Source of the DNA: Nitrospira sp.
Lineage (GTDB): Bacteria; Nitrospirota; Nitrospiria; Nitrospirales; Nitrospiraceae
Assembly: GCA_013140455.1 (NCBI GenBank)
Contig: JABFSU010000008.1
Location: 1-56,432, forward strand
Direction of reading: 5' to 3'
Length of the DNA stretch: 56,432 nucleotides
Shown here: positions 1 through 56,432 of the stretch, in pieces
Numbering within the stretch: position 1 is the stretch's first letter
Layout of the letters: every line of letters begins with the position of its first letter
Translations under genes and position numbers: made by a program
The notes under the pieces: model-generated
What the model saw: only the letters and a program-made list of their open reading frames with translations
Told to the model about the DNA's origin: nothing
The model's database searches: none

Positions 1-44
1 TGCATTCAACGATCTAGAGGGCGCGGTTCAACCGAGGGTTGGTT

Positions 45-120
45 TGGTGGAGCTGGCCGGGATTGAACCGGCGACCTCGTGAATGCCATTCACGCGCGCT
101 CCCAACTGCGCTACAGCCCC
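45..120 (-). tRNA. tRNA-Ala (GGC anticodon)
   Basis: On the minus strand a full cloverleaf can be drawn. The 7-bp acceptor stem (GGGGCTG with CAGCTCC) contains one G-T pair. The D arm is GCGC/GCGC, and the anticodon loop ATGGCAT has GGC at positions 34-36. The T arm is GCCGG-TTCAATC-CCGGC. The discriminator A and CCA end are encoded at 45-48. GGC reads GCC, so this is alanine. Confidence 0.97.
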
Positions 121-163
121 ACACCGTTGGTCTAGAGATACGTACTCCGCGAGAAGTTCCGGC

Positions 164-192
164 ATGCTAACACGCAGGTCCCACCCAGTCAA
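164..192 (-). promoter_or_regulatory. Probable promoter of the tRNA-Ala gene
   Basis: Read on the minus strand, TTGACT (-35, 192-187) and TAGCAT (-10, 169-164) are separated by exactly 17 bases. Transcription would start near 157, about 37 nt before the tRNA 5' end at 120. The tRNA-Lys gene has the same arrangement and a similar -10 (CAGCAT), which supports the call. No experimental evidence. Confidence 0.6.
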
Positions 193-205
193 GAAAGCGA
201 AACAT

Positions 206-229
206 GGGAGCCGGTTGGAACCGGCTCCC
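206..229. other. Perfect hairpin between tRNA-Ala and purA
   Basis: An 11-bp inverted repeat (GGGAGCCGGTT / AACCGGCTCCC) has almost no spacer, giving a very stable stem. No T-run follows on either strand, so it is not a textbook terminator. It lies just behind the tRNA-Ala promoter. The rest of 193-421 holds no convincing gene; the purA leader begins in it. Confidence 0.5.
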
Positions 230-421
230 ACCGGGGTAGTGAACGGGGTTGATGCAGACATGTGCGGCGTGGGGGCGGGCGGTGTTTTTCTGAGCGTTTT
301 CGGCGGAGATCGGCTTGACAAACGAGTGGGCGGTACCTACGATGAGCCCCCGCGGCTCTGATCTCCCCATCGGGTCAGAGCCATTTTTTCGTGATTGAAC
401 GGGCTGAGAGGAAGTGGTGGT

Positions 422-1735
422 ATGGGAAATCTCGTCATAATCGGCGCCCAATGGGGCGATGAAGGCAAGGGCAAGATCGTCGATATTTTGGCGAAGGATG
501 CCAATATTGTCGTGCGGTATCAGGGTGGATCGAATGCAGGGCATACGGTCATCAACGAGCGCGGGACCTATATTTTCCATCTGATTCCTTCGGGGATTCT
601 CTATCGCGGCACCACGTGTGTCATCGGTAATGGTGTGGTCGTCGATCCGGGGGCGCTGATTGAAGAGATGGATCGGCTCCAACCGTTGGGTATTGCCTTT
701 GGGAAGAATTTTGCCGTCAGCCAGCGGGCGCATATGATTCTGCCGTATCATAAAGCGATCGATCGGGCATCCGAGCAGTCGAAGGGGTCCCGCAAGATCG
801 GCACGACCGGTCGTGGGATCGGGCCCTCCTATGCTGATAAGATGGCCCGCGTCGGGATTCGCATGGGTGATTTGTTGAACCCGGCGCTGTTCAGGAAGAA
901 ATTAGAAGAAAATCTCGTCGAAATGAATTGGTTTTTGGAGCGGCTCTATAAAGTCGAGACGTTTCAGGTCGACAAGGTGTTCGATCAATACATGGGCTAT
1001 GCAGAACGCTTGAAGAGTTACATTGTCGATACGACCACGCTGTTGAATCGGGCGATCAACAAAGACAAGACGGTATTGTTTGAAGGGGCCCAAGGCACCC
1101 ATTTGGATGTCGATTTCGGAACCTATCCCTTTGTGACATCGTCCAGTTCTGCCGCCGGCGGCGCGTGTACCGGAACCGGCGTAGGGCCGACGATGATCGA
1201 TGCGGTGATGGGGATCGCCAAGGCCTACACGACCCGGGTCGGAAGCGGACCGTTTCCAACAGAGTTGACCGACGAAGTGGGACAGGGGCTGCAGGAGCGT
1301 GGGCGTGAGTTTGGGTCCACCACCGGGCGTGCGCGTCGATGCGGCTGGTATGACGCAGTCGTGGTGCGTCATGCGGCTCAGGTGAATGGATTAACCTCGC
1401 TGGCGGTCACAAAGCTGGATGTGCTGGATGGCTGCAAAGAATTGAAATTGTGCGTGGGCTATCGGCACGGGGCCATTCTCTACAAGGAGATGCCGTCTGA
1501 CTTGGATGTGCTCATGCAGTGCGAGCCGGTCTATCAGCGCATGAAGGGCTGGACTGCTTCGACGACCGGGGCGACCACGTATAAGCAGCTTCCTGTTGAA
1601 GCCAAGCGCTACCTGGCACGCATTGAAGAACTGGCAGATTGCCGTATCGATATGATCTCGACCGGATCCAAGCGCACCGAAACCATCATACTGCGCAATC
1701 CGCTGAAGTGTTCCCGCCGACGACCACGTTCCTAG
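422..1735 (+). CDS. purA: Adenylosuccinate synthetase
   Basis: Cytosolic enzyme that joins IMP and aspartate using GTP to give adenylosuccinate, the first committed step to AMP. The 437-residue product has the usual family length and the expected motifs: GAQWGDEGKGK at the N-terminus (catalytic Asp and P-loop), QGGSNAGHT near residue 40, GTTGRGIGPSYADK for IMP binding, GAQGTHLDVDFGTYPF, and a C-terminal STGSKRTETI. An in-frame TTG exists at 395, but ATG 422 is preferred because GAGAGGAAG lies about 8 nt upstream and homologues begin with the same MGNLVIIG-like stretch. The C-terminus is about 10 residues longer than usual and basic. It stands alone between two tRNA genes. Confidence 0.97.
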   Translation: MGNLVIIGAQWGDEGKGKIVDILAKDANIVVRYQGGSNAGHTVINERGTYIFHLIPSGILYRGTTCVIGNGVVVDPGALIEEMDRLQPLGIAFGKNFAVSQRAHMILPYHKAIDRASEQSKGSRKIGTTGRGIGPSYADKMARVGIRMGDLLNPALFRKKLEENLVEMNWFLERLYKVETFQVDKVFDQYMGYAERLKSYIVDTTTLLNRAINKDKTVLFEGAQGTHLDVDFGTYPFVTSSSSAAGGACTGTGVGPTMIDAVMGIAKAYTTRVGSGPFPTELTDEVGQGLQERGREFGSTTGRARRCGWYDAVVVRHAAQVNGLTSLAVTKLDVLDGCKELKLCVGYRHGAILYKEMPSDLDVLMQCEPVYQRMKGWTASTTGATTYKQLPVEAKRYLARIEELADCRIDMISTGSKRTETIILRNPLKCSRRRPRS

Positions 1736-1770
1736 TCAGCCGGATTGGCGATCCTTGGACTCTTCAGGGG

Positions 1771-1799
1771 TTGACAATCGCCTGGCTGGATGACAGCAT
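1771..1799 (+). promoter_or_regulatory. Probable promoter of the tRNA-Lys gene
   Basis: TTGACA (-35, 1771-1776) and CAGCAT (-10, 1794-1799) are separated by 17 bases. The start of transcription would fall about 4 nt before the tRNA 5' end. The -35 is a perfect consensus match and the -10 resembles that of the tRNA-Ala promoter in this window. Confidence 0.65.
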
Positions 1800-1809
1800 T
1801 TCGCATCGT

Positions 1810-1885
1810 GAGCCGGTAGCTCAGTTGGTAGAGCATCGCCCTTTTAAGGCGAGGGCCCTGGGTTCGAGTCCCAGCCGGCTCACCA
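1810..1885 (+). tRNA. tRNA-Lys (TTT anticodon)
   Basis: The acceptor stem GAGCCGG pairs with CCGGCTC, and the D arm is GCTC/GAGC. The anticodon stem TCGCC/GGCGA carries loop CTTTTAA with TTT at 34-36. The T arm is CTGGG-TTCGAGT-CCCAG. Discriminator A and CCA are encoded. All stems pair fully. Confidence 0.98.
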
Positions 1886-1909
1886 CTTTTCAATAGGTTG
1901 TGAGTCTTT

Positions 1910-1939
1910 GACTGTCCAATGAAACTCCATTGGACAGTC
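1910..1939. repeat. 12-bp inverted repeat downstream of tRNA-Lys
   Basis: GACTGTCCAATG and CATTGGACAGTC form a perfect 12-bp stem around a 6-nt loop, 24 nt after the tRNA. It may process or terminate the tRNA transcript, but no T-run follows. Part of the arm (TTGGACA) recurs just beyond it at 1941. No gene is seen between here and the insertion sequence at 2095. Confidence 0.6.
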
Positions 1940-2094
1940 ATTGGACACTTTCACGCCCATCACAACGCACAAGGCGCGGCAATTCGATCTCTGCGCGGTT
2001 AAAAAGTCGATCTATATTTTCCTGCCTAACGTGAGTTCTCTGGTTTTGGGTTACCTACGTCCCGCTGATTAAGAGCGCAACCAGTGAGGTTTTT

Positions 2095-3353
2095 CTAGCA
2101 GGCTGCGGAAAAACTCTTGTTTTCTCCCAATCCCCTTGGGTAAATAGGTAGAAATATCTAGTACTCACTCCGGGAGGTTCATGATGCGCGGGCACGATAC
2201 CCAGCAAGCCGGGATGTTCAGTTATCTCTCGCCGGACGAGCGGGTCCCAGCGACCCATCCGGCAGTACGTGGACACGGCGCTGACCGCGTTGTCGCTACA
2301 ACTGGCGAAGCTGTATGCCCACACGGGCCGGCCCTCGATTGCCCCGGAGAAGCTCCTGCGCGCCCTGTTGCTGCAGGTGCTCTACAGTCTCCGGAGTGAA
2401 CGACTTCTGATGGAGCAACTGCAGTACAATCTGCTGTTCCGTTGGTTTATCGGCCTCGACCTGGATGCGCCGGTCTGGGATGTCACCGTCTTCACCAAGA
2501 ACCGGGACCGGTTATTGGCGGGCGAGGTCGCCACCGCGTTCTTCGAGCAGGTGCTGGCGCAAGCCAAGACCCACCGGCTCTTGTCCGACGAGCATTTCAC
2601 TGTCGATAGTACGCTGATCGAAGCCTGGGCGGGCCAGAAGAGCTTCAAGCTGAAGACCGATGCCGCGCCCGTGCCACCGGATGATCCGGGCAATCCCAGC
2701 GTGGACTTTCGCGGCGAGCGGCGGACGAACGCCACACACGTTTCGACGACCGATCGGAGGCCCGGCTGTACAAGAAGGCGGCCGGCCAGGAGGCCAAGCT
2801 GTGCTTCTTGGGGCATGTGCTGATGGAGAATCGGCATGGGCTGGTGGTGAACACGCGCCTCACCCCGGCCCCCCACACGACGGATTACGCTGGGTGGGGA
2901 TAAGAACTATGACACGCACCAGTTCGTCCAGGTTTTACGGGCGCGGCAGGTCACGCCCCATGTGGTCCAGCACGCGACGAACCGGGCCAGTGCGATTGAT
3001 GGACGGACTACTCGCCATCCCGGCTACACCGTGAGTCAACAGAAGCGGAAACGAGTCGAAGAGATCTTCGAGTGGTTGAAGACGGTCGGGGTGTTGCGCA
3101 AAGTCAAACTCCGTGGGGTGCAGCGGGTTGGCTGGCTGTTCACCTTCGCCGCGGCCGTGTACAACCTGGTGCGGATGCGCAATCTCGTGGAGGCCGCGAC
3201 ATGAGCCGATACGATCCCGCCGCACATACCATGGCCCACAGCGAGCCTCCACGGTGGGCGGCCATCCCCTCACGGATGGGCAGGGACGGCTCGTGTGAGT
3301 GGGTTTCGGGCGAATCGGTCGCATGCCACCCGGGTTTTTCCGCAGCCTGCTAG
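2095..3353 (+). mobile_element. Degenerate IS5-type insertion sequence
   Basis: The element is bounded by 20-bp inverted repeats starting CTAGCAGGCTGCGG at 2095-2114 and ending as their complement at 3334-3353. The outermost CTAG is palindromic, so it may be the target duplication rather than part of the repeat (CTAG/YTAR targets are typical of IS5-type elements). Inside is one transposase gene with several frameshifts and deletions, so the copy cannot move by itself. The 130 bases after it (3354-3483) hold nothing recognisable. Confidence 0.8.
2181..3204 (+). pseudogene. IS5-family transposase, frameshifted
   Basis: The reading frame is recovered in pieces. An N-terminal piece from 2181 ends at SPDERVPATHP. 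About 13 nt appear to be lost before the frame resumes at 2269 (MDTALTALS...) and runs through FTVDSTLIEAW, which holds the first catalytic Asp. A single base is missing near 2754. A stretch before GGDKNYD (second Asp, near 2900) is about 25 codons short. The last piece from 2962 carries KRVEEIFEWLK with the catalytic Glu and the usual end at 3204. Each break is in a region where the frame continues to look like the same family, so this is decay of a single gene and not several genes. Confidence 0.85.
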
Positions 3354-3483
3354 ATCCGTCACGGGGCGCCGGGGCTCGCCTAGCGGCATCAGTTGGCCGC
3401 GCCGGGCCCGAAAGACCCAGTTCGCGAGCGTCTTGTCCGACATCGCGAGTCGTCTCGCCGCCTCTGTGTGTTGCGGACAGCCG

Positions 3484-3835
3484 TTAATGGGCTAATTCGT
3501 AACGGACGGCCGAGAGAAGTGTCTCCATGCTGAACGGCTTTTGCAATGTCTGGCGAGCGCCGAGCAGTTTTGCGGCACCCAGGCGGTTGTGCTTCCCACT
3601 GAAGCCTGTCATCGCAATCACCTTGGCGTTGAGAAACTCTCGGGTCAATTCAAGGATCAGCTCTAGCCCATTCATTTCTGGCATGAGAATATCGGTGACG
3701 ATCAGATCGGCGGGCTGATTTCGATATAGTTCCAATCCTATGCGCCCATCGGTTGCTTCCACAACGGTATAGCCGTCCCTTTCCAACACAATGCGAATCA
3801 AGGTACGGATCGGTTCTTGGTCATCAATGACAAGT
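3484..3835 (-). pseudogene. CheY-like response regulator, 3' part, split by an IS21 element
   Basis: This part encodes most of a stand-alone receiver domain: IDDQEP acidic pocket, phospho-acceptor Asp in VTDILMPEMNG, Thr in AMTG, Lys in QKPF. The first codons are missing here because the IS21-type element at 3836-6306 is inserted in them. They are found on the other side at 6313-6323. Removing the element and one copy of ACAAGT joins ATG CCT GTC ATA CTT GTC ATT GAT GAC into a perfect 363-nt gene of 120 residues starting MPVILVIDDQEP. Any frame through the IS end gives an artificial N-terminus. As it stands the gene lacks its start and ribosome site and is presumably inactive. Its kinase partner is unknown. 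Confidence 0.88.
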
Positions 3836-3943
3836 TGTTCAGCGACAATTAGAATTGCGGGGTAACGACAATTAGATCTGCGGGGTGCCCGCGCCTCCTC
3901 ACCGCCGGTCCTGTACCCTCTTCGCTCTACCAAGGGAGGGCGA

Positions 3944-5419
3944 ATGGTCACCGACCGGCAAGTAAGGAGACTGATGATGGAACTTGGCATCGGCACACCA
4001 CTTTCAACAGCAGCCATGCGGGCAGGGATGAGTGAGAACACGGCCCGGCGGTATCGGACGGGGCCACTGCCCAGTCAGCGGAAAGCCCCGCGGCAGTATC
4101 GGACGCGCCCTGATCCCTTTGCGGCGTTGTGGCCGGAGATTGAAGCGCTGTTGGTCCAGGCACCTGGACTCGAGGCCACCACGATCTTCGAGACCCTGCG
4201 GGGACGGCCCGAGGGGCCCTTGACCGACGGCCAGCTCCGCACGTTGCAACGCCGGATCCGGCGCTGGCGGGCCACCCACGGGCCCGAGCGGGAGGTGCTG
4301 TTCCCGCAAATCCACCGACCGGGCGAATACGCGCAGAGCGATTTCACCGCCATGGGGTCGCTGGGCATCACGCTCAACGGCCAGCCGTTCGATCACCTCT
4401 TCTATCACTTCGTCCTCCCGTACTCGAACTGGGAGACCGGCGCGATCTGTGTGTCAGAGAGTTTCGAGGCGCTGATCGCCGGGTTTCAAGCGGCCGTCTG
4501 GGAACTGGGACGGGTGCCAGCTCTCCACCGGACGGATAATTTGTCGGCCGCCACCCATGACCTGCGCGAAGGCGGCCGGACCTTCAACGAGCGGTATCGG
4601 CAGGTGCTGGATCACTATGGGGTGCGGCCAGACGCGAACACGCCCGGCCGTGGCCATGAGAATGGCGATGTGGAACAAGCCCATCACCGGTTCAAACGGG
4701 CGGTCGAGCAAGCGCTGCTGCTCCGGGGCCACCGCGACTTCGAGAGCCAGGCCCACTATGCGCAGTTTCTACGGGCGATCCTCGCCGGGCGGAATCGAGG
4801 ACGCCAGGCGACGCTCCAGGACGAACTCCCGCACATGCGCCCCCTCCCATCCCTGCGTCTTGACGATTTCCGCGTGCTCCGGGTGATGGTCAATCGCTTC
4901 TCGATGATTCGGGTCGGCCACAACGTCTATTCCGTCGCCTCGCGGCTGATTGGGGAGACGGTGGAGGTGCGGGTCTATCCCGAACGACTCGAGGTACGGT
5001 ATGCCGGCGAAGGGGTGGCGACGATCGACCGGCTGCGGGGGCGCGGGCAGGCCGCCATTGACTATCGGCATCTGATTGGGTCGCTGGTGCGCAAGCCCGG
5101 CGCGTTTGCCCGGTATCGCTATCAAGCCACGTTGTTTCCGACCACGACATTCCGCCGGGCCTATGACGCGCTCACGGCCTGTCATGGGAGCCGGGCGGAT
5201 GTCGAATACGTGCGTCTGCTCCAGTTGGCCGCCCGCACGAGTGAATGCGAGGTGGAGACCGTGTTGGGGCGGCTGCTCGACGGCGGCACCCGCTGGGATG
5301 CGATGCAGGTGAAGGCCCTCGTGCAGCCCGACGTGATCGCCGTGCCGCCGTGTGCACTCCCGCCGCCCGATCTCTCCGTCTATGACGCCTGTCTCGACAT
5401 GGTGGGAGGTGGCCGATGA
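3944..5419 (+). CDS. istA: IS21-family transposase IstA
   Basis: DDE transposase of 491 residues, the usual length. An N-terminal helix-turn-helix (GIGTPLSTAAMRAGMSENTARR) should bind the element ends. The integrase core has the first catalytic Asp in AQSDFT, the second in HRTDNLSAAT, and the Glu in ENGDVEQAHH. A Mu-transposase-like C-terminal beta-barrel segment follows (VNRFSMIRVGHNVYSV). The stop overlaps the start of istB (ATGA), the translational coupling standard for this family. ATG 3944 is preceded by AGGGAGGGCGA. Confidence 0.95.
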   Translation: MVTDRQVRRLMMELGIGTPLSTAAMRAGMSENTARRYRTGPLPSQRKAPRQYRTRPDPFAALWPEIEALLVQAPGLEATTIFETLRGRPEGPLTDGQLRTLQRRIRRWRATHGPEREVLFPQIHRPGEYAQSDFTAMGSLGITLNGQPFDHLFYHFVLPYSNWETGAICVSESFEALIAGFQAAVWELGRVPALHRTDNLSAATHDLREGGRTFNERYRQVLDHYGVRPDANTPGRGHENGDVEQAHHRFKRAVEQALLLRGHRDFESQAHYAQFLRAILAGRNRGRQATLQDELPHMRPLPSLRLDDFRVLRVMVNRFSMIRVGHNVYSVASRLIGETVEVRVYPERLEVRYAGEGVATIDRLRGRGQAAIDYRHLIGSLVRKPGAFARYRYQATLFPTTTFRRAYDALTACHGSRADVEYVRLLQLAARTSECEVETVLGRLLDGGTRWDAMQVKALVQPDVIAVPPCALPPPDLSVYDACLDMVGGGR

Positions 5420-6216
5420 CTACCTTGCCGATGCTCCTCCGGGCGCTCTGCTTGCCCACCTTCGCCCGTGAGTATCTGGTCGTAGCGGCCCACGCCGCCC
5501 GCGAAGGGCTGTCGCATGAGGCCTATTTGCAGACATTGGCGACCCAGGAGGCCAGTGACCGCGCCGCCCGTCGAGTGGAACGCCTGATCGTGGAGGCCAA
5601 GTTGCCACGCGGTAAAAGTCTCGCCACGTTCGACCTCGCGCGACTACCGCCCAAAGTCCGAACCGCCGTGGCGACGCTTCGAGAGGGCACGTTCCTGGAT
5701 CAGGCCACCAATGTGCTCGTGTTTGGCAATCCCGGAACGGGCAAGACCCATCTCGTCTGTGGGCTCGGACTGGAGCTTGTCCGGCAACGGCGCCCCGTGC
5801 TCTTTGCCCCGACCTTCCAACTCGTCCAGCGCTTGCTCGCGGCCAAACGCGATCTCCGCCTCGCGGCCGAACTGAAACGGCTCGATCGCTTTGACGCGCT
5901 CATTCTCGATGACCTCGGGTATGTGCAACAGGACCGCGAAGAGATGGAAGTGCTCTTTACCCTGCTGGCCGAACGCTACGAGCGCCGGTCGGTGCTGATC
6001 ACCAGCAATCTCGTCTTCAGCAAGTGGGACCAGATCTTCAAAGATCCCATGACCACGGCCGCCGCCGTGGATCGGGTGGTCCATCATGCCGTGATTCTGG
6101 AACTCCCGATTCCTAGCTACCGGGCTCAAGCCGCGAAAGCGAGAAGTCAGGCGTCATCCGGCGCCGCCACGCCAGACATGAAAAGCATGGGAGACACAAC
6201 CGTGAACGACGAGTGA
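5416..6216 (+). CDS. istB: IS21-family ATPase / helper protein IstB
   Basis: AAA+ ATPase of 266 residues, related to DnaA/DnaC, that assists IstA in target capture. Walker A is GNPGTGKTHL (about residue 103) and Walker B is ALILDDLGY (about residue 156). A sensor-like TSNLVFSKW follows. The C-terminus is short and Ser/Ala-rich. The start codon lies within the istA stop region. Confidence 0.95.
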   Translation: MTTLPMLLRALCLPTFAREYLVVAAHAAREGLSHEAYLQTLATQEASDRAARRVERLIVEAKLPRGKSLATFDLARLPPKVRTAVATLREGTFLDQATNVLVFGNPGTGKTHLVCGLGLELVRQRRPVLFAPTFQLVQRLLAAKRDLRLAAELKRLDRFDALILDDLGYVQQDREEMEVLFTLLAERYERRSVLITSNLVFSKWDQIFKDPMTTAAAVDRVVHHAVILELPIPSYRAQAAKARSQASSGAATPDMKSMGDTTVNDE

Positions 6217-6306
6217 CCCGACGGAGCCCGGACGGCTCCCTCAACCGGAGGACGGCCCCTGCACTTCTAATTGTCGCCAGCCCTCAAATCTAGTTGACGC
6301 CAGACA

Positions 6307-6323
6307 ACAAGTATGACAGGCAT
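6307..6323 (-). pseudogene. 5' stub of the split response regulator plus target duplication
   Basis: 6307-6312 is the second copy of the IS21 target duplication (ACAAGT). 6313-6323, read on the minus strand, supplies ATGCCTGTCAT, the start of the regulator whose remainder is at 3484-3835. The 228 bases up to 6551 hold no gene that I can support; they include the old upstream region of the regulator. Confidence 0.85.
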
Positions 6324-6551
6324 CTGAATCTTATCGGAAGAACCGCGCGAGACTTAAATTTCTCGAACGGGTAGACGACATTGTTTTGCCACATAGATTA
6401 GCTATAACCTATCTCAAAGTGACAACCGACATTTTGATTGGGCACACCTCCTTGTTGGTTTCATGAAGGGAACAGACGTTCTCGCATTACGCCACCGCAT
6501 CTGGTTTCCCTGACTTCATCGTTTCAGCATGTGGGCGGCACGCCACGTGGC

Positions 6552-6740
6552 CTAGCCCATATACAGGACCAGCATGATGCTGAGCAGCTCGACGAGATGG
6601 ATGGGATGCCACCCTTCGACCACTTCCACCTCCACGACCACCAGGAACAGGGTAGTCAGGAGAAAAACAAGTACGTGACGGCAGGACATGGCGAAGACCT
6701 CCCGTAGGAAGGCCCTGACCCACCCGTGCGGCTTCTCCAT
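6552..6740 (-). CDS. Small hydrophobic membrane protein (62 residues)
   Basis: Not recognised as a named family. A strong ribosome site, GAGGAGGT, sits 8 nt before the ATG at 6740 and decides this start; a longer in-frame reading to 6830 lacks one. The N-terminus is basic (MEKPHGWVRAFLREVF). Two hydrophobic stretches follow, HVLVFLLTTLFLVVVE (about 22-37) and IHLVELLSIMLVLYMG (about 46-62), giving a probable two-helix inner-membrane protein with a charged turn VEVVEGWHP. Its start region overlaps, on the other strand, the decayed 5' part of the DsrE remnant. Confidence 0.55.
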   Translation of the reverse strand: MEKPHGWVRAFLREVFAMSCRHVLVFLLTTLFLVVVEVEVVEGWHPIHLVELLSIMLVLYMG

Positions 6741-6817
6741 GATCAACGACCTCCTCTGCGGCTCTCTGTACAGACCGCGAGCCCGTCGACACGCAGAAGG
6801 CCTCTGCACCTCATCGA

Positions 6818-7078
6818 ATGGCAGGCCCAAACATGTATGCGAACACCGCTCTGCAGGAACGTGCAGGCGCCCTGGGCCAGACCACTCCCCAGGGCTATTA
6901 CAACATCGAACGGATGCTGACGGCAGTTGTGGGCAAACAGGGCCAAGTGAAGGCTTGCGGCACGTGCATAGAAGCGCGAGGTCTGGACAGACTAGGTCTG
7001 ATCGAAGGCATTGAAGTCAGCACGATAAGCCAACTGGCCCAATGGGTCATGGACTCCGATAAGGTACTGACGTTCTGA
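6818..7078 (+). pseudogene. DsrE-family sulfur-carrier-like protein, N-terminally decayed
   Basis: The C-terminal half is clearly DsrE-like: TPQGYYNIERML, then ACGTCIEARG with the conserved Cys pair, then a tail ending WVMDSDKVLTF. DsrE-family proteins of about 115 residues begin with a beta strand ending in INDPPYG. Here an INDLLCG-like stretch at 6741-6760 is in a different frame from the rest, so the N-terminal third appears frameshifted. The ATG at 6818 lacks a good ribosome site. It could be read as a short functional protein, but a fold missing its first strand and helix is unlikely. No sulfur-oxidation genes are nearby. Confidence 0.6.
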
Positions 7079-7414
7079 TAAGCAACTGGTTGATTGGATT
7101 GGTTTTGAATGCTAACCAGAGTGAATATGTCCTCGACAAGCGTGGCGCTCCTAGTCTCCTAGCGGGCCATCACCACACATTCCTGCCAAATAATAGATAG
7201 AACTGTGTGCAACTTACGATCGCGTTTCCAAACGAGCAGTGAGGTCTTTCATGTCTTGCAGGTCGTCGGTATGGGGCATGCATAATTGGTGTCCTTTCGG
7301 GTTCGACAAGGAGTTCAGTGTGATCATTTCAGCAGATGCAGCACGACAGCTTGAAGTTTACGGCCTAGTCCTCCGTTGCGGATCTGATAATAGGGAATGA
7401 ACCATTCCAGATCA
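7079..7414. other. Intergenic stretch, no gene seen
   Basis: About 336 bases between the DsrE remnant and the hypothetical gene on the minus strand. There are no ORFs with family resemblance, no clear hairpin and no tandem repeats. Base composition is lower in G+C than the flanks, as expected of non-coding DNA. Confidence 0.6.
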
Positions 7415-7798
7415 TCATTCGGCTGGCTCCCTCCGGCGATCACCGCCCGAAGGGCCCCAAGCACAGAGGACAGCCTCTTCGAGCACTTTCAGGACCCCTG
7501 AGACGTCCATTTCGAGGTCACGGTAGGCCAGTACTCGTGTGACCTCGGCTTCCTGGCTGGCCATACGACAGGTGAACATCCGGAAGGCATGCGGGTATTC
7601 GCAAGGCCAGAACGAGAGCTCGACGTCGAAGTCATCGATGGTGAGACTGATAAAGCCCATGTCTTGGGACATGTTTCGCACTGTGGCCTGAAGGCCTTCT
7701 GCTTCAAGCGCCTCTTGGAGGGATCGGTAGTAGGCGCAAAGGTGCAACTCTTTGGAACGCTGACAGACCGATTGCGAGCCAAGGTGCCTCAGCCTCAT
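7415..7798 (-). CDS. Hypothetical protein (127 residues)
   Basis: Not recognised. The central part looks like a genuine folded protein: a helix SLQEALEAEGLQATVRN, then strands such as GFISLTIDDFDVELSFWP and FRMFTCRM, then a C-terminal helix VSGVLKVLEEAV. The N-terminal 15 residues (MRLRHLGSQ...) are less convincing. The start ATG overlaps the stop of a tiny upstream frame that begins MEELLSRG at about 7847, so the true N-terminus may be that segment with a frameshift near 7800. No promoter or operon partner is evident. Confidence 0.45.
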   Translation of the reverse strand: MRLRHLGSQSVCQRSKELHLCAYYRSLQEALEAEGLQATVRNMSQDMGFISLTIDDFDVELSFWPCEYPHAFRMFTCRMASQEAEVTRVLAYRDLEMDVSGVLKVLEEAVLCAWGPSGGDRRREPAE

Positions 7799-7890
7799 CT
7801 GCCAACAAGAATATCGACGCTACCCCTCGAAAGGAGCTCCTCCATTGCGGTATAGCTGCCTGGTCCAACTTCAACTATCCTCATTTTTAG

Positions 7891-7903
7891 AAAGTACAGT
7901 GCT
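7891..7903 (+). repeat. 13-bp direct repeat, copy 1 (AAAGTACAGTGCT)
   Basis: The same 13 bases recur exactly at 9390-9402, 1.5 kb away on the same strand. This copy lies 30 nt before the PilZ start codon, in its leader; the other lies about 210 nt before the STAS gene. A shared regulatory site or a transposon scar are both possible. Confidence 0.4.
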
Positions 7904-7932
7904 GAGTGGCGGATTCCGATAAGGAGTACATT

Positions 7933-8346
7933 ATGTCTATGCTTCTCCCTCCTCAGAAGAAACAATTTCGGAAATCCCGTGCGCTCATGCGTGTCCGGGT
8001 TGAATTCGAAAGCGGACTCTCAACCGAACACATACAAGGAGAAGGCCGTTCCGCTGATATTAATATGAGTGGATGCAGTGTTGAGAGCGACCAATGTCTC
8101 TCCAAAGGAATCTATCTCACTCTGCGCATCCATCTGCCAGGCCTCGCGGCACCAGTGAATGTGACCTTGGCGCGGGTTCGATGGGTGCATGGCTCAGAGT
8201 TCGGAGTCGAATTCATTCAGCTTCGCCCTCAAGACCAACTGCGTCTCAGTCAGTTGACAAAGACGGCCCCTGCACACGAGGCCGTGTCGATACCAGAAAC
8301 TCCTTTTAGTCCTCCACATGGTTCCCACGACAATTCTGGTCGTTGA
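7933..8346 (+). CDS. PilZ-domain protein
   Basis: PilZ domains bind cyclic di-GMP and pass the signal to motility, pili or exopolysaccharide machinery. The 137-residue product carries FRKSRALMRV (the Arg-rich first half of the binding motif) near residue 12 and ADINMSGCSVES (D/N-x-S-x-G second half) near residue 41, then the beta strands of the barrel (VTLARVRWV, EFGVEFIQL). ATG 7933 is chosen over GTG 7906 because AAGGAG sits 6 nt upstream. The 3' end overlaps the next gene by 29 nt, so the two are probably co-translated and work together. The region after about residue 110 is disordered. Confidence 0.82.
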   Translation: MSMLLPPQKKQFRKSRALMRVRVEFESGLSTEHIQGEGRSADINMSGCSVESDQCLSKGIYLTLRIHLPGLAAPVNVTLARVRWVHGSEFGVEFIQLRPQDQLRLSQLTKTAPAHEAVSIPETPFSPPHGSHDNSGR

Positions 8347-8752
8347 CGATGATCCCGACATACTCCACCTCTGCGCATTAAAACTGAAGCGGTATGGATT
8401 CAATGTCTTACAGGCTTCGGGGAGTACAGAAGCGTTGCAGATATGCTCGACCCATGTCGGGGACATTCATCTCGCCTTGGTTGATTTGATGCTGGCCCCA
8501 CCGGTCTTTCAATTGAGAACAGAGAAGCTACCCTATCTTCGGATTCATGGGCACACCCTCGTCAATGGGCTGCTTGAAACGCGGAAAGGGCTGCGAGCGG
8601 TCCTCATGTCATCCCATTCTAAGACAACGCTTGAGAACAATGGCCTTATGATCGGAGGGCTTCCATTTCTGCAAAAACCGCTCTTTGTCGAAACGTTACT
8701 TGCCACAATCCGCCAGCACGTGGAGAAACTGCCTCTTGAAGCTGCCTCTTGA
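8318..8752 (+). CDS. Single-domain response regulator, atypical
   Basis: Receiver domain of 144 residues with TTILVVDDDPD (acidic pocket), a phospho-acceptor Asp in ALVDLMLAPP, Ser in VLMSSHS and Lys in LQKPL. The loop after the Asp is unusual: an insertion of roughly 25 residues (PPVFQLRTEKLPYLRIHG...) lies between the acceptor and the alpha-4 region. There is no output domain, so it probably acts by protein contact. It overlaps the PilZ gene by 29 nt, suggesting a two-gene unit linking phosphorylation to c-di-GMP sensing. Confidence 0.8.
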   Translation: MVPTTILVVDDDPDILHLCALKLKRYGFNVLQASGSTEALQICSTHVGDIHLALVDLMLAPPVFQLRTEKLPYLRIHGHTLVNGLLETRKGLRAVLMSSHSKTTLENNGLMIGGLPFLQKPLFVETLLATIRQHVEKLPLEAAS

Positions 8753-8869
8753 GGCTACGCCACAGAACTGCTCCATGCTTTGAGCGCCAGACTGGAGAAG
8801 GTCTCCGGATTTCCACTCTCGGACCTTGCTTCGGAGATAACTGAAGCAAGGTTGTGACGATGACGACAT
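8696..8869 (-). CDS. Possible small protein (57 residues), uncertain
   Basis: An ATG at 8869 with GGGAG 8 nt upstream opens a 57-residue frame (MSSSSQPCFSYLRSK...) whose 3' part lies antisense to the end of the response regulator. It has no recognised family, no membrane segment, and three Cys. The ribosome site is the only support; it may be spurious. Confidence 0.25.
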   Translation of the reverse strand: MSSSSQPCFSYLRSKVREWKSGDLLQSGAQSMEQFCGVASRGSFKRQFLHVLADCGK

Positions 8870-9610
8870 GGTGAACTCCCTTATTTGGTGATTGTTCAAC
8901 AGGATTTTGGCCTCGGCTAGGCTAGCTCCTCCCGTTGTTTTCGCTCGATCCGATGCTGCTGGCTCGAGCCTGAAATTGGAGCGTCTGTGCGTGGGGAGAA
9001 CGGTGGCGAATGTTTGCAACGAAGCAGATTGGAATCCGAAAGCGAGCCGCGCGGGTAATCGGTCAGCCTTTCGTAACGGACATCTCCATGACGGGTTGAG
9101 TTAGCATAGTGTTCATCCGCCTAGTTGATCGACCAAGGCATGTATCGTGAGGGCGCATTCCATTTTGTGTGGGACCGTGGTGTAACCTGATGGGCTTCCG
9201 GGGCCGGACCTACATGCAGAGCTGCAACCCTGCCAGAAGATACAATCAGAAGACGCGGTGGCAATACATGAGCCAGCCCTCGCGGAGCAAGAGTATCTAC
9301 ATCCGCTGATACCCAAGCCGTAGCCACGCATGTGCCAGATCGCGGATGCGCAACCGCAAGGCCGATTGCTTTTCGACTGTATTCTTTCAAAAGTACAGTG
9401 CTCGACGGAACCAGGCTAACCGATAGGCCGCGCACAACTCAGCTGAAACGATTTGTGAAACCACTGGGCCAGTTCCTGGTGGGTAATAGGTCTTACACTC
9501 TCTTACGCGGAGCCTCTGACTGTAGGCGCTTTTGGCGGAGAGCCTCGTTCAAGAAATCCGTTTAGATGCCGTTATAGAACTACGTAACGAACGCACAGAG
9601 GAGATTCATT
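8870..9610. other. Long intergenic region before the partner-switch genes
   Basis: About 740 bases with no supportable gene. Short frames on both strands lack ribosome sites and protein-like composition. It contains the second copy of the 13-bp repeat AAAGTACAGTGCT (9390-9402). The promoter of the STAS/REC-PP2C pair should lie near its right end, but I cannot point to clear -35/-10 elements. Confidence 0.5.
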
Positions 9611-9913
9611 ATGCTGACAGTCGAAATGGCGGCTGATGGGGAGACGCTCACGATTACGCTTCCCAGTCGTCTGGATGGGAAAATTCGTGAAGAATTCCTG
9701 AAGGCGTTTCGCCAGCAAGCCAAGCCTTCCAGCCATTACGTCATCGACCTGGCCAAAACCAGCTACATCGACAGTACGGGGTTAGGAATGTTGATGATAT
9801 TGCGGCAGCATGCCGGCAATGACAAAGCCCAAGTGCGGCTGATCAATTGCTCCGCTCAAATCAAATCAATCCTTACCATCGCCAATTTCCAGGCGCTGCT
9901 GACCGTCGCATGA
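9611..9913 (+). CDS. STAS-domain anti-sigma factor antagonist
   Basis: A 100-residue STAS protein of the SpoIIAA/RsbV/HsbA type. The regulatory serine is Ser55 in SYIDSTGLGML. Such antagonists are phosphorylated by an anti-sigma kinase and dephosphorylated by a PP2C phosphatase, and sequester their partner only when unphosphorylated. The next gene, overlapping by four bases, supplies both a PP2C phosphatase and a HATPase domain, so the pair looks like a complete switch. The ribosome site AGAGGAG is 7 nt from the ATG. Confidence 0.9.
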   Translation: MLTVEMAADGETLTITLPSRLDGKIREEFLKAFRQQAKPSSHYVIDLAKTSYIDSTGLGMLMILRQHAGNDKAQVRLINCSAQIKSILTIANFQALLTVA

Positions 9914-11589
9914 ACATACTGATTGCGGACGACACCAGAACGAATCGCCTGATTCTCGGCTCGATGCTGCGTGAAGACCGCCACACCGTCATCCTCGCCG
10001 AGAATGGGAGGGAAGCCGTCGCCCTGTTTGAGGCAGAACAACCCGATCTCGTCATCATGGATTTAGTGATGCCGGAGCTGGACGGGTATGAAGCGGCCCG
10101 AATGATCAAGTCGTTGGCTTGCCACCGTTTCGTGCCCATCATGTTTCTGACCGCCGTCTCTGACGAAGAGGGGCTGGCCAAATGCATCGCCTGCGGCGGC
10201 GATGACTTTCTGACCAAACCGTACAACCAAACGATTTTGCGCGCCAAAATTGCCGCCTGGAAGCGCATGCTCGATCTCCACCGCACCGTGACAGCGCAAA
10301 ATGAGAAACTGGAGGAACACCACGCCAGATTGCGGCAAGAAGAAGACGTGGCGAACCAAATCCGCAGCAATGTGCTCGATGCCGGATGCCTGAACCACAT
10401 CGGCATTCGCTATCGCCTGACCCCGGCCGCCATTCTCGGCGGCGACCTCATTCTTGCCGCCAGGCGCCCCACAGGGGCGCTCCACATCATGGTGGGCGAC
10501 TTCACCGGCCATGGGCTCTCCTCCTCAATCGGCGCGCTCCCCGTCGCGGATCTGTTCTACCAGATGACGGAACAGGGCTGTTTGCTCCGGGACATCGTCA
10601 TTGCAGTCAATGAGAAGCTCCGTCGTACTTTGCCCATTGGCTTGTTCTGCGCCGCCTGTTTCATCGACCTCGCTCCGTTGACAAGAGCGGCATTCGTATG
10701 GAACGGCGGCTTGCCTCCCGTGCTCGTCTTCAATCCCGACGCGGGATGCCGCGCGCACATTCCGTCGCGGCATCCTCCGCTGGGGCTGCTCTCGGATGAA
10801 GAGTTTCGTTGCAGCTTCGAAGAGATTGCGCTCACCTCGGACGACCGGATCCTCGTCTACTCTGACGGGCTGATTGAAGCCAGCAACCCCGCCGGAGAAC
10901 TGTTCGGCGAGGAGCGTCTTATGCGCTGTCTGGCCAAACGCTCTTCATCTGACAAAGTCTTTGACGACATTCTTGACGCCCTCGGAGCGTTTACATCCGG
11001 AGCGATCCTTCAGGATGACTTGACTCTCGTGGATATTCCCGTTGATCGCGTCGCCGCGCAGCTGGACCATGCCAACATACAGGAGACCTCTCAGGGTGAA
11101 TGGCCGCTGGAATGGGACATCCAGATCCGGCTCGGTCCTGATGCCATACGCACACACGATCCGGTACCTGACTTGCTTCAGTTGGTGAGCCAGATACCTG
11201 GATTATATCGACATAAAGAACGTCTCTTTACGGTGCTGTCGGAAATCCTCACCAACGCGATCGACCACGGTCTGTTGGGGCTTGATTCGTCGTTCAAAAG
11301 TTCTATCGAAGGCTTCGAGCGATACTACAGGGAACGCGATCAACGACTGACCGAACTTTGCGATGGATCCATCACCGTGCATCTGTGGCACATTCCGGAG
11401 AACGGAGGCGGCACATTGACCATCCGGGTCGAAGACAGCGGACCGGGATTTGATCATTCATCGCCCGCGCAGAACTTCTCCGGCAACGTCACAGTCTCAG
11501 GCCGGGGCATCGCTCTGATTCGGTCGTTATGTCAGCAGGTAACCTTTCACGGCAAGGGCAACTGCATCGAGGCCGTCTTTGCCTGGTAG
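9910..11589 (+). CDS. Response regulator with PP2C phosphatase and HATPase (HsbR-like)
   Basis: Cytosolic 559-residue switch protein. Residues 1-120 are a receiver domain (ADDTRTN, acceptor Asp51 in IMDLVMPELDG, Lys in TKPYN). A coiled linker spans about 120-160. Residues about 165-385 form a SpoIIE/RsbU-type PP2C domain with metal ligands in GGD and VGDFTGHG and a C-terminal LQDDLTLVD. Residues about 430-559 form an anti-sigma-type HATPase (N box EILTNAIDHGLLG, VEDSGPGFD, SGRGIALIRSLC). The order matches HsbR of Pseudomonas aeruginosa, which acts with the STAS protein HsbA on biofilm and motility; function here is inferred. ATG 9910 overlaps the STAS stop codon. The Tad pilus locus starts 180 nt downstream. 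Confidence 0.92.
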   Translation: MNILIADDTRTNRLILGSMLREDRHTVILAENGREAVALFEAEQPDLVIMDLVMPELDGYEAARMIKSLACHRFVPIMFLTAVSDEEGLAKCIACGGDDFLTKPYNQTILRAKIAAWKRMLDLHRTVTAQNEKLEEHHARLRQEEDVANQIRSNVLDAGCLNHIGIRYRLTPAAILGGDLILAARRPTGALHIMVGDFTGHGLSSSIGALPVADLFYQMTEQGCLLRDIVIAVNEKLRRTLPIGLFCAACFIDLAPLTRAAFVWNGGLPPVLVFNPDAGCRAHIPSRHPPLGLLSDEEFRCSFEEIALTSDDRILVYSDGLIEASNPAGELFGEERLMRCLAKRSSSDKVFDDILDALGAFTSGAILQDDLTLVDIPVDRVAAQLDHANIQETSQGEWPLEWDIQIRLGPDAIRTHDPVPDLLQLVSQIPGLYRHKERLFTVLSEILTNAIDHGLLGLDSSFKSSIEGFERYYRERDQRLTELCDGSITVHLWHIPENGGGTLTIRVEDSGPGFDHSSPAQNFSGNVTVSGRGIALIRSLCQQVTFHGKGNCIEAVFAW

Positions 11590-11769
11590 CATCAGCGTTC
11601 TTTCCGACATCGCGTCACCCCTTGCCGTGTACTCTGTTGGTCCTACACCAAATACTTTTCAAGTTTTGCCCAACATGCGCCGATAGTATTACTAACTTAA
11701 CCGGACGCTCTCAACCACGGCGACAATGACGCCACAGGGGCATCCTTTCCAACATGAGGAGGCATCAGC

Positions 11770-11934
11770 ATGCGATCCGTACTGAAACGTTTTCACCAAG
11801 AAGAAGATGGCGCCACCGCCATCGAGTACGCCCTGCTGGCATCCGGCATCGCAGCTCTCATTGCCACAGCGACGTTCTTGCTCGGCGGCCGAATCCGAAC
11901 CGTTTTCAACCGCTTAGCCGGACTGATTCGATAA
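11770..11934 (+). CDS. flp: Flp-type pilin (Tad pilus major subunit)
   Basis: A 54-residue prepilin. The leader MRSVLKRFHQEEDG ends in Gly and is followed by ATAIEYALLASGIA, the Flp signature with the conserved Glu and Tyr at +5/+6, then one hydrophobic helix and a short basic tail. TadV, whose gene overlaps this stop codon, should cleave after the Gly. GAGGAGG lies 8 nt before the ATG. This is the only pilin gene seen in the locus. Confidence 0.92.
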   Translation: MRSVLKRFHQEEDGATAIEYALLASGIAALIATATFLLGGRIRTVFNRLAGLIR

Positions 11935-12485
11935 TGGATGCCACGCCAGTGGAATGGCTCCAGACCGCCCCCTCCCTGGGGGTGATCGGACTGCTGACCC
12001 TGCTCGCTCTTGGCGCCATCAGTGACCTGCGTCACGCGAAGATTCCGAATCGGGTCACCTATTCAGCGATGATAGGGGGGCTGCTGCTGCAGACCGCCCA
12101 CCACGGAATCATCGGCCTAGGCGTCAGCGCTGCGGGGCTTGCCGTGGGCACGGCCCTATTTGTGGCATTTTATGCGCTCGGCGGGATGGGCGCCGGTGAT
12201 GTCAAATTCATGGGGGCGGTCGGCAGCCTAGTCGGGCTGCCCGACATTCTCTCCGCAGTGCTCGTCACCGCATTGTTCGGCGGGGTGTATGCGGTAGGAA
12301 TAACAATTCGCAGCAAGGGAATGGGAGAAGGCCTGCGGGAGGTCTTGTCGTTCTTTCTTTCCTGTGTCCTCACGGGCCGGCTTCGATCGGCGCTGGCGTC
12401 TGCCGAAGCTCAGCCCAAATTACGATACGGGATGGTGATCGCGATCGGAACTCTGGCCGCGCAGTGGTGGGAGGGGCGGCTCTAA
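11934..12485 (+). CDS. tadV: Tad prepilin peptidase (A24 family)
   Basis: Inner-membrane aspartic peptidase that processes Flp and the pseudopilins. The 183 residues comprise several hydrophobic helices. The first active-site Asp lies in GAISDLRHAKIPN (about residue 31) and the second in GGMGAGDVKFMGA, the GxGD motif (about residue 89). The ATG overlaps the flp stop (TAATG), so translation is coupled. A longer in-frame reading upstream runs through flp in the wrong frame and is rejected. Confidence 0.92.
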   Translation: MDATPVEWLQTAPSLGVIGLLTLLALGAISDLRHAKIPNRVTYSAMIGGLLLQTAHHGIIGLGVSAAGLAVGTALFVAFYALGGMGAGDVKFMGAVGSLVGLPDILSAVLVTALFGGVYAVGITIRSKGMGEGLREVLSFFLSCVLTGRLRSALASAEAQPKLRYGMVIAIGTLAAQWWEGRL

Positions 12486-12661
12486 AAGCTCTACGCACGT
12501 GCGAGACGGCCTCCGCCAGTCCCGATGGGGATTGCCCGTTTCTGCCCGAGGCTCTCCTGGGGGCATGGCAGACAGAGCTCCGAACAGTCACCGATCACCT
12601 GATCCTATGCTGTCACAGCTCATGGCAAGGAGAACACACGGTTGCTAAGGATGGTCCCGCG

Positions 12662-13792
12662 ATGTACATGACTCCCCGACAACGTGCGCTGATGGTGTTG
12701 GCCCTCGGCGGCTTCATCGGACTGGCAACCAGTCTTTGGGCCTATCAGTGGCTCCACAGCCTTGAGGAACAGACTCGTCTTGACGGAGAAGCCAGCCATC
12801 GAACCTCCCCGGTAGCCATCGCCACTGCCGATTTATCCTGGGGAACGGTGCTGACCGATGAGATGACACGGATCGTCGCCGTTCCGGCTGACGCGCAGCC
12901 GAAAGGCCATTTCGCCTCGACGGACGGGCTGAAGGGCCGGGTTCTGATTGCCGACATCAAGCAGCACGAGCCGATCCTCGAGTCCAAGCTGGCTCCGACC
13001 TCCGTCACGGTCGGCGGAATCGCAGCCATCACCCATTCAGACAAGCGAGCCGTCGCCGTCAGGGTGGATGACGTGGTTGCAGTCGGCGGCTTCATCAAGC
13101 CCGGCGACCGCGTGGATGTGCTCGCCACACTGCGCCGGCCCGGCGAAACCGATGCCCCGGTCACAAAAGTTGTGCTTGAGAATATCAGAGTACTCGCCAT
13201 AGGGCAGGACGTTGAGCGCAAGGCACAACACGATGAGGCGGCCAAGGATCGTGAAAGTACGACCGTTGCTCCCTCGGTCATGACGTTGGAAGTCACGCCT
13301 GCCGAAGCCGAACAGCTGGCCCTGGCCTCCACCGAGGGCAAGGTGCAGCTGGCATTGCGCAACCCTCAGAGCGCCACAACCGTCTACACCGCAGGCGCGA
13401 CCATTCCCTCCTTGCTCGATTCGTATGGTGGCCAGGGGGAACCGCGTTCCGATCGGCGCTCGGGTCCATTGAGCCGCTCCCGCCAGTCGAACGCGGCCCT
13501 GTCCGTCAAGCGCGCGCCGGCGAATGAACCGACGTCCCTCGTGCATATCCCTGAGAAGTCGGCGCCCATCTCGGTTTCGCCGGAGGTTTCCGTGATGGCG
13601 TCGGCCCCGCTGCAGGTGGGAATGCCACCGGACGCTCCGTCGCTCGACGGAACGCCGTCGTCTCCATCCTCTCCCGCATCGAAGGGACCAGCCTCCATCT
13701 CGGTCGAGCTGATTCGTGGTATGACGCGCAGCAGCTTGACGTTTGAACCTGCCCGATCGGACACGAGTGTGTCCAAGGGAGTGCCCGAATGA
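12662..13792 (+). CDS. cpaB: Tad pilus assembly protein CpaB / RcpC
   Basis: Periplasmic protein anchored by one N-terminal helix (LMVLALGGFIGLATSLWAYQ). An SAF domain (VAIATADLSWGTVLTDEM, about 47-110) and the RcpC/CpaB domain (GGFIKPGDRVDVLATL, about 140-245) follow. The last 130 residues are Pro/Ser-rich and probably disordered, longer than usual. CpaB is thought to work with the CpaC secretin. ATG 12662 is preferred; upstream in-frame codons back to 12464 have no start with a ribosome site. It overlaps cpaC by four bases. The preceding 176 bases hold no gene. Confidence 0.9.
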   Translation: MYMTPRQRALMVLALGGFIGLATSLWAYQWLHSLEEQTRLDGEASHRTSPVAIATADLSWGTVLTDEMTRIVAVPADAQPKGHFASTDGLKGRVLIADIKQHEPILESKLAPTSVTVGGIAAITHSDKRAVAVRVDDVVAVGGFIKPGDRVDVLATLRRPGETDAPVTKVVLENIRVLAIGQDVERKAQHDEAAKDRESTTVAPSVMTLEVTPAEAEQLALASTEGKVQLALRNPQSATTVYTAGATIPSLLDSYGGQGEPRSDRRSGPLSRSRQSNAALSVKRAPANEPTSLVHIPEKSAPISVSPEVSVMASAPLQVGMPPDAPSLDGTPSSPSSPASKGPASISVELIRGMTRSSLTFEPARSDTSVSKGVPE

Positions 13793-15273
13793 CCTCCCGT
13801 AAACGGATCTACGGATGGAGCAGGCGCGCGGCTGGCGCAGGGCTTCTCGTGTTCTGCCTGACCACGGCGGCACCGGCCCAGGAACCGCCTGCTCCGGACA
13901 TCCGGACATCCGGACATCCGGACATCCGGACACCTTCACCCCAGCCGCTGTCCTTGAGCGTCGGCAAATCGATCGTGCTGGACAATCTGACTTCATTTTC
14001 ACGTGCCTCCATCGCCGACCCGGATATCGCGGACACGCTCGTGCTGTCTCCACGGCAACTCTATGTGATGGGGAAAATGGCCGGCACGACCAACCTCACG
14101 CTCTGGGATGCCGACGGACGCGTCTCTGCCTTGTACGACCTGTCCGTCTCGCCGGACCTTGTTCGCCTCAAGGAGCACCTCCATCGGCTGTTCCCGAACG
14201 ATCCGGATCTGCACGTGTCCGCCGCGCATGATCGCCTGACGCTGACGGGTACGATGCGGAGCGCCTCGCAGGTGTCCGAAGCCGTCGCGGTTGCCGAAGC
14301 CTATACCAAGCAGAAAGTGATCAATCTGCTGCGCGTCAGCGGCCTCCATCAGGTTATGCTGGAGGTGCGCGTGGCTGAGATGGAACGGACGCTCCTGCGT
14401 CGCCTGGGTGTGAACTTGGCCGGGGTGAACGGCAGCGGGAAGTCGTTCGGCGTGTCGACGCTGCGAAACCTGACCACGGTCTTGCCCCCCGATGATCCGT
14501 CCGCCGCTCTGTTGGCTGGCCCATTCGGTGTGGGCGTCAGTCAGGCCGTCAATGCGTTGTTCCGGTTTCAGACCGGATCGACGAATTGGACCGGATTCAT
14601 CGATGCGCTGAAAGAGGAGAATCTGGTCAAAGTCCTGGCGGAACCGACCCTTGTAGCGCTGAGCGGGCAGGATGCCCACTTTCTGGCCGGCGGAGAATTT
14701 CCGATCCCGGTTCCCCAGGCCTTCGGCGTCACTACAATCCAGTTCAAGAAGTTCGGCATTCAGCTGAACTTTCATCCGGTTGTCCTCAGTCCAACCCGCA
14801 TCAACGTGACCGTGTCGCCGGAAGTATCGGAATTGGACTTCGCCAACGGGATCGCGCTGCAAGGATTCGTGGTGCCGTCCATCACGACCCGGCGCGCATC
14901 CACCGTCGTCGAATTGGAAGACGGACAGAGCTTTGCCGTGGCGGGGCTCCTGCGAGATACTGTGAGGGAAACTGTGTCGAAATTTCCCGTTCTCGGAGAC
15001 ATTCCGATTCTCGGCGCCTTGTTCAGAAGTTCGTCATTTCAAAAGAATGAAACGGAGCTGGTCATCATTGTCACCCCACGATTCGTCACGCCGGTCGCGG
15101 AAGCCGAATTGCCGCTTCCCACTGGGGAGTACCTGGAGCCCAACGACCTCGACTTCTATCTCATGGGACGCCTCCAGAGTAAGCAACAGAAGGGCCGGAC
15201 GCCGCTCCCTCCGCCGGCGCAACTGCCCTTCGAGGACAAGCTGGAAGGACCGGTCGGGCCGATGCTGCCCTAG
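13789..15273 (+). CDS. cpaC: Tad pilus secretin CpaC / RcpA
   Basis: Outer-membrane channel for the Flp pilus, 494 residues. A signal peptide (GAGLLVFCLTTAAPAQ) is followed by a short Pro-rich stretch encoded by an 8-bp tandem repeat, then an N0-like domain (SLSVGKSIVLDNLTSFSRASIADPDIAD), a BON-like middle part, and the secretin core. The core has the typical VLAEPTLVALSGQDAHFLAGGEFPIPV, VVELEDGQSFAVAGLL and FPVLGDIPILGALFRS. The C-terminus is Pro-rich. Because the repeat unit is not a multiple of three, gain or loss of a unit would shift the frame just after the signal peptide. Confidence 0.93.
   Translation: MTSRKRIYGWSRRAAGAGLLVFCLTTAAPAQEPPAPDIRTSGHPDIRTPSPQPLSLSVGKSIVLDNLTSFSRASIADPDIADTLVLSPRQLYVMGKMAGTTNLTLWDADGRVSALYDLSVSPDLVRLKEHLHRLFPNDPDLHVSAAHDRLTLTGTMRSASQVSEAVAVAEAYTKQKVINLLRVSGLHQVMLEVRVAEMERTLLRRLGVNLAGVNGSGKSFGVSTLRNLTTVLPPDDPSAALLAGPFGVGVSQAVNALFRFQTGSTNWTGFIDALKEENLVKVLAEPTLVALSGQDAHFLAGGEFPIPVPQAFGVTTIQFKKFGIQLNFHPVVLSPTRINVTVSPEVSELDFANGIALQGFVVPSITTRRASTVVELEDGQSFAVAGLLRDTVRETVSKFPVLGDIPILGALFRSSSFQKNETELVIIVTPRFVTPVAEAELPLPTGEYLEPNDLDFYLMGRLQSKQQKGRTPLPPPAQLPFEDKLEGPVGPMLP
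13893..13932 (+). repeat. Five tandem copies of TCCGGACA inside cpaC
   Basis: Five perfect 8-bp units lie in the coding sequence right after the signal peptide of the Tad secretin. Because 8 is not divisible by 3, the three frames encode the peptide pattern DIRTSGHP. Such tracts can slip during replication; whether this one does is not known. Confidence 0.95.
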
Positions 15274-15428
15274 CCCATATTATTCATGACGGGTCCTGGC
15301 GAAATCGAAGCCAGGCAAGGGGCTAAGGGCACGAAGCTAGAGGCTGGGAGAACGTCACCCCCACAGAGGCGTTCATGAATAATGCGGGGTGTAGTGAGGG
15401 CCATGCTCCGGACAGCGGGAGGTATTCC

Positions 15429-15761
15429 ATGACACGACACGGCCTCATGATCATCATAGCCATCATGGTGGTCATGACCATCGGCTGCACAAGTCCCGCG
15501 CCGCTGCGGGACGATTACGGCCGATCAGTGAGGGCGATGAAACAGGCGCAGCGCCCCGACTCTGCGAGAATGCGGGGGATGGCTCCTATGGAAGGGTTGG
15601 ATGGCCGGGCCGCACAGGCGGTGATCCAGCAATATCTGGGCACGTTCGACAAGGCCAACGAGGGCGCCCCGTCGGCGGCGCCGCTTCAGATGCCGTCCGG
15701 AATCAATGAAGCGGTTGGCGCAACAGGATCGCTGCCGGGCGGAAACGCGACAAGTCCATAA
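15429..15761 (+). CDS. Small lipoprotein of the Tad locus
   Basis: A 110-residue protein with a hydrophobic signal (LMIIIAIMVVMTIGC) ending in a lipobox Cys at residue 22, so probably a lipidated envelope protein. Mature residues include DDYGRSVRAMKQAQ and MEGLDGRAAQAVIQQYLG, a pattern seen in short lipoproteins encoded beside tadE in many Tad loci; their precise role is unknown. GGGAGG sits 6 nt before ATG 15429, which decides the start over an upstream in-frame ATG at 15375. Confidence 0.75.
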   Translation: MTRHGLMIIIAIMVVMTIGCTSPAPLRDDYGRSVRAMKQAQRPDSARMRGMAPMEGLDGRAAQAVIQQYLGTFDKANEGAPSAAPLQMPSGINEAVGATGSLPGGNATSP

Positions 15762-15790
15762 TCCCGGTGTGGCGCGAGGAGATGGTAGTC

Positions 15791-16210
15791 GTGAACAATG
15801 TAACAAGTAGCCGCGGCGCGCGCTGCCATGAATATGGGGCGGCGGCCGTGGAGTTCGCGCTGTTGCTCCCATTGCTCATGTTGCTCTTGTTCGGCATCGT
15901 GGAGTTCGGTCTGGCGCTGCACCGCCAGCAAGTCTTGGCCACAGCCAGCCGGGAGGGTGCCCGGGTTGGGATTCGCCAGACCGCGCCGCGCCCGACGTCT
16001 GGAGACATCGAACGAGCGGCTCGCAATGTTCTCACCCAAGCCGGGGTGGTCGGCGCCGTGGTCGCCGTGGCCGGAGCGGGCGGCGTGTCTGGCACGGACC
16101 TGCGCGTGGATGTGGAACTGCCCCATCGCTTTTTCGTCTTGCCGAATCTGGCGCCAGGAATCGCCACGTCGGTAAGGCTCCGTTCCCGAACGGTGATGAA
16201 GCATGAATGA
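15791..16210 (+). CDS. tadE: TadE-family pseudopilin
   Basis: A 139-residue minor pilin-like protein. The segment YGAAAVEFALLLPLLMLLLFGIVEFG is the TadE signature: Gly before the processing site, then Glu at +5, then one hydrophobic helix. A small periplasmic domain follows. The start is uncertain. GTG 15791 has GAGGAG 9 nt upstream; GTG 15767 is also in frame but has no site. It overlaps the next gene by eight bases. Confidence 0.85.
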   Translation: MNNVTSSRGARCHEYGAAAVEFALLLPLLMLLLFGIVEFGLALHRQQVLATASREGARVGIRQTAPRPTSGDIERAARNVLTQAGVVGAVVAVAGAGGVSGTDLRVDVELPHRFFVLPNLAPGIATSVRLRSRTVMKHE

Positions 16211-17297
16211 TCGCCCGACTGGTTGTTGCGCGGACATTTCCCTCTCCTTGCGGCTCTCGGACGGCCGCCGGCGAGGCATGTTGTTGCACGATGAGCGCGG
16301 AGCGGTCGCTGTCGTAATCGCGGTCAGTCTCTTGGCGCTCGTCTCGTTGGCGGCCTTGGTGGTGGATCTTGGCTTTGCCCTGGCATCGAGACAGCATTTG
16401 CAAAACCTCGCGGATGCCGCGGCGCTGGCCGGCGCCGGACAGTTGGGAAGACTATATGAAAATCCTGCGGGAGCCGCTCCGGCGGCGCCGTCCCCAGCGG
16501 ATCGTGCAAGGGTTCGCGCCGTCGTGTCGGAGGTTGCGGCGACCAATCGTGCGGCGACCAAACTCACCGGCGTCACGGTCGCGGACCTCCGTCTGGGGCG
16601 TTGGAATCCAGCGACACGAACCGTCGTGTCCGCCTCAGCCGACCCCGACGCGGTGCTGGTGCGGGCGCAGGGTTTTATGCCGACGTTTTTGGCTGGCGTG
16701 GTCGGTATCCGGCAACTGTCTCTGTCAGCCACGGCCAGCGCAGCGTTGACCGCGATGGCCGAGGCGACGCCCGGCGCGCTGGCCTTGCCAGCCGGAATTT
16801 CATCGGCCTGGATGGCCCAGGGTCCGATTGAGGGAAGGCGTCTCCGCCTCTATGCGCCCAACGGCGGAGACCCGTGCGCCGGTTGGTCCACCTTCACGGA
16901 TGCGCCGCCGACCATCGGACGGTTGCAATCCATCGTGCAGGGACTGACTCGCCGTGCCTACACCAGCCCGTCCGCGCTCGTCGACAGAACACGCTTTCAG
17001 TTTGTTGTCGGAAATCCGGCGGCGATCGCGCCGGACCTCATGGCGCTCTACAACGCGCGGAAAAATCCCGCGACCGGCCAATGGACGACGACCATTGCCG
17101 TGTATCGCCAGGCGCAGTGCGCCGTCCCTGCCGGCGCGGTGGCGCTCGCGGGCTTTGCCACCGCGGTGATCACGGCAGTCCCCACTCCGGACGGACCGGC
17201 GCTGGATGCAGTGATGCGGACCGGCTTCATTCAGCGGGGCCGTGGAGGAGGGCCGGACTATGGCACCAACGGGAGCATTCCGGCGTTGGTGCAGTAA
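16203..17297 (+). CDS. tadG: TadG-like protein with pilus-assembly N-terminus
   Basis: A 364-residue protein. Near the N-terminus is DERGAVAVVIAVSLLALVSLAALVVDLGFAL, the TadG-type Flp-assembly segment, with ASRQHLQNLADAAALAGAGQL directly after it, as is usual. The rest is a periplasmic domain of unknown fold with four Cys (PCAGW, QCAVP). Unlike long TadG proteins there is no clear von Willebrand domain. The start ATG lies in the end of tadE. Confidence 0.82.
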   Translation: MNDRPTGCCADISLSLRLSDGRRRGMLLHDERGAVAVVIAVSLLALVSLAALVVDLGFALASRQHLQNLADAAALAGAGQLGRLYENPAGAAPAAPSPADRARVRAVVSEVAATNRAATKLTGVTVADLRLGRWNPATRTVVSASADPDAVLVRAQGFMPTFLAGVVGIRQLSLSATASAALTAMAEATPGALALPAGISSAWMAQGPIEGRRLRLYAPNGGDPCAGWSTFTDAPPTIGRLQSIVQGLTRRAYTSPSALVDRTRFQFVVGNPAAIAPDLMALYNARKNPATGQWTTTIAVYRQAQCAVPAGAVALAGFATAVITAVPTPDGPALDAVMRTGFIQRGRGGGPDYGTNGSIPALVQ

Positions 17298-17383
17298 TAA
17301 GCAGGTGTGAACCGTACGCTGAGCAAGACCATGACACATCAGACGCTGAACTCACATCACGTGCGATCAAGGATGGAGATCTT

Positions 17384-18295
17384 ATGATCGGATCATCCAA
17401 TGCGGTGCAAGAGCCCCGTCCCGAACAGGTCGCCGAGCCGCACGGAGTGGTCATCGCCCTGTTCGGCGCCAAGGGCGGCGTCGGCGCGAGTACGGTCGCG
17501 GTCAATCTGGCGCTCTGCGCGCAGCAACAGCGAACGAAGGAATCGGTGGCGCTTGTGGACCTCAATCTGCAGGCGGGAGACCTGCATCTCTTGCTGGGAC
17601 TGGAGCCTGCGCATCGGTGGCGAGGCGTGATGCGCCAAGCCGACCGGCTGGACGCCACCTTTCTGATGAGCTTGCTGGCCAAGCATCCGTCCGGGCTCCA
17701 TCTACTGGCATCGGATTACGATGGCTTGGGAGACACGGTGTTGAATCCAGAGCTGGTCTCACGCGCGTTGCTGCTCCTCCGCGCACTCTTCCCGATCGTC
17801 ATCGTAGACTGCGGGCATGTGCTTCAAACCCCGGTGCGAAAAGCGCTGGAACAGGCCACCACCATCCTGGTCGTATCCGGGATTGAGATTCCCGCCATGC
17901 GGCGGACGAAGCGCCTGCTGGAAGTCCTGCCCCCGCTCATCGGCGACAACCGGAAGATCCAGGTGCTCATCAACGGCCTTGACCGGAACGACCAGGGATT
18001 GCTCATGGAAGCGGAGACGGCGCTCGGACATCGCGTCGCCTGGCACATTCCGGCCGATTCCACTGAAGCGCGGTCCGCCATCGAGCTAGGCCGGCCGCTC
18101 TGCGCAATTTCCCGACGACGGGACGTGGTGCAGGCCTACCGCAGCCTGGCTTCGGGGCTGACCGCGTCGAAACCGTCCTGCGAGAACGCGCCGCCTCTGG
18201 CCGCCGCCGGATGGGCGGCGAAGTTGTTGGCGCTGGTGACGCGCCGCTCGCTTCAGGACTCAGGCCGATCACAGGAGCCGGGCGAGCAGCCATGA
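17384..18295 (+). CDS. cpaE: CpaE / TadZ-like ATPase (MinD/ParA type)
   Basis: A 303-residue cytoplasmic ATPase thought to localise the Tad machinery. The deviant Walker A is [11 protein letters not shown] (about residue 28-38), the Walker A' is [11 protein letters not shown], and Walker B is FPIVIVDCG. The usual N-terminal receiver-like domain of CpaE/TadZ is absent: only about 20 residues precede the P-loop. ATG 17384 has GGAG 6-7 nt upstream. A much longer in-frame reading back to 16874 lies inside tadG in another frame and is rejected. The stop overlaps an ATG of cpaF. Confidence 0.88.
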
Positions 18296-18333
18296 ACGGC
18301 CACCACTTCGACAATCCGGGCAAGGAGGTCTTT

Positions 18334-19647
18334 GTGCAATCAACGTCCGTTCCTGACATCGATCCCACCTCGACTGAACGCCGCGATCTCAAACACCGCG
18401 TCCATGACCGGCTGCTCAGCCGGCTGGACTTTGCCGCCATGGGATTGCTCGACCCCGCGCTGCTGCGGGCGCAACTGGCCATGCTGATCATGCAGATCTT
18501 GGAAGAAGAAGGCGCGCTGTTCACCGATGCGGATCGGGAAGAAGTCATCACCGACGTCATGCACGAGGTACTCGGATTGGGTCCGTTGGAACCGCTGTTG
18601 CAGGATCCGACGATCTCCGACATTCTCGTCAACACATTCAAACAGGTGTACGTGGAGCGTGGAGGCAAGCTGGAACTGGCCGCGCAACGATTCAACGACA
18701 ACACACACCTGCGGGAAATCATCGACAAAATCGTGTCGCGGGTCGGCCGCCGCATCGACGAGTCGTCCCCGATGGTGGACGCCCGTCTGGAGGATGGCTC
18801 GCGCGTCAATGCGATCATTCCCCCCCTGGCGCTGGACGGTCCGATCCTCTCCATTAGGAAATTCAGCCGGGATAAGCTGCAGTTGGAGCAACTGGTCGAA
18901 CGACGCGCGTTGACGGCCGCGATCGGTGATACGCTCCAGGCGATCGTCCGCGCGCGGCTGAATGTGCTAATCGCCGGTGGAACCGGCTGCGGTAAGACCA
19001 CGATGCTGAACGTGCTCTCGGGCTTTATCCCGGCCGAGGAGCGCATCGTGACGATCGAGGATGCCGCCGAATTGCAGCTTCGCCAGGAGCATGTCGTCCG
19101 GCTGGAAACTCGGCCGCCGAATGTAGAAGGCAAAGGCGAGGTTACCCAACGAGACCTGGTGCGCAATAGTCTGCGCATGAGACCGGACCGGATCATTCTG
19201 GGGGAAGTCCGCGGCGCCGAAGCGCTGGACATGCTTCAGGCCATGAACACCGGCCATGACGGGTCCTTGGCGACCATCCATGCCAACAGTGCGCGCGACG
19301 CCGTCACGCGAGTCGAAACCATGGTGTCCATGGCCGGCCTGAATCTGCCGGTGCAGATGCTGCGGCACTACGTCTCATCGGCGTTGGATGTGATTGTGCA
19401 CTTGACCCGCTTCTCAGACGGCAGCCGGCGGCTCACAAGCCTCCAGGAAATCGTTGGCATGGAGCAGGACGTGATTGTGTTACAGGAAATCTTCGCGTTC
19501 GAGCAGACCGGTCTTGACCCGGATGGGCGTGTGAAAGGTCGCTTCAGAGCGACCGGTATCCGCCCAAAGTTCGCCGAACACATCGAGGCCATGGGGTTGC
19601 GGCTTGCCGCCGACACCTTCGATCCCGATCACGTCACTGAGGTGTGA
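18334..19647 (+). CDS. cpaF: Tad secretion ATPase CpaF / TadA
   Basis: Hexameric ATPase that powers Flp pilus assembly at the inner membrane. The N-terminal part includes [23 protein letters not shown], typical of the family. Walker A is [11 protein letters not shown], Walker B is [12 protein letters not shown], and the His box is [13 protein letters not shown]. Two starts compete: ATG 18292, overlapping the cpaE stop, and GTG 18334, which has the near-perfect AAGGAGGT five bases away. I chose the GTG on that ground, giving 437 residues. The ATG would add 14 residues. Confidence 0.92.
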
Positions 19648-19667
19648 AAAAAGGAGCGCACTGTCTC

Positions 19668-20609
19668 ATGATGATCGTCATCGCCATTGGTCTCGCAGGC
19701 TCTCTGCTGTTGGTGCTGGGAGGCGTCGTGACGCTGTGCCGGACCCGCGACGTACCGGATTTGTCAGCCGTCGACGGAGGGATGGGCGTGGAATTCGGCG
19801 GCATCTCCAGAGCGCAGGACTTCAGCCCGACGCGCTGGGCCCATGTGTTGCTGAGCGCCCTGCCCGGCATTGAGCAACTCGATAGTGTGCGGCGGCGCGC
19901 CGACGTGACCGCGCCGCTCGCCGCACTTGTCGGCGCGTGCCTGGCCCCGGCCGGCGTGAGCGCGATACTGGCCCTCGCCGGCGCCGTCAGCGTGCCGGCC
20001 ATGCTGGTGCTCACCGCCATCGGAAGCGTCCCCGTCCCGGCTTACTTATTCCAGCGCGCCGCAGCGCGCCGGGCTCATTTTCAACGGCAGTTGCCTGACG
20101 CGCTCGATCAGATCGCCCGATCGCTCCGCGCCGGCCACGCCTTTCTGGCCGGGATGAAAATGGTCGCGGAAGAAATGCCCCCTCCGATCGGTTCGGAATT
20201 CGGCGCGGTGGTGAAAGAGATCACCTTCGGCGTCAGCGTCGGGGAAGCGCTCACCCGCCTGACGAAACGGATGAACTCTCCGGCCCTCGCATTTTGTGTC
20301 ACCTCCGTGCTGATCCAACGGGAAACAGGCGGCAATCTCGCTGAGATCGTCGATACGATCAGCCTCATGATGAGGCAACGATTTGAATTGGCGGCCAAGG
20401 TGCGCGCCGTCTCGGCCGAAGGACGCCTGTCCGCCGTCATCTTGTTCGCCCTGCCTTTTGCGCTCGGCGTCTTGTTGCTGATCATCAATCCAGACTATGT
20501 CTTAGTGTTGTTCCATGATCCTGTCGGCCAAACGATGACGATCGGCGGCGGGATCTTGATGCTCATCGGGGCCATAGTCACAAAACGGATGATCACCATC
20601 CACATATGA
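19668..20609 (+). CDS. tadB: Tad inner-membrane protein TadB
   Basis: Inner-membrane platform protein with a type II secretion F domain, 313 residues. An N-terminal helix is followed by two helices near residues 90-130, then the cytoplasmic F domain (FQRQLPDALDQIARSLRAGHAF) with the GGNLAEIVDTIS motif, then two C-terminal helices. Start is ATG 19668 with AAAAGGAG 11 nt upstream; GTG 19644 is an alternative. Confidence 0.9.
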   Translation: MMIVIAIGLAGSLLLVLGGVVTLCRTRDVPDLSAVDGGMGVEFGGISRAQDFSPTRWAHVLLSALPGIEQLDSVRRRADVTAPLAALVGACLAPAGVSAILALAGAVSVPAMLVLTAIGSVPVPAYLFQRAAARRAHFQRQLPDALDQIARSLRAGHAFLAGMKMVAEEMPPPIGSEFGAVVKEITFGVSVGEALTRLTKRMNSPALAFCVTSVLIQRETGGNLAEIVDTISLMMRQRFELAAKVRAVSAEGRLSAVILFALPFALGVLLLIINPDYVLVLFHDPVGQTMTIGGGILMLIGAIVTKRMITIHI

Positions 20610-20616
20610 GGCGGTC

Positions 20617-21558
20617 ATGGACCTGACGCTCGCTCTCGGTCTCGCTGTGTTCGTCGGCTGTCTGGTCAGCATCGCCGGACTCACGCTCTATGGGACTGAA
20701 TCTCGGCGGATCTCGCACTGGCACCGCAGAATCCAAGGCATGCAGGAGGCCGGCTGCGCCCTCTCCATCTCGGCCAGGATTGGACGGTCGGCTCGACGCT
20801 TGTTACTCATCTGCGGGCGGCGGAAATCTGGTTCGGCACGGGAAGGAGAGCCGCTCCCTCTCCCGAACCCGTTCGCCACCGCCGGTTTGCGCGGTCCGGA
20901 TATCCCGATCCTGTTTCAGGGCGCCAAAGTGGTCGGTGCGGCGGCCTGTCCTCTGATTGGCCTAGCACTGTATGGACTGCTGGCTCGCGATTCGGCGCTT
21001 GCGCCGGTGATCCTCTGCGCCGTCACGGCGATGGGAGGCTGGTACCTCCCTGATCTCTGGCTCCGGCACCGGATCGAGAACCGGCGGCAACACATTCTTA
21101 CCGCGTTCCCTGCCGCGATCGAACTCATGGTGGTCTGTGTTGAAGCGGGCCTGAGTTTGGACGCGGCCATGGCCCGTGTCGGACAGGAGTTGAGATTGAT
21201 GCATCGGGAGTTGAGCGAAGAACTGCAAGCCTTGTGTCTGGAGCTGAGAACCGGTCGATCCCGCCAGCAGGCGCTGCGCAACGCCGCTCTCCGCATGCAA
21301 CTGGAAGAAGTTCAGAGTTTTGTGTCCTTGCTGATCCAGACCGAACGGTTCGGCACCAGGATCGGGCAGGCGCTTCGGGCGCAGGCCGACAGCGTGCGCA
21401 AGCGCCAGACTCTCCAGGCTACGGAGATGGCCGCGAAGCTGCCGGTAAAACTGCTGCTGCCCTTGATCTTCTTTATCTTCCCCAGCCTGCTCGTCGTCCT
21501 CCTGGGACCGGCGATGATTCACGTATTCCGCCAACTCGCTCCGACCTTTGGACCCTAA
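20617..21558 (+). CDS. tadC: Tad inner-membrane protein TadC
   Basis: Partner of TadB, also with a type II secretion F domain, 313 residues. An N-terminal helix (LALGLAVFVGCLVSIAGLTLYG) and two central helices precede the F domain: HILTAFPAAIELMVVCVEAGLSLDAAM and LLIQTERFGTRIGQALRAQAD. Two C-terminal helices (LPLIFFIFPSLLVVLLGPAM) finish it. It starts 7 nt after tadB. Confidence 0.92.
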   Translation: MDLTLALGLAVFVGCLVSIAGLTLYGTESRRISHWHRRIQGMQEAGCALSISARIGRSARRLLLICGRRKSGSAREGEPLPLPNPFATAGLRGPDIPILFQGAKVVGAAACPLIGLALYGLLARDSALAPVILCAVTAMGGWYLPDLWLRHRIENRRQHILTAFPAAIELMVVCVEAGLSLDAAMARVGQELRLMHRELSEELQALCLELRTGRSRQQALRNAALRMQLEEVQSFVSLLIQTERFGTRIGQALRAQADSVRKRQTLQATEMAAKLPVKLLLPLIFFIFPSLLVVLLGPAMIHVFRQLAPTFGP

Positions 21559-21604
21559 GCCCGTGGCGCTCAAGCGATGGCGGCAACCTACCGATAAAGT
21601 GGGC

Positions 21605-22648
21605 ATGCGTTCATCTCGATATCTTACGGCGGCGCTACCTGCGGGACTTGCAAGCCTCCTTCTCATCGGCTGTGCCGCACGGCCTTCTGTGCCGTCGGCC
21701 ACTCACGAGGCGATCGCGCAACAGGCGGACGAGCGGCGGAAGGCCTCCGACCCCTCTGATATACCCGCCGGGCAGATGCCGGCCGGCCTGACGAAAACAG
21801 ACTACGAGCGATTCGGCGACCAGTACGTCCGTCAGGGAAATCTGACGCTTGCCTTCGCTCAGTACGGCCGGTCTCTTCGCGTGGATTCCCGCCAATCGCG
21901 TGTTCGGGACAAACTTGGGCTCCTGTATGCGCAGAAGGGTTTCTGGGAAGAAGCCCAGAATGAATTTCAACGGATTCTGCAAGACGACGCGGCCTACGCG
22001 CCGGCGCATGAAGGACTCGGCCAAGTGCATCTTTCCGGGGGGCGCGCCGCAGAAGCGGAAACCTCGTTCCGGCGCGCGATCGAGCTCAACCCGCATTTGT
22101 GGAAGTCGCACGCGTTCCTTGGCCTGCTCTACGACTCACAAGGCAAGCATGCCGAAGCACTCGAATCGTTTCGATCCGCGCTCGCCATCAAACCGGGACA
22201 CCAAGCCCTTCTCAATAACACCGGCCGCTCCCTTTATCTCCTGGAACGGTACGAAGAGGCGGTTGATCACTTTCAACAGGCGTTGCAGACTGGTCAGCCC
22301 ACGCCCGCTCTGATCAACAACTTCGCCCTGACATTAGCCAAGCTCGAACGGTACGAGGACGCGTTCGAGCTGCTCCATCGATATGCTGCCCCTCAAGCGG
22401 CCTCTAAAAACCTAGAGGCCCTCTATCGGGTCGCCGGTCACCACCGAGTCGCTGCCGCCTGCGGCGGCCAAGCGCAGGAGGAGAGGAGCGATACAAGCGG
22501 ACATGCATTTGGTTCGTCCCTCGGCGCATATAGGCGCCCTCAGCTTGAGCATCATTCCGATGGGGAGAACGCTTCAGTAGGCACAAACGATTCTAGACCA
22601 GAGCACAAGTCCAAACCGACAGGCACGATCCAGCAATTGTGCCATTGA
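21605..22648 (+). CDS. tadD: TPR lipoprotein TadD
   Basis: Outer-membrane-associated lipoprotein with tetratricopeptide repeats, thought to help assemble the secretin. A signal with lipobox LLIGC (Cys at residue 21) is followed by TPR units from about residue 62 (DQYVRQGNLTLAFAQYGRSLRVD, GLLYAQKGFWEEAQNEFQRIL, GLLYDSQGKHAEALESFRSAL, and two more). After about residue 285 the TPR pattern stops and the sequence becomes polar, with no resemblance to TadD ends, so the last 60 residues may be the result of an old frameshift. ATG 21605 is preferred over TTG 21548 because it directly precedes the signal. Confidence 0.85.
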   Translation: MRSSRYLTAALPAGLASLLLIGCAARPSVPSATHEAIAQQADERRKASDPSDIPAGQMPAGLTKTDYERFGDQYVRQGNLTLAFAQYGRSLRVDSRQSRVRDKLGLLYAQKGFWEEAQNEFQRILQDDAAYAPAHEGLGQVHLSGGRAAEAETSFRRAIELNPHLWKSHAFLGLLYDSQGKHAEALESFRSALAIKPGHQALLNNTGRSLYLLERYEEAVDHFQQALQTGQPTPALINNFALTLAKLERYEDAFELLHRYAAPQAASKNLEALYRVAGHHRVAAACGGQAQEERSDTSGHAFGSSLGAYRRPQLEHHSDGENASVGTNDSRPEHKSKPTGTIQQLCH

Positions 22649-23007
22649 GTCGAGACACGATGCGGGACAATGTGCCTTTGGCACGCAGCATGAGAGCCAA
22701 TCCTATACTCGGGCAGGCATTGATCTCGCAGACTGCGACCTGTCATGGTGAATACGGGACAGGGAGCAGAGAGTCAATCAAGCGCGGTGATCTGACGGAT
22801 TCACGCGGATTTGTGATAGCCGCCGCTGACCTGACGGCTCTCGCTTCGTTCAAGAACGGGGCTAGTCCAGAAGATCTCTATCGGACCCTTGTGACAGGTC
22901 TTGACGGCACCCCGATGCCGTCTTCTGCCCACAGCTTTGAAGGCCAGGAAGAGGATCTCTGGCACCTCGTCAACTCTCTGCTCTCGCTTTCTGCCTCGTT
23001 GCCATAA
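22639..23007 (+). pseudogene. Remnant of a c-type cytochrome
   Basis: The C-terminal part TLVTGLDGTPMPS followed by an acidic helix and DLWHLVNSLLSL is like the end of monohaem cytochromes c, including the Met that serves as sixth ligand. A haem site would be expected where QTATCHGEYGTG stands; the second Cys and His are there but the first Cys is replaced by Thr, so the CxxCH site is broken. There is no signal peptide. It overlaps the end of tadD by ten bases. It may be the tail of a lost gene. Confidence 0.5.
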
Positions 23008-23206
23008 GCCTTCGCCAAGAGGTATGCCGACTGGCGACTTGTTCGGTAGCCTCAAGGTTTTCATATGCAATCCGATACGATCAAGGGGAGAATCGATATC
23101 GTCTTGCCCATGAACCTCGGCGCAGAATAGTTCTGCATTCGCCCAAAACGGGACGAGGGGAACGGCGGTCGCGGCTTCAACCGCGACCTTGCAGTTGGCG
23201 CACAGC

Positions 23207-26200
23207 ATGGCACTATTCAAAACCCAGCGCTACTCATTCGACACGATGACCCGCAGATGGCGATCAAGCCTGCGCTTACGATTGATGGCCGGGCTGTTTG
23301 GCCTCGTGTTTTGGATTGCCGCCGCCACATCAGCTCTGGCAATTTTTCAGCAACGGACGCTCTTGCGGCAGACCGTCACGGCTCACGCACAGGCGATTGC
23401 GCAGACCTTTGCCACGCTCGGAGCCGCCGCCGTTGTTGACAATCTCTTCCGAATCCAGGAAGGGCTCACCCGCAATCTTCAAGACCCGAACATCCGCGAG
23501 CTGGACATCATCGATGCCGATAACCTGATTATTGCGGCCAAACATCCCTCGCGCATCGGCACAGTCCTCACCGATCCCCAGTGGCTATCTGTCAGACAAA
23601 CCGGCCGGTTCGACACATTTGAAAGCCGGTCGGCGCAGGAGGAATCTGTTCTGACTCTTGTCGAGCCATTGGACGACGACAGACGCACGGTGGCCTACGT
23701 GCGAATCACCTATTCTCTGCAAGCGATGGAAGACGCGCAGGACGCCATGGGGTGGAAGCTTCTGGTGCTGATGTTGCTGGTGTCTGCCGCTGCACTCGCT
23801 GTCGGGCGGAGCCTGCTGAGGGGCGTGGCCTCCCGCTGGCGCATGATCGCTGTCTCTTTGGGCGGCGTGTTGGCCGGGTCCGCAGCCGGCAGCCCAATCC
23901 GGCTCTCGGCGGCGGGCACTTTACCGGTGGCTGACACAGGCGAAGACGATTTCGAGCGAATGGACATGCTCGTCGCCGAAATCATCCACCGTGTTCAACA
24001 ACAGACCGAGTCATTGCAGACGCTGACGGCGGATCTTGAGCACCAGGTTCACCGGCGGACGGCTCAGTTGGAGATTCAGGAACTCCGGCTGCGTTCCATC
24101 ATCGACACGGCCGTGGATGGGATCGTGGTGATCGACGAGCAGGGGGCCATTGAGTCGGTCAACCCAGCCGTCGCCACCCTGTTTGGGTACGTGCCTGAGG
24201 AGCTACTCGGGCAAAACGTGCGACTGCTCATGCCTCCCCCCTATGCCCACGAACACGACGGCTATCTCCGCAATTATCTGACCACCGGCGTCAAGAAAAT
24301 CATCGGCATCGGTCGTGAAGTCGTTGCTCGGCGCAAGGACGGCTCGGTCTTCCCCATCGATCTCTCAGTCAGTGAAATGACGATCGGGTCGGCCCGCAAG
24401 TTCACGGGAACCATTCGAGACATCACGGCTCGCAAAGAGGCCGAGGACGCACTCCGAGCCAGCGAGGCCCGTCTCCGGCTCACGTTAGAGGTTGCCAGCG
24501 ACGGCTTGTGGGACTGGGACCTGAAAACCTGGCAAGCGTTCTATAGTCCGAGTTGGATTCGACTCTTAGGGCTTGAGCAGGAGGAAATTCAGCTCAACAA
24601 CATTTCCGATTGGAAAACCCGTGTGCATCCCGATGACCGGCCCTGGGTGGAGCAAGCGTTGAGCGACCACCTGGCAGGAAACAGCGCCGGCTATGCGGTC
24701 GAACACCGCGTCCGCCACCGTTCGGGGGAGTGGAAATGGTTCGCCCTGCGCGGGACGGTGACGCAGTGGGATGAACGGGCTCAGCCGGCCCGCATGATGG
24801 GCACGATGATTGATATTACAGAACGCCGCCTGGCTCACGCCGAATTAGCCAAAGCCGCGCAGGATCTGGAATGGAAGAACTGGGAACTGGTTCAATCCCG
24901 GGACAAGGCGCTCGACGCCGCGAAGAGCAAAGCCGAATTTTTGGCCACCATGAGCCACGAGATTCGCACGCCGATGAACGGAGTCATCGGCATGACGGGA
25001 CTCCTGCTTGACACGGCGCTCTCCGATGAGCAGCGCGAATATGCGGAGACTATCCGGTGTTCCGGCGAACATTTGCTGGACATCATCAACGACATTCTGG
25101 ATTTCTCAAAAATCGAAGCGGGTAAGCTGGACCTGGAATGCCTTGATTTCGACGTGCGCACAACCCTGGAAGATGCCATCGCGCTTGTCGCCGAGCGCGC
25201 CTATGCCAAAGGTCTTGAGATTGCCTGCCTCGTGCAAGCCGACGTGCCAACGGTGCTCCGAAGCGACCCCGGTCGCCTCCGTCAGATTCTGATCAATTTG
25301 CTCGGCAACGCCATTAAGTTTACCGAGCGCGGCGACGTCGTCGTCACCGTCAGTCTGGCCGCCGACGACAAAGCCGGACGATCAGACGGCCTCTTGGTAA
25401 AGTTCGAAGTCGCCGATACCGGAATCGGACTCACGCCGGAGCAACAAGCGAAACTCTTCCAGCCCTTCACCCAAGCCGATGGATCAACGACACGGCGGTT
25501 TGGGGGAACCGGCCTTGGGTTGGCCATCGGCAAAAAACTGGCGGAATTGATGGGCGGGCAGATCGGCGTCTTCAGCGCAGCCGACAAGGGTAGTGCCTTT
25601 TGGTTCACCGCCCGATGTGGAGTCCTGCCAGAGGACGCCCGCAGTTCCCCTCAGCCTTCGGCAGCCTTCCAGGCCAACCGCATTTTGATCGTGGACGATC
25701 ATGCCGTGAACCGGAAGGTCCTTGAATATCAGCTGCGCTCCCAAAACATCATCTACGAGACTGTGGAAGCCGGTTGGCAGGCCCTGGATCGTCTACGGTC
25801 GGCGGCAGAGCAAGGCATGCCTTTCGGCATCGCCCTGCTGGATATGCACATGCCCGGCATGGACGGATTGGAATTGGCGCGCCGGATCAAGGCAGAACCG
25901 CAGATCAGTCACACACGCCTCATTCTCCTGACATCATTGGGCCGTCGCGGAGACGCCAAGGCGGCTCAGGACGCCGGGATTGCCGCCTACCTGACGAAAC
26001 CTGTCCGCCAATCGCAACTCTATGCCTGCCTTAGCCTCGTCCTGGCAGACCCGTCCGCTGCTGTTTCCGACACGGCTCATACGCCCGCGCCCATCATTAC
26101 CCGTCACAGCCTGTCGGAAGTTCAGGCGCAGTCCAGGGGGCGCATTCTTGTCGCGGAAGACAATTCGATCAATCAAAAAGTCGCGGTGAAGATGATCGAA

Positions 26201-26521
26201 AAGCTCGGCTATCGAGTGGACGTCGCCGGAAACGGGCGAGAGGCCGTCGAGGCGCTTGAGCGGATTTCCTATGCCTTGGTGTTCATGGACTGTCAAATGC
26301 CGGAGATGGATGGGTTCGAAGCTACAACTGCCATCCGCCGCCGGGAAGGCAGTGGCCGGCGTACCCCGATCATTGCCATGACGGCCAATGCTATGCAGGA
26401 GGATCATGACCGTTGCCTGACGGCCGGCATGGATGATTTCGTCAGCAAACCGGTGAACGCGAAGCACTTGCAGGAGATCCTGCATCGCTGGGTATCTCAT
26501 CCCCAGGAACCGCAAGCCTGA
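23207..26521 (+). CDS. Hybrid histidine kinase with two PAS and two receiver domains
   Basis: Inner-membrane sensor of 1104 residues. TM1 (about 28-48) and TM2 (about 183-203) enclose a periplasmic domain of about 135 residues. A HAMP-like linker and coiled coil follow, then a FixL-like PAS ([12 protein letters not shown]...[12 protein letters not shown]), a second PAS (PAS_3 type, [10 protein letters not shown], with the following PAC), and HisKA with His584 in [12 protein letters not shown]. The HATPase has [18 protein letters not shown] and [10 protein letters not shown]. Two receivers carry Asp879 ([11 protein letters not shown]) and Asp1028 ([11 protein letters not shown]). The PAS lacks the FixL haem His: Lys stands just before IIGIGR. 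ATG 23207 was chosen as the first with a full N-terminus; MTRRW at 23246 is also possible. No dedicated regulator lies next to it. Confidence 0.92.
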
Positions 26522-26554
26522 CCGGCACGGTCTGTTTCACCTTCCGCAAACTAA

Positions 26555-27730
26555 GGAACGTCTGATTAATTCACGTTTGCACAAAGAAATCTGCTTCTGG
26601 GAGATCAACACGGGCCATCAGCTGGGAATCCGCTAGTCCGGGAGCGTCTGCTCGGGGTTCGCCCGCCGTCGGGCTGCCCGCGACCCCGTTCGCACCCACG
26701 TCCGCTAGGCTGCCCCCAGCAAGCGCCGGCGCGCCACATATAGATTCGCCAACCCGCAGCTGATGAACAGCCAGTGGGTATTCTTCGCCAACCCGCGGTA
26801 GCGGACTTTCGCCCACCCAAAGATCCGCTTGATCACCAAGAACGCAGGCTCAACTTTCGCACGGACTTTCGATTTCGTCCGGTTCCTTGCCCGCTCGTCC
26901 TCACTGAGGGGCCGATGACGATGGGCTTTGGTCTGAATGAAGCACTGAGCCTGTGGCGCGTGGTGCTGAATCACGTCACGTTGTCCGCTGTAGGCGGCCT
27001 CACCCCACACCCGCGTCTCGTGACCATGCCGCAACTGGGGTAACACCTGGCTGTCATGGACATTGGCCGCCGTGGCCGCGACCGAATGGATCAGCTTGGT
27101 GCGGCTGTCCACGCCAATATGGGCCTTCATGCCAAAATACCACTGGTTGCCCTTCTTCGTCTGATGCCTCTCCGGATCCCGCTCCTTGGTGCGATTCTTT
27201 GTCGAACTGGGCGCACTGATGATCGTCGCATCGACGATGGTCCCGCGGCTGACCTGCAAGCCGTGCATGACCAAGTGCTCTTGGATTCGCGCAAAGAGCT
27301 GTTCGCCCAACTGGTGAGCTTCCAGCAGGTGGCGAAACGTGCAGATCGTCGTCTGATCCGGTACCTGTTCGCGGCCCAGATCAATCCCGACGAAGTGCCG
27401 CATGGCCCGTGAGTCATACAAGGCCTCCTCCACCGCCGGATCCGACAGGGTGAACCACTGGTGCAGACAATGGAGCCGCAGCATGCGGTCGACACCGACC
27501 GGCGGACGCCCCGGGCCGTCGGCCTTGGGATACACCGGCTCGATCACGGCCACCAGGTCCGTCCACGGCACCACACGATTCAGGTCATCGAGGAATCGCT
27601 CGCGACGGGTGGATTTGCGATACGGTTCGAACGTGGCGTCGGCAAAGGTTGCTTGCAGCATGAAGGCGCCTCCCGTTCAGTGAGGCCCTTCTCTTAGCAC
27701 ATCAGCGGAAGCGAATAACTCAGACCTTCC
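26555..27730 (-). mobile_element. IS5-family insertion sequence (about 1176 bp)
   Basis: The imperfect inverted ends read GGAACGTCTGATTAATTCAC at the left and, complemented, GGAAGGTCTGAGTTATTCGC at the right. Flanking CTAA and CTAG fit the YTAR target of IS5 elements; one differing base suggests either mutation since insertion or rearrangement. It contains one uninterrupted transposase gene. It separates the hybrid kinase from the type II secretion cluster. Confidence 0.85.
26705..27661 (-). CDS. IS5-family transposase
   Basis: DDE transposase of 318 residues. The N-terminal DUF772-like part is RPPVGVDRMLRLHCLHQWFTLSDPAVEEALYDS. The first catalytic Asp is in GTIVDATIIS, followed by the usual QWYFGMKAHIGVD. 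The catalytic Glu is in KVEPAFLVIKR. At the second Asp position most relatives read G-D-x-A-Y, but here it is VWGEAAYSGQ, with Glu. This may reduce or abolish activity. The frame is otherwise complete. Confidence 0.9.
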   Translation of the reverse strand: MLQATFADATFEPYRKSTRRERFLDDLNRVVPWTDLVAVIEPVYPKADGPGRPPVGVDRMLRLHCLHQWFTLSDPAVEEALYDSRAMRHFVGIDLGREQVPDQTTICTFRHLLEAHQLGEQLFARIQEHLVMHGLQVSRGTIVDATIISAPSSTKNRTKERDPERHQTKKGNQWYFGMKAHIGVDSRTKLIHSVAATAANVHDSQVLPQLRHGHETRVWGEAAYSGQRDVIQHHAPQAQCFIQTKAHRHRPLSEDERARNRTKSKVRAKVEPAFLVIKRIFGWAKVRYRGLAKNTHWLFISCGLANLYVARRRLLGAA

Positions 27731-27763
27731 CTAGGCCATTAGATCTGCCATATCGCGCCCGCA

Positions 27764-28708
27764 CTATAGCTGAGCCACATCGATCACCATGCTGTCGCCA
27801 CTGACTTCTCGCCGCAGGACGACGCGTGTGTGTCGGGAATGTCCCGGAAGGGCGACGTCGATCCATGCGGTAAAATAGCTCGATCGCACGTCGTACAGTT
27901 GCGCTTGGCGCAGCCGTAGCGCGATGGATTCGAATCCGCTGACGCGGTCAACCTCTTGGAGTGATCGAAAGGGTCTGGCTCCCGCTACACTGATTGCCAG
28001 CCCCGGCGTGATGTTCGCATCCAGCGATTGGATGACGAGGGGATCCGCGGTATTCATGTTGACCTTCCCGTTCCCTTCGATCGGGAAGATAGTGATATAG
28101 GGAGCCAGTCGATGGAGAATCTCTTTCGACATACCTCGGATGAGCAAGAGCTCCGACCATGCGCGCAATGGACTATTGGCGGTTCGATAGGGCGGGGTTG
28201 CCGTGAGATAATAAGCACTCTCGGCTCCCCCTGGTTCGGCGACGTCGTCGCCATCAACCCAGTCCATAATGGCATCGACGAGGGTGGGGTTCACCTGCAC
28301 GAGTGAGAAGAGTTGCCTGACCCGTTCGATCTTGGTTCGTTTGGCGGCGGGGTCCAGTTGGTAGGCCAGCTCATTCACGTTGAGCTTGGCCCTCTCGTCT
28401 TCGATTCGAATCGAGATCGTCGCATCCCCCACCTGTCGATGAAGAACCGGCGTGGCCCAGGAATCGCCGAGGGAGTCGAATGCTTCGTCTCGCTGCATAT
28501 CCGTTCTTGCATCATCCTGAAGAATGGCGCGAGCGAGTTGTATCCCGGCATCCGTGAGCGCGGTCGCGCGGAGTTGGTCTCGAAATCCAGCGGCGCCTTT
28601 CAACGCATGGCGAGCGTCGGCGTCGAATTGCAGGATGATGATCGAAAGCAGAGCCAGAACCAGCAGGGCCGCCAGCAGGGCTATCCCGCGTTCATTGCAG
28701 CGTTTCAT
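27764..28708 (-). CDS. gspK: Type II secretion minor pseudopilin GspK
   Basis: A 314-residue pseudopilin thought to cap the pseudopilus tip. The leader MKRCNERG is followed by the hydrophobic IALLAALLVLALLSIIIL, though the Glu at +5 is absent, as usual for GspK. The large periplasmic domain has DERAKLNVNELAYQL and VDAIMDWVDGDD (calcium-site region), VNMNTADPLVIQSL and a SAM-like helical region. It overlaps gspM by 17 nt. It is the last gene of the cluster; an insertion sequence begins 34 bases beyond. Confidence 0.93.
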   Translation of the reverse strand: MKRCNERGIALLAALLVLALLSIIILQFDADARHALKGAAGFRDQLRATALTDAGIQLARAILQDDARTDMQRDEAFDSLGDSWATPVLHRQVGDATISIRIEDERAKLNVNELAYQLDPAAKRTKIERVRQLFSLVQVNPTLVDAIMDWVDGDDVAEPGGAESAYYLTATPPYRTANSPLRAWSELLLIRGMSKEILHRLAPYITIFPIEGNGKVNMNTADPLVIQSLDANITPGLAISVAGARPFRSLQEVDRVSGFESIALRLRQAQLYDVRSSYFTAWIDVALPGHSRHTRVVLRREVSGDSMVIDVAQL

Positions 28709-29243
28709 AGGCGGCCAGCCTCAGGGAGACATCGAGCTTATTCGGCTGATCGTACTTGGGCCGGATTTGCCAGCGCGGAATGCGCAGGCTGTAGGGCGAC
28801 TGTTCGATCCGAACGAAGAGCTCTAATAACTGCGGGAGTTGTGCGGCCTCGAGGGTTACGTCGACGGCGGACTCTCGATAGGCTTCTCTGGTCGTGGGAG
28901 CCTGCGGTTGCATCCCGGTGACGCGGTCTCTGAGGCGCGCACCCGTGGCGGCCTCTTCTATGAAGGTGAGCAGGGAAAAACGCCGGTTCGTCGAGGGGAG
29001 GCGCGCTTCGAGCTGCGTCAATTGCGTACGGAGGCGGTCGTATTCAACCCCGAGCGTCCTGATTTCTTCCAAGTCTCGCTGTTTTTTTACAGACTGCCGT
29101 TCGTAGCGCTGCGCCAATTCCAATTGAGGGTCGATCAGAAAGACATAGAGGAGCATGGCCGCGACCAATCCCACTCCCCAGAGCGCGATGACGCGTTCAC
29201 GTGATCCCAGTACCGCCCAGCGCTCTGCTAGGTTGAAGATCAT
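28692..29243 (-). CDS. gspM: Type II secretion protein GspM
   Basis: A 183-residue bitopic inner-membrane protein that pairs with GspL. One helix (VIALWGVGLVAAMLLYVFLID, about 18-38) is followed by a coiled coil (LEEIRTLGVEYDRLRTQLTQLEARLP) and a small ferredoxin-like periplasmic domain. Sequence conservation in this family is low, so the call rests partly on position between gspL and gspK. The start overlaps the gspL stop (ATGA). Confidence 0.82.
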   Translation of the reverse strand: MIFNLAERWAVLGSRERVIALWGVGLVAAMLLYVFLIDPQLELAQRYERQSVKKQRDLEEIRTLGVEYDRLRTQLTQLEARLPSTNRRFSLLTFIEEAATGARLRDRVTGMQPQAPTTREAYRESAVDVTLEAAQLPQLLELFVRIEQSPYSLRIPRWQIRPKYDQPNKLDVSLRLAAYETLQ

Positions 29244-30808
29244 GGCTGAGGCCCTCCGATCGTCAATCTAAAGATGATCCGGTTCGGCTCAGCGCCGAGA
29301 TGGGAGTCACTCACCGCCACGCTGTCAAAGCCGGGCGCGTTTGCCAGGGATGTCTTCACACGTTCGATCGCGTCAAAGGAATCGGTTTCGGCCTCCAGAT
29401 GAACCGCGCCGCCTTCGGCGGTCAATTCCCGGATTTTGAACATGATGGTGGCCGGAACCTCCGTTGCAAGGCTGGAGAGCAGAGGCAGAATTCGATCTTG
29501 TCTGACCGTGAGGACGTCGAGCTGTTTCTTCACGGTGCCGAGCCGTATCCTGGCTTGCTCCACTTCATCGCCTGCGAATTCGCCGGAGCCGAAGTGTCGT
29601 AAAAACTCCTCGTGAACAGCCTCTTTGAGCCCGTTCACGCGTCGTTCCCCTTCGGCGACCCACACGAAGAGATCGCCGATGGCCGCGAGGCAGAGGAGTA
29701 CGATCCCGGCCACGACCAGCTTTTTGTCGCGCCTGGTTGCCGTGGCCTGCTGCGCGGTTGTTTCCGGCGCGCGCCGAAGGTCGGCAGCCGGCGCGCTGGC
29801 CTGACGGCGGTCACGCCAGCGCGGCCCCACGAGTTTCGGATGCGTCGAGAGGCCGAGTGCGATCGCGAAGGCTTTGGGCGCATCCGTATCAAATCCCTGG
29901 CGGGGGCCTGCCGGGGTTAATCCGAAACGACAGGGGAGGAGGAGGGGGAGATCACGAAGCTTCGCTCCTCCTCCGGAAACCCAGCAATGGCGAATGCGCG
30001 CCTTTGTCTCCGATTCAAATTGATGGAGCGTCAATCGAATGTCCCGGATCAGTGGCTCCAGCCATAGCTCAAGCTCCTTGGCCTCCATGGTTCGTTTCAT
30101 GCGTTCCGCTTCCTGCCAACTGCAGGACTCGCGCACGGCCAGCGCCTGAGTAAGATCCTGTCCTCCCCAGGGGATGGTTCTGACCATCCGTGGAAGGCCG
30201 TCTTGGATCAGACACAAGATCGTTTTCGAGGCGCCGATATCGATGATGCTCAAGTCGCCCGGCATGGAGCGGCACGCTCGTTTGAGAAATTCCGATACCG
30301 AGAACAGCGCGAGTCCGTCGATATTCACGGCTGAAGGGTCGAGGTCCGCGCTGGCCAACAACTTCAGATGGTCGGTCACACGCTGCTTGGGGACTGCCGT
30401 GACCAACACGTCCGAGGTTCCGGCCTGGTGCCTGTCGCGCGATGCAGACCTGGAGAGGACCGTGCTCCCGATCGTCACGTCGTCCAAGGACATCGGGATC
30501 AGGTTCTCCACCTCATGGGGGATGATCTCCGTCAGCGTTTTGAGGTTGTGGAACGGGAGCGATAGGGTTCGAATGAAGAGGTCTTCGCAGGGAAGAGCCG
30601 TGACAACCGGTTTGCCGTACAGGTCGTTCTTCCACAGAAAGTTCCGCAAGAGTCCGGCCTTCCGTTCAGGATCGGCGGTGTCATGGAACCCTGTCGGAAT
30701 GGACTGGTAAAAGTAGTCGATCGATTCACGGCCGCTCAAGGCCCGGCGAAACTTGACCGCTTTGAGCGCGGTCTTTCCGAAATCCAAGCCGACACTTTCG
30801 ATGACCAT
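29240..30808 (-). CDS. gspL: Type II secretion protein GspL (PilM-PilN type)
   Basis: A 522-residue inner-membrane protein linking the GspE ATPase to the periplasmic parts. The N-terminal 330 residues are an actin-like PilM fold: GLDFGKTALKAVKF, then NIDGLALFSVSEFL, then LSIIDIGASKTILCLI and the GGGAKLRDLP phosphate loop. One membrane helix follows (LVVAGIVLLCLAAIGDLFVWVAE, about 355-377). A PilN-like coiled coil and ferredoxin-like domain end the protein. AGGAGAGG precedes the ATG. Confidence 0.87.
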   Translation of the reverse strand: MVIESVGLDFGKTALKAVKFRRALSGRESIDYFYQSIPTGFHDTADPERKAGLLRNFLWKNDLYGKPVVTALPCEDLFIRTLSLPFHNLKTLTEIIPHEVENLIPMSLDDVTIGSTVLSRSASRDRHQAGTSDVLVTAVPKQRVTDHLKLLASADLDPSAVNIDGLALFSVSEFLKRACRSMPGDLSIIDIGASKTILCLIQDGLPRMVRTIPWGGQDLTQALAVRESCSWQEAERMKRTMEAKELELWLEPLIRDIRLTLHQFESETKARIRHCWVSGGGAKLRDLPLLLPCRFGLTPAGPRQGFDTDAPKAFAIALGLSTHPKLVGPRWRDRRQASAPAADLRRAPETTAQQATATRRDKKLVVAGIVLLCLAAIGDLFVWVAEGERRVNGLKEAVHEEFLRHFGSGEFAGDEVEQARIRLGTVKKQLDVLTVRQDRILPLLSSLATEVPATIMFKIRELTAEGGAVHLEAETDSFDAIERVKTSLANAPGFDSVAVSDSHLGAEPNRIIFRLTIGGPQP

Positions 30809-30823
30809 AGCGAAGATCCTCTC

Positions 30824-31450
30824 CTAAAACTGCCGGAGCACCGGTACCCAGTGTCTCAGTGTGATCGGATCCTGCCCCTCACGCCGAAGCGTGAGTTCGA
30901 GCAGAAGAGCCTTCGGGAGCGAGCGGCGCTCGCGGCCGTCCCATTCGTCGACCCAGATCTGGGTGAGGGGGTCGAAGTAACGAACATTGAATCCCACGAC
31001 CGCGTCGGCCAGCACCAGCCGCTCGAGGCTGGAGTGGTCGCTCCCAAACAGGTTGCGCTTGGCGACTCGAATGAGCCGGGAACCCTCTCGCAGATAGAGG
31101 ACCCGGGCGAAAGACGACTCGACTCGTTGCCCGCCGGCCGGAACCTGCTGTGCGGAAACGAACGCCGCCAGATCGGACGGCTCGCCGTTCACCAGACCGT
31201 CTTGTCCCAGCCATGGATACTGAGGGTGCGAGAATCCTGTCGACAACTCATCGCACATGACCTGAAGCGCCGCCTTCGTCATGTCGTCCCAGTCCCGATC
31301 GATCGCGACCGCATCCCGTACCTGCACGGTGGTCGCCAACGACCAAAAGGTCATCGACGCGATCAGCGACAAAATGGCCATCGCCAGGAGCACCTCAATG
31401 AGGGTGAACCCCCCTGAGCGCAGAGTGATATCGCCGTTAGAAGAGGACAT
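30824..31450 (-). CDS. gspJ: Type II secretion minor pseudopilin GspJ
   Basis: A 208-residue pseudopilin. The leader ends SGG and is followed by FTLIEVLLAMAILSLIASMTFWS, with Glu at +5. The periplasmic part includes DDMTKAALQVMCDELSTGFSHPQYPW and a C-terminal LPKALLLELTLRREGQDPITLRHWVPVL, typical of GspJ. ATG 31450 begins inside the end of gspI (14-nt overlap). GspJ joins GspI and GspK at the tip of the pseudopilus. Confidence 0.88.
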   Translation of the reverse strand: MSSSNGDITLRSGGFTLIEVLLAMAILSLIASMTFWSLATTVQVRDAVAIDRDWDDMTKAALQVMCDELSTGFSHPQYPWLGQDGLVNGEPSDLAAFVSAQQVPAGGQRVESSFARVLYLREGSRLIRVAKRNLFGSDHSSLERLVLADAVVGFNVRYFDPLTQIWVDEWDGRERRSLPKALLLELTLRREGQDPITLRHWVPVLRQF

Positions 31451-31838
31451 AGGTGTTGACGTCGAGTACGTCTTCGCCGGTCTTGTCCTGCCATCGTATT
31501 TCGATCCGGACCTCCCGCAATGTCGAAAACGACGTTGCCGAAATCGTGCGGGTCCAGGAATAGCCGGGCGCCCGCTGCTGTGCGGTGACCGACTGGGGCA
31601 CCCCCAAGCCGGACGAATACGTTCCGAAATCGCCGCTGGTGACGCCGAGAGGCACTGGTCCGGCCAGTTGAGTTTCCAGCAGCTTTTCCTGTGCCAGCCT
31701 GGTGGCCTGCGCCAGATGTCTGGCGCGGGCGTGCAATCCGACGTCCCAATTCCGCAGTCCCAACAGCACGGGAAGCGCGATCGCCAGGATTCCAAGGGTT
31801 ACGATCACCTCCATAAGGGTGAATCCGCGGGAGTTCAT
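31437..31838 (-). CDS. gspI: Type II secretion minor pseudopilin GspI
   Basis: A 133-residue pseudopilin. The very short leader MNSRG is followed by FTLMEVIVTLGILAIALPVLLGL (Glu at +5). The C-terminal part has the expected VRIEIRWQDKTGEDV. ATG 31838 is chosen; upstream in-frame codons give an implausible polar extension. Confidence 0.88.
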   Translation of the reverse strand: MNSRGFTLMEVIVTLGILAIALPVLLGLRNWDVGLHARARHLAQATRLAQEKLLETQLAGPVPLGVTSGDFGTYSSGLGVPQSVTAQQRAPGYSWTRTISATSFSTLREVRIEIRWQDKTGEDVLDVNTYVLF

Positions 31839-31884
31839 CGTGCGCTCCAGCCTTGCCGGGTTCGCCTCTGTCGGCCGCGAGTGG

Positions 31885-32436
31885 TCATCGTCCTCCCGTG
31901 AACAACAAGGGACGGAGTCGATTGTCGATGACATCCTGCCGTTCCTCTTCCGGAGGGCGAGACGTGACGGCGATCTGTCCGGTCAACGGATGAGCCGTCA
32001 CGGCCATGAAGTTCCCTGCCTCGTCGAGCAGATGAATGCTGAACGGCTCCGGGCGATTGTCGGGAAATACCTCCACCATCGTGTGTCCTCCTGTAATCTG
32101 CCGATCACGCATGGTGGAGATCTGTTGGATGCGGACCTGTGCGGGAAGCAGAACCGGACTTGCCCATCGCGCGTGATCCATCGGCTGTCGCTCATCGCCG
32201 GCCTCCACGACGGTCACCCAGTAGAGTCTCCGATCAAGGTCGAATCTTACCCGCCACACCAATTGGGTGTCGGCGGCGGCGGTCTGCAACTCGTCGAAGA
32301 GCCGCACGAATTGCCGTGCCGTTGCCGCCAGGGGATCCTCGACGATGAGATAGGGGCCGACCATCGTGATCAAGAGCCCGATCACCGCCATGACGATCAG
32401 CAATTCGATGAAGGTAAATCCTGTTTCTCCCGCCAT
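31885..32436 (-). CDS. gspH: Type II secretion pseudopilin, GspH-like
   Basis: A 183-residue pseudopilin: leader MAGETG, then FTFIELLIVMAVIGLLITMVGPYLI with Glu at +5. The following LRR-free beta domain and length fit GspH (FimT/GspH family) better than the shorter, calcium-binding major pseudopilin GspG. GAGGAG lies 8 nt before ATG 32436. Because no other gene of this type occurs between gspF and gspI, the locus as seen has no gspG. The possibility that this gene itself plays the GspG role remains open. Confidence 0.78.
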   Translation of the reverse strand: MAGETGFTFIELLIVMAVIGLLITMVGPYLIVEDPLAATARQFVRLFDELQTAAADTQLVWRVRFDLDRRLYWVTVVEAGDERQPMDHARWASPVLLPAQVRIQQISTMRDRQITGGHTMVEVFPDNRPEPFSIHLLDEAGNFMAVTAHPLTGQIAVTSRPPEEERQDVIDNRLRPLLFTGGR

Positions 32437-32485
32437 CTGTTGAACTCCTCTGTCGTCGATCGTCTTCACCGTCGTCGCGCCCCAT

Positions 32486-33721
32486 TCAGCGGATCATTTG
32501 GCCCATTTGGAAGATCGGAAGCAGAATGGCCCCGACGATGAAGAGCACGACCACGCCCATCACCACGATCATGATCGGCTCGATGAGCGAAGTCGCCCGT
32601 GTGACGACGCGATCGACTTCGGCCTCGAAGATGAGGGCGCTGCGCTGCAGCAGGCTTTCCAACTCTCCGCTCTTCTCTCCGACCGCGATCATATGTGTGA
32701 CAAGAAGTGGGAACTCCCCGCTGCGCCGCAGCGGTTCGGCAAGCGACTCGCCTTCCCGCACGCTCTCCTGGGCTTGCGCGACCGCGGATTCAAGCGTGCG
32801 GTTTCCCATCACACGCTTGGCGATCTCCATGGCTTGGAGCAGCCCGACTCCGCTGCCGAGCATGGTGGAGAGGGTTGCGGCCAGACGTGCGACGGCGACT
32901 TTCCTGACGATGTCGCCGAGAAGGGGAAGGCGCAAGAGCCACCGATCGACGGCGGCGCGTCCTGTTTCCGTCCCCGCCATCCGTTGAAGAGCTGCGGCGG
33001 ACGCCGCCGTGCTTCCGAGGAGCAGCAGCCAGTGATCGTTCAAGAACCGGCTCATCGCCATGAGGACGACGGTTGGCCAGGGAAGCGCCTCATGCATGTT
33101 CGCGAAGACGGTGGTGATCTTCGGGACGACGAACGTCAGAAGGAGCGTGACGATCAGCGCGCCGACCGTGGAGAGTACGGCGGGATACAAGAGGGCATTG
33201 GTCACCTTATGCTTCAGGGCTTGTTGTTTTTCCAGAAAGTCGGCCAGCCGAAACAGGATGTGGTCCAGGACCCCGCCGGCTTCGCCCGCGCGAACCATGT
33301 GGATGTAGAGAGAGGGGAAGGCCTCTGGAAAGTTCCCCAGGGCGGTGCTGAAATCGCTCCCGCCGCGCACCTGTTCCCGAATGTCCGCCAGAAGGGATTG
33401 CCATCTTCTGTCTGCGGACTGCTCGATCAGAATCCCCAGTGCGTCGACGAGCGGAAGGCCGGCGACGATCAACGTGCCCAGTTGCCTGGTGAGGAGCGCG
33501 AGGTCGGCCGGGGGAAGCGTGTTCGCGTGCGATCTTGAGAGAGGCGTGAAGGCGGAGCCTTGCCGCAGTGCGCGCTGGGCCTGTTCCTGCTCGACGACGT
33601 TGACGGGGAAGATTCCGCTCTTTCGGAGCTTCTGATTCGCGCCGCGCTGACTTTCGGCGTCGATGATCCCGACAGCTTTGCTGTTGTCCGTGCGGTACCC
33701 TCTGTACAGGTAGACGGGCAT
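32486..33721 (-). CDS. gspF: Type II secretion inner-membrane platform protein GspF
   Basis: A 411-residue polytopic protein with two F domains. The N-terminal MPVYLYRGYRTDNSKAVGIIDAESQRGANQKLRKSGIFPV is characteristic. Domain 1 contains LTRQLGTLIVAGLPLVDALGIL and a helix pair ending GALIVTLLLTFVVPKI. Domain 2 contains LAATLSTMLGSGVGLLQAMEIAK and ends with MIVVMGVVVLFIVGAILLPIFQM. The ATG is two bases after the gspE stop. Confidence 0.95.
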   Translation of the reverse strand: MPVYLYRGYRTDNSKAVGIIDAESQRGANQKLRKSGIFPVNVVEQEQAQRALRQGSAFTPLSRSHANTLPPADLALLTRQLGTLIVAGLPLVDALGILIEQSADRRWQSLLADIREQVRGGSDFSTALGNFPEAFPSLYIHMVRAGEAGGVLDHILFRLADFLEKQQALKHKVTNALLYPAVLSTVGALIVTLLLTFVVPKITTVFANMHEALPWPTVVLMAMSRFLNDHWLLLLGSTAASAAALQRMAGTETGRAAVDRWLLRLPLLGDIVRKVAVARLAATLSTMLGSGVGLLQAMEIAKRVMGNRTLESAVAQAQESVREGESLAEPLRRSGEFPLLVTHMIAVGEKSGELESLLQRSALIFEAEVDRVVTRATSLIEPIMIVVMGVVVLFIVGAILLPIFQMGQMIR

Positions 33722-33723
33722 GC

Positions 33724-35541
33724 CTACAGCTCCACGTCGTGCTGGGTCATCCGCATCACTTCTTCCGTGGTCGTCACCCCGTCCGCAACGAGGCGGGCTC
33801 CTTCTTCCTGCAACGTCACCATCCCCTTGGCGACGGCCTCCGCTTTAATCAGCGCGGCGTCGCCCTTTGTGCCGATGACACGGCGAAGGTCCTGGTCCAT
33901 CAAGAGCAACTCGAAGATCCCGGTCCGCCCGCGATAACCGGTCTCGGCGCATTGCGGGCATCCGACGCTGCGATAGAGTGTGTCGACCAGGACGTCCGTG
34001 CGGCATCCGAGTTTCGCCAGCTCCTCCGCGGGCGCGGGGTAGGGCTCTCTGCAGTGGGGGCAGAGTTTGCGAACAAGCCGTTGGGCCAGCACGCCTACGA
34101 CGGAAGAGGCGACGAGGAAGGGTTCGATTCCCATGTCGATCAGTCTGGTAGCGGCACCCGCGGCGTCGTTCGTATGCAAGGTCGAAAAGACGAGATGCCC
34201 GGTCAAGGAGGCATGGATCGCGATGTCAGCCGTTTCTCGGTCGCGGATTTCGCCGATCATGATGACGTCCGGATCTTGCCGTAAGATAGAGCGCAACCCC
34301 GTCGCAAACGACAATCCGATTTTCGCGTTCACTTGCATTTGCCCCACGCCTTTGAGCTGGTACTCGACCGGGTCTTCGACCGTAATAATGTTCTTGTCAG
34401 GCCCGTTGATCTGATTGAGTGCGGCGTACAGCGTCGTGGTTTTGCCGCTCCCCGTGGGGCCGGTGACCAGAAGAATGCCGTGATTCAGGTGGATGAGCTG
34501 CTCGACGACGGCCAGCTTGTCATCATGCAGGCCCATCTCCGAGAGATTAAAGAGCCGGTTTTCTTTTTCGAGCAGCCGGAGGACAACGCGTTCACCATGC
34601 GCGGTGGGAAGGACCGAGACGCGCAGGTCAACATCCCGCCCTGCCGTTCGGATGGTGAACCGGCCGTCCTGCGGCAAACGCTTTTCGGCGATATTCAACC
34701 CGGCCATGATTTTCAGTCGCGCGATCACGCTGGACTGCAGGTGTTTGGGAGGGGTCAAGACGGCGTACAGAACCCCGTCGATTCGGTACCGGATGACCAA
34801 GCCTTTTTCGAACGACTCGAAGTGGATATCGCTTGCTCTGCGCCTGACGGCCTGGAAGAGGATCGAGTTCACGAGGCGAATGACCGGCGCTTCATCGGAC
34901 GAGTCCAGCAAGTCATGAGGCTCGTTAAGCTCCCGTGCCAGGTGATCGAGATTGTGCTCGGCCGTCAGATCCTCCATCAACTGTTCGGCGTCGGGGCTCG
35001 CCGCCTCGTCGTACACGTGATTCAAACAGGTAAAGAGGGACAGATTGTTGGTGACGACGAGTGTGATCGGGGCGGCGAGCAAGACGCGAAGCCCGTCTCG
35101 GGCCCACGTGTCCATCGGATCGGTCGTGGCGACGACGATCCACCGGCCATCCCGCCACAGCGGCAGGAGATGATGGGCTCTGGCAAATACGATCGGCACT
35201 TTCTTGACTAAGGCCGGGTTAATCGCATGGGGATCGAGATGGGGCACCCAGGGAAGTTCGAATTGTTCTGCGATGGCGTGGAGGACATCCTCGTCCCGCA
35301 CGGCGTCGAGTTTGAGCAAGACCTCGCCCAAACGTCCGCCTTTCGCGCGTTGGATCTCCAAGGCTTCGTCCAGCTTGGCCTGCGACAACCGAAACTTCTC
35401 GCAGAGCAGTTCGCCCAACAGAGGCCGGCCGTACCCTTTCGTGATCACCGCTGTATGCATGTCGTGTCCCGGCGTCGTGAGTGGCGTGCGCGAATCCCCG
35501 TGCGCCCGTGTTCTTTGTGCAGGTGATTCGAAGGTATTCAT
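33724..35541 (-). CDS. gspE: Type II secretion ATPase GspE
   Basis: Cytoplasmic hexameric ATPase, 605 residues. The N-terminal MshEN-type domain has LLGELLCEKFRLSQAKLDEAL. The ATPase core has Walker A GPTGSGKTTTLY, the Asp box DPVEYQLKGVGQMQVN, Walker B PDVIMIGEIRDRETA, and His box TLHTNDAAGAATRL. A tetracysteine zinc domain follows (CPHC ... CPQC). ATG 35541 has GGTGGAGC upstream; an internal ATG at 35460 fits the domain start but has no ribosome site. It is the first of the E-F-H-I-J-L-M-K block, 214 nt after the peroxidase gene. Confidence 0.95.
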   Translation of the reverse strand: MNTFESPAQRTRAHGDSRTPLTTPGHDMHTAVITKGYGRPLLGELLCEKFRLSQAKLDEALEIQRAKGGRLGEVLLKLDAVRDEDVLHAIAEQFELPWVPHLDPHAINPALVKKVPIVFARAHHLLPLWRDGRWIVVATTDPMDTWARDGLRVLLAAPITLVVTNNLSLFTCLNHVYDEAASPDAEQLMEDLTAEHNLDHLARELNEPHDLLDSSDEAPVIRLVNSILFQAVRRRASDIHFESFEKGLVIRYRIDGVLYAVLTPPKHLQSSVIARLKIMAGLNIAEKRLPQDGRFTIRTAGRDVDLRVSVLPTAHGERVVLRLLEKENRLFNLSEMGLHDDKLAVVEQLIHLNHGILLVTGPTGSGKTTTLYAALNQINGPDKNIITVEDPVEYQLKGVGQMQVNAKIGLSFATGLRSILRQDPDVIMIGEIRDRETADIAIHASLTGHLVFSTLHTNDAAGAATRLIDMGIEPFLVASSVVGVLAQRLVRKLCPHCREPYPAPAEELAKLGCRTDVLVDTLYRSVGCPQCAETGYRGRTGIFELLLMDQDLRRVIGTKGDAALIKAEAVAKGMVTLQEEGARLVADGVTTTEEVMRMTQHDVEL

Positions 35542-35755
35542 GAGTGCTCCACCGTACAGCGGATGTCATTCGCGGCACAATCGTACGGAAGAGGGAGACG
35601 GCGGTGCAGCGTGTAAACAAGCGTTACAGGCGGTGCGAACGCACTGTCGTGGACCGGCCGGCCGGGCAGGCCTGGGCACGAACATCGGTGCGGGTGAAAA
35701 GGTGAGAGGGGGCCGGTCGCAGCCGGACTCCCCTCGTAAACAGGAGGCAACGGTC

Positions 35756-37783
35756 TTATTGCAAGCCGTCGCTGAACGGTTTGAGACACGCCAGTCCTTT
35801 GCCCGGCAGCCCAGTGGCGCCGACGGCCGGGAGCGTCTTCGTCAAATCGTCCGCCTTGCCGTCGAAATTCAGGTCCTGGACGGAGATCTGATCGCCGCGA
35901 TGGCCGTTGAAGACCTTCAATTCCGGATGGTCGAACGGCGCTTTTTCGCATCGTACCCGGTCGTCCGTCAATGATTTGATGAACGTCACGAGGTCGGTTT
36001 GCTCCTGGCCGCTGAGGCCAAGCGTGGTGATGTCGGGGTCGAGGTTGCTGTGGTTGCTCCCATGGCCCGTCGTATCGTTGTCGTTCGGGCCGCGGCGATC
36101 GCCGCCACGATTGTAGAAGGCCACGACTTGCTCCAGCGTGGACATGCCGCCGTTGTGCATGTAGGGCCCGGTCAACTCGGCGTTCCGAAGCGACGGGGTC
36201 TTGAACGCGCCGTCGACGGCGTCACGATGGTTCGGATCAGTGACCGGCGTACAGGGTTCAACCTCGAAGGTGCACGGATTGATCTGAAACGGATCGGGGA
36301 CGTTGTGCCCCGCGATCAGTTGTTTGAACTGCTTGGTGAACGACAGGGGATTCCCGAATGGATCGCCGGCGCCGACGCCGAGGTCGTCTCCCGTCGGGCG
36401 CGCTCCGATGTTATAGAAGCCGTTGTCATAGAGCGCTACGTGATTGTCGCCCATGCGCATGCGCTCGACAATGCCACCTTCCTGGAATTCTGCCTGTAAG
36501 CGGAAACCTGCGCCGGTCACATCGGGGCCCTTGTGGCAATTGACGCACTTGCCTTTCCCGATGAATACCTGCAGGCCCGCGATCTGTTGCGCCGTGAGCG
36601 CCGTCAGATCCGGCGGAGTCGCGGGGTTTCCGACGTAGCGATCGAACGGGGCGTCGTCGGATACCAAGGTCGATTCGTAGAGCATCACCGCCAGTCCCCA
36701 GAACATGGCGAAGTTCGTTTCCATTTGGGTGAAGCCGTCGGCAGAACGCCAGGCCGTATTGTTCCAATACTTGTCATGAAAGGCCTGTTGAATGAGGGCG
36801 CGATAGGAATGGACCGGTTTCAGGCCATGGCTGAGATCCGCGTAGGGGCCTAATACGCTGTCCGCCTGGTCGACCTTTTGGTTGGACAAGGCGCGAGGAA
36901 CAGAAAACAGTTTTCTTCCAATCAGCGGGATGGAGCGTCCTTCGCAGGACATTTCCATCGGACTGAGCAATGGACCGACCGCTTGTGACGCCAAGGCCGC
37001 ATTTTCCAGGTCCAGCACCGCCGCCGCGACCGAAGTCCCTTGCGACTCGAACACCCGCGCATTGACATCGCGGCGGCCCCAAATGCTTTGCCCGTTAAAA
37101 TGGTTGTTGGCGCGCCCGTCCCAGAAACTCCGGAACTGAAAAATAGCGTTGACGGTCGTCGGCGTGTTCCGCGGCTCGACCTTTCTCGTCAGTTTCGTGC
37201 CGACCTTGAACGGCGTCGTGCTGGCATCGGCCGTGCAGGCTTCGCTGTTTGATCCGAAGAAATCGATGAAGACTCCGGTAAAGGTGCCCTGAGACGAGGT
37301 GACGTCGTTCGTATCGAAGAGAATCGATGAATTGCGGTCCAGCGGATCGGACAGCGAGTGGAACGGGTAGTCGCCGGCCCGCATCGTGTAGTTCGGGCCC
37401 TTGCTGCCTGTTTTGGTGGGGTTGAAGAGCGTGTCCGGAGGCACCGCGCGCAAACCCGGGCTCAGCTGGTTCTTGATGCGATTGTCGGCGCCCGCATGGA
37501 AGTGGCAGCTGGCGCAGGCCTGGCCGTCGCTGCCCACTTGCTTATCCCAGAAGAAGGCTTTCCCCAGCGCGATCGCCACCGCGCGGTTCTTGACGACCGT
37601 ATCGAGCGCGGCCGGCAGCGGCGGCTGGACGCCTTTGAGAGAGAGGAGACGGTTGGGCTTTTCCGGAGCGATCGGAGGCGGGCAGGCTTCCTGGGCTACG
37701 CTGCTGCTGATCAAGGAGGTCAGTCCGATAATGAGTCCGGCGGCCACTCCTGGAAGAATTCTCGTGCGCAATAAAGTTCTCAT
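35756..37783 (-). CDS. Dihaem cytochrome c peroxidase / MauG-family protein
   Basis: Periplasmic 675-residue protein with a Sec signal (about 1-30). Haem sites are CASCH at 90-94 and CVNCH at 413-417. The second half has the family segment AFKTPSLRNAELTGPYMHNGGMSTLEQVVAFYN. It is about twice the length of simple bacterial cytochrome c peroxidases and belongs to the large dihaem class. Members either reduce H2O2 or oxidise protein residues, so the true reaction is not deducible here. It lies downstream of the SCO and multicopper oxidase genes within the type II secretion cluster. AAGAGGAATGAC precedes the ATG. Confidence 0.88.
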   Translation of the reverse strand: MRTLLRTRILPGVAAGLIIGLTSLISSSVAQEACPPPIAPEKPNRLLSLKGVQPPLPAALDTVVKNRAVAIALGKAFFWDKQVGSDGQACASCHFHAGADNRIKNQLSPGLRAVPPDTLFNPTKTGSKGPNYTMRAGDYPFHSLSDPLDRNSSILFDTNDVTSSQGTFTGVFIDFFGSNSEACTADASTTPFKVGTKLTRKVEPRNTPTTVNAIFQFRSFWDGRANNHFNGQSIWGRRDVNARVFESQGTSVAAAVLDLENAALASQAVGPLLSPMEMSCEGRSIPLIGRKLFSVPRALSNQKVDQADSVLGPYADLSHGLKPVHSYRALIQQAFHDKYWNNTAWRSADGFTQMETNFAMFWGLAVMLYESTLVSDDAPFDRYVGNPATPPDLTALTAQQIAGLQVFIGKGKCVNCHKGPDVTGAGFRLQAEFQEGGIVERMRMGDNHVALYDNGFYNIGARPTGDDLGVGAGDPFGNPLSFTKQFKQLIAGHNVPDPFQINPCTFEVEPCTPVTDPNHRDAVDGAFKTPSLRNAELTGPYMHNGGMSTLEQVVAFYNRGGDRRGPNDNDTTGHGSNHSNLDPDITTLGLSGQEQTDLVTFIKSLTDDRVRCEKAPFDHPELKVFNGHRGDQISVQDLNFDGKADDLTKTLPAVGATGLPGKGLACLKPFSDGLQ

Positions 37784-37898
37784 GTCATTCCTCTTGATGT
37801 TGTATCGCTCGATGTCGTTCCATCCGTGTGTGCTGGCAATTTCTCCAGGACGGCGCCTCCACCCCGTCGGGCACTCGGCTTCGGATTGATGAGCACCG

Positions 37899-38558
37899 CT
37901 AGGCCAGCGGAAGCGGCTTGGCCGGCCGGCTAATACCGTCCCACTTCCTCAACTTTTCCCGGTTGTCGTCCATCCATTGAACGTACTCGGCAATATCCAT
38001 TGCTCGCGACATCGCCGGGCAGCCCGCCCAGCGGTCCAGCTGGTCGTTTCCGTACAGGACGACGCCGATATGGCTCGCTTTGTCCTTGTCGACGACGGGG
38101 TTGGGATCGACAAATCCGAGCCGTCGGCGGATCAATTCCATGTCCTGCTCAGTCCCGCTCAGGAACGACCAGCCAGGTCCGATGTTGAATCGTTCCGAGT
38201 AGGCCTTGAGCACGGCGGGAGTGTCGTGCCGCGGGTCGAGCGTAATGGAATACATGAAAATGTCTTTCCCGACCCGCGGCGCCAGCGCCTTTTGCACCAA
38301 CGCGAGGTTGGCGGTCTGCAAAGGGCAGCTATCGGGACAGCTGGCGTACATGAAGTTAATGAGGACGTGCTTGCCCTTGATCAAGTCGTCGTAAAAACGG
38401 GCAGGTTGGTTCTGATGGGTGACGACCGGCACGTTCGGGATGCGGCGGCTTTCCTGTCCCCCCGGTGCCGGTGGGGTCCCGGCGATCGCCTGTCCCATCG
38501 CCAGCGCGGTCTGTGCGAGGGCCTGCAACGAGTCTTCGATAAATGAGCGTCGATTCAT
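37899..38558 (-). CDS. SCO1/SenC-type copper chaperone
   Basis: A 219-residue thioredoxin-fold protein. Copper ligands are Cys74 and Cys78 in the CPDSC motif and His163 in KASHIGVV. The N-terminus MNRRSFIEDSLQ resembles a twin-arginine signal but its hydrophobic part is weak, so the export route is uncertain. SCO proteins load copper into cytochrome oxidase or act as thiol reductases. Its position, 40 nt after the multicopper oxidase gene, suggests it matures that oxidase (inference). AAGGAGT lies 9 nt before the ATG. Confidence 0.9.
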   Translation of the reverse strand: MNRRSFIEDSLQALAQTALAMGQAIAGTPPAPGGQESRRIPNVPVVTHQNQPARFYDDLIKGKHVLINFMYASCPDSCPLQTANLALVQKALAPRVGKDIFMYSITLDPRHDTPAVLKAYSERFNIGPGWSFLSGTEQDMELIRRRLGFVDPNPVVDKDKASHIGVVLYGNDQLDRWAGCPAMSRAMDIAEYVQWMDDNREKLRKWDGISRPAKPLPLA

Positions 38559-38598
38559 AACGGCAGTACTCCTTCTTCCTGGGCGACGCCGGTCCGGT

Positions 38599-40218
38599 TT
38601 ACGGAACGATGTCGAACCGGACCATCATCGCGTGGTCTTCATGCACCGTATTGTGGCAGTGCATGACATAGCGTCCCGTGAAATCTCGGAATTGAATGTA
38701 GATTTGCACCTCGTCGTTGGGGCCCAGTTCGACGACGTCGTGCCGGCCGATTTCCTCAGGCTCAGGCGTTTGCCCGTTGCGCAACAGGATTTGAAATTCT
38801 TCAAAGTGGATGTGGATCGGGTGCGACCAGCCGCCGCCGGCGTTTCTGAGCGTCCACACTTCCGGCACGCCCTGCGGAATGGTCGCGACAGGCGCATCGG
38901 GGTTGTAGAATTGTCCGTTGATCGCCCAAGCTCCCTGTGTCCGCTCGAACGTAAACGTCCGGCGAGGCGTCGAGGCGGTGATGTTGATCGGCGGCAGCGA
39001 CCGCATCGAAAGCGGGAGCGGAGGAGAATCCGCCGCCTCCAAGTCGACATCGAACCGAAGCACCTGTGTGCCATGCTGGAGAATTGTGCCGGTCGGGCCG
39101 CGTCCATCGACCTGTTCGAGACGATTTTCTAAGAACACCCGGTCGCCGATTTGGTATTGGGAGAAGTCAATCACGATGTCGCGGCGTTGGGCCACGGCGA
39201 CACGGGCGCTCTCGACGGTGATCGGTCCCGGTAAGAGATTCCCGTCGGTGGCGATCAACTCGAAGCTCTTGCCGTCGCTGAGAAAGAATTCATAGAATCG
39301 TGAAGGCCCGCCATCCAACAGCCGGAAGCGATACTTCCGTCTGGCCACTTTCAAAAAGGGCTGGATAGCGCCGTTGACGGTGATCTTGTCCCCGAGGAAG
39401 CCGTCGAAGCTGAACTGGTCGAAGACGAGTTGTCCCGCCGCATCGAATGTCTTGTCGGCGAACACGAGCGGAACATCATATTGACCGCTCGGGAGCTTCA
39501 AGGCTTGCGGATTCGGATCTTGTTCGTTGCCGGTGTCTTTGTGATCGAAGAACAAGACGAACCCGGCCAGGCCGCGGTAGGCGTTCGGGGCGGTGAAGTC
39601 CTTGCGATGGTCGTGGTACCAGAGCGTGCCGAGCGCTTCCCGTTCGTCGTCGCCTGCATACTTGCCGCAGTAGTGATGGTCGCGGAATTCCCCAAAATTC
39701 ACAAAGCCGATATTAGGGTTCCCGTCGCTTTCCCAGGCCGTGTGGAAGTTGTGCATATGTGTAATGATCTGCGGGATGCCGAATCCGACGTGATCGGGGG
39801 GCAGCTCGTTGTGGATACGGATGAGAAAGGGGGCTCCGTACCTGCCCGTGATCGTAGGGCCCGGGAAGATCCCGTTGTAGCCCCAAATCTTTGTCAGTGG
39901 CAGGTCCGGGTGAAAGGAATGCAATGCTTCCCTGACCCGGATTTCGTAATAGTGGATCGGCGGATACTCTGAATACCGTTGATGGTTGCCCGGCACAGGC
40001 GACGGGTCCAATTGGGCCGGCGGCACCGGCTGCAAGACGGGCGGCATCGGCAGCGCATGGACAAACGGCGTGGTCGGCGGGCTGACAGCCGGGATGTCCG
40101 GAGGACACGCCGGAGGAGTCTGCGAGGAGGCCGACCTGATGCCCTGTACGCCTCCGCTGATCAGCGCGGCTCCGCCGGTGATGAATCCCCATTTCAAGAA
40201 ATCTCGCTTGTTGATCAT
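38599..40218 (-). CDS. Multicopper oxidase (three-domain, Tat-exported)
   Basis: A 539-residue oxidase that would couple one-electron oxidation of a substrate to O2 reduction. The Tat-type signal NKRDFLKWGFITGGAALISGG is present, with KR in place of RR. All four copper motifs are in order: HMH at 154-156, HDH at 202-204, HPIHIH near 480, and HCHNTVHEDHAMM at 520-532 (type 1 Cys521 and axial Met). Relatives include CotA, bilirubin oxidases and phenoxazinone synthase; manganese oxidation is also known in this superfamily. Substrate cannot be told. ATG 40218 has GGGAGG 7 nt upstream. It sits between gspD and the SCO gene in one transcription direction, so it is a natural candidate for a type II secretion substrate. 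Confidence 0.92.
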   Translation of the reverse strand: MINKRDFLKWGFITGGAALISGGVQGIRSASSQTPPACPPDIPAVSPPTTPFVHALPMPPVLQPVPPAQLDPSPVPGNHQRYSEYPPIHYYEIRVREALHSFHPDLPLTKIWGYNGIFPGPTITGRYGAPFLIRIHNELPPDHVGFGIPQIITHMHNFHTAWESDGNPNIGFVNFGEFRDHHYCGKYAGDDEREALGTLWYHDHRKDFTAPNAYRGLAGFVLFFDHKDTGNEQDPNPQALKLPSGQYDVPLVFADKTFDAAGQLVFDQFSFDGFLGDKITVNGAIQPFLKVARRKYRFRLLDGGPSRFYEFFLSDGKSFELIATDGNLLPGPITVESARVAVAQRRDIVIDFSQYQIGDRVFLENRLEQVDGRGPTGTILQHGTQVLRFDVDLEAADSPPLPLSMRSLPPINITASTPRRTFTFERTQGAWAINGQFYNPDAPVATIPQGVPEVWTLRNAGGGWSHPIHIHFEEFQILLRNGQTPEPEEIGRHDVVELGPNDEVQIYIQFRDFTGRYVMHCHNTVHEDHAMMVRFDIVP

Positions 40219-40648
40219 GTCACATCCTCCCAAGGAACCAATGTCGTTCTAATCGACGTGCCGGATTCAGTTCTTCGTGATGGCCGTTCTTCTTGTCCTG
40301 CATGCCGCCGCTGTTGCAAAGTTGGTGCTAGGTGGCAGGACGCGTGAATCACGGCTATTTCATGTGACGGCACGGGGCGCACCGTTCCGGTGTAAAAAAA
40401 TGTGTCACACCCCGAGTGCGACTTGGACGGTGGGCGCGGACCCTGTGACGAGAGACCTCGCTGGTCTGCGACCTCGCGCGCGGTCGACGCACGCAGGAAT
40501 TGCTTTGGAAAACAGCAATCTGAATTCGACTGCGGAGGAGGACGTGTGAGGAGACGCCGCCGGCCTGGGACGGTGGGGAGCGCAAGAAACTGGAAGACCG
40601 TCAAAGATTGTTACAGCACGCGTCTGTGCGCCTGCCGTCCGATGTGTC
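40219..40648. other. Intergenic region between gspD and the multicopper oxidase gene
   Basis: About 430 bases without a supportable gene; the overlapping frames look like noise. It is long enough to carry its own promoter for the oxidase-SCO-peroxidase group, and one sigma-54-like site is seen in it (40315-40330, minus strand). Confidence 0.6.
40315..40330 (-). promoter_or_regulatory. Candidate sigma-54-like promoter of the multicopper oxidase gene
   Basis: Read on the minus strand the sequence is TAGCACCAACTTTGCA. It matches the -24/-12 pattern TGGCAC-N5-TTGCA except that the first G of the GG is A. It would start transcription near 40303, about 85 nt before the oxidase ATG. The G-to-A change is at a highly conserved base, so activity is doubtful. 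A sigma-54 regulator gene lies 2.8 kb away. Confidence 0.3.
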
Positions 40649-42283
40649 TCAGGGCTGGGGCTCTTTTCGGACTGAGGGAGTCAGGCGTTCGAGGATTTCT
40701 TGCTTCAGCCTGGTCGGTTCCTCGATTCGATTCTCCCGCTGCAGCATCAGCAATTCGTCGGCCTTTCTCTGATTGAGCGCCGTCACATCCTGATGGTCTT
40801 TGAGGATGTGCGGCGTCAGGAACACGAGTAGGCTGAGCTTTTCGACTTGCCTGGTTTGAGACTTGAACAACCATCCGAGCAAGGGGATGTCTCCGAGCAG
40901 CGGGATCTTCGATTCGCTGATAGAGAGGTTATCCCTCACGAGGCCCCCGATCACGACCGTTTGCCGGTCATGGGCGATCGTCGTGGTTTCCATCGCCCGC
41001 TTGGTGGTCGTCGGTCCCACGGGAACGGTCGCGTTGCCCGATCCGATGGTTTGGGCGACGTTTTCCGAGATGGCTGTGATTTCTTGCTTGATCTCCATTC
41101 GAATCAAGTCGTTGTCCAGCACTTGCGGGGTGAGTTCGAGGGTGACGCCGACATCTTTCCGCTCGATCGTGACGAGCGTCCCTCCCGTAATCCCTTGGGA
41201 CTGTCCGGTCGGAAACGGCCGATTCTCACCGACGACCATTTTGGCTTTCTGATTGTCCGAGGCCATCACTTGCGGGGTGGACAAAATATTGGTGTCGGAG
41301 AGGTTCATCAGAAAGTTCAGAAAGGCTCTCACGTTGACCGTATTGAGCACTGTCAGGGCTCCTCCTGAAGAGGCGCCGGCGGCCGTCCCGCCGATGGTTT
41401 GCGCCAGCGCGGCAAGATCTTCAGGCGCTCGATTCACCCCGGCGACGCCTTGGACGGACCCTCGCTGCCCCGCCGCAATCACCTGCGCGGGATCGGTGCC
41501 GATCTGGCGCAATCGGTCGACGGACACCTCCAGGATCACGGCTTCCACGAACACCTGGCTGCGCGGCGTGTCCAGCGAGTGAAGGACCGATTGCAGTTTG
41601 GCATAGGACAATTTCGTCGCCGTGATGACGACGGAGTTGGTGGCTTTGTCGGCGAGCACTTGAATCGGCCCGTCGAATTCCCCTGCCGGCCGCATGAGCG
41701 GCCGGGCGCCCGGCACCTGCGGAGAGGCCTGCGCCTTGGTCGCCAGCGTGGTCAAAATTGCGGCCACTTCTCCCGCGTTGGCATGGTGCAGCTTGTAGAC
41801 AAACACGCCCCGCTCCGACGGCACGTCGGCCAGATAGACGATTTGAACGATGTTGCCCATGGGGACGGTCGTCAGCCGGTTGACGGCCAGCGTGGCCAGA
41901 AACATGTTGTACGCCTGCTCGACGGTCACCATGTCGGGAGAATACAGCGTGATTTTGCCCATGGCTTTCTTGACTGTGTCGTCGATGACGAAGTTCTTGC
42001 GCGTCAGATCGCTCATGAATTTGACGAAGACCGGGAACTCCACTTCGGTGAAATCGATCTTGGCTCGTCCGGTCCCGGCGGCGCCGTTCTCCGCGCGCGA
42101 GGCCTCCGGCCATGCGGCGCCAAGGGTCAGGAAAAAAGTCAGGAAGAGGAGCAGCGGAGCGGCGAGGCTCCAGGCGACTGGCCGATCAGCGTTGCGCGTG
42201 TGACGCGCGGCGCCGTCGGCGGCATGAGGGCGGCGAAGGCCGGCGTGATCGTGCCTGCGGAACGTGGGTCGGCGTGGGTTCAT
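40649..42283 (-). CDS. gspD: Type II secretion secretin GspD
   Basis: Outer-membrane channel of 544 residues, shorter than the common 650. A long N-terminal extension precedes a hydrophobic signal (SLAAPLLLFLTFFLTLGAAW). The N0-like domain has KIDFTEVEFPVFVKFMSDLTRKNFVID. One or two N domains follow (VFVYKLHHANAGEVAAIL; QVLADKATNSVVITAT). The secretin core has STPQVMASDNQKAKMVVGENRPF, VGVTLELTPQV, VVIGGLVRDN and LLGDIPLLGWLFKS. At least one N domain fewer than usual. The ATG overlaps the gspC stop (ATGA). Confidence 0.93.
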   Translation of the reverse strand: MNPRRPTFRRHDHAGLRRPHAADGAARHTRNADRPVAWSLAAPLLLFLTFFLTLGAAWPEASRAENGAAGTGRAKIDFTEVEFPVFVKFMSDLTRKNFVIDDTVKKAMGKITLYSPDMVTVEQAYNMFLATLAVNRLTTVPMGNIVQIVYLADVPSERGVFVYKLHHANAGEVAAILTTLATKAQASPQVPGARPLMRPAGEFDGPIQVLADKATNSVVITATKLSYAKLQSVLHSLDTPRSQVFVEAVILEVSVDRLRQIGTDPAQVIAAGQRGSVQGVAGVNRAPEDLAALAQTIGGTAAGASSGGALTVLNTVNVRAFLNFLMNLSDTNILSTPQVMASDNQKAKMVVGENRPFPTGQSQGITGGTLVTIERKDVGVTLELTPQVLDNDLIRMEIKQEITAISENVAQTIGSGNATVPVGPTTTKRAMETTTIAHDRQTVVIGGLVRDNLSISESKIPLLGDIPLLGWLFKSQTRQVEKLSLLVFLTPHILKDHQDVTALNQRKADELLMLQRENRIEEPTRLKQEILERLTPSVRKEPQP

Positions 42284-42819
42284 CGTGCCTCTCGCGGTTG
42301 GGGGGGCGCGGTTGTCAGCGCCGGTACGTCGAGTTTCGGGCTCGCGGAAGCGAGCCATTCTTCCTGCCGTCCTTCTCGAATCAGGATGCGCTCATTCTGA
42401 ATATCCGCCAGTTCACCGATCTGAAAGATTCGTTCGCGCACGCGGAAGAGCCCCTGCTTTTTGCTGGTGAGATCTTCGACGATGGCGACGCCGCTCCCGT
42501 GTTCTCGCTGCACGGTTCCGATCAGACTGAGCTTTCGCGAGAGATTCAGCCCTCCCTCCACTCGAACCCCGGGTTGCGCGCCGTCCGCGACCGGGAGGGG
42601 CTCCGGGGTAACGGGGAACAATTTGCGGCTGAGGATGGCCTCCGCGTGTTTCCGCGCGCGCGCCGGCTCCGCGTTTCGCGCCTCCGGTCCTGCGGCTGCC
42701 GGTGTGTCCGCCGGCGCGGTTTCAATCGGAGCGCGGTGAAACCGCTGGACCGCGCCGTGCGCGAGCAGCCCGCCGACGGCGCAGGCAATGATGATCTGAA
42801 GGCTTCGATAGCGAGTCAT
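42280..42819 (-). CDS. gspC: Type II secretion protein GspC
   Basis: A 179-residue inner-membrane protein that bridges to GspD. One N-terminal helix (LQIIIACAVGGLLAHGAV) is followed by a linker and an HR domain (LSLIGTVQREHGSGVAIVEDL...GLFRVRERI). No PDZ domain is present, so it is a short GspC. It is the first gene of the cluster. ATG 42819 is preferred; GTG 42837 is also in frame. Neither has a strong ribosome site. Confidence 0.82.
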   Translation of the reverse strand: MTRYRSLQIIIACAVGGLLAHGAVQRFHRAPIETAPADTPAAAGPEARNAEPARARKHAEAILSRKLFPVTPEPLPVADGAQPGVRVEGGLNLSRKLSLIGTVQREHGSGVAIVEDLTSKKQGLFRVRERIFQIGELADIQNERILIREGRQEEWLASASPKLDVPALTTAPPQPREAR

Positions 42820-43119
42820 CTTTAATTGCGTCGTCACACGAAATTGCGAGCTGCCGGTCTTGTCTCTCTCACGATCTCCACGTGACGGCAGACGTTTGCC
42901 GCAGTGTATGCGCGTCGGGCGCCCTCGCGACAGTCTTCAGAAGGATGGGTTCCCCCTTCGAAAGAAGGGCCTACGAATGGCTGATTGCCGATGCCGAAAG
43001 TGCAGGCTTATGGTGGGTTCCGAAGCAACGGGCCCGGCGGACGAGCGAGGCCGATGGTGAAATCTTTTAGATCGCACAAGGTTTATCGCACACAGTTCAA
43101 GGGGGGAGCGCACGGTATT
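42820..43119. other. Divergent intergenic region between gspC and the sigma-54 regulator
   Basis: About 300 bases separating two diverging genes, so it should hold promoters for both. A small hairpin CCCTTC-GAAA-GAAGGG lies near 42953-42968. No GG-N10-GC site fits either direction. Short frames here look like noise. Confidence 0.5.
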
Positions 43120-44508
43120 ATGAAAGCACAGCACATGAGCGAGCTGCCGGTCAGAGTCGTGATGATCGAAGCCTCGGAGTCTTTGTGTGAGCAGGTTCAC
43201 CAAGGTGTGCGCGAGGTCTGCCATGTCGAATGGGGAACCGTACCCGCGGACGTCCTCCGGCTGGTCAGGGCGGTGGCCCCGCACATCGCGCTGCTCGACG
43301 CCGATCTGTTCAAGACGCCGGAGGGGTTCGGCGAGGCGGCGCGCGTCATTCAGGAACTCAAGCGCCTGCAGCCCGCGCTCAAAATTATTTGCACCAGCGG
43401 AGCCGGGATGGAATGCGCGCGGGCCGTCGCGCCGCTCGGCGTCTACGATGTGGTGACCAAGCCGGTCGAGGCCGGCATTCTCGTCCGGCTGATTCGCAGA
43501 GCCTGCTGGCTCTCTGCGGCGGAGTGCCATGGCGGCGCCGCCCATCGCGCGCCGGCGTCCGAGGCCTCCGAAGCCTCCGAAGAGATGATCGGCACCGGTG
43601 AAGGCATTCGACGGGTCTTCACCGCGATCAGAAAGGTCGCCACGACCGATCTGCCCGTGCTGATTACCGGAGAGAGCGGCACCGGGAAGGAATTGACGGC
43701 CAAGGCGATCCACGAGCGGAGCGGTCGCAAGGACCACCCCTTCGTCGCCATCAACTGCGGAGCCATTCCAGACACCCTCATCGAGTCGGAGCTCTTCGGG
43801 CATGAACGCGGCGCCTTCACCGGGGCCGTGCAGCAAAAGAAAGGCAAGGTCGAAGCGGCTCAAGGCGGGACGTTGTTTCTCGACGAAATCGGAGAAGTGC
43901 CCATTGCCCTCCAAGTGAAACTGCTGCGCTTTCTTCAGGAGCATCGTTTCGAACGGGTCGGTGGCCGCCAGGCCATCACGATCGACGTGCGCGTGATCGC
44001 CGCGACGAACGTGAATCTGAAAGACGCCATCGCGCGGGGCCGTTTCCGGGAGGATCTCTACTACCGCTTGGCGGTCATGCACATTCATCTTCCTCCGCTC
44101 CGGGATCGCAACGGGGACGTGCTGCTCATGGCGTCGGTCTTCCTCAGCCAGCTTGCGCACCAGCAGGGCAAGCGGGTCAAAGGATTTTCAGACGACGCCA
44201 TTCGCGCCATGAAAGCGTATCCCTGGCCGGGGAACGTCCGCGAGTTGCTGAACAAGTTGCGCCGCGGTGTGGTCATGGCTGAGGGGCCGTATGTGACGGC
44301 GAGGGATTTGGAGCTTTCCACGGGGGAAGAGGCCGTCTCACCGGAACCCTTAGGCCGTCTGCGAGAAAAGATCGAAGTCGATTTCCTCTCGCAGGCATTG
44401 GCTCGCCATCACGGCAACCTGAGCAAGGTGGCGCGGGATCTGGAAATCAGCCGGCCGACGTTGTATCGCCGGTTGCAACGGTATGGATTAGTCCGGAGAC
44501 CCGAGTAA
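43120..44508 (+). CDS. Sigma-54-dependent response regulator
   Basis: A 462-residue NtrC-type activator. Residues about 9-130 form a receiver domain with acceptor Asp60 (IALLDADLF), Thr92 and Lys114 (VTKPV). The acidic pocket is reduced (MIEASES, where most read DD). Residues about 155-385 are the AAA+ domain: Walker A GESGTGKE (184-191), GAFTGA loop (231-236) that contacts sigma-54, and Walker B TLFLDEIGE. The C-terminus is a Fis-type helix-turn-helix (GNLSKVARDLEISRPTLYRRL). Close in pattern to the PrsR group of exopolysaccharide regulators. ATG 43120 follows GGGGGGAG. The sigma-54 promoter 144 bp after its stop is its probable target. Confidence 0.92.
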   Translation: MKAQHMSELPVRVVMIEASESLCEQVHQGVREVCHVEWGTVPADVLRLVRAVAPHIALLDADLFKTPEGFGEAARVIQELKRLQPALKIICTSGAGMECARAVAPLGVYDVVTKPVEAGILVRLIRRACWLSAAECHGGAAHRAPASEASEASEEMIGTGEGIRRVFTAIRKVATTDLPVLITGESGTGKELTAKAIHERSGRKDHPFVAINCGAIPDTLIESELFGHERGAFTGAVQQKKGKVEAAQGGTLFLDEIGEVPIALQVKLLRFLQEHRFERVGGRQAITIDVRVIAATNVNLKDAIARGRFREDLYYRLAVMHIHLPPLRDRNGDVLLMASVFLSQLAHQQGKRVKGFSDDAIRAMKAYPWPGNVRELLNKLRRGVVMAEGPYVTARDLELSTGEEAVSPEPLGRLREKIEVDFLSQALARHHGNLSKVARDLEISRPTLYRRLQRYGLVRRPE

Positions 44509-44650
44509 GGGTGCACGGGCCGGTCCGTGTGTCACGGCGTGATGCGCAGGGGCGCGTTCCAGCGGTACAGAACGTTACAGCCAGCGGCGGTGTCGAGGGG
44601 CAGCTGTCGCAGACCGGCGGAAATAGACGAGTTTTTCCCGTGAGGCCGCA

Positions 44651-44666
44651 CGGCACCGTATTTGCG
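44651..44666 (+). promoter_or_regulatory. Sigma-54 promoter of the amyloid-like operon
   Basis: The sequence CGGCACCGTATTTGCG has GG at 44652-44653 and GC at 44664-44665 with ten bases between, matching TGGCAC-N5-TTGCW in all but the first and last base. Transcription should begin near 44677, giving a leader of about 20 nt before the ATG at 44698. The gene just upstream encodes a sigma-54 activator with an intact GAFTGA loop. Confidence 0.8.
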
Positions 44667-44697
44667 AAGTGCCGGATACATTCGGCGAAGGGCAGGA

Positions 44698-45144
44698 ATG
44701 CATCGTATGAGGCGGTCAATGGTGACAAAGATCATGCAGCGAGCAGCCGACGCACAGCGGATGATAATTCTGGCGCTGGCGTTGACGGCCTGGCTTGCGC
44801 CGAACGCGCGTGCGTTCGGCGGAGAGGTGTGGCCGGCGACCCTCGACCACGAGGGGATGAGCCGCCCGGTGTTCCCGATGGGCGCCATGCCGGATGCATC
44901 AGTCCAGGCGATTGCGGGCACGCACGAGATGCCGGCGATCGACGCGTCACATTTTGTAACACTTTCACCGGAGGAACTCGCGACGATCGCCGGTATGGGC
45001 GTGATGCCGGAGGCGCCGGGGACCCCCACCACAGGGGTCGTACTGTGGGATGAACGACCGCAGGCCCCGGCGGTTGTCGGGGCAAACCTCAGTAGCGGAC
45101 AGCACAATCATCAGACCATCGGTGTGATGATCCAAGGGTTTTAA
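44698..45144 (+). CDS. Small exported protein with a GG-like motif and one repeat (Fap-operon first gene)
   Basis: Exported protein of 148 residues; a named family is not recognised. The signal peptide is RMIILALALTAWLAPNARA (about 21-39). Residues 89-100 read LSPEELATIAGM, fitting the double-glycine leader pattern L(-12) S(-11) E(-8) L(-7) I(-4) G(-2), though the last residue is Met. The C-terminus VVGANLSSGQHNHQTIGVMI resembles one unit of the N/Q repeats in the next four proteins. First gene behind the sigma-54 promoter, it stands where fapA stands in Pseudomonas, but I see no sequence match to FapA. Possible roles are a nucleator, chaperone or processed minor subunit. GAAGGG precedes the ATG. 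Confidence 0.75.
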   Translation: MHRMRRSMVTKIMQRAADAQRMIILALALTAWLAPNARAFGGEVWPATLDHEGMSRPVFPMGAMPDASVQAIAGTHEMPAIDASHFVTLSPEELATIAGMGVMPEAPGTPTTGVVLWDERPQAPAVVGANLSSGQHNHQTIGVMIQGF

Positions 45145-45183
45145 TGAGTCAGCTGACCGGAACGGAAGACGAATGGATTGGGC

Positions 45184-45220
45184 AAAGGAGGTGACGGGCC
45201 TCGTGACCGAGGGCCCCTAA
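45184..45220 (+). promoter_or_regulatory. Strong ribosome site with five-codon frame and hairpin in the operon leader
   Basis: AAAGGAGGTGAC (45184-45195) is a near-perfect complement of the 16S rRNA end. Seven bases later GTG opens a frame of five codons ending TAA at 45220. The same bases form a stem (45196-45203 with 45208-45216, one bulged G) over the GTG. No longer gene uses this site. It may control translation of the first subunit gene downstream, or be the relic of a lost gene. Confidence 0.35.
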
Positions 45221-45280
45221 ACAGGCACAGGGTGGAATCGAGTGAAGGAGAGACGTGAATTGAACCAGAGGAGGATCACA

Positions 45281-46066
45281 ATGCGTACAACGTGGGTTTC
45301 AATCGGAATCATGGCCGGGATCGCCATTATGGCTTCCCCCGTCCGTGCCGAGGTCGTCGTGGTGGGAGAAATCAACAAAGACCGCGATGTCACCGTGACG
45401 GAGACGATCGAGAAGGTCAAGACGGTGCTCATCAACGCAGATGTTGATATCGCGCTGGAAAAGGCGGCGGAGTCCTATGCGCATGTCAACCAGCTCAATC
45501 AGGGCAACGAGGCCTGCGAGAATTGCGCCGAGAAGGCGGATATTCTCAGAGCCGCGGCCAATTACAATTCAGGTGTCCTAAGCGTCAACCAAGCGGCCGG
45601 CAACATGAACAACCAGGGCAATGCCGTGGCGGTGTCGTTCGATCAGCCGGATGCGCAACCGTCGACGGGTCGTGGCTTTGCGGATGCCACAGCGGCGGCG
45701 CACCAGATCATGCTGGAGAACACGATCGATAGCCAGAACATCGGCTTTCGTCGCACGGAGATGACCGGGTCGATGAACTTCAATAACGGCATTGCGCATG
45801 CCAATCAAGCGGCGGGCAACATCAACAACCAGGCGAACAGCGTTTCCGTGGCGGTGTCGCTGGCTCCCGGCGTGGTTCTGTCCGAGGCCGATCTCGGCCA
45901 AGTCAACCGCGGGAACAGCGTGAAGGAAGTTGACGTCAACAAATCTGCGACGATCACGAATTCCCTCAACGGGAACATCGGCATCGTGGGTGTGAACCAA
46001 GCCAGCGGCAACAATGCCAACCAGGCGAACGTGGTGGCGTTTTCCGCCGCGGCGCGGTTTAACTAA
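45281..46066 (+). CDS. Three-repeat N/Q-rich amyloid-like subunit 1 (FapB/FapC-like)
   Basis: Secreted protein of 261 residues with a Sec signal (about 1-23, ending VRA). Three repeats lie at about 97-120, 168-193 and 232-257, each of the form NxGxxxxNQAxGNxNNQxNxVxV (for example VNQAAGNMNNQGNAVAVSF). Linkers separate them; the second has LSEADLGQVNRGNSV, also found in the following paralogues. A CENC motif is at 79-82; Pseudomonas FapB and FapC also carry CxxC, but near the C-terminus. The pattern of three repeats with linkers is that of Fap fibre subunits. Curli repeats differ (S-x5-Q-x-G). GAGGAGG lies 6 nt before ATG 45281. Which subunit nucleates and which forms the fibre cannot be told. 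Confidence 0.82.
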   Translation: MRTTWVSIGIMAGIAIMASPVRAEVVVVGEINKDRDVTVTETIEKVKTVLINADVDIALEKAAESYAHVNQLNQGNEACENCAEKADILRAAANYNSGVLSVNQAAGNMNNQGNAVAVSFDQPDAQPSTGRGFADATAAAHQIMLENTIDSQNIGFRRTEMTGSMNFNNGIAHANQAAGNINNQANSVSVAVSLAPGVVLSEADLGQVNRGNSVKEVDVNKSATITNSLNGNIGIVGVNQASGNNANQANVVAFSAAARFN

Positions 46067-46083
46067 GACGAGGAGGACGAAAT

Positions 46084-46860
46084 ATGAACAAGGTTGTGAC
46101 ATTTACCGTGGCGGCGCTGGCGATGGGCGGAGCAGCTATTGCCCAGGCCGATGTGACGGCGTTGGTCGGGGTGACCAAGGACGTCGTCATCGTCAACAGT
46201 GAGACCATTGAGATCAACAAGACCGTCGGTCTGAATGTGGTCGTCAACCAGAATCTCGACGGCGCGGCGGAGGCTCAGGCCATCGCCAGCGTCACGAATC
46301 TCGATAACGAGTACAATCTAACGGATGCCCGGTACAATTCTTCGTTGTTGAGGTCAGTGCTTGGGCATCAGGGTGTGCTCGGATTGAACCAGGACACCGG
46401 CAACATGGCCAATCAAGCCAACTTGTTGTCGGCCTCGACGACCGGAGTCGAAGGGAACAGGGGCACGTTCGCGAATGCGCAGGCGGAGGCGACCATGAAC
46501 ACCGGCGCCGGCGACAACAAGATCACGAACGTGATCGCGTCATCCACGATGACGGATTCCGTCAACCGCAACAACGGCATCATCGGGGTGAACCAGAGCA
46601 GCGGTAACATGATGAGCCAACTGACGGCGGTGGCGATGGCGATCGGGGCTGAATCCCGGATTGCGTTGTCCGAAGCCGCCTTGGGACAGACCACCAGCGC
46701 ATCCACGTTGACCCTCGACGGGACCCACAGCAGCGCCTCGATCCCCGGCTCGATCAACGGGAACGTCGGGATCATCGGCGTGAATCAATCTAGTGGCAAC
46801 AACGGAAACCAGGCCGTCAACGTCTCCGTTGCCGCGTCGTTCCTTCCCGGAACACGCTAA
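46084..46860 (+). CDS. Three-repeat amyloid-like subunit 2
   Basis: Secreted protein of 258 residues with a signal ending AIAQA (about 22). Repeats lie at about 96-118 (VLGLNQDTGNMANQANLL), 164-188 (IIGVNQSSGNMMSQLTAV) and 226-252 (IIGVNQSSGNNGNQAVNV). The shared block between repeats 2 and 3 is IALSEAALGQ. An N-terminal block LDGAAEAQAIASVTN recurs in subunit 3. There are no Cys. GAGGAGGACGAAAT precedes the ATG. It starts 17 nt after subunit 1 and is probably co-transcribed. Confidence 0.82.
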   Translation: MNKVVTFTVAALAMGGAAIAQADVTALVGVTKDVVIVNSETIEINKTVGLNVVVNQNLDGAAEAQAIASVTNLDNEYNLTDARYNSSLLRSVLGHQGVLGLNQDTGNMANQANLLSASTTGVEGNRGTFANAQAEATMNTGAGDNKITNVIASSTMTDSVNRNNGIIGVNQSSGNMMSQLTAVAMAIGAESRIALSEAALGQTTSASTLTLDGTHSSASIPGSINGNVGIIGVNQSSGNNGNQAVNVSVAASFLPGTR

Positions 46861-46893
46861 GCGCACCGTCAAGGATAAAGGAGGACTACAGAC

Positions 46894-47745
46894 ATGAAGA
46901 CATTACGCATTGCGGCAATCAGCGCGCTCGGCTTGGCGATGGTCGCAGGACCAGCTTTGGCTGAGGACTCGTTTGTGTTCGTCACGAGCGATATTCTGAA
47001 GACCAAGAGCATCTCTGTCACTGAGGACACGTATACCGATAAGTATGCGGACATCCGGGTGAACGGACTGTTCGCTCCGGAAGGCGCGGCGGAGGCGCAG
47101 GCTATCGCCAACGTGACGAATTCGGGAAACAGGGTCACTACCGGTGGGAGCGAGGCCACTCAGGATGTCGAGGCCCATGCGACGATCGACAGCACGGTGG
47201 CCGGTAATAAGGGCATCTTGGGCTTCAACCAGGATGCGGGTAACTCTGTCAACCAGGGCTACAACGTGGCCGTGTCCCTGTCGAACGTGAAGTCGGTGAC
47301 GGATGCGCAGTCGTGGGTTGATCAGCGCAACCAAGAAAACACAGTCAGAGCCACGTCGCATGACTATCTTGATGGTCAAGCCAGCAAGACGGCGACGATG
47401 AAGAATACGATCGGCGCAGACAGCGCCAGTGCGCATCAAGGGCTCATCGGCGTCAACCAGAACGTCGGGAACATGAACAACCAGACCAGCTCGGTGGCGC
47501 TGGCGCTCGGCGTGGGGGCGCAGGTCGCTCTGTCCGAGTCCGCGTTGGGCCAGGTCAACATGGGCAACAAAGTGTACGAAGTCGGCACCATGAAGACGGA
47601 CCTGATTGAAAACGCCATGAACTACAACTTGGGCACGGTTCAGGTCAATCAATCGGCCGGCAACATGAACAACCAGGGCTCGTCGATTGCCATCTCGGCT
47701 ACCGTCGCTCAAGCGACGTTGGTTCCGGCAGTCAGAGGGTTCTAA
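46894..47745 (+). CDS. Three-repeat amyloid-like subunit 3
   Basis: Secreted protein of 283 residues with a signal ending ALA (about 23). Repeats lie at about 105-129 (ILGFNQDAGNSVNQGYNV), 181-206 (LIGVNQNVGNMNNQTSSV) and 245-271 (TVQVNQSAGNMNNQGSSI). The shared VALSESALGQVNMGNKV lies between repeats 2 and 3, and EGAAEAQAIANVTN near the N-terminus matches subunit 2. The first linker is longest here, with a charged stretch DAQSWVDQRNQENTV. No Cys. A GC-rich hairpin follows the stop codon. AAAGGAGG precedes the ATG. Confidence 0.82.
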   Translation: MKTLRIAAISALGLAMVAGPALAEDSFVFVTSDILKTKSISVTEDTYTDKYADIRVNGLFAPEGAAEAQAIANVTNSGNRVTTGGSEATQDVEAHATIDSTVAGNKGILGFNQDAGNSVNQGYNVAVSLSNVKSVTDAQSWVDQRNQENTVRATSHDYLDGQASKTATMKNTIGADSASAHQGLIGVNQNVGNMNNQTSSVALALGVGAQVALSESALGQVNMGNKVYEVGTMKTDLIENAMNYNLGTVQVNQSAGNMNNQGSSIAISATVAQATLVPAVRGF

Positions 47746-47756
47746 TCGGTCATCCG

Positions 47757-47787
47757 GTCGGGCGGGAGCCTTGCGCTCCCGCCCGAC
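47757..47787 (+). terminator. 13-bp intercistronic hairpin
   Basis: GTCGGGCGGGAGC and GCTCCCGCCCGAC pair perfectly over the loop CTTGC, right after subunit 3. No T-run follows, so it is more likely to stabilise the upstream mRNA or attenuate than to end transcription fully. That would favour expression of subunits 1-3 over subunit 4 and the export genes. Its core GGCGGGAGC recurs in the hairpin at 49882-49919. Confidence 0.6.
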
Positions 47788-47825
47788 TCTCCGGGTGGGT
47801 TGTGCAAAGGGATTTAAAGGGATTT

Positions 47826-48626
47826 ATGGACGGACGAGACAGAGGACTCACATCGTTGATGCGGTGGCAAGTCATGGCCGGGGCCATGATTGTGTCGTTT
47901 GGGTGTCTGGGCTTCGGATTGGACGCCGTTGCGCAGGTTTCGGGGTCCGGAGGCCTCTCAACTGGTACAACGAGTTCCAGTACCATTGTAGTGGAAACGG
48001 AAGAGATCCATTTGGCCGGCACAGGCGTCGTGTCCAGTACGACAGTGGCTGCGCAAGTCATCGCCGACAATCAGATCGAACAACTCGGCGTCATCGGCAG
48101 GGTGTTGCTGCAGGATGCCTTTCACGGCAACGCCGGAATTGTGAACGTGAACCAGGAAGCCGGCAACGTGAACAACCAGGCCAATGTGCGGGTCCTGGCA
48201 TTCATGGCGACGGAAGTCGGGTCGATCATCGGGGCCTTGAATCTGGCGGTTTCTCAGAACCTGACGAACAACACGGTCGTGTCGGACGGGGGCGAGCGCA
48301 GCACGCGCATCGCCAACAGTTTCGGCAATGCGGCCGGCATCGTGGGGGTCAATCAAACCGCCGGGAACGCCAATAATCAGCTCAACGTTCTGGGGATGGC
48401 GGTCGGCGACACGCTGGGGCCGGATGCGTTGCCGATCAACGATACGACGCTCGGGCAGGTGTCCAGCGGCAAACGGGACGCGCCGGTCAATAATAGCGCT
48501 CGCGCGGATGTGATCGAGAATTCATTTAGTAATTTTCGCGGGATTGCGCAAGTCAATCAGTCGTCGGGCGATCTGAATTCGGTCGGCAATGTCTTAGGTG
48601 TTTCGTTTCAGGTTTTCAACCGGTAA
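47826..48626 (+). CDS. Three-repeat amyloid-like subunit 4
   Basis: Secreted protein of 266 residues with a long signal (WQVMAGAMIVSFGCLGFGLDAVAQ). Repeats lie at about 101-127 (IVNVNQEAGNVNNQANVRV), 167-193 (IVGVNQTAGNANNQLNVLG) and 236-262 (IAQVNQSSGDLNSVGNVLG). The third is the most degenerate. The shared linker block is reduced to INDTTLGQVSSG. It is the most diverged of the four and may be a minor or capping subunit (inference). ATG 47826 follows AAAGGG; the leader contains a 10-bp tandem repeat AAAGGGATTT. Confidence 0.78.
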   Translation: MDGRDRGLTSLMRWQVMAGAMIVSFGCLGFGLDAVAQVSGSGGLSTGTTSSSTIVVETEEIHLAGTGVVSSTTVAAQVIADNQIEQLGVIGRVLLQDAFHGNAGIVNVNQEAGNVNNQANVRVLAFMATEVGSIIGALNLAVSQNLTNNTVVSDGGERSTRIANSFGNAAGIVGVNQTAGNANNQLNVLGMAVGDTLGPDALPINDTTLGQVSSGKRDAPVNNSARADVIENSFSNFRGIAQVNQSSGDLNSVGNVLGVSFQVFNR

Positions 48627-48634
48627 GGAGTTCC

Positions 48635-49315
48635 ATGAAGGCTTGCTTCGTCGTTGCGATGCTGATCTGGGCCGTCTGCGCGGATTCCGCCTGGGCGAAT
48701 CCTCCGATTCCACTGCCGGGCGGGTCGATGCTGGCCAATGTTCCGGTCAAGAGCCTCGTCGAACTCCGGTTTCAGAATATCGAACGGCAGGCCTACGACA
48801 TCAGTTGCGGGGCCGCCGCGATGGCGACGCTGCTCAAGTACTATTATCAGGAAGATGTTCGTGAGCAGAGTCTCGTCGATGCGATGATCGCGGTGGGCGA
48901 CAAGGACAAGATCCAGCAGGAGGGGTTCTCGCTGTTGGAAATGAAACGGTTTGCCGAGCAGCGGGGATATGTGGCCAACGGATATCGTATTAGTGACGTA
49001 CAGAAGCTGGCCAATCTCAAGATCCCGTATGTGGCGTTGGTCAACGTTCGTGGGTATGCGCATTTCGTGATCGTCAAGGGAATTGCAGACGGGGAAGTCT
49101 TCATTGCCGATCCGGCCTACGGCAATCGCTCCCGGACGCTCGAAAGTTTTGCCAATGAATGGAACGGTGTCATCCTGGTCATTTTGCATTCGAGCCGGGA
49201 GGGGAACAGCGACTTTACGATGGACACACTGCCTAAGGCGTCGATGGGGCAGGTGGTGCCGATTATTCAGCGGTTAGGCAGCGCTATCTGGCCACGAGGG
49301 GCTGCCGAGTATTGA
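48635..49315 (+). CDS. C39-type cysteine peptidase (FapD-like)
   Basis: Exported 226-residue papain-like peptidase with a signal of about 22 residues. Catalytic Cys58 is in YDISCGAAAMATLL, His143 in GYAHFVIVKG, and Asp159 in FIADPAYG; Gln52 fits the oxyanion position. In bacteriocin exporters C39 domains cut after double-glycine leaders. As a stand-alone exported protein between amyloid subunits and a barrel gene, this matches FapD, which is needed for Fap fibre formation in Pseudomonas. Candidate substrates with the leader pattern are encoded at 44698 and 49376. AAGGAG lies 6 nt before the ATG. It begins 8 nt after subunit 4. Confidence 0.9.
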   Translation: MKACFVVAMLIWAVCADSAWANPPIPLPGGSMLANVPVKSLVELRFQNIERQAYDISCGAAAMATLLKYYYQEDVREQSLVDAMIAVGDKDKIQQEGFSLLEMKRFAEQRGYVANGYRISDVQKLANLKIPYVALVNVRGYAHFVIVKGIADGEVFIADPAYGNRSRTLESFANEWNGVILVILHSSREGNSDFTMDTLPKASMGQVVPIIQRLGSAIWPRGAAEY

Positions 49316-49375
49316 TAAGACGTGAAACAGCAAGTTCTCGATCGATAATGTCTTGATCGTTTGGAGGGAGAGAGC

Positions 49376-49846
49376 ATGTTGAAGCAGGTGAGTATGTGGA
49401 TGTTGGCCATGATGCTCGGAGCCGTTCCCGCGGCCGTCGCCGGCCCGCTGCACGATCTGTTGCCGTCTGATGAGTGGGCGACTCCGTTGTCTGAGCCGGA
49501 AATGGCCGGGATCCGTGGAGGATTCAACGGGCTGGCGTTCAACGTGATGTTCTCGGGATACTATACAAATGTCGGTCAGGTCGAAGGGAGTCTGGCTGTG
49601 GATACGACCGGTACGCTGACGACCGGGCCTGTGCCGACCCCGACTCCATCTGCCACTGTGCAAAACGGGCAGGTGAACATTTCAACGAGCGTCGGGAACT
49701 TTAACGGCTCCAGCGGCATTTTCCAGATTACGCAGGTGCCGGGGAATTTCAACGTCGTGAATAACAATCTATTCGTGCAGATTGCGATGGTGAATCTCCA
49801 GCCGGGTAGCCGGCTTCCGAGTCTGGCGGACTTGTTCAGACCTTGA
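49376..49846 (+). CDS. Exported small protein with a canonical double-glycine motif (FapE position)
   Basis: A 156-residue protein with a Sec signal (about 1-22). Residues 38-49 are LSEPEMAGIRGG, which match the C39 leader consensus at every key site: L-12, S-11, E-8, M-7, I-4, G-2, G-1. It sits after the signal peptide, so any cut would occur in the periplasm. The C-terminal half has a repeat-like NGSSGIFQITQVPGNFNVVN, close to the subunit repeats. The gene lies between the peptidase and the barrel gene, as fapE does. I see no direct sequence match to FapE. GGAGGGAG precedes the ATG. Confidence 0.72.
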   Translation: MLKQVSMWMLAMMLGAVPAAVAGPLHDLLPSDEWATPLSEPEMAGIRGGFNGLAFNVMFSGYYTNVGQVEGSLAVDTTGTLTTGPVPTPTPSATVQNGQVNISTSVGNFNGSSGIFQITQVPGNFNVVNNNLFVQIAMVNLQPGSRLPSLADLFRP

Positions 49847-49881
49847 GCGTCTTGTCATCGTATCGGATTTCTATCGTGCGC

Positions 49882-49919
49882 GCTCCCGCCGGTTTTCCCT
49901 TCGGAGGCTTGGCGGGAGC
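49882..49919 (+). terminator. 9-bp hairpin before the barrel gene
   Basis: GCTCCCGCC and GGCGGGAGC pair perfectly over a 20-nt loop, with CTTTGG after. A weak terminator or attenuator between the double-glycine protein and the barrel gene. A weak GG-N10-GC site (49957-49970) could give the barrel gene its own start. The same core sequence occurs in the hairpin at 47757. The rest of 49847-50116 holds nothing else. Confidence 0.45.
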
Positions 49920-50116
49920 CTTTGGATGATCTCCTTCAATACCTCCGGTTGTCGGCGGGACTTTTCCTGCCGGTTGCCGCTTGTGCCGCGCCTGCTCCGT
50001 GGCGAAGTCCGGCTTTTTTCTTGATCACTCCTTGATCTGTGATAGATCTAACGGCACAGGTCCGGCGAGTGGAATCTTGCCGCCGTGACATCTCTTTGAA
50101 TCCAGGAGGGTCCGCT

Positions 50117-51436
50117 TTGAGTTCACTTCCGGTGCTTCGTTATGTGCGTGCCGCCCTATGCAGTCTCAGTTCAATTCTTGCCGTATGCGCCGGGACCGTT
50201 CCGCTCCTTTCGCTCCCGGCCGAGGCCGCTCAGACACTCGTGGGCCAAAGTCCGGTTTCGCAGCCGCCGAATGCCTTGCCTGTTCCCCAGGGGCCGGAGT
50301 CGATCGGCGACGGCGCAACTTCCGGGCCTGCGCTGCCTGTGCCGTCGGCTCCGCAGCCGCTCGATGCGCCCCCCTCATCGCAAGGGCCGGAACCGATGAA
50401 CTCGGGCGCGCTGAGCGCGCCGATGGCTCCGTTGAAGGCGCTGTCATCGTCGGTCATGAGTGAGCCGGAGCGGCCCAAATCTGAAAAGCCCATCGACCAG
50501 CTTTCCCTTTCCCGAGGGGCCATTCTGCTGCCCAAAGGCATGCTGCAAGTGGAGCCGTTCGCGGACTACACGCGCATCTCGTCCGATCGCGTCGCCATCA
50601 ACGGATTTTCGGTATTCGAAGCCATCGTGGTCGGGACCATCCGGGTCGATCGCGTGTTCCGCGACATTTACACGACCGGAGTCAATGTTCGGTACGGACT
50701 GCTCAACCGGCTTCAACTGGAAGCCCGCGTACCATACGTGTACCGGCAGGATCGGGAGTTGACCGGAATCGGTACCACTCAGGAAGCCGACCGCACCATC
50801 CACCACGCCGACATCGGCGATGTGGAAGGCTCGCTGGTTTACCAAGCGGTGATCGGCACGGATGTGTTGCCTGACGTCCTGCTGCGGCTCAAGGGCCGCG
50901 TCCCCACGGGGACCGATTCATTCGAAGTCCCGACGACCATCGGACAGGGGGGCGAGGTCCGGCTGTTGAAGACCCCGACGGGGAACGGCTTTTATACCGT
51001 AGCGCCCGGCATTCAAATGGTCTGGCGCACGGACCCGGTCGTCTATTACGTGGGTGGAAATCTTCTGATGAATCTGGAGCGCAATGTCGGCGGCGCGGTC
51101 GGCATCGTGACGCCGGGCAATACGACGGAGTTTTTTTTCGGTTTGAACCTCTCGGTCAGCGAACGGGTCTCGCTGAACATGACGTTCTACGATTCGTGGA
51201 CCGATAATACGCGCCAGAACGGCAGACGGATCGCCGGGACCTCCTTCAACAGCGGGCTGCTGTTACTCGGTACCGCGTTGTCGCTGAATCCCACCACGAC
51301 GCTTCTGGTGACCGGGGGGATCGGGATCACGAAGGAGTCGCCTGACTTCCAGCTGGTCGTCAGCCTGCCCTTGACGTTCAGATTGCCGAGTGCCTTGCAA
51401 CTGCCGGACAAGCTGCCCTGGCTGTCCGGATCCTGA
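50117..51436 (+). CDS. Outer-membrane beta-barrel protein (FapF-like exporter)
   Basis: A 439-residue outer-membrane protein with a signal (LCSLSSILAVCAGTVPLLSLPAEA). About 100 residues of Pro/Ser-rich linker follow (to about residue 130). Then come alternating beta strands to the C-terminus: ISRGAI-like start, GVNVRYGLLNRLQLEARVPYVY, LLRLKGRVPTGTDSF, YYVGGNLLMNL, ERVSLNMTFYDSW, TTLLVTGGIGI. FapF, the Fap subunit exporter, also has an N-terminal periplasmic segment before its barrel; here no coiled coil is obvious. TTG 50117 is chosen because AGGAGG stands 7 nt before it; GTG 50039 gives 26 unlikely extra residues. Eight consecutive T bases encode the FFF at 51131-51138. Confidence 0.78.
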   Translation: MSSLPVLRYVRAALCSLSSILAVCAGTVPLLSLPAEAAQTLVGQSPVSQPPNALPVPQGPESIGDGATSGPALPVPSAPQPLDAPPSSQGPEPMNSGALSAPMAPLKALSSSVMSEPERPKSEKPIDQLSLSRGAILLPKGMLQVEPFADYTRISSDRVAINGFSVFEAIVVGTIRVDRVFRDIYTTGVNVRYGLLNRLQLEARVPYVYRQDRELTGIGTTQEADRTIHHADIGDVEGSLVYQAVIGTDVLPDVLLRLKGRVPTGTDSFEVPTTIGQGGEVRLLKTPTGNGFYTVAPGIQMVWRTDPVVYYVGGNLLMNLERNVGGAVGIVTPGNTTEFFFGLNLSVSERVSLNMTFYDSWTDNTRQNGRRIAGTSFNSGLLLLGTALSLNPTTTLLVTGGIGITKESPDFQLVVSLPLTFRLPSALQLPDKLPWLSGS

Positions 51437-51510
51437 CGGGGTTGTGGCACGGCCCCCTGTAAGGGAAGCGAGGGGAGGCCCGTGATTTCGACAGGGATCT
51501 TTGACGGTGA

Positions 51511-51552
51511 ACAGAACGGCGACCGGGACCGTAGGCCCGGTCGCCGTTCTGT
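51511..51552. terminator. Strong bidirectional terminator
   Basis: A perfect 17-bp stem (ACAGAACGGCGACCGGG with its complement) closes over an 8-nt loop, followed by TTGTCT on the plus strand. It lies between the end of the barrel gene and the convergent substrate-binding gene, and should end transcripts from both sides. Confidence 0.85.
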
Positions 51553-51600
51553 TGTCTGCCCCCGAAGAATGTCTTTCGGAACCGGTTTTGCCGGAAGGGC

Positions 51601-52716
51601 TTACTGAAGGGCTTCCTGCGGAGCGGCCTCCTTGGGGTTCTTGGGCGATGAGGATCTGTCAGGTGCGGCGCTTTCGGCAGCGGCTGGTTGAGAGGCCTCC
51701 AGCCGCCGGACCGCGGACTCCGCAAATCGGTTGTCGACGTATCCGTCGAGTTTCGGTAGGACTTTCAGAATTCCCCCTTCTTTGAGGCCCCATCCGTTGT
51801 ACTCTGCATCCGCCGTATCGCTGGCCGTCCAGATCGGCCGATCATACTTCGTCATGGCGATCCAGGACTTGGTGAGTTCCGGGGTGACGGCGCGCAACCC
51901 CTGCCGGTGAAAGAAGATGGCCAGGAGGCGCGCGGCGTCGTCTGGGTCTTGCTGAATGTACTTGAGCGATTTCACCCAGGCGTTCGCAAAACGCTGGACG
52001 GTGTCCGGTTCCTTCTCAATCAGCTCCGCCCGTACGATGACGGGCGCGGCGGCGATTAATCCGAGCAGGTTGGTCAGATCTTCCGCCCCCATCAACACGT
52101 GGGCGTTGCCGCCTTTCATCACAGCCGAGGTAAAATGCCGGGATTCGAAAATACCGTCGGCCAGGGGCGTCTTCTGGTCGAGCGCTTTCGTCAGGGAGTC
52201 GGGGGGGAGAAGCTTGATCGTCACATCGGAGGGGCGCAGCTTGAATTTGTTCAGGAGGCGAATGAGAACCGGATGGGCTTCCGATCCAACGCCGATGGCG
52301 ATCGTTTTCCCTTTGAGGTCGGCCACCGATTTCACGGCCGGTTGCTGATCCGAGATCACCAGCTCCATTTGAGTGCCCCATCCGTTCAACGAGAGGATCC
52401 GGAGCGGCAGCTTGAGCGCGGCCATGATCAGGCCTCCTCGTTGCGATACGGCGGCAATATCCGTCGAGCCCGAGCTGAGCGACCCGATAAGCGCTTCCGT
52501 CGAGCTGATGGTCAAGCCGTTGACGACCAGATGCTCCTGGGAAAACAGGCCGCGCTCTATCGCCACGATCGCCGGCAAGGCGTCCCAGCCGCTGCTGTAG
52601 GCGAGGCGGATGAGTTTCCAATCCCCGGCATGGCTCCATACCGGGGTGAGGACGATACTTGCGATCACCAACAGACGGTATACGGACGATTTGGCTTGAG
52701 TCACTCTTGCCTCCAT
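51601..52716 (-). CDS. ABC-type substrate-binding protein (NMT1/SsuA-like)
   Basis: Periplasmic binding protein of 371 residues. The signal is YRLLVIASIVLTPVWSHA. The fold is that of nitrate/sulfonate/thiamine-precursor binding proteins: IRLAYSSGWDALPAIVAIERGLF, then STEALIGSLSSGSTDIAAV, then VADLKGKTIAIGVGSEAHPVLI. The last 40 residues are Pro/Ala/Ser-rich. No permease or ATPase gene is near, so the ligand cannot be inferred. ATG 52716 was chosen because it precedes the signal; longer readings to 52875 add a polar, improbable stretch. Confidence 0.82.
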   Translation of the reverse strand: MEARVTQAKSSVYRLLVIASIVLTPVWSHAGDWKLIRLAYSSGWDALPAIVAIERGLFSQEHLVVNGLTISSTEALIGSLSSGSTDIAAVSQRGGLIMAALKLPLRILSLNGWGTQMELVISDQQPAVKSVADLKGKTIAIGVGSEAHPVLIRLLNKFKLRPSDVTIKLLPPDSLTKALDQKTPLADGIFESRHFTSAVMKGGNAHVLMGAEDLTNLLGLIAAAPVIVRAELIEKEPDTVQRFANAWVKSLKYIQQDPDDAARLLAIFFHRQGLRAVTPELTKSWIAMTKYDRPIWTASDTADAEYNGWGLKEGGILKVLPKLDGYVDNRFAESAVRRLEASQPAAAESAAPDRSSSPKNPKEAAPQEALQ

Positions 52717-52925
52717 TTCAGTTACGTCGAGGTTTTGCGCGGACCTGATGCTGCGCGCATGGCGGCCGATGCCATTTCGGTCCTGGCCGATGACGCCGTC
52801 CACTGTCTCTGTTTTAGCTTGAAACGGTGTACAGTCAAGCCGATATCGATTTTCACCACCTGCGTAGGAAGCCACAGCTGCCCGTCCTCCGCAGTCGTCT
52901 GTTACGGAGAGTGAATGAACCCGCT

Positions 52926-54066
52926 AGGAGCCTGTCCGAGTAATGGCTGACAATGCGTAACAAGACGTATATTCACGGTAGGGCCAGCAGCGATTCGGTC
53001 AGCCGACGAGGGGTGTGGCCGATACGTGTGCCAATGAGTGGAATTGCGTTCGATGGTGAGGGATTCATCCTCTCGCTCCGACCAATTTCAGCATGTTGTG
53101 TACGCTACAGAGCAAGCTCCACTCCCCAGCGACCTGCGACAGACCCCACAGCAAGAACTGTCTGAATCCGCGCGCCTGTTTGATCTGACCAAACACGGGT
53201 TCGACCACCTGCTTGCGGAACCGATAGCGACGGCGATACCCCGCGCGTTTCAGGCGGATCTTCATCGCGTGGACTCGTGTCCGCGGGACCGTCTTCCGCC
53301 TGCCGGTGGCCGAGGGCGTGCCATGCTGTTGCCGCCCCGTCGCAACATAGCCGCGAACGTGGCGGCGAGCCAATGCTGAGAGATTGGGCTCGGAGCAATA
53401 CCCGGCATCCGCCGAGAGTTCCCGCGCCTGCCGGCCCATGTTCGCTTTGATGGACGCCAGCATCGGCTCGAGTTGGTGCGTATCGCTGACCTGACTCGTC
53501 AGCCCATGGGCCACAATCACCTGATGCGCAGCATCGACGGCCGCTTGGGCGTTATAGCCTTGGATGAATCCGTCCTGCGCCTTCATAATCCGGCTGTCTG
53601 GATCGGTGAAATTGCGCTGTGCGCGGTCGTGGGGCGTGCCTGGAGGATTCTTCGCGGGGCGGCCTCGTCGAGAGCGATCCGATGGGTGCTCGTCCTCTCG
53701 CGCGTCGCTGGCCGCAGCCTTCGCCAGCCACTGGGCTACCTCGGCCGCCAGCGCCGGCTCGGCGGTCTTCATCCGGCTGTAGCTCATCGCCTTATGTTTG
53801 GAGGCATTCGCTCGGATCTTCGTTCCATCCAATGCGACGTGCCCCAAGCTCACCAGTCCCGCCTTCTGGCACAGCTGGAGCACCTGCGTGAACCGCTCGC
53901 CCAGTGCCGGCAAGTGACGCTTCCGAAAGTCGCTGATCGTGCGAAAATCCGGACTCTGCCGCGCCGTCACGGCCATGAAATCCACCCGCTCATGACAGGC
54001 CTTGGCGATCCGCCGCGACGCGTAGAGCCCTTGGCTGTAGGCCTACAGCAGCAAGGCGACCATCAT
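52926..54066 (-). mobile_element. Truncated IS1182-type insertion sequence
   Basis: One end is visible near 52926 (AGGAGCCTGTCCGAGTAA). The other end and the first part of the transposase are missing: at about 54066 the sequence passes directly into the start of a response regulator gene. So the element inserted into, or recombined with, that gene and then lost its 5' portion. The 209 bases between 52717 and 52926 hold only leader sequence. Confidence 0.72.
53065..54066 (-). pseudogene. IS1182-family transposase, truncated with a nonsense codon
   Basis: An open stretch of 306 codons from 53985 carries the family hallmarks: ISDFRKRHL, VALDGTKIRANASKHKAMSY with the first Asp, ELSADAGYCSEPNL with the second, and VVEPVFGQIKQARGF with the Glu. 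Upstream, VALLL-stop-AYSQGLYASRRIAKACHERV continues the family in frame, but a TAG at 54045-54043 replaces the expected Tyr codon. About 60-80 N-terminal residues are gone. It is inactive. Confidence 0.85.
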
Positions 54067-54124
54067 GCATGAGCGTGAGCAGCGTGGCGTTGACGGGATT
54101 ATCTTCCACAATCAGAATGGACAT
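54066..54124 (-). pseudogene. First codons of a response regulator, cut off by the IS
   Basis: ATG 54124 starts MSILIVEDNPVNATLLTLM, the first strand and helix of a receiver domain with its acidic pair, then the sequence changes into IS1182 transposase. It starts 16 nt after the stop of the hybrid kinase upstream, so kinase and regulator were probably one operon. The rest of the regulator is not in the window. Confidence 0.75.
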
Positions 54125-54140
54125 CGTTGGTGTGCCTTTG

Positions 54141-56432
<2,292 letters not shown>

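Follow-up and report, generated by a model that had tools for sequence, protein, structure and literature searches.

A probable Fap-type functional-amyloid operon of Nitrospira with four subunit genes and a double-glycine leader in the protein encoded behind its FapD-type peptidase

Proteolysis by FapD is essential for secretion of the functional amyloid Fap, with its substrate as yet undemonstrated, and the locus described here raises the question of whether Nitrospira encodes a Fap-type system and, if so, which of its proteins FapD would cut. For Pseudomonas, catalysis by periplasmic FapD was reported to be required for secretion and FapE was found by mass spectrometry to lack N-terminal peptides; FapE was suspected to be the FapD substrate, and no canonical C39 site was recognised in the Fap proteins (Rouse 2017, PMC5557850). 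A 2025 review considers FapD to process FapE and FapF (PMC12822426). The window, i.e., the whole stretch of 56,432 nucleotides that was analysed, is part of a 3.79 Mb bin (95.5% complete) and encodes on one strand, 3' of an NtrC-family activator, eight exported-type proteins in the order A-S1-S2-S3-S4-D-E-F, followed by a hairpin (Table 1). The open reading frames, their order and their strand agree with the original prediction, as judged from the ORF listing of the window. The start codon of F lies somewhere in 50039-50117, and that of A is ATG 44707 or 44719 and not TTG 44662, because the latter would precede the transcription start from the candidate promoter. For A, neither a Pfam nor an NCBIfam profile match was obtained; fapA is missing from many Fap operons. 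A carries a VVLWDE motif. The LWDE string was also considered as a DNA element, an idea that was dropped because other families encode it in frame within their exported A proteins.

Table 1. Features of the putative Fap-type operon and its surroundings in the window.
Feature	Position	Strand	Evidence
NtrC-family sigma-54 activator, PEP-CTERM-box response-regulator type	42985..44508	+	Sigma54_activat 1.4e-73, HTH_8 2.2e-12
-24/-12 promoter candidate CGGCACCGTATTTGCG	44651..44666	+	comparable site in related clusters
A: small exported protein; FapA position	44719..45144	+	no Pfam/NCBIfam match; architecture as in L063, L064, L065
AAAGGAGGTGA conserved element, ~90 nt 5' of S1	45184..45194	+	0.02 expected per window; same position in class-2 clusters
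S1: Fap-type amyloid subunit, three repeats	45281..46066	+	FapC model 6.2e-17; solved FapC 9u4u E 0.018
S2: Fap-type amyloid subunit, three repeats	46084..46860	+	FapC model 4.8e-13
S3: Fap-type amyloid subunit, three repeats	46894..47745	+	FapC 2.3e-9, FapB 1.9e-8
S4: Fap-type amyloid subunit, three repeats, third degenerate	47859..48626	+	FapC 4.9e-13, FapB 1.5e-12
D: FapD-type C39 cysteine peptidase with signal peptide	48635..49315	+	FapD model 4.8e-47
E: exported protein, FapE position	49376..49846	+	leader-matrix top score; leader conserved 22/24 clusters
F: FapF-type outer-membrane barrel	50117..51436	+	FapF model 1.3e-33; PDB 5o67/5o65 ~4e-27; Foldseek 5o67
Terminator-like hairpin between convergent F and NMT1-like gene	51510..51552 (about)	.	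RNA fold z -4.34

Structural subunits are represented by S1 to S4, each of which contains three repeats of the type G-x4-NQ-x2-GN-x2-NQ, whereby the core positions are invariant in 10 homologues from three loci and the third repeat of S4 is degenerate; in S1, a CxxC (ACENCAEK) precedes repeat 1. In NCBIfam profile searches all four matched the FapC model (6.2e-17 to 2.3e-9), and the FapC/FapB matches together with the conserved repeats substantiate the expectation of four exported three-repeat subunits, i.e., twice the usual number. Two subunit genes were counted in 94.5% of 1172 Fap clusters, and three imperfect repeats were described as a Fap hallmark (PMC12392863). Two subunits are usual in Fap, yet not strictly defining, and the four-subunit layout is rare. 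The predicted structure of S3 reached a pLDDT of 38 (10-row alignment), hence no claim is made for the fold of the subunit; a tblastn search of plasmids with S3 gave no match, and the subunit tree did not resolve the origin of S2.

D had been described as an exported C39 peptidase akin to FapD, which is in line with its matches to Pfam C39 (3.8e-23) and to the FapD model (4.8e-47) and with its intact catalytic residues, since Q52, C58, H143 and D159 are invariant across an alignment of 22 C39 homologues. The genome contains one other C39 domain only, which belongs to an open frame of 746 aa on a different contig. Likewise, the assignment of F as a barrel akin to FapF was confirmed both by sequence (1.3e-33) and by predicted fold: phmmer against the PDB brings up FapF only (~4e-27), and the model of F (16-row alignment) is a confident barrel with 5o67 as top Foldseek hit (E 1.2e-20, TM 0.82 on the target), the best matches all being FapF entries that rank above the COG4313 channel. 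The N-terminus of F is devoid of the periplasmic coiled coil, its residues 26-122 being disordered, with 17% Pro and no heptads; with the same script a heptad coiled coil was found in F of Aeromonas and Cupriavidus, and Sphingomonadales examples possess it as well. A scan of viral contigs for canonical FapF found none. The original prediction had mentioned neither the missing coiled coil of F nor the double-glycine leader of E.

All Fap matches fall below the NCBIfam equivalog cut-offs (F 116 versus 700, D 160 versus 330, S1 62 versus 195). The fapBCDEF operon of Aeromonas caviae, included as control, also stays below them (FapF 371/700, FapD 249/330, FapC 173/195), and since this operon is canonical, sub-threshold scores alone do not exclude Fap, the cut-offs being tuned to close relatives. 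The similarities to FapD, FapF and FapB/C that had been expected were all detected by profile search, and at the sequence level homology to Fap is considered firm for D, F and S1-S4. What stood of the proposed Fap-type system in Pseudomonas order is hence the homology of FapB/C, FapD and FapF and the gene order, whereas a FapE-model match and a coiled coil in F were not found, and because of these two deviations the operon is termed a divergent Fap variant. E itself gave no match to the NCBIfam FapE model and its homologue in L032 reached 0.06 only; the model recovered nothing in 396 Nitrospirota genomes and was silent in the controls too, hence its silence cannot be read as absence of FapE.

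Between signal peptide and core of E, a double-glycine leader was identified (PLSEPEMAGIRGG), followed by FNGLAF, the N-terminal part reading MLKQVSMWMLAMMLGAVPAAVA-GPLHDLLPSDEWATPLSEPEMAGIRGG-FNGLAF. The segment WATPLSEPEMAGIRGGFNGLAF covers the candidate GG site, and E contains one repeat-like segment (FQITQVPGNFNVVNNNLFVQ). The leader lies ahead of the presumed mature part and is of the LSxxELxxIxGG type, which is the leader consensus of C39 double-glycine substrates. A leader matrix that was trained only on leaders of other clusters, leaving out this class of cluster, placed E first among the 472 ORFs of the window, and its score was equalled by 10 of 5000 shuffles of E. The pattern [LM]x2-3RG[GA] was found in the protein directly after fapD in 22 of 24 FapD/FapF clusters, some of them without FapC repeats, and in 38 of 594 signal-like ORFs of the same loci, 30 of these 38 adjoining fapD; as the pattern was partly picked by eye after some leaders had been seen and many clusters are closely related, these counts overstate independence. 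Aeromonas (ELAHLRGR) and Indioceanicola (ELDRSVGR) deviate from the pattern. Downstream of the leader the mature parts diverge greatly, while the leader stays. A leader-like stretch, LSPEELATIAGMG, related to the E leader and lacking the second glycine, is present in A and is common to L063, L064 and L065. Aeromonas FapE, when searched in plasmids, matched itself only, hence the canonical FapE leader is readable from one operon only.

Concerning expression, a sigma-54 regulator and a -24/-12 site had been predicted, and both hold up: the Sigma54_activat domain of the regulator is clear (1.4e-73) and the site is conserved in related clusters. The activator possesses the GAFTGA motif and a weak receiver domain and scores 467 bits against TIGR02915 (PEP-CTERM-type response regulator), below the cut-off of 502.6; its homologue adjoins the FapD/FapF cluster in L032 and in many Nitrospira clusters, and RpoN is encoded in the genome. 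The promoter candidate lies ~50 to 70 bases 5' of ATG 44719. Taken alone, the motif GGCACN5TTGC is weak, with 1 occurrence in the window as against 0.75 expected by chance, hence the case for the promoter rests on its position, the adjoining activator, RpoN and the conserved site, a AGGCATTTGGATTGCT-type -24/-12 consensus being kept in related Nitrospira clusters in the stretch that separates the regulator from the system. The operon thus appears to be under the control of a dedicated sigma-54 activator. No known riboswitch was recovered when the leader region and related clusters were scanned with Rfam, and the 45150-45280 leader folded no better than shuffles. The strong terminator proposed to follow F stood in part: the hairpin is real, with a stem of ~20 bp and a z of -4.34 that applies to the region, but a clean U-tract is absent and the hairpin sits between convergent genes.

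The bin contains no 16S gene; in the 16S of two genomes of the same genus, exact targets of the probes Ntspa662 and Ntspa712 were found, and the predicted assignment of the host to the Nitrospira genus group is supported by this finding. In L032, a locus from a second genus of the family, the activator is likewise followed by S1, S3, S4, D, E and F, and this shared arrangement speaks against the operon having been mis-binned; FapD identity to the other genus is 53%. Subunits, D and E are also present in L010 and L064; L064 encodes two subunits, L032 and L010 encode three each, and the Nitrospira window encodes four. Across the order, FapC-model subunits were found in 2 of 236 genomes and FapF-model barrels in 26 of 236, and a profile of S1-S4 homologues gave matches in 4 genomes out of 396 sampled from Nitrospirota. 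In Nitrospira, the examined clusters with a barrel mostly consist of activator, Gly-rich protein (~300-370 aa, with one repeat-like segment at its end), small protein, D, E and F and give no FapC match, and another family of the order has a longer D and cargo with LxDxELDxxTAAG-type leaders. In the FapD tree the class of the window and the Gly-rich class are separate, the deep branches being weakly supported. The original prediction had placed the operon outside the lineages known for fap, which is out of date: Fap was limited to Proteobacteria in a 2013 screen (PMC3792158), fapD together with fapF was reported for five further phyla in 2018 (PMC6173800), and a December 2025 GTDB screen lists Nitrospirota among the other phyla with curli and Fap operons (PMC12822426). 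As a Fap phylum, Nitrospirota is already on record, and the value of the present locus lies in the testable E leader and the missing coiled coil; for Nitrospira itself no report of Fap was found in the literature searched, the 2025 review naming the phylum.

Considering homology, gene order, intact catalytic residues and leader conservation, all of which are read from the sequence, the locus very probably is a sigma-54-switched Fap-type functional-amyloid export operon of Nitrospira, in which D would clip E and S1-S4 would be exported through F into fibres. The eight exported proteins are expected to reach the periplasm via Sec, where D (FapD) would cut E behind the Gly-Gly in the leader; A may be cut as well, at its related leader. 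Cleavage of E after GG is the most likely step, as suggested jointly by the conserved leader, the work of Rouse 2017, the 2025 review and the Neisseria nap island, in which a C39 peptidase occurs together with a FapF homologue and GG peptides (PMC11798529). Once E is cut, S1-S4 may be licensed to pass through the F barrel (FapF) in the unfolded state, whereupon the subunits would polymerise at the surface into mixed fibres, E being a component associated with the fibres close to the membrane. As a tentative generalisation, FapD and FapF may constitute a general periplasmic double-glycine export machine, whereby the leader-bearing E (and A or small) proteins would be the true FapD substrates that license the pore and amyloid subunits would be one class of cargo; the Nitrospira operon would then have kept the canonical leader, which is blurred to an RGR-like form in Pseudomonas-type FapE, and would dispense with the coiled coil.

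Different readings of the locus have to be weighed against this. In many Nitrospira and Proteobacteria, FapD/FapF pairs accompany cargo of quite another kind, the nap island employs its peptidase, FapF homologue and GG peptides in a non-amyloid context (PMC11798529), and D and F are matched by the FilB and FilC models as well; from this it could be argued that a FapD/FapF-type machinery secretes non-amyloid cargo in a nap- or Fil-like manner, S1-S4 coating the surface as folded solenoids. This is considered very unlikely, as S1-S4 match the FapC/FapB models over just those three imperfect repeats that are the Fap hallmark (PMC12392863) and the FilB/FilC matches are weaker than those to FapD/FapF. 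Alternatively, the operon may be Fap with FapD cutting F or acting as a chaperone, the RGG segment of E being a structural remnant. FapF was also proposed as FapD target by Rouse 2017 (PMC5557850) and the RGR of canonical Aeromonas FapE documents that Gly-Gly is not universal, but the Pro-rich linker of F has no GG ahead of the barrel and the leader adjoins fapD in 22 of the 24 clusters despite divergent mature parts, which renders this alternative improbable. That the operon was acquired and is decaying or non-functional is hardly credible, given eight intact reading frames, preserved catalytic residues and an order and activator that recur in another genus, whose FapD is 53% identical, even though so few genomes of the order (2 of 236) have FapC-model subunits and transposases are present in the window.

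With cleavage of E by D as the preferred reading, the textbook double-glycine site of E provides a concrete candidate for the FapD substrate and reduces this question to one peptide-cleavage assay. Moreover, the coiled coil of FapF was proposed to recruit cargo, and an operon that lacks it tests that model too. Nitrifying Nitrospira live in flocs and biofilms, and the operon points to an amyloid matrix in these bacteria.

Compared with Pseudomonas fapABCDEF, the Nitrospira operon shares the gene order, a FapD-type C39 peptidase with intact catalytic residues, a FapF-type barrel, and Sec signals and subunits with three N/Q-rich imperfect repeats. It differs in having four subunits instead of two, a Gly-Gly leader in an E that has no FapE-model match, a first gene without recognised FapA similarity, a Pro-rich linker in F where Pseudomonas FapF has a trimeric coiled coil, and an adjoining sigma-54 activator. 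With the Neisseria nap island (NapP, NapF, Nap peptides), it has in common the C39 peptidase, the FapF homologue and double-glycine leaders, whereas nap cargo consists of small cationic peptides promoting autolysis and not of repeat subunits (PMC11798529). The Acinetobacter Fil system is related through its FilB and FilC models, which match D and F with scores below those of FapD and FapF. Finally, PCAT/ABC bacteriocin exporters with a C39 domain use the same peptidase family as D and a leader type like that of E, but D, unlike these exporters, occurs as a free, Sec signal-bearing protein encoded in a cluster without ABC transporter.

The NMT1/THI5-like periplasmic binding protein was identified as a conserved neighbour of the window's Fap class (E 1.5e-132 and 9e-109), whereby the orientation of its gene varies among the window, L032 (second genus of the same family) and L010, and a functional link to this class is possible. 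L010 (contig JANQKO010000157.1), a cluster of the same Fap class comprising S1, S3, S4, D, E, NMT1 and F, is binned as an alphaproteobacterium, which may reflect either horizontal transfer or a mis-binned contig. FapD/FapF clusters also occur in another family of the window's order (L018, L044, L045), where the peptidase is longer (340-394 aa) and the cargo possesses LSDDELDQVTAAG-type leaders.

Ahead of the cargo, AAAGGAGGTGAC forms a near-perfect anti-Shine-Dalgarno string, which is also located upstream of the first cargo gene in L019, L021, L022, L024 and L046-L051. In several clusters about 80-105 nt separate it from the first cargo start, and no start codon at normal spacing was found in clusters with the string; it may represent a standby site or a leader ORF. 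The [IV][IV]LWDE motif resides in exported A proteins, including those of three other Nitrospirota families; in the leader regions of the class-2 Nitrospira clusters (a further class of FapD/FapF cluster) it lies in short ORFs that have no signal and are placed between the activator and the cargo.

Coordinates of features in the window and related loci
Feature	Locus	Position	Strand
[IV][IV]LWDE motif (A)	window	45034-45055	
A protein with motif	L063	3493-3852	
A protein with motif	L064	10368-10661	
A protein with motif	L065	5624-5980	
AAAGGAGGTGAC	window	45184-45194	
S1	window	45281-46066	
NMT1/THI5-like	window	51601-52875	-
NMT1/THI5-like	L032	11807-12844	
NMT1/THI5-like	L010	5109-6116	
Tad pilus, type II secretion	window	12464-22648, 27764-35541, 35759-40233, 40652-42837	

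A Tad pilus locus adjoins the Fap operon, as does a type II secretion cluster; a MauG-type di-haem peroxidase and a multicopper oxidase interrupt the type II secretion genes.

Within the subunits, S1 carries a conserved CxxC (ACENCAEK) ahead of repeat 1, as do S1 of L032 and the first subunit of L063; Pseudomonas FapC has a CxxC at its C-terminus (PMC5135000). The linker between repeats 2 and 3 of S1-S3 contains a conserved LSEA-x-LGQVN-x-GN, which resembles a C39 leader but lacks its glycines.

Follow-up and report, generated by a model that had tools for sequence, protein, structure and literature searches.

We found a complete but divergent fap operon with an expanded set of subunit genes in the window, i.e., the whole stretch of DNA that we analysed, 56,432 nucleotides of a Nitrospira sp. 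contig (JABFSU010000008.1). The operon spans positions 44707-51436 and encodes an A-like protein, four three-repeat subunits, FapD, a FapE-like protein and FapF, and we assign a probability of roughly 0.85 to its being a divergent operon for Fap functional amyloid in a nitrite oxidiser, with an expanded set of subunits. That there are more subunits than in Pseudomonas had been noted in the initial annotation. The kind of system is known, but here it is expanded and its genes are reordered, with three subunits of the fibre-body type and one of the starter type. The host is a nitrite oxidiser, its NxrA matching the Kuenenia nitrite oxidoreductase at 787 bits; an AmoA query gave no match in the host's own genome, where no control matched either. 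In the literature that we searched, no paper linked Nitrospira and Fap by name.

All genes of the cluster lie on the forward strand. The A-like gene (44707..45144, +) encodes a small secreted protein of 145 aa that occupies the fapA position and carries the motif LSxxEL...GxG...(V/I)(V/I)(L/I)WDE, which is kept in three related loci (L019, L020 and L025); it had no Pfam, NCBIfam or PHROG match and showed no similarity to FapA. It is followed by subunit 1 (45281..46066, +), which bears a CxxC motif (C79, C82) in its layer-1 loop, subunit 2 (46084..46860, +), subunit 3 (46894..47745, +) and subunit 4 (47859..48626, +), the last of which has an open reading frame that opens at 47802 and a likely start at 47859. 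Signal peptides were found on all four subunit ORFs and strong Shine-Dalgarno sequences on three of them. In the same cluster as the subunits, we found a FapD-like C39 cysteine peptidase (48635..49315, +; Peptidase_C39 4e-23, C39_FapD 5e-47), which is 65% identical to the Methylomirabilota copy, and a FapF-like outer-membrane barrel (50117..51436, +), which matches PDB FapF 5o67 at E 3.6e-27 and NCBIfam FapF at 1e-33, and whose ORF opens at 50039 with a ribosome-binding site at the TTG at 50117. Between them lies the FapE-like gene (49376..49846, +), whose product combines a double-glycine leader (LSEPEMAGIRGG) with one C-terminal Fap repeat of the FapB-repeat-3 type and had no NCBIfam FapE match. 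Upstream of the operon, a sigma-54-type response regulator (PEP_resp_reg-like; 42985..44508, +; Sigma54_activat 1e-73), scoring 467 bits against TIGR02915 and hence below the cut-off of 502.6, is a probable regulator of the operon, and three relatives (L025, L127 and L020) have a gene of this kind upstream. A scan for sigma-54 promoters gave matches at or near chance, and in the window every site between the regulator and the A-like gene had more than two mismatches.

The likeness of the subunits to Fap proteins is far above chance. The NCBIfam FapC and FapB models match them at E values of 1e-8 to 6e-17, a profile of the four proteins matches PDB FapC at 2e-06, and a profile of the 12 units finds three units per subunit in relatives (E 1e-22 to 1e-54). 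All NCBIfam equivalog cut-offs were missed (62 of the 195 bits for FapC, 48 of 190 for FapB, 160 of 330 for FapD and 116 of 700 for FapF), so that the proteins are not orthologues in the strict NCBIfam sense. Three NQ-GN-NNQ units had been described in each of the four proteins, and this count of exactly three holds, while the strict string GIx3NQx2GNxNNQxNxV does not: among the 12 units, only unit 2 of subunit 1 fits it in full. The looser pattern comprises NQxxG in every unit, with GN in 11 of 12 and a Gln five residues past the invariant Gly also in 11 of 12.

It is this core Gln that separates gene 4 from the other three: it is kept in all nine units of subunits 1-3 and replaced by V in the third repeat of subunit 4. 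A third repeat without the core Gln occurs in 9/9 B-like and 0/12 C-like sequences (one-sided p 3e-6, for sequences that are not independent), and the Gln is missing from the third repeat of every canonical FapB sampled. By this sequence signature, genes 1-3 are FapC-like and gene 4 is FapB-like. The single repeat of the FapE-like protein follows the same line, with the B-repeat-3 profile scoring best in 8/8 cases, and in 7/8 across clades. At the level of repeats, even subunits 1-3 are nearer to canonical FapB than to canonical FapC, and in the subunit tree this clade's C-like proteins join its B-like ones, with 100/100 support, before either canonical group. Forcing gene 4 to group with canonical FapB lowered the likelihood by 18 log units, at an AU p of 0.08. 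Hence, the B/C split may be independent in this clade or blurred by gene conversion.

Upon comparing repeat units with those of relatives, we found the triplication of the repeat to be older than the gene duplications. The initial annotation had placed gene duplication after triplication and had set a grouping of the 12 units as its test; in the window alone, this test gave p = 0.068 for same-position and p = 0.19 for same-protein grouping, and the claim came to be borne out with 41 units, including orthologues, where the tree grouped units by position with 9 position changes (shuffled mean 19.7) versus 33 protein changes. For the trees, a chimeric 467-aa ORF in G259 (L019) was split; we read it as a fusion of subunits 2 and 4, arising by deletion or assembly collapse. 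The related idea that one local tandem duplication made all four genes fails, as the fourth falls into a separate FapB-like group of greater age, with members in all relatives, and as subunits 1 and 3 each have an orthologue of their own in another genus; the expansion would instead have proceeded by tandem duplication of a three-repeat FapC-like gene, from one to two to three copies, which would have left subunit 1 with a surface CxxC. The number of subunits is two in the Methylomirabilota MAG and G311, three in G449 and four in the window. We consider it unlikely that the four genes are interchangeable dosage copies, made by repeated local duplication in the lineage and devoid of a FapB/FapC distinction. 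Such an origin would suit their tandem placement, the sequence style common to all four, the early joining of C-like and B-like proteins in the tree, and the short shared DNA tracts (34 of 36 bases between unit 1 of subunit 1 and unit 3 of subunit 3) that hint at gene conversion. It is at odds with the counterparts of gene 4 in all relatives, which carry the same third-repeat signature, with the rejection of subunits 1-3 (W1+W2+W3) as a single clade (AU p = 0.0017), and with the CxxC of subunit 1, which is otherwise kept only in its orthologues in G449 and G259.

The predicted fold of subunits 3 and 4 is that of the FapC fibril. On the cryo-EM structure of FapC UK4 (9u4u), the AF2 model of subunit 3 aligned over 150/150 residues (Z 16.3, 2.1 A) and that of subunit 4 likewise over 150/150 (Z 15.1, 2.3 A), with the next structural match after FapC at Z under 4 for both; the models were built from 12 sequences and are of modest confidence (pLDDT 60-62), predicting a Greek-key three-layer solenoid for the two proteins. 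The block LSEAxLGQVNxGN between units 2 and 3 (VLSEADLGQVNRGN, ALSEAALGQTTSAS, ALSESALGQVNMGN and PINDTTLGQVSSGK in the four subunits, with LGQ invariant) had been taken for a conserved feature outside the repeats that was not familiar from FapB/FapC. We find that it belongs to the repeat: in the alignment, the Q-x4-N within it falls on Q113/N118 of UK4 FapC, which lie inside the cryo-EM core (PMC12392863). The block makes up the front strand of layer 3 ('LSEADLGQVNRGN' in subunit 1, 45878..45916, +) and not a linker, and it has equivalents ahead of units 1 and 2. The N-terminal block, present as described earlier (AAEAQAIA(S/N)VTN in subunits 2 and 3, AAESYAHVNQ in subunit 1), is this same element ahead of unit 1. 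Q-x4-N is not enriched in canonical FapB (1/12), and the mapping of the block hence rests on FapC. Only the LSEAxL half may be peculiar to this clade; a scoring-matrix scan of canonical FapB/FapC for LSEAxLGQ gave no clear match, and we therefore make no claim that this half is general.

We suggest that in each secreted chain every repeat would form one Greek-key layer, giving a stack of three, and that such chains would join at their ends to build a cross-beta fibril. FapD would cut the double-glycine leader off the FapE-like protein, and perhaps off the A-like protein, after which chains would cross the outer membrane via FapF. Subunit 4 would act as nucleator and start the fibre, and subunits 1-3, as fibre-body proteins, would co-polymerise in elongating it. 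That some of subunits 1-3 are instead surface adhesins or decoys using the Fap fold and secretion route, with one alone building the fibre, appears slightly less probable still than the dosage copies: the eroded NNQ of some units in subunits 2 and 3 (MSQ, GNQ, VNQ) and the CxxC loop of subunit 1 would fit such roles, against which stand the core Gln retained in all nine units and the modelling of subunit 3 as a full three-layer core. Another beta-solenoid family of the curli-like or ice-binding type, merely resembling Fap, is very improbable: CsgA did match in structure, though weakly (Z 3.5), but FapC was the sole strong match, and the operon has the FapD, FapE-like and FapF partners.

Returning to the Fap reading, the single layer of the FapE-like protein resembles the Gln-less third layer of FapB and probably docks there, tethering the fibre to the cell. 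A bolder, tentative version, which we regard as possible but would not favour, extends this matching of layers to a polarity rule for Fap in general, with FapE docking on the third-repeat face of FapB and growth proceeding from the opposite one, and takes the fibre of this clade as a hetero-amyloid built from three major subunits that have specialised, one of them with a CxxC. The Gln-less third layer and its FapE-like match provide a testable interface for Fap nucleation and anchoring, and the series of two, three and four subunits is a natural experiment on subunit gain by a functional amyloid.

As in Pseudomonas Fap (fapABCDEF; FapC UK4, 9u4u), each subunit has three imperfect repeats, each predicted as one Greek-key layer with the same Asn/Gln core positions, and the operon also encodes homologues of FapD and FapF together with a FapE-like protein. 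Unlike Pseudomonas, the window has four subunits rather than two, repeats with VNQ where FapC has VNV, short linkers, and a FapB-like gene that comes last of the subunits, adjoining fapD, instead of first. The order is A-like, C, C, C, B, D, E, F, in contrast to the canonical fapA-B-C-D-E-F with its two fapBC genes, a number found in 94.5% of 1172 published clusters (PMC12392863). The last-placed FapB-like gene, the CxxC of subunit 1 and the single FapE-like repeat resembling FapB repeat 3 are new details. Published surveys describe the order of genes and the number of subunits as nearly constant across fap operons, and they give the name fapB to whichever repeat gene comes first (PMC12392863, PMC12822426); with the order reversed and the major subunit multiplied, such naming would mislabel the genes here.

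The gene order is kept in the window, G449 and L025, and the partial G311 and G259 loci agree. In the Candidatus Methylomirabilota MAG PMV_4.88 (L025), the order is response regulator, A-like, C-like, B-like, D, E, F, with only two subunits, and the three units of its C-like protein are closer to each other than to the units of others, i.e., its repeats are homogenised. The G449 operon (L127), from another genus of the same family, shares the CxxC subunit 1, a subunit 2/3-type gene, the fourth gene, D, E and F, and an NMT1-like gene downstream, but has three subunits and only a doubtful A-like gene. More distantly, the C39 peptidase and FapF-like barrel score as relatives of Acinetobacter FilB/FilC (NCBIfam NF050078, NF050079), which is designated a putative pilus system. 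The host's own genome holds this cluster only, with no second one found. In the genus, a FapF search turned up a compact single-repeat sister system instead of lost fap operons. Subunit 3 found no relative among the viral sequences of IMG/VR, nor did a canonical FapB find anything among plasmids, and a plasmid search with FapD returned 29 records, with Fap-like repeats in two Photobacterium stretches and one Aeromonas stretch.

The window carries a Fap gene cluster on the forward strand (44707-51436) that encodes a small A-like protein, four subunits, a FapD-like C39 peptidase, a FapE-like protein and a FapF-like barrel, directly downstream of a sigma-54-type response regulator gene starting at 42985. 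Strong Shine-Dalgarno sequences precede three of the four subunit genes, and the GC content of the operon is 59%, versus 60% in the window. The FapF-like protein matched the solved FapF at 3.6e-27, while all Fap matches of the operon missed the NCBIfam equivalog cut-offs by far, indicating that the system is divergent. Among 79 genomes of the genus, we found such subunits only in the window genome (3.8 Mb, 143 contigs), whose nitrite oxidoreductase alpha subunit (787 bits against Kuenenia NxrA in the PDB) identifies the host as a nitrite oxidiser. A sample of 395 genomes of the phylum yielded five matches, two of them strong besides the window; searching the class (269 genomes) for FapD added G449, from another genus of the family (FapD 55% identical), and a scan of GTDB genomes a Candidatus Methylomirabilota MAG (65%). 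So patchy a distribution may reflect horizontal transfer or extensive loss. Subunits numbered two in the Methylomirabilota MAG and in the relative G311, three in G449, at least three in the relative G259, where one ORF merges two subunits, and four in the window; in a published survey of 1172 clusters, 94.5% had two fapBC genes (PMC12392863). Nitrospirota are listed among the Fap phyla (PMC12822426). Overall, the window system is a novel Fap variant, expanded, reordered and outside Proteobacteria.

A small, undescribed family with the motifs LSxxEL...GxG and (V/I)(L/I)WDE opens the operon (44707-45144; further members at L019 3493-3852, L020 9368-9661 and L025 3372-3671), and may be another substrate of FapD or stand in for FapA. 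Acidithiobacillus has, downstream of FapD, an LWDE protein of similar type whose GG leader is clean (L056 9209-9631). On its other side the operon adjoins a convergent gene for an NMT1-like substrate-binding protein (51601-52875), with a same-strand NMT1-like gene downstream of the G449 operon (L127 11807-12844), and a putative transposase ORF, recognised by reading of the sequence, lies just past it at 53065-53985. The window abounds in surface structures: besides the Fap operon it has genes for type II secretion/type IV pili and a cluster for a Tad/Flp pilus (RcpC, secretin, ATPase), at 12464-19644 and 33724-42837.

Each of the four subunits contains exactly three repeat units, as the initial annotation had claimed; that annotation is correct as an observation and, as an interpretation, right in part. 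The motif that it proposed, GI-x3-NQ-x2-GN-x-NNQ-x-N-x-V, describes the units reasonably well as a consensus, yet a single unit of the 12 fits the full string; NQxxG is conserved in all 12, and GN and the Gln five residues past the invariant Gly (the core Gln) in 11 each. Between units 2 and 3, the alignment of the blocks of all four proteins is beyond doubt. Their reading as a conserved element outside the repeats fell, however: in a four-protein profile, LGQvnsGNk of the window aligned with iYQesKdNK in the core of Pseudomonas UK4 FapC, whose cryo-EM layers span residues 45-96, 110-161 and 173-234 (PMC12392863). With residue 161 as the reference for numbering, the Gln falls at 113, the Asn at 118 and the invariant Gly at 149, giving a Gln-to-Gly spacing of 36 in both UK4 FapC and the window; Asn53/118/181 are part of a hydrogen-bond network in the turns (PMC12392863). 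The Q-x4-N element is likewise found ahead of units 1 and 2 in canonical FapC and in many of the window's subunits. Observed against expected counts were 7 versus 3.2 for the 12 window units, 16 versus 8.0 for the 29 units of relatives and 8 versus 2.8 for the 12 units of canonical FapC, while canonical FapB showed no enrichment. Hence, the AAEAQ/AAESY block at the N-terminus and the linker block represent a single element in two places. Its LSEAxL half is perhaps clade-specific; a scan of canonical proteins gave no decision.

AlphaFold2 models from a 12-row alignment, of modest confidence (pLDDT 62 for subunit 3 and 60 for subunit 4), superpose with their core on the FapC fibril over all 150 residues (Z 16.3, 2.1 A, 25% identity and Z 15.1, 2.3 A, 27% identity, respectively), after which structural matches dropped to Z < 4; Foldseek agreed (E 4e-06). 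In the subunit 3 model, the end strand of unit 2 continues into and across the LSESALGQVN block (E194-223).

The proposed order of events, gene duplication after triplication, was borne out once relatives were included: a tree of the window's 12 units alone gave no decision, but 41 units from five loci grouped by position, with 9 position changes (19.7 when shuffled) versus 33 protein changes, indicating that triplication came first. One exception was the Methylomirabilota C-like protein, whose three units cluster together, a sign of repeats homogenised within the gene. A DNA tract is also common to unit 1 of subunit 1 and unit 3 of subunit 3 (34 of 36 bases), and such shared short tracts suggest gene conversion. 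In full-length trees, subunits 1 and 3 paired with G449 subunits 1 and 2, respectively (bootstrap 85-87), and a single clade of window subunits 1-3 was rejected (AU p = 0.0017); at least one duplication is therefore older than the split of the two genera. Subunit 2, on a long branch, is placed unsurely, a grouping with subunit 3 and G449 subunit 2 not being rejected (AU p = 0.54).

By its sequence features, subunit 4 is FapB-like. B-type third repeats carry V, L, I, T or S in place of the core Gln in 9 of 9 proteins (five from the window clade and four gammaproteobacterial FapB named by position, two of them also score-checked), versus Gln in 12 of 12 C-type third repeats and in 43 of the other 44 units, the last having Glu. 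The position corresponds to Gln227 of UK4 FapC, mutation of which lengthened the fibrillation lag (PMC12392863). NCBIfam scores also favour the FapB-like assignment, though weakly, and the tree leaves orthology with canonical FapB unsettled (AU p = 0.08 against the grouping), making independent origin or convergence possible. Subunit 1 bears a CxxC (C79, C82) in the loop that follows layer 1's front strand, retained only in subunit 1 of G449 and G259; Pseudomonas FapC also has a CxxC, but outside the fibre core (PMC6173800).

The FapE-like protein combines a classic double-glycine leader with one C-terminal repeat, which covered positions 145-190 of 190 of the NCBIfam FapB model, the third repeat. 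The B-type third-repeat profile scored best for all eight FapE-type proteins (four of the window clade, four canonical) and, with other-clade profiles only, still for seven of eight, the canonical ones scoring low; ordinary units mostly scored best with the second-repeat profile from other clades. We infer that FapE would dock on the third-repeat face of FapB, the two being described in reviews as anchor and nucleator (PMC12822426). No such interface was stated in the Fap texts compared, which are part of the Fap literature, and it may be known.

Compact relatives of 105-185 aa with one Fap-like repeat, adjoining a FapD-like peptidase, occur widely in the window's genus and also across many Proteobacteria (Dyella, Luteibacter, Variovorax), for example at L023 13813-14190, L024 10093-10470, L128 6462-6797 and L137 8483-8827, and also in L027-L094; in the window's genus the copies bear double-glycine leaders, with a FapF-like barrel close by. 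In a Kiloniellales MAG (L026 36-3305), 16 Fap-like repeats of the QQNNGxxN type were detected in one protein of 1089 aa, which is adjoined by a FapD-like peptidase and a protein with a single repeat, and G161 has two tandem, closely alike 134-aa single-repeat proteins (L021 9074-9478 and 9522-9926) followed by a C39 peptidase.

Follow-up and report, generated by a model that had tools for sequence, protein, structure and literature searches.

A secreted FapE-like protein with a double-glycine leader behind its export signal points to a target of the FapD-like C39 peptidase

Introduction

Double-glycine leaders are normally read inside the cell, where the C39 domain of an ABC exporter cuts them from bacteriocins. 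What, then, is such a leader doing behind the Sec signal peptide of a secreted protein, next to a C39 peptidase that is itself exported? This question is raised by a gene at 49376-49846 of a 56,432-nt contig from a 3.79 Mb draft genome of Nitrospira sp. (GCA_013140455.1, contig JABFSU010000008.1; this whole stretch is referred to below as the window). A first-pass annotation, made from the sequence alone, proposed that the motif at residues 38-49 is a C39 leader, that cleavage would be periplasmic and that the neighboring peptidase is FapD-type. The question has a wider bearing, since FapD is essential for Fap amyloid secretion in Pseudomonas while its substrate was reported as unknown (PMC5557850) and undetermined in a 2018 review (PMC6173800).

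Results

The leader lies in a Fap-like amyloid cluster

To place the gene in its context, we searched the window with Pfam and NCBIfam profiles. Reading on the plus strand from 44.7 to 51.4 kb, we identified a Fap-like amyloid cluster with amyloid subunits, a C39 peptidase and a FapF-like channel together:

44713-45144 (+), first gene of the cluster, at the FapA position; signal peptide plus leader-like LSPEELATIAGM (44962-44997)
45242-46066 (+), FapC/FapB-like amyloid subunit 1 (start uncertain); NCBIfam FapC E 6.9e-17
46084-46860 (+), FapC/FapB-like amyloid subunit 2; FapC E 4.8e-13
46894-47745 (+), FapC/FapB-like amyloid subunit 3; FapC E 2.3e-9
47802-48626 (+), FapC/FapB-like amyloid subunit 4 (start uncertain); FapC E 6e-13, FapB E 9.4e-13
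48635-49315 (+), exported FapD-like C39 cysteine peptidase; catalytic Cys58 codon at 48806-48808
49376-49441 (+), Sec signal peptide of the FapE-like protein (residues 1-22, predicted cut between AVA and GP)
49442-49522 (+), predicted periplasmic propeptide, residues 23-49, ending in the leader LSEPEMAGIRGG (49487-49522)
49523-49846 (+), predicted mature FapE-like subunit starting at F50 (107 aa, stop included in the coordinates), with an amyloid-type repeat GNFNGSSGIFQITQVPGNFNVVNNNLFVQIAMVNL
50039-51436 (+), FapF/FilC-like outer-membrane export channel (start uncertain); NCBIfam FapF E 1.3e-33

The peptidase matches Pfam C39 (PF03412) at 82 bits (E 3.8e-23), over the cut-off of 22, and has its own signal peptide, Cys58, His143, Asp159 and the oxyanion Gln52. 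Its match to NCBIfam FapD (NF058616) is strong (160 bits, E 4.8e-47) but below the equivalog cut-off of 330, and the channel reaches 116 bits against a FapF cut-off of 700; we therefore call these genes FapD-like and FapF-like. The protein at 49376-49846 (156 aa) has no Pfam family, no match to NCBIfam FapE (NF058559, cut-off 250) and only a weak FapB match over its C-terminal repeat (E 0.0027). Its closest orthologue, in locus L018 (the handle of one of the peptidase loci collected below), matches FapE only at E 0.06. We call the protein FapE-like by its position, its leader and the alignment described below. A sigma54-type activator gene lies just upstream of the cluster (42985-44508), and similar activator frames precede the cluster in L022, L023 and L025-L029, suggesting conserved regulation. 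Small frames between activator and first subunit in several loci (window 44662-45144; L021 7820-8389; L023 8107-8388) share a short conserved peptide VVLWDExP. On the other side of the cluster is a substrate-binding-protein-like gene on the minus strand (51601-52875; SSGWDALPAIVAIERG), whose homologue lies beside the cluster in L018 (12107-13144) in the other orientation.

The motif is not a chance match

The ATG at 49376 has a good ribosome site (TTGGAGGGAGAGAGC-ATG). The signal peptide, judged by eye, is MLKQVSMWMLAMMLGAVPAAVA followed by GP, and after a further 15 residues comes LSEPEMAGIRGG, exactly where the first-pass annotation put it. It has L at -12, M at -7, I at -4 and GG, and fits the published consensus LSxxELxxIxGG (PMC3897388). 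To ask how often such a motif arises by chance, we scanned 5,851 ORFs (789,184 residues) from 1.2 Mb of a same-genus genome. The strict string LSxxE[LM]xxIxGG occurs 0 times in this background, whereas the looser class consensus occurs in 6 of the 5,851 ORFs and, in the window, only in this ORF. With a leader profile the ORF ranks first of 328 window ORFs, at 21.9 bits against 9.9 for the next. A profile trained on 73 distinct leaders taken only from loci of named species and plasmids, and thus without any locus from the scan of this genome's own family or phylum, scores it 18.7, against a background maximum of 15.1 and scores of 18-28 in same-phylum genomes.

The leader is conserved next to FapD-like peptidases

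To examine whether the motif is conserved in orthologous loci, the test on which the first-pass annotation had staked its reading, we turned to relatives of the peptidase, as the window protein itself finds only one relative in the family. The closest relative of the peptidase (55% identical) is followed by a protein with PLTDNELADLRGGFNGLAFN, which the first-pass annotation had missed, against PLSEPEMAGIRGGFNGLAFN here. Related genomes of a second clade (L019-L030) have a more distant peptidase flanked on both sides by signal-peptide proteins, with xPxxQLDxQRGGTD upstream and PVSExVLDxMRGGFQ downstream. We then collected peptidases from plasmids, named genomes (583 relatives confirmed, 80 kept) and the phylum. 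Choosing the downstream gene by ORF length alone picks some wrong frames in GC-rich genomes, and mature-domain matches, checked by hand, were used instead. Of 108 FapD-like peptidase loci, 106 have a signal peptide or other pro-region plus the leader in the gene directly downstream; L133 and L137 do not. In one Vibrio plasmid locus (L042 6001-6673) the FapD-like frame is broken around the catalytic Cys while the leader gene next to it is intact, indicating sequencing error or decay.

Across 98 downstream genes (one row, L081, is out of register), the leader has V/L/I/M at -12 in 94, L/M at -7 in 97, R at -3 in 88 and G at -2 in 98, with G (80), R (11) or K (7) at -1 and F/Y at +1 in 86; -4 is M/L/Q/I/V/Y. 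The mature-domain profile was trained on sequences picked with a loose motif (L/I/V/M at -7, RG[GR]), so -12, -11, -8 and -4 are the unbiased columns. When the gene was chosen by position only, 41 of 106 reached 4-5 of 5 canonical classes, against 2.4 expected from shuffles. The control ORFs first used for comparison contain real upstream leader genes and overstate the background; the same-genus background above replaces them. In an alignment of 28 such proteins, with 12-53% identity to the window protein and a mean column identity of 18%, Arg(-3) and Gly(-2), R47 and G48 here, are the only invariant columns besides Met1. Glu at -8 is less diagnostic than the first-pass annotation assumed, and Arg at -3 and Phe/Tyr at +1, which it did not list, are stronger hallmarks.

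Interestingly, the leader sits at the boundary between a variable pro-region and the conserved mature domain, even where the pro-region of a FapE-like protein is about 230-680 aa long (L099, L120, L082 and L096; L115 also has a pro-region of such length). The same leader also occurs in a different gene of many loci, upstream of the peptidase. In the second clade, 12 of 13 upstream genes score 17-27 with a profile trained only on downstream genes of the named-species and plasmid loci; the exception, L020, is a wrong-frame pick whose true frame reads VPSAQLDAQRGG. About 60 of 105 upstream ORFs chosen by position have a recognizable leader with G, R, K, Q or M at -1. The two gene types share a C-terminal IQN-type repeat, so this evidence is not fully independent and their leaders may be partly shared ancestry. 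A cleaner case is an Acinetobacter plasmid (L039 2474-5664), where three paralogous small proteins without that repeat, each with a signal peptide plus LSRQEMKDTQGA, lie beside a stand-alone C39 peptidase.

The conserved positions are those read by a known C39 enzyme

In LahT the leader binds with -4, -7 and -12 in a hydrophobic groove and forms a two-turn helix from -11 to -4; changes at -7, -4 and -12 harm, whereas changes at -8, -5 and -3 do not (PMC6363468). Consistent with this, -12, -7, -4 and -2/-1 are the conserved positions here, while -8 varies. The predicted fold of the window peptidase matches PCAT1, ComA and LahT at Z 18.7-20.0, including the leader-bound structure 6mpz at Z 18.7, and the catalytic residues are kept in nearly all peptidases. 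The predicted structure of the FapE-like protein is of low confidence (pLDDT 56); its helix at 40-46, over the leader, agrees with the LahT-bound leader but is weak evidence.

Pseudomonas FapE carries the leader with GR in place of GG

The downstream gene in Pseudomonas and Halopseudomonas is FapE by the NCBIfam equivalog, with 7 of 7 loci over the cut-off, and these carry the leader. It has the form LxDxELxxLRGR followed by Y, or more generally [LIVM]xDxE[LM][AS]xLRG[RK][YF]V, and is readable in 55 of 56 Pseudomonas-type sequences sampled (one row picked the wrong frame), with Glu(-8), Leu(-4) and Arg(-3) at 1.00 and Gly(-2) at 0.98. FapB, FapC and FapF have none. In a midpoint-rooted peptidase tree the window belongs with the classical FapD clade of Pseudomonas, Aeromonas and Paraburkholderia (100/96 support). 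The early branches of this clade (window, L018, L134, L135, L136) keep GG, while Pseudomonas and Aeromonas have GR and Paraburkholderia GK. The published statement that Fap proteins lack canonical C39 motifs (PMC5557850) is explained by drift at this one residue. The same paper reports that FapE is the only Fap protein whose N-terminus was missing in mass spectra and that FapD C38A blocks secretion.

Pseudomonas FapA (L095 3826-4275, L104 3969-4445, L079 3411-3848) has an in-register LSDGDFASISSG-type motif that ends in SG instead of GG, a possible non-cut mimic that could regulate FapD. The first gene of the window cluster, at the same position, has LSPEELATIAGM, also missed by the first-pass annotation. 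The window motif scores weakly (8.3), and we found no homologue of this gene in 147 family genomes, so the motif remains unproven. The published peptides of FapA speak against a cut.

Discussion

Our results support the first-pass interpretation, and we consider the following explanation well supported, although cleavage itself is inferred from comparison of sequences. The protein at 49376-49846 is the FapE-like minor subunit of a Fap-like amyloid secretion cluster and probably the substrate of the exported C39 peptidase encoded 60 bp upstream. Sec export and removal of the signal peptide at AVA/GP are inferred; signal peptides were judged by eye and by a crude hydropathy rule. In the periplasm the second leader, a two-turn helix LSEPEMAGI with hydrophobic side chains at -12, -7 and -4, would dock in the C39 groove, and Cys58 would cut after Gly49. 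The predicted cut falls within GPLHDLLPSDEWATPLSEPEMAGIRGGFNGLAFN, at GPLHDLLPSDEWATPLSEPEMAGIRGG-FNGLAFN, and would release a 107-residue mature subunit starting at Phe50. From the published FapD C38A phenotype we infer that the matured subunit then leaves through the FapF-like channel and licenses fiber secretion. Conservation of a motif shows constraint and not cleavage, and no experiment exists on this locus. It should also be noted that in Pseudomonas no FapE peptide was seen up to about residue 70, further than the predicted cut near residue 39 (PMC5557850), and that P1 is Arg or Lys in Pseudomonas, Aeromonas and Paraburkholderia, which known C39 enzymes are not reported to accept in the papers read.

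Other explanations appear less likely. It is possible, though unlikely, that the leader is a docking or targeting element that the C39 protein binds without cutting, or that guides FapE to the FapF channel. C39-like domains without catalysis, as in type 1 exporters, do bind substrates (PMC5557850, PMC6363468), the GG is not always kept (GR, GK), and FapA has its SG-ended motif although FapA peptides were seen along the sequence. However, Cys, His and Asp are conserved in nearly all peptidases, C38A of FapD abolishes secretion, and Gly(-2) is present in all 98 aligned leaders, with GG at the predicted scissile position in most. Even less likely is that the leader only positions FapE for a cut at another GG or GA site, about residue 67 in Pseudomonas. 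This could be read from the published mass spectra, in which the first ~70 residues of FapE gave no peptides, and GG/GA motifs were noted by the authors (PMC5557850). Yet in the reference FapE the Gly-Ala near residue 66 is 0.84/0.80 conserved within Pseudomonas, against 0.98-1.00 for leader R and G, and no equivalent column is conserved in the wider family.

The genome has one other C39 protein, with a 746-residue open frame as expected of an ABC exporter, and the motif fits the usual substrates of such exporters. A classical bacteriocin-type precursor for this exporter is nonetheless very unlikely, since the leader lies behind a Sec signal peptide here and behind a hydrophobic segment in 91 of 98 relatives by a crude hydropathy test, and the linkage is with the exported peptidase while the ABC enzyme is on another contig. 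A chance match of a short motif in a secreted protein can be all but dismissed given the profile scores and the conservation in the orthologue and in 106 of 108 loci.

The closest known system is the Pseudomonas Fap system, which shares the gene order of subunits, C39 peptidase, FapE-like protein and FapF, and whose FapE carries the same leader. The window differs in keeping GG and in having four FapC-like subunits, and the published work did not identify this leader. Compared with the double-glycine leaders of bacteriocins and RiPPs cut by the C39 domain of ABC exporters (LahT, ComA, PCAT1), the leader here lies behind a Sec signal peptide and is inferred to be cut in the periplasm by a stand-alone exported peptidase, with near-constant Arg at -3 and Phe/Tyr at +1. 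The nap island of Neisseria (NapP C39, the FapF homologue NapF and GG peptides; PMC11798529) provides a precedent, as its authors model periplasmic C39 cleavage, but for small cationic peptides active in autolysis with an inner-membrane holin proposed for export, not Sec-exported amyloid subunits. A C39 peptidase fragment in a genome of the window's family (L031 1-1240), followed by two small proteins with LSETELARVEGG (no signal peptide) and LSDTELATVEGG (signal peptide), is reminiscent of this island. The window peptidase also matches FilB (E 3.5e-35) of the Acinetobacter Fil-type loci, a putative pilus system in which the mature parts differ. What is new here is the leader in FapE-type amyloid subunits behind a Sec signal; we found no papers on FapE cleavage or on FilB with C39 beyond those cited, although most subscription papers were outside the search and prior description cannot be excluded.

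More tentatively, these loci may reflect a general two-leader export route of diderm bacteria, with a Sec signal first and then a C39 leader read in the periplasm by stand-alone C39 peptidases before passage through FapF-type channels. Such a route would cover FapE-like subunits, a second upstream subunit, Fil/Nap-type peptides and FapA, whose SG-ended leader would act as a non-cut mimic that regulates FapD.

Overall, the comparative evidence points to FapE and its relatives as the substrate of FapD, and to the recognition motif and the bond that would be cut. It also explains why the motif was overlooked: in Pseudomonas P1 drifted from Gly to Arg, so the motif no longer reads GG and the predicted cut coincides with a trypsin site, where tryptic mass spectrometry would not reveal it. 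Cleavage at this site would move a leader code known from the cytoplasmic face of ABC exporters into the periplasm.
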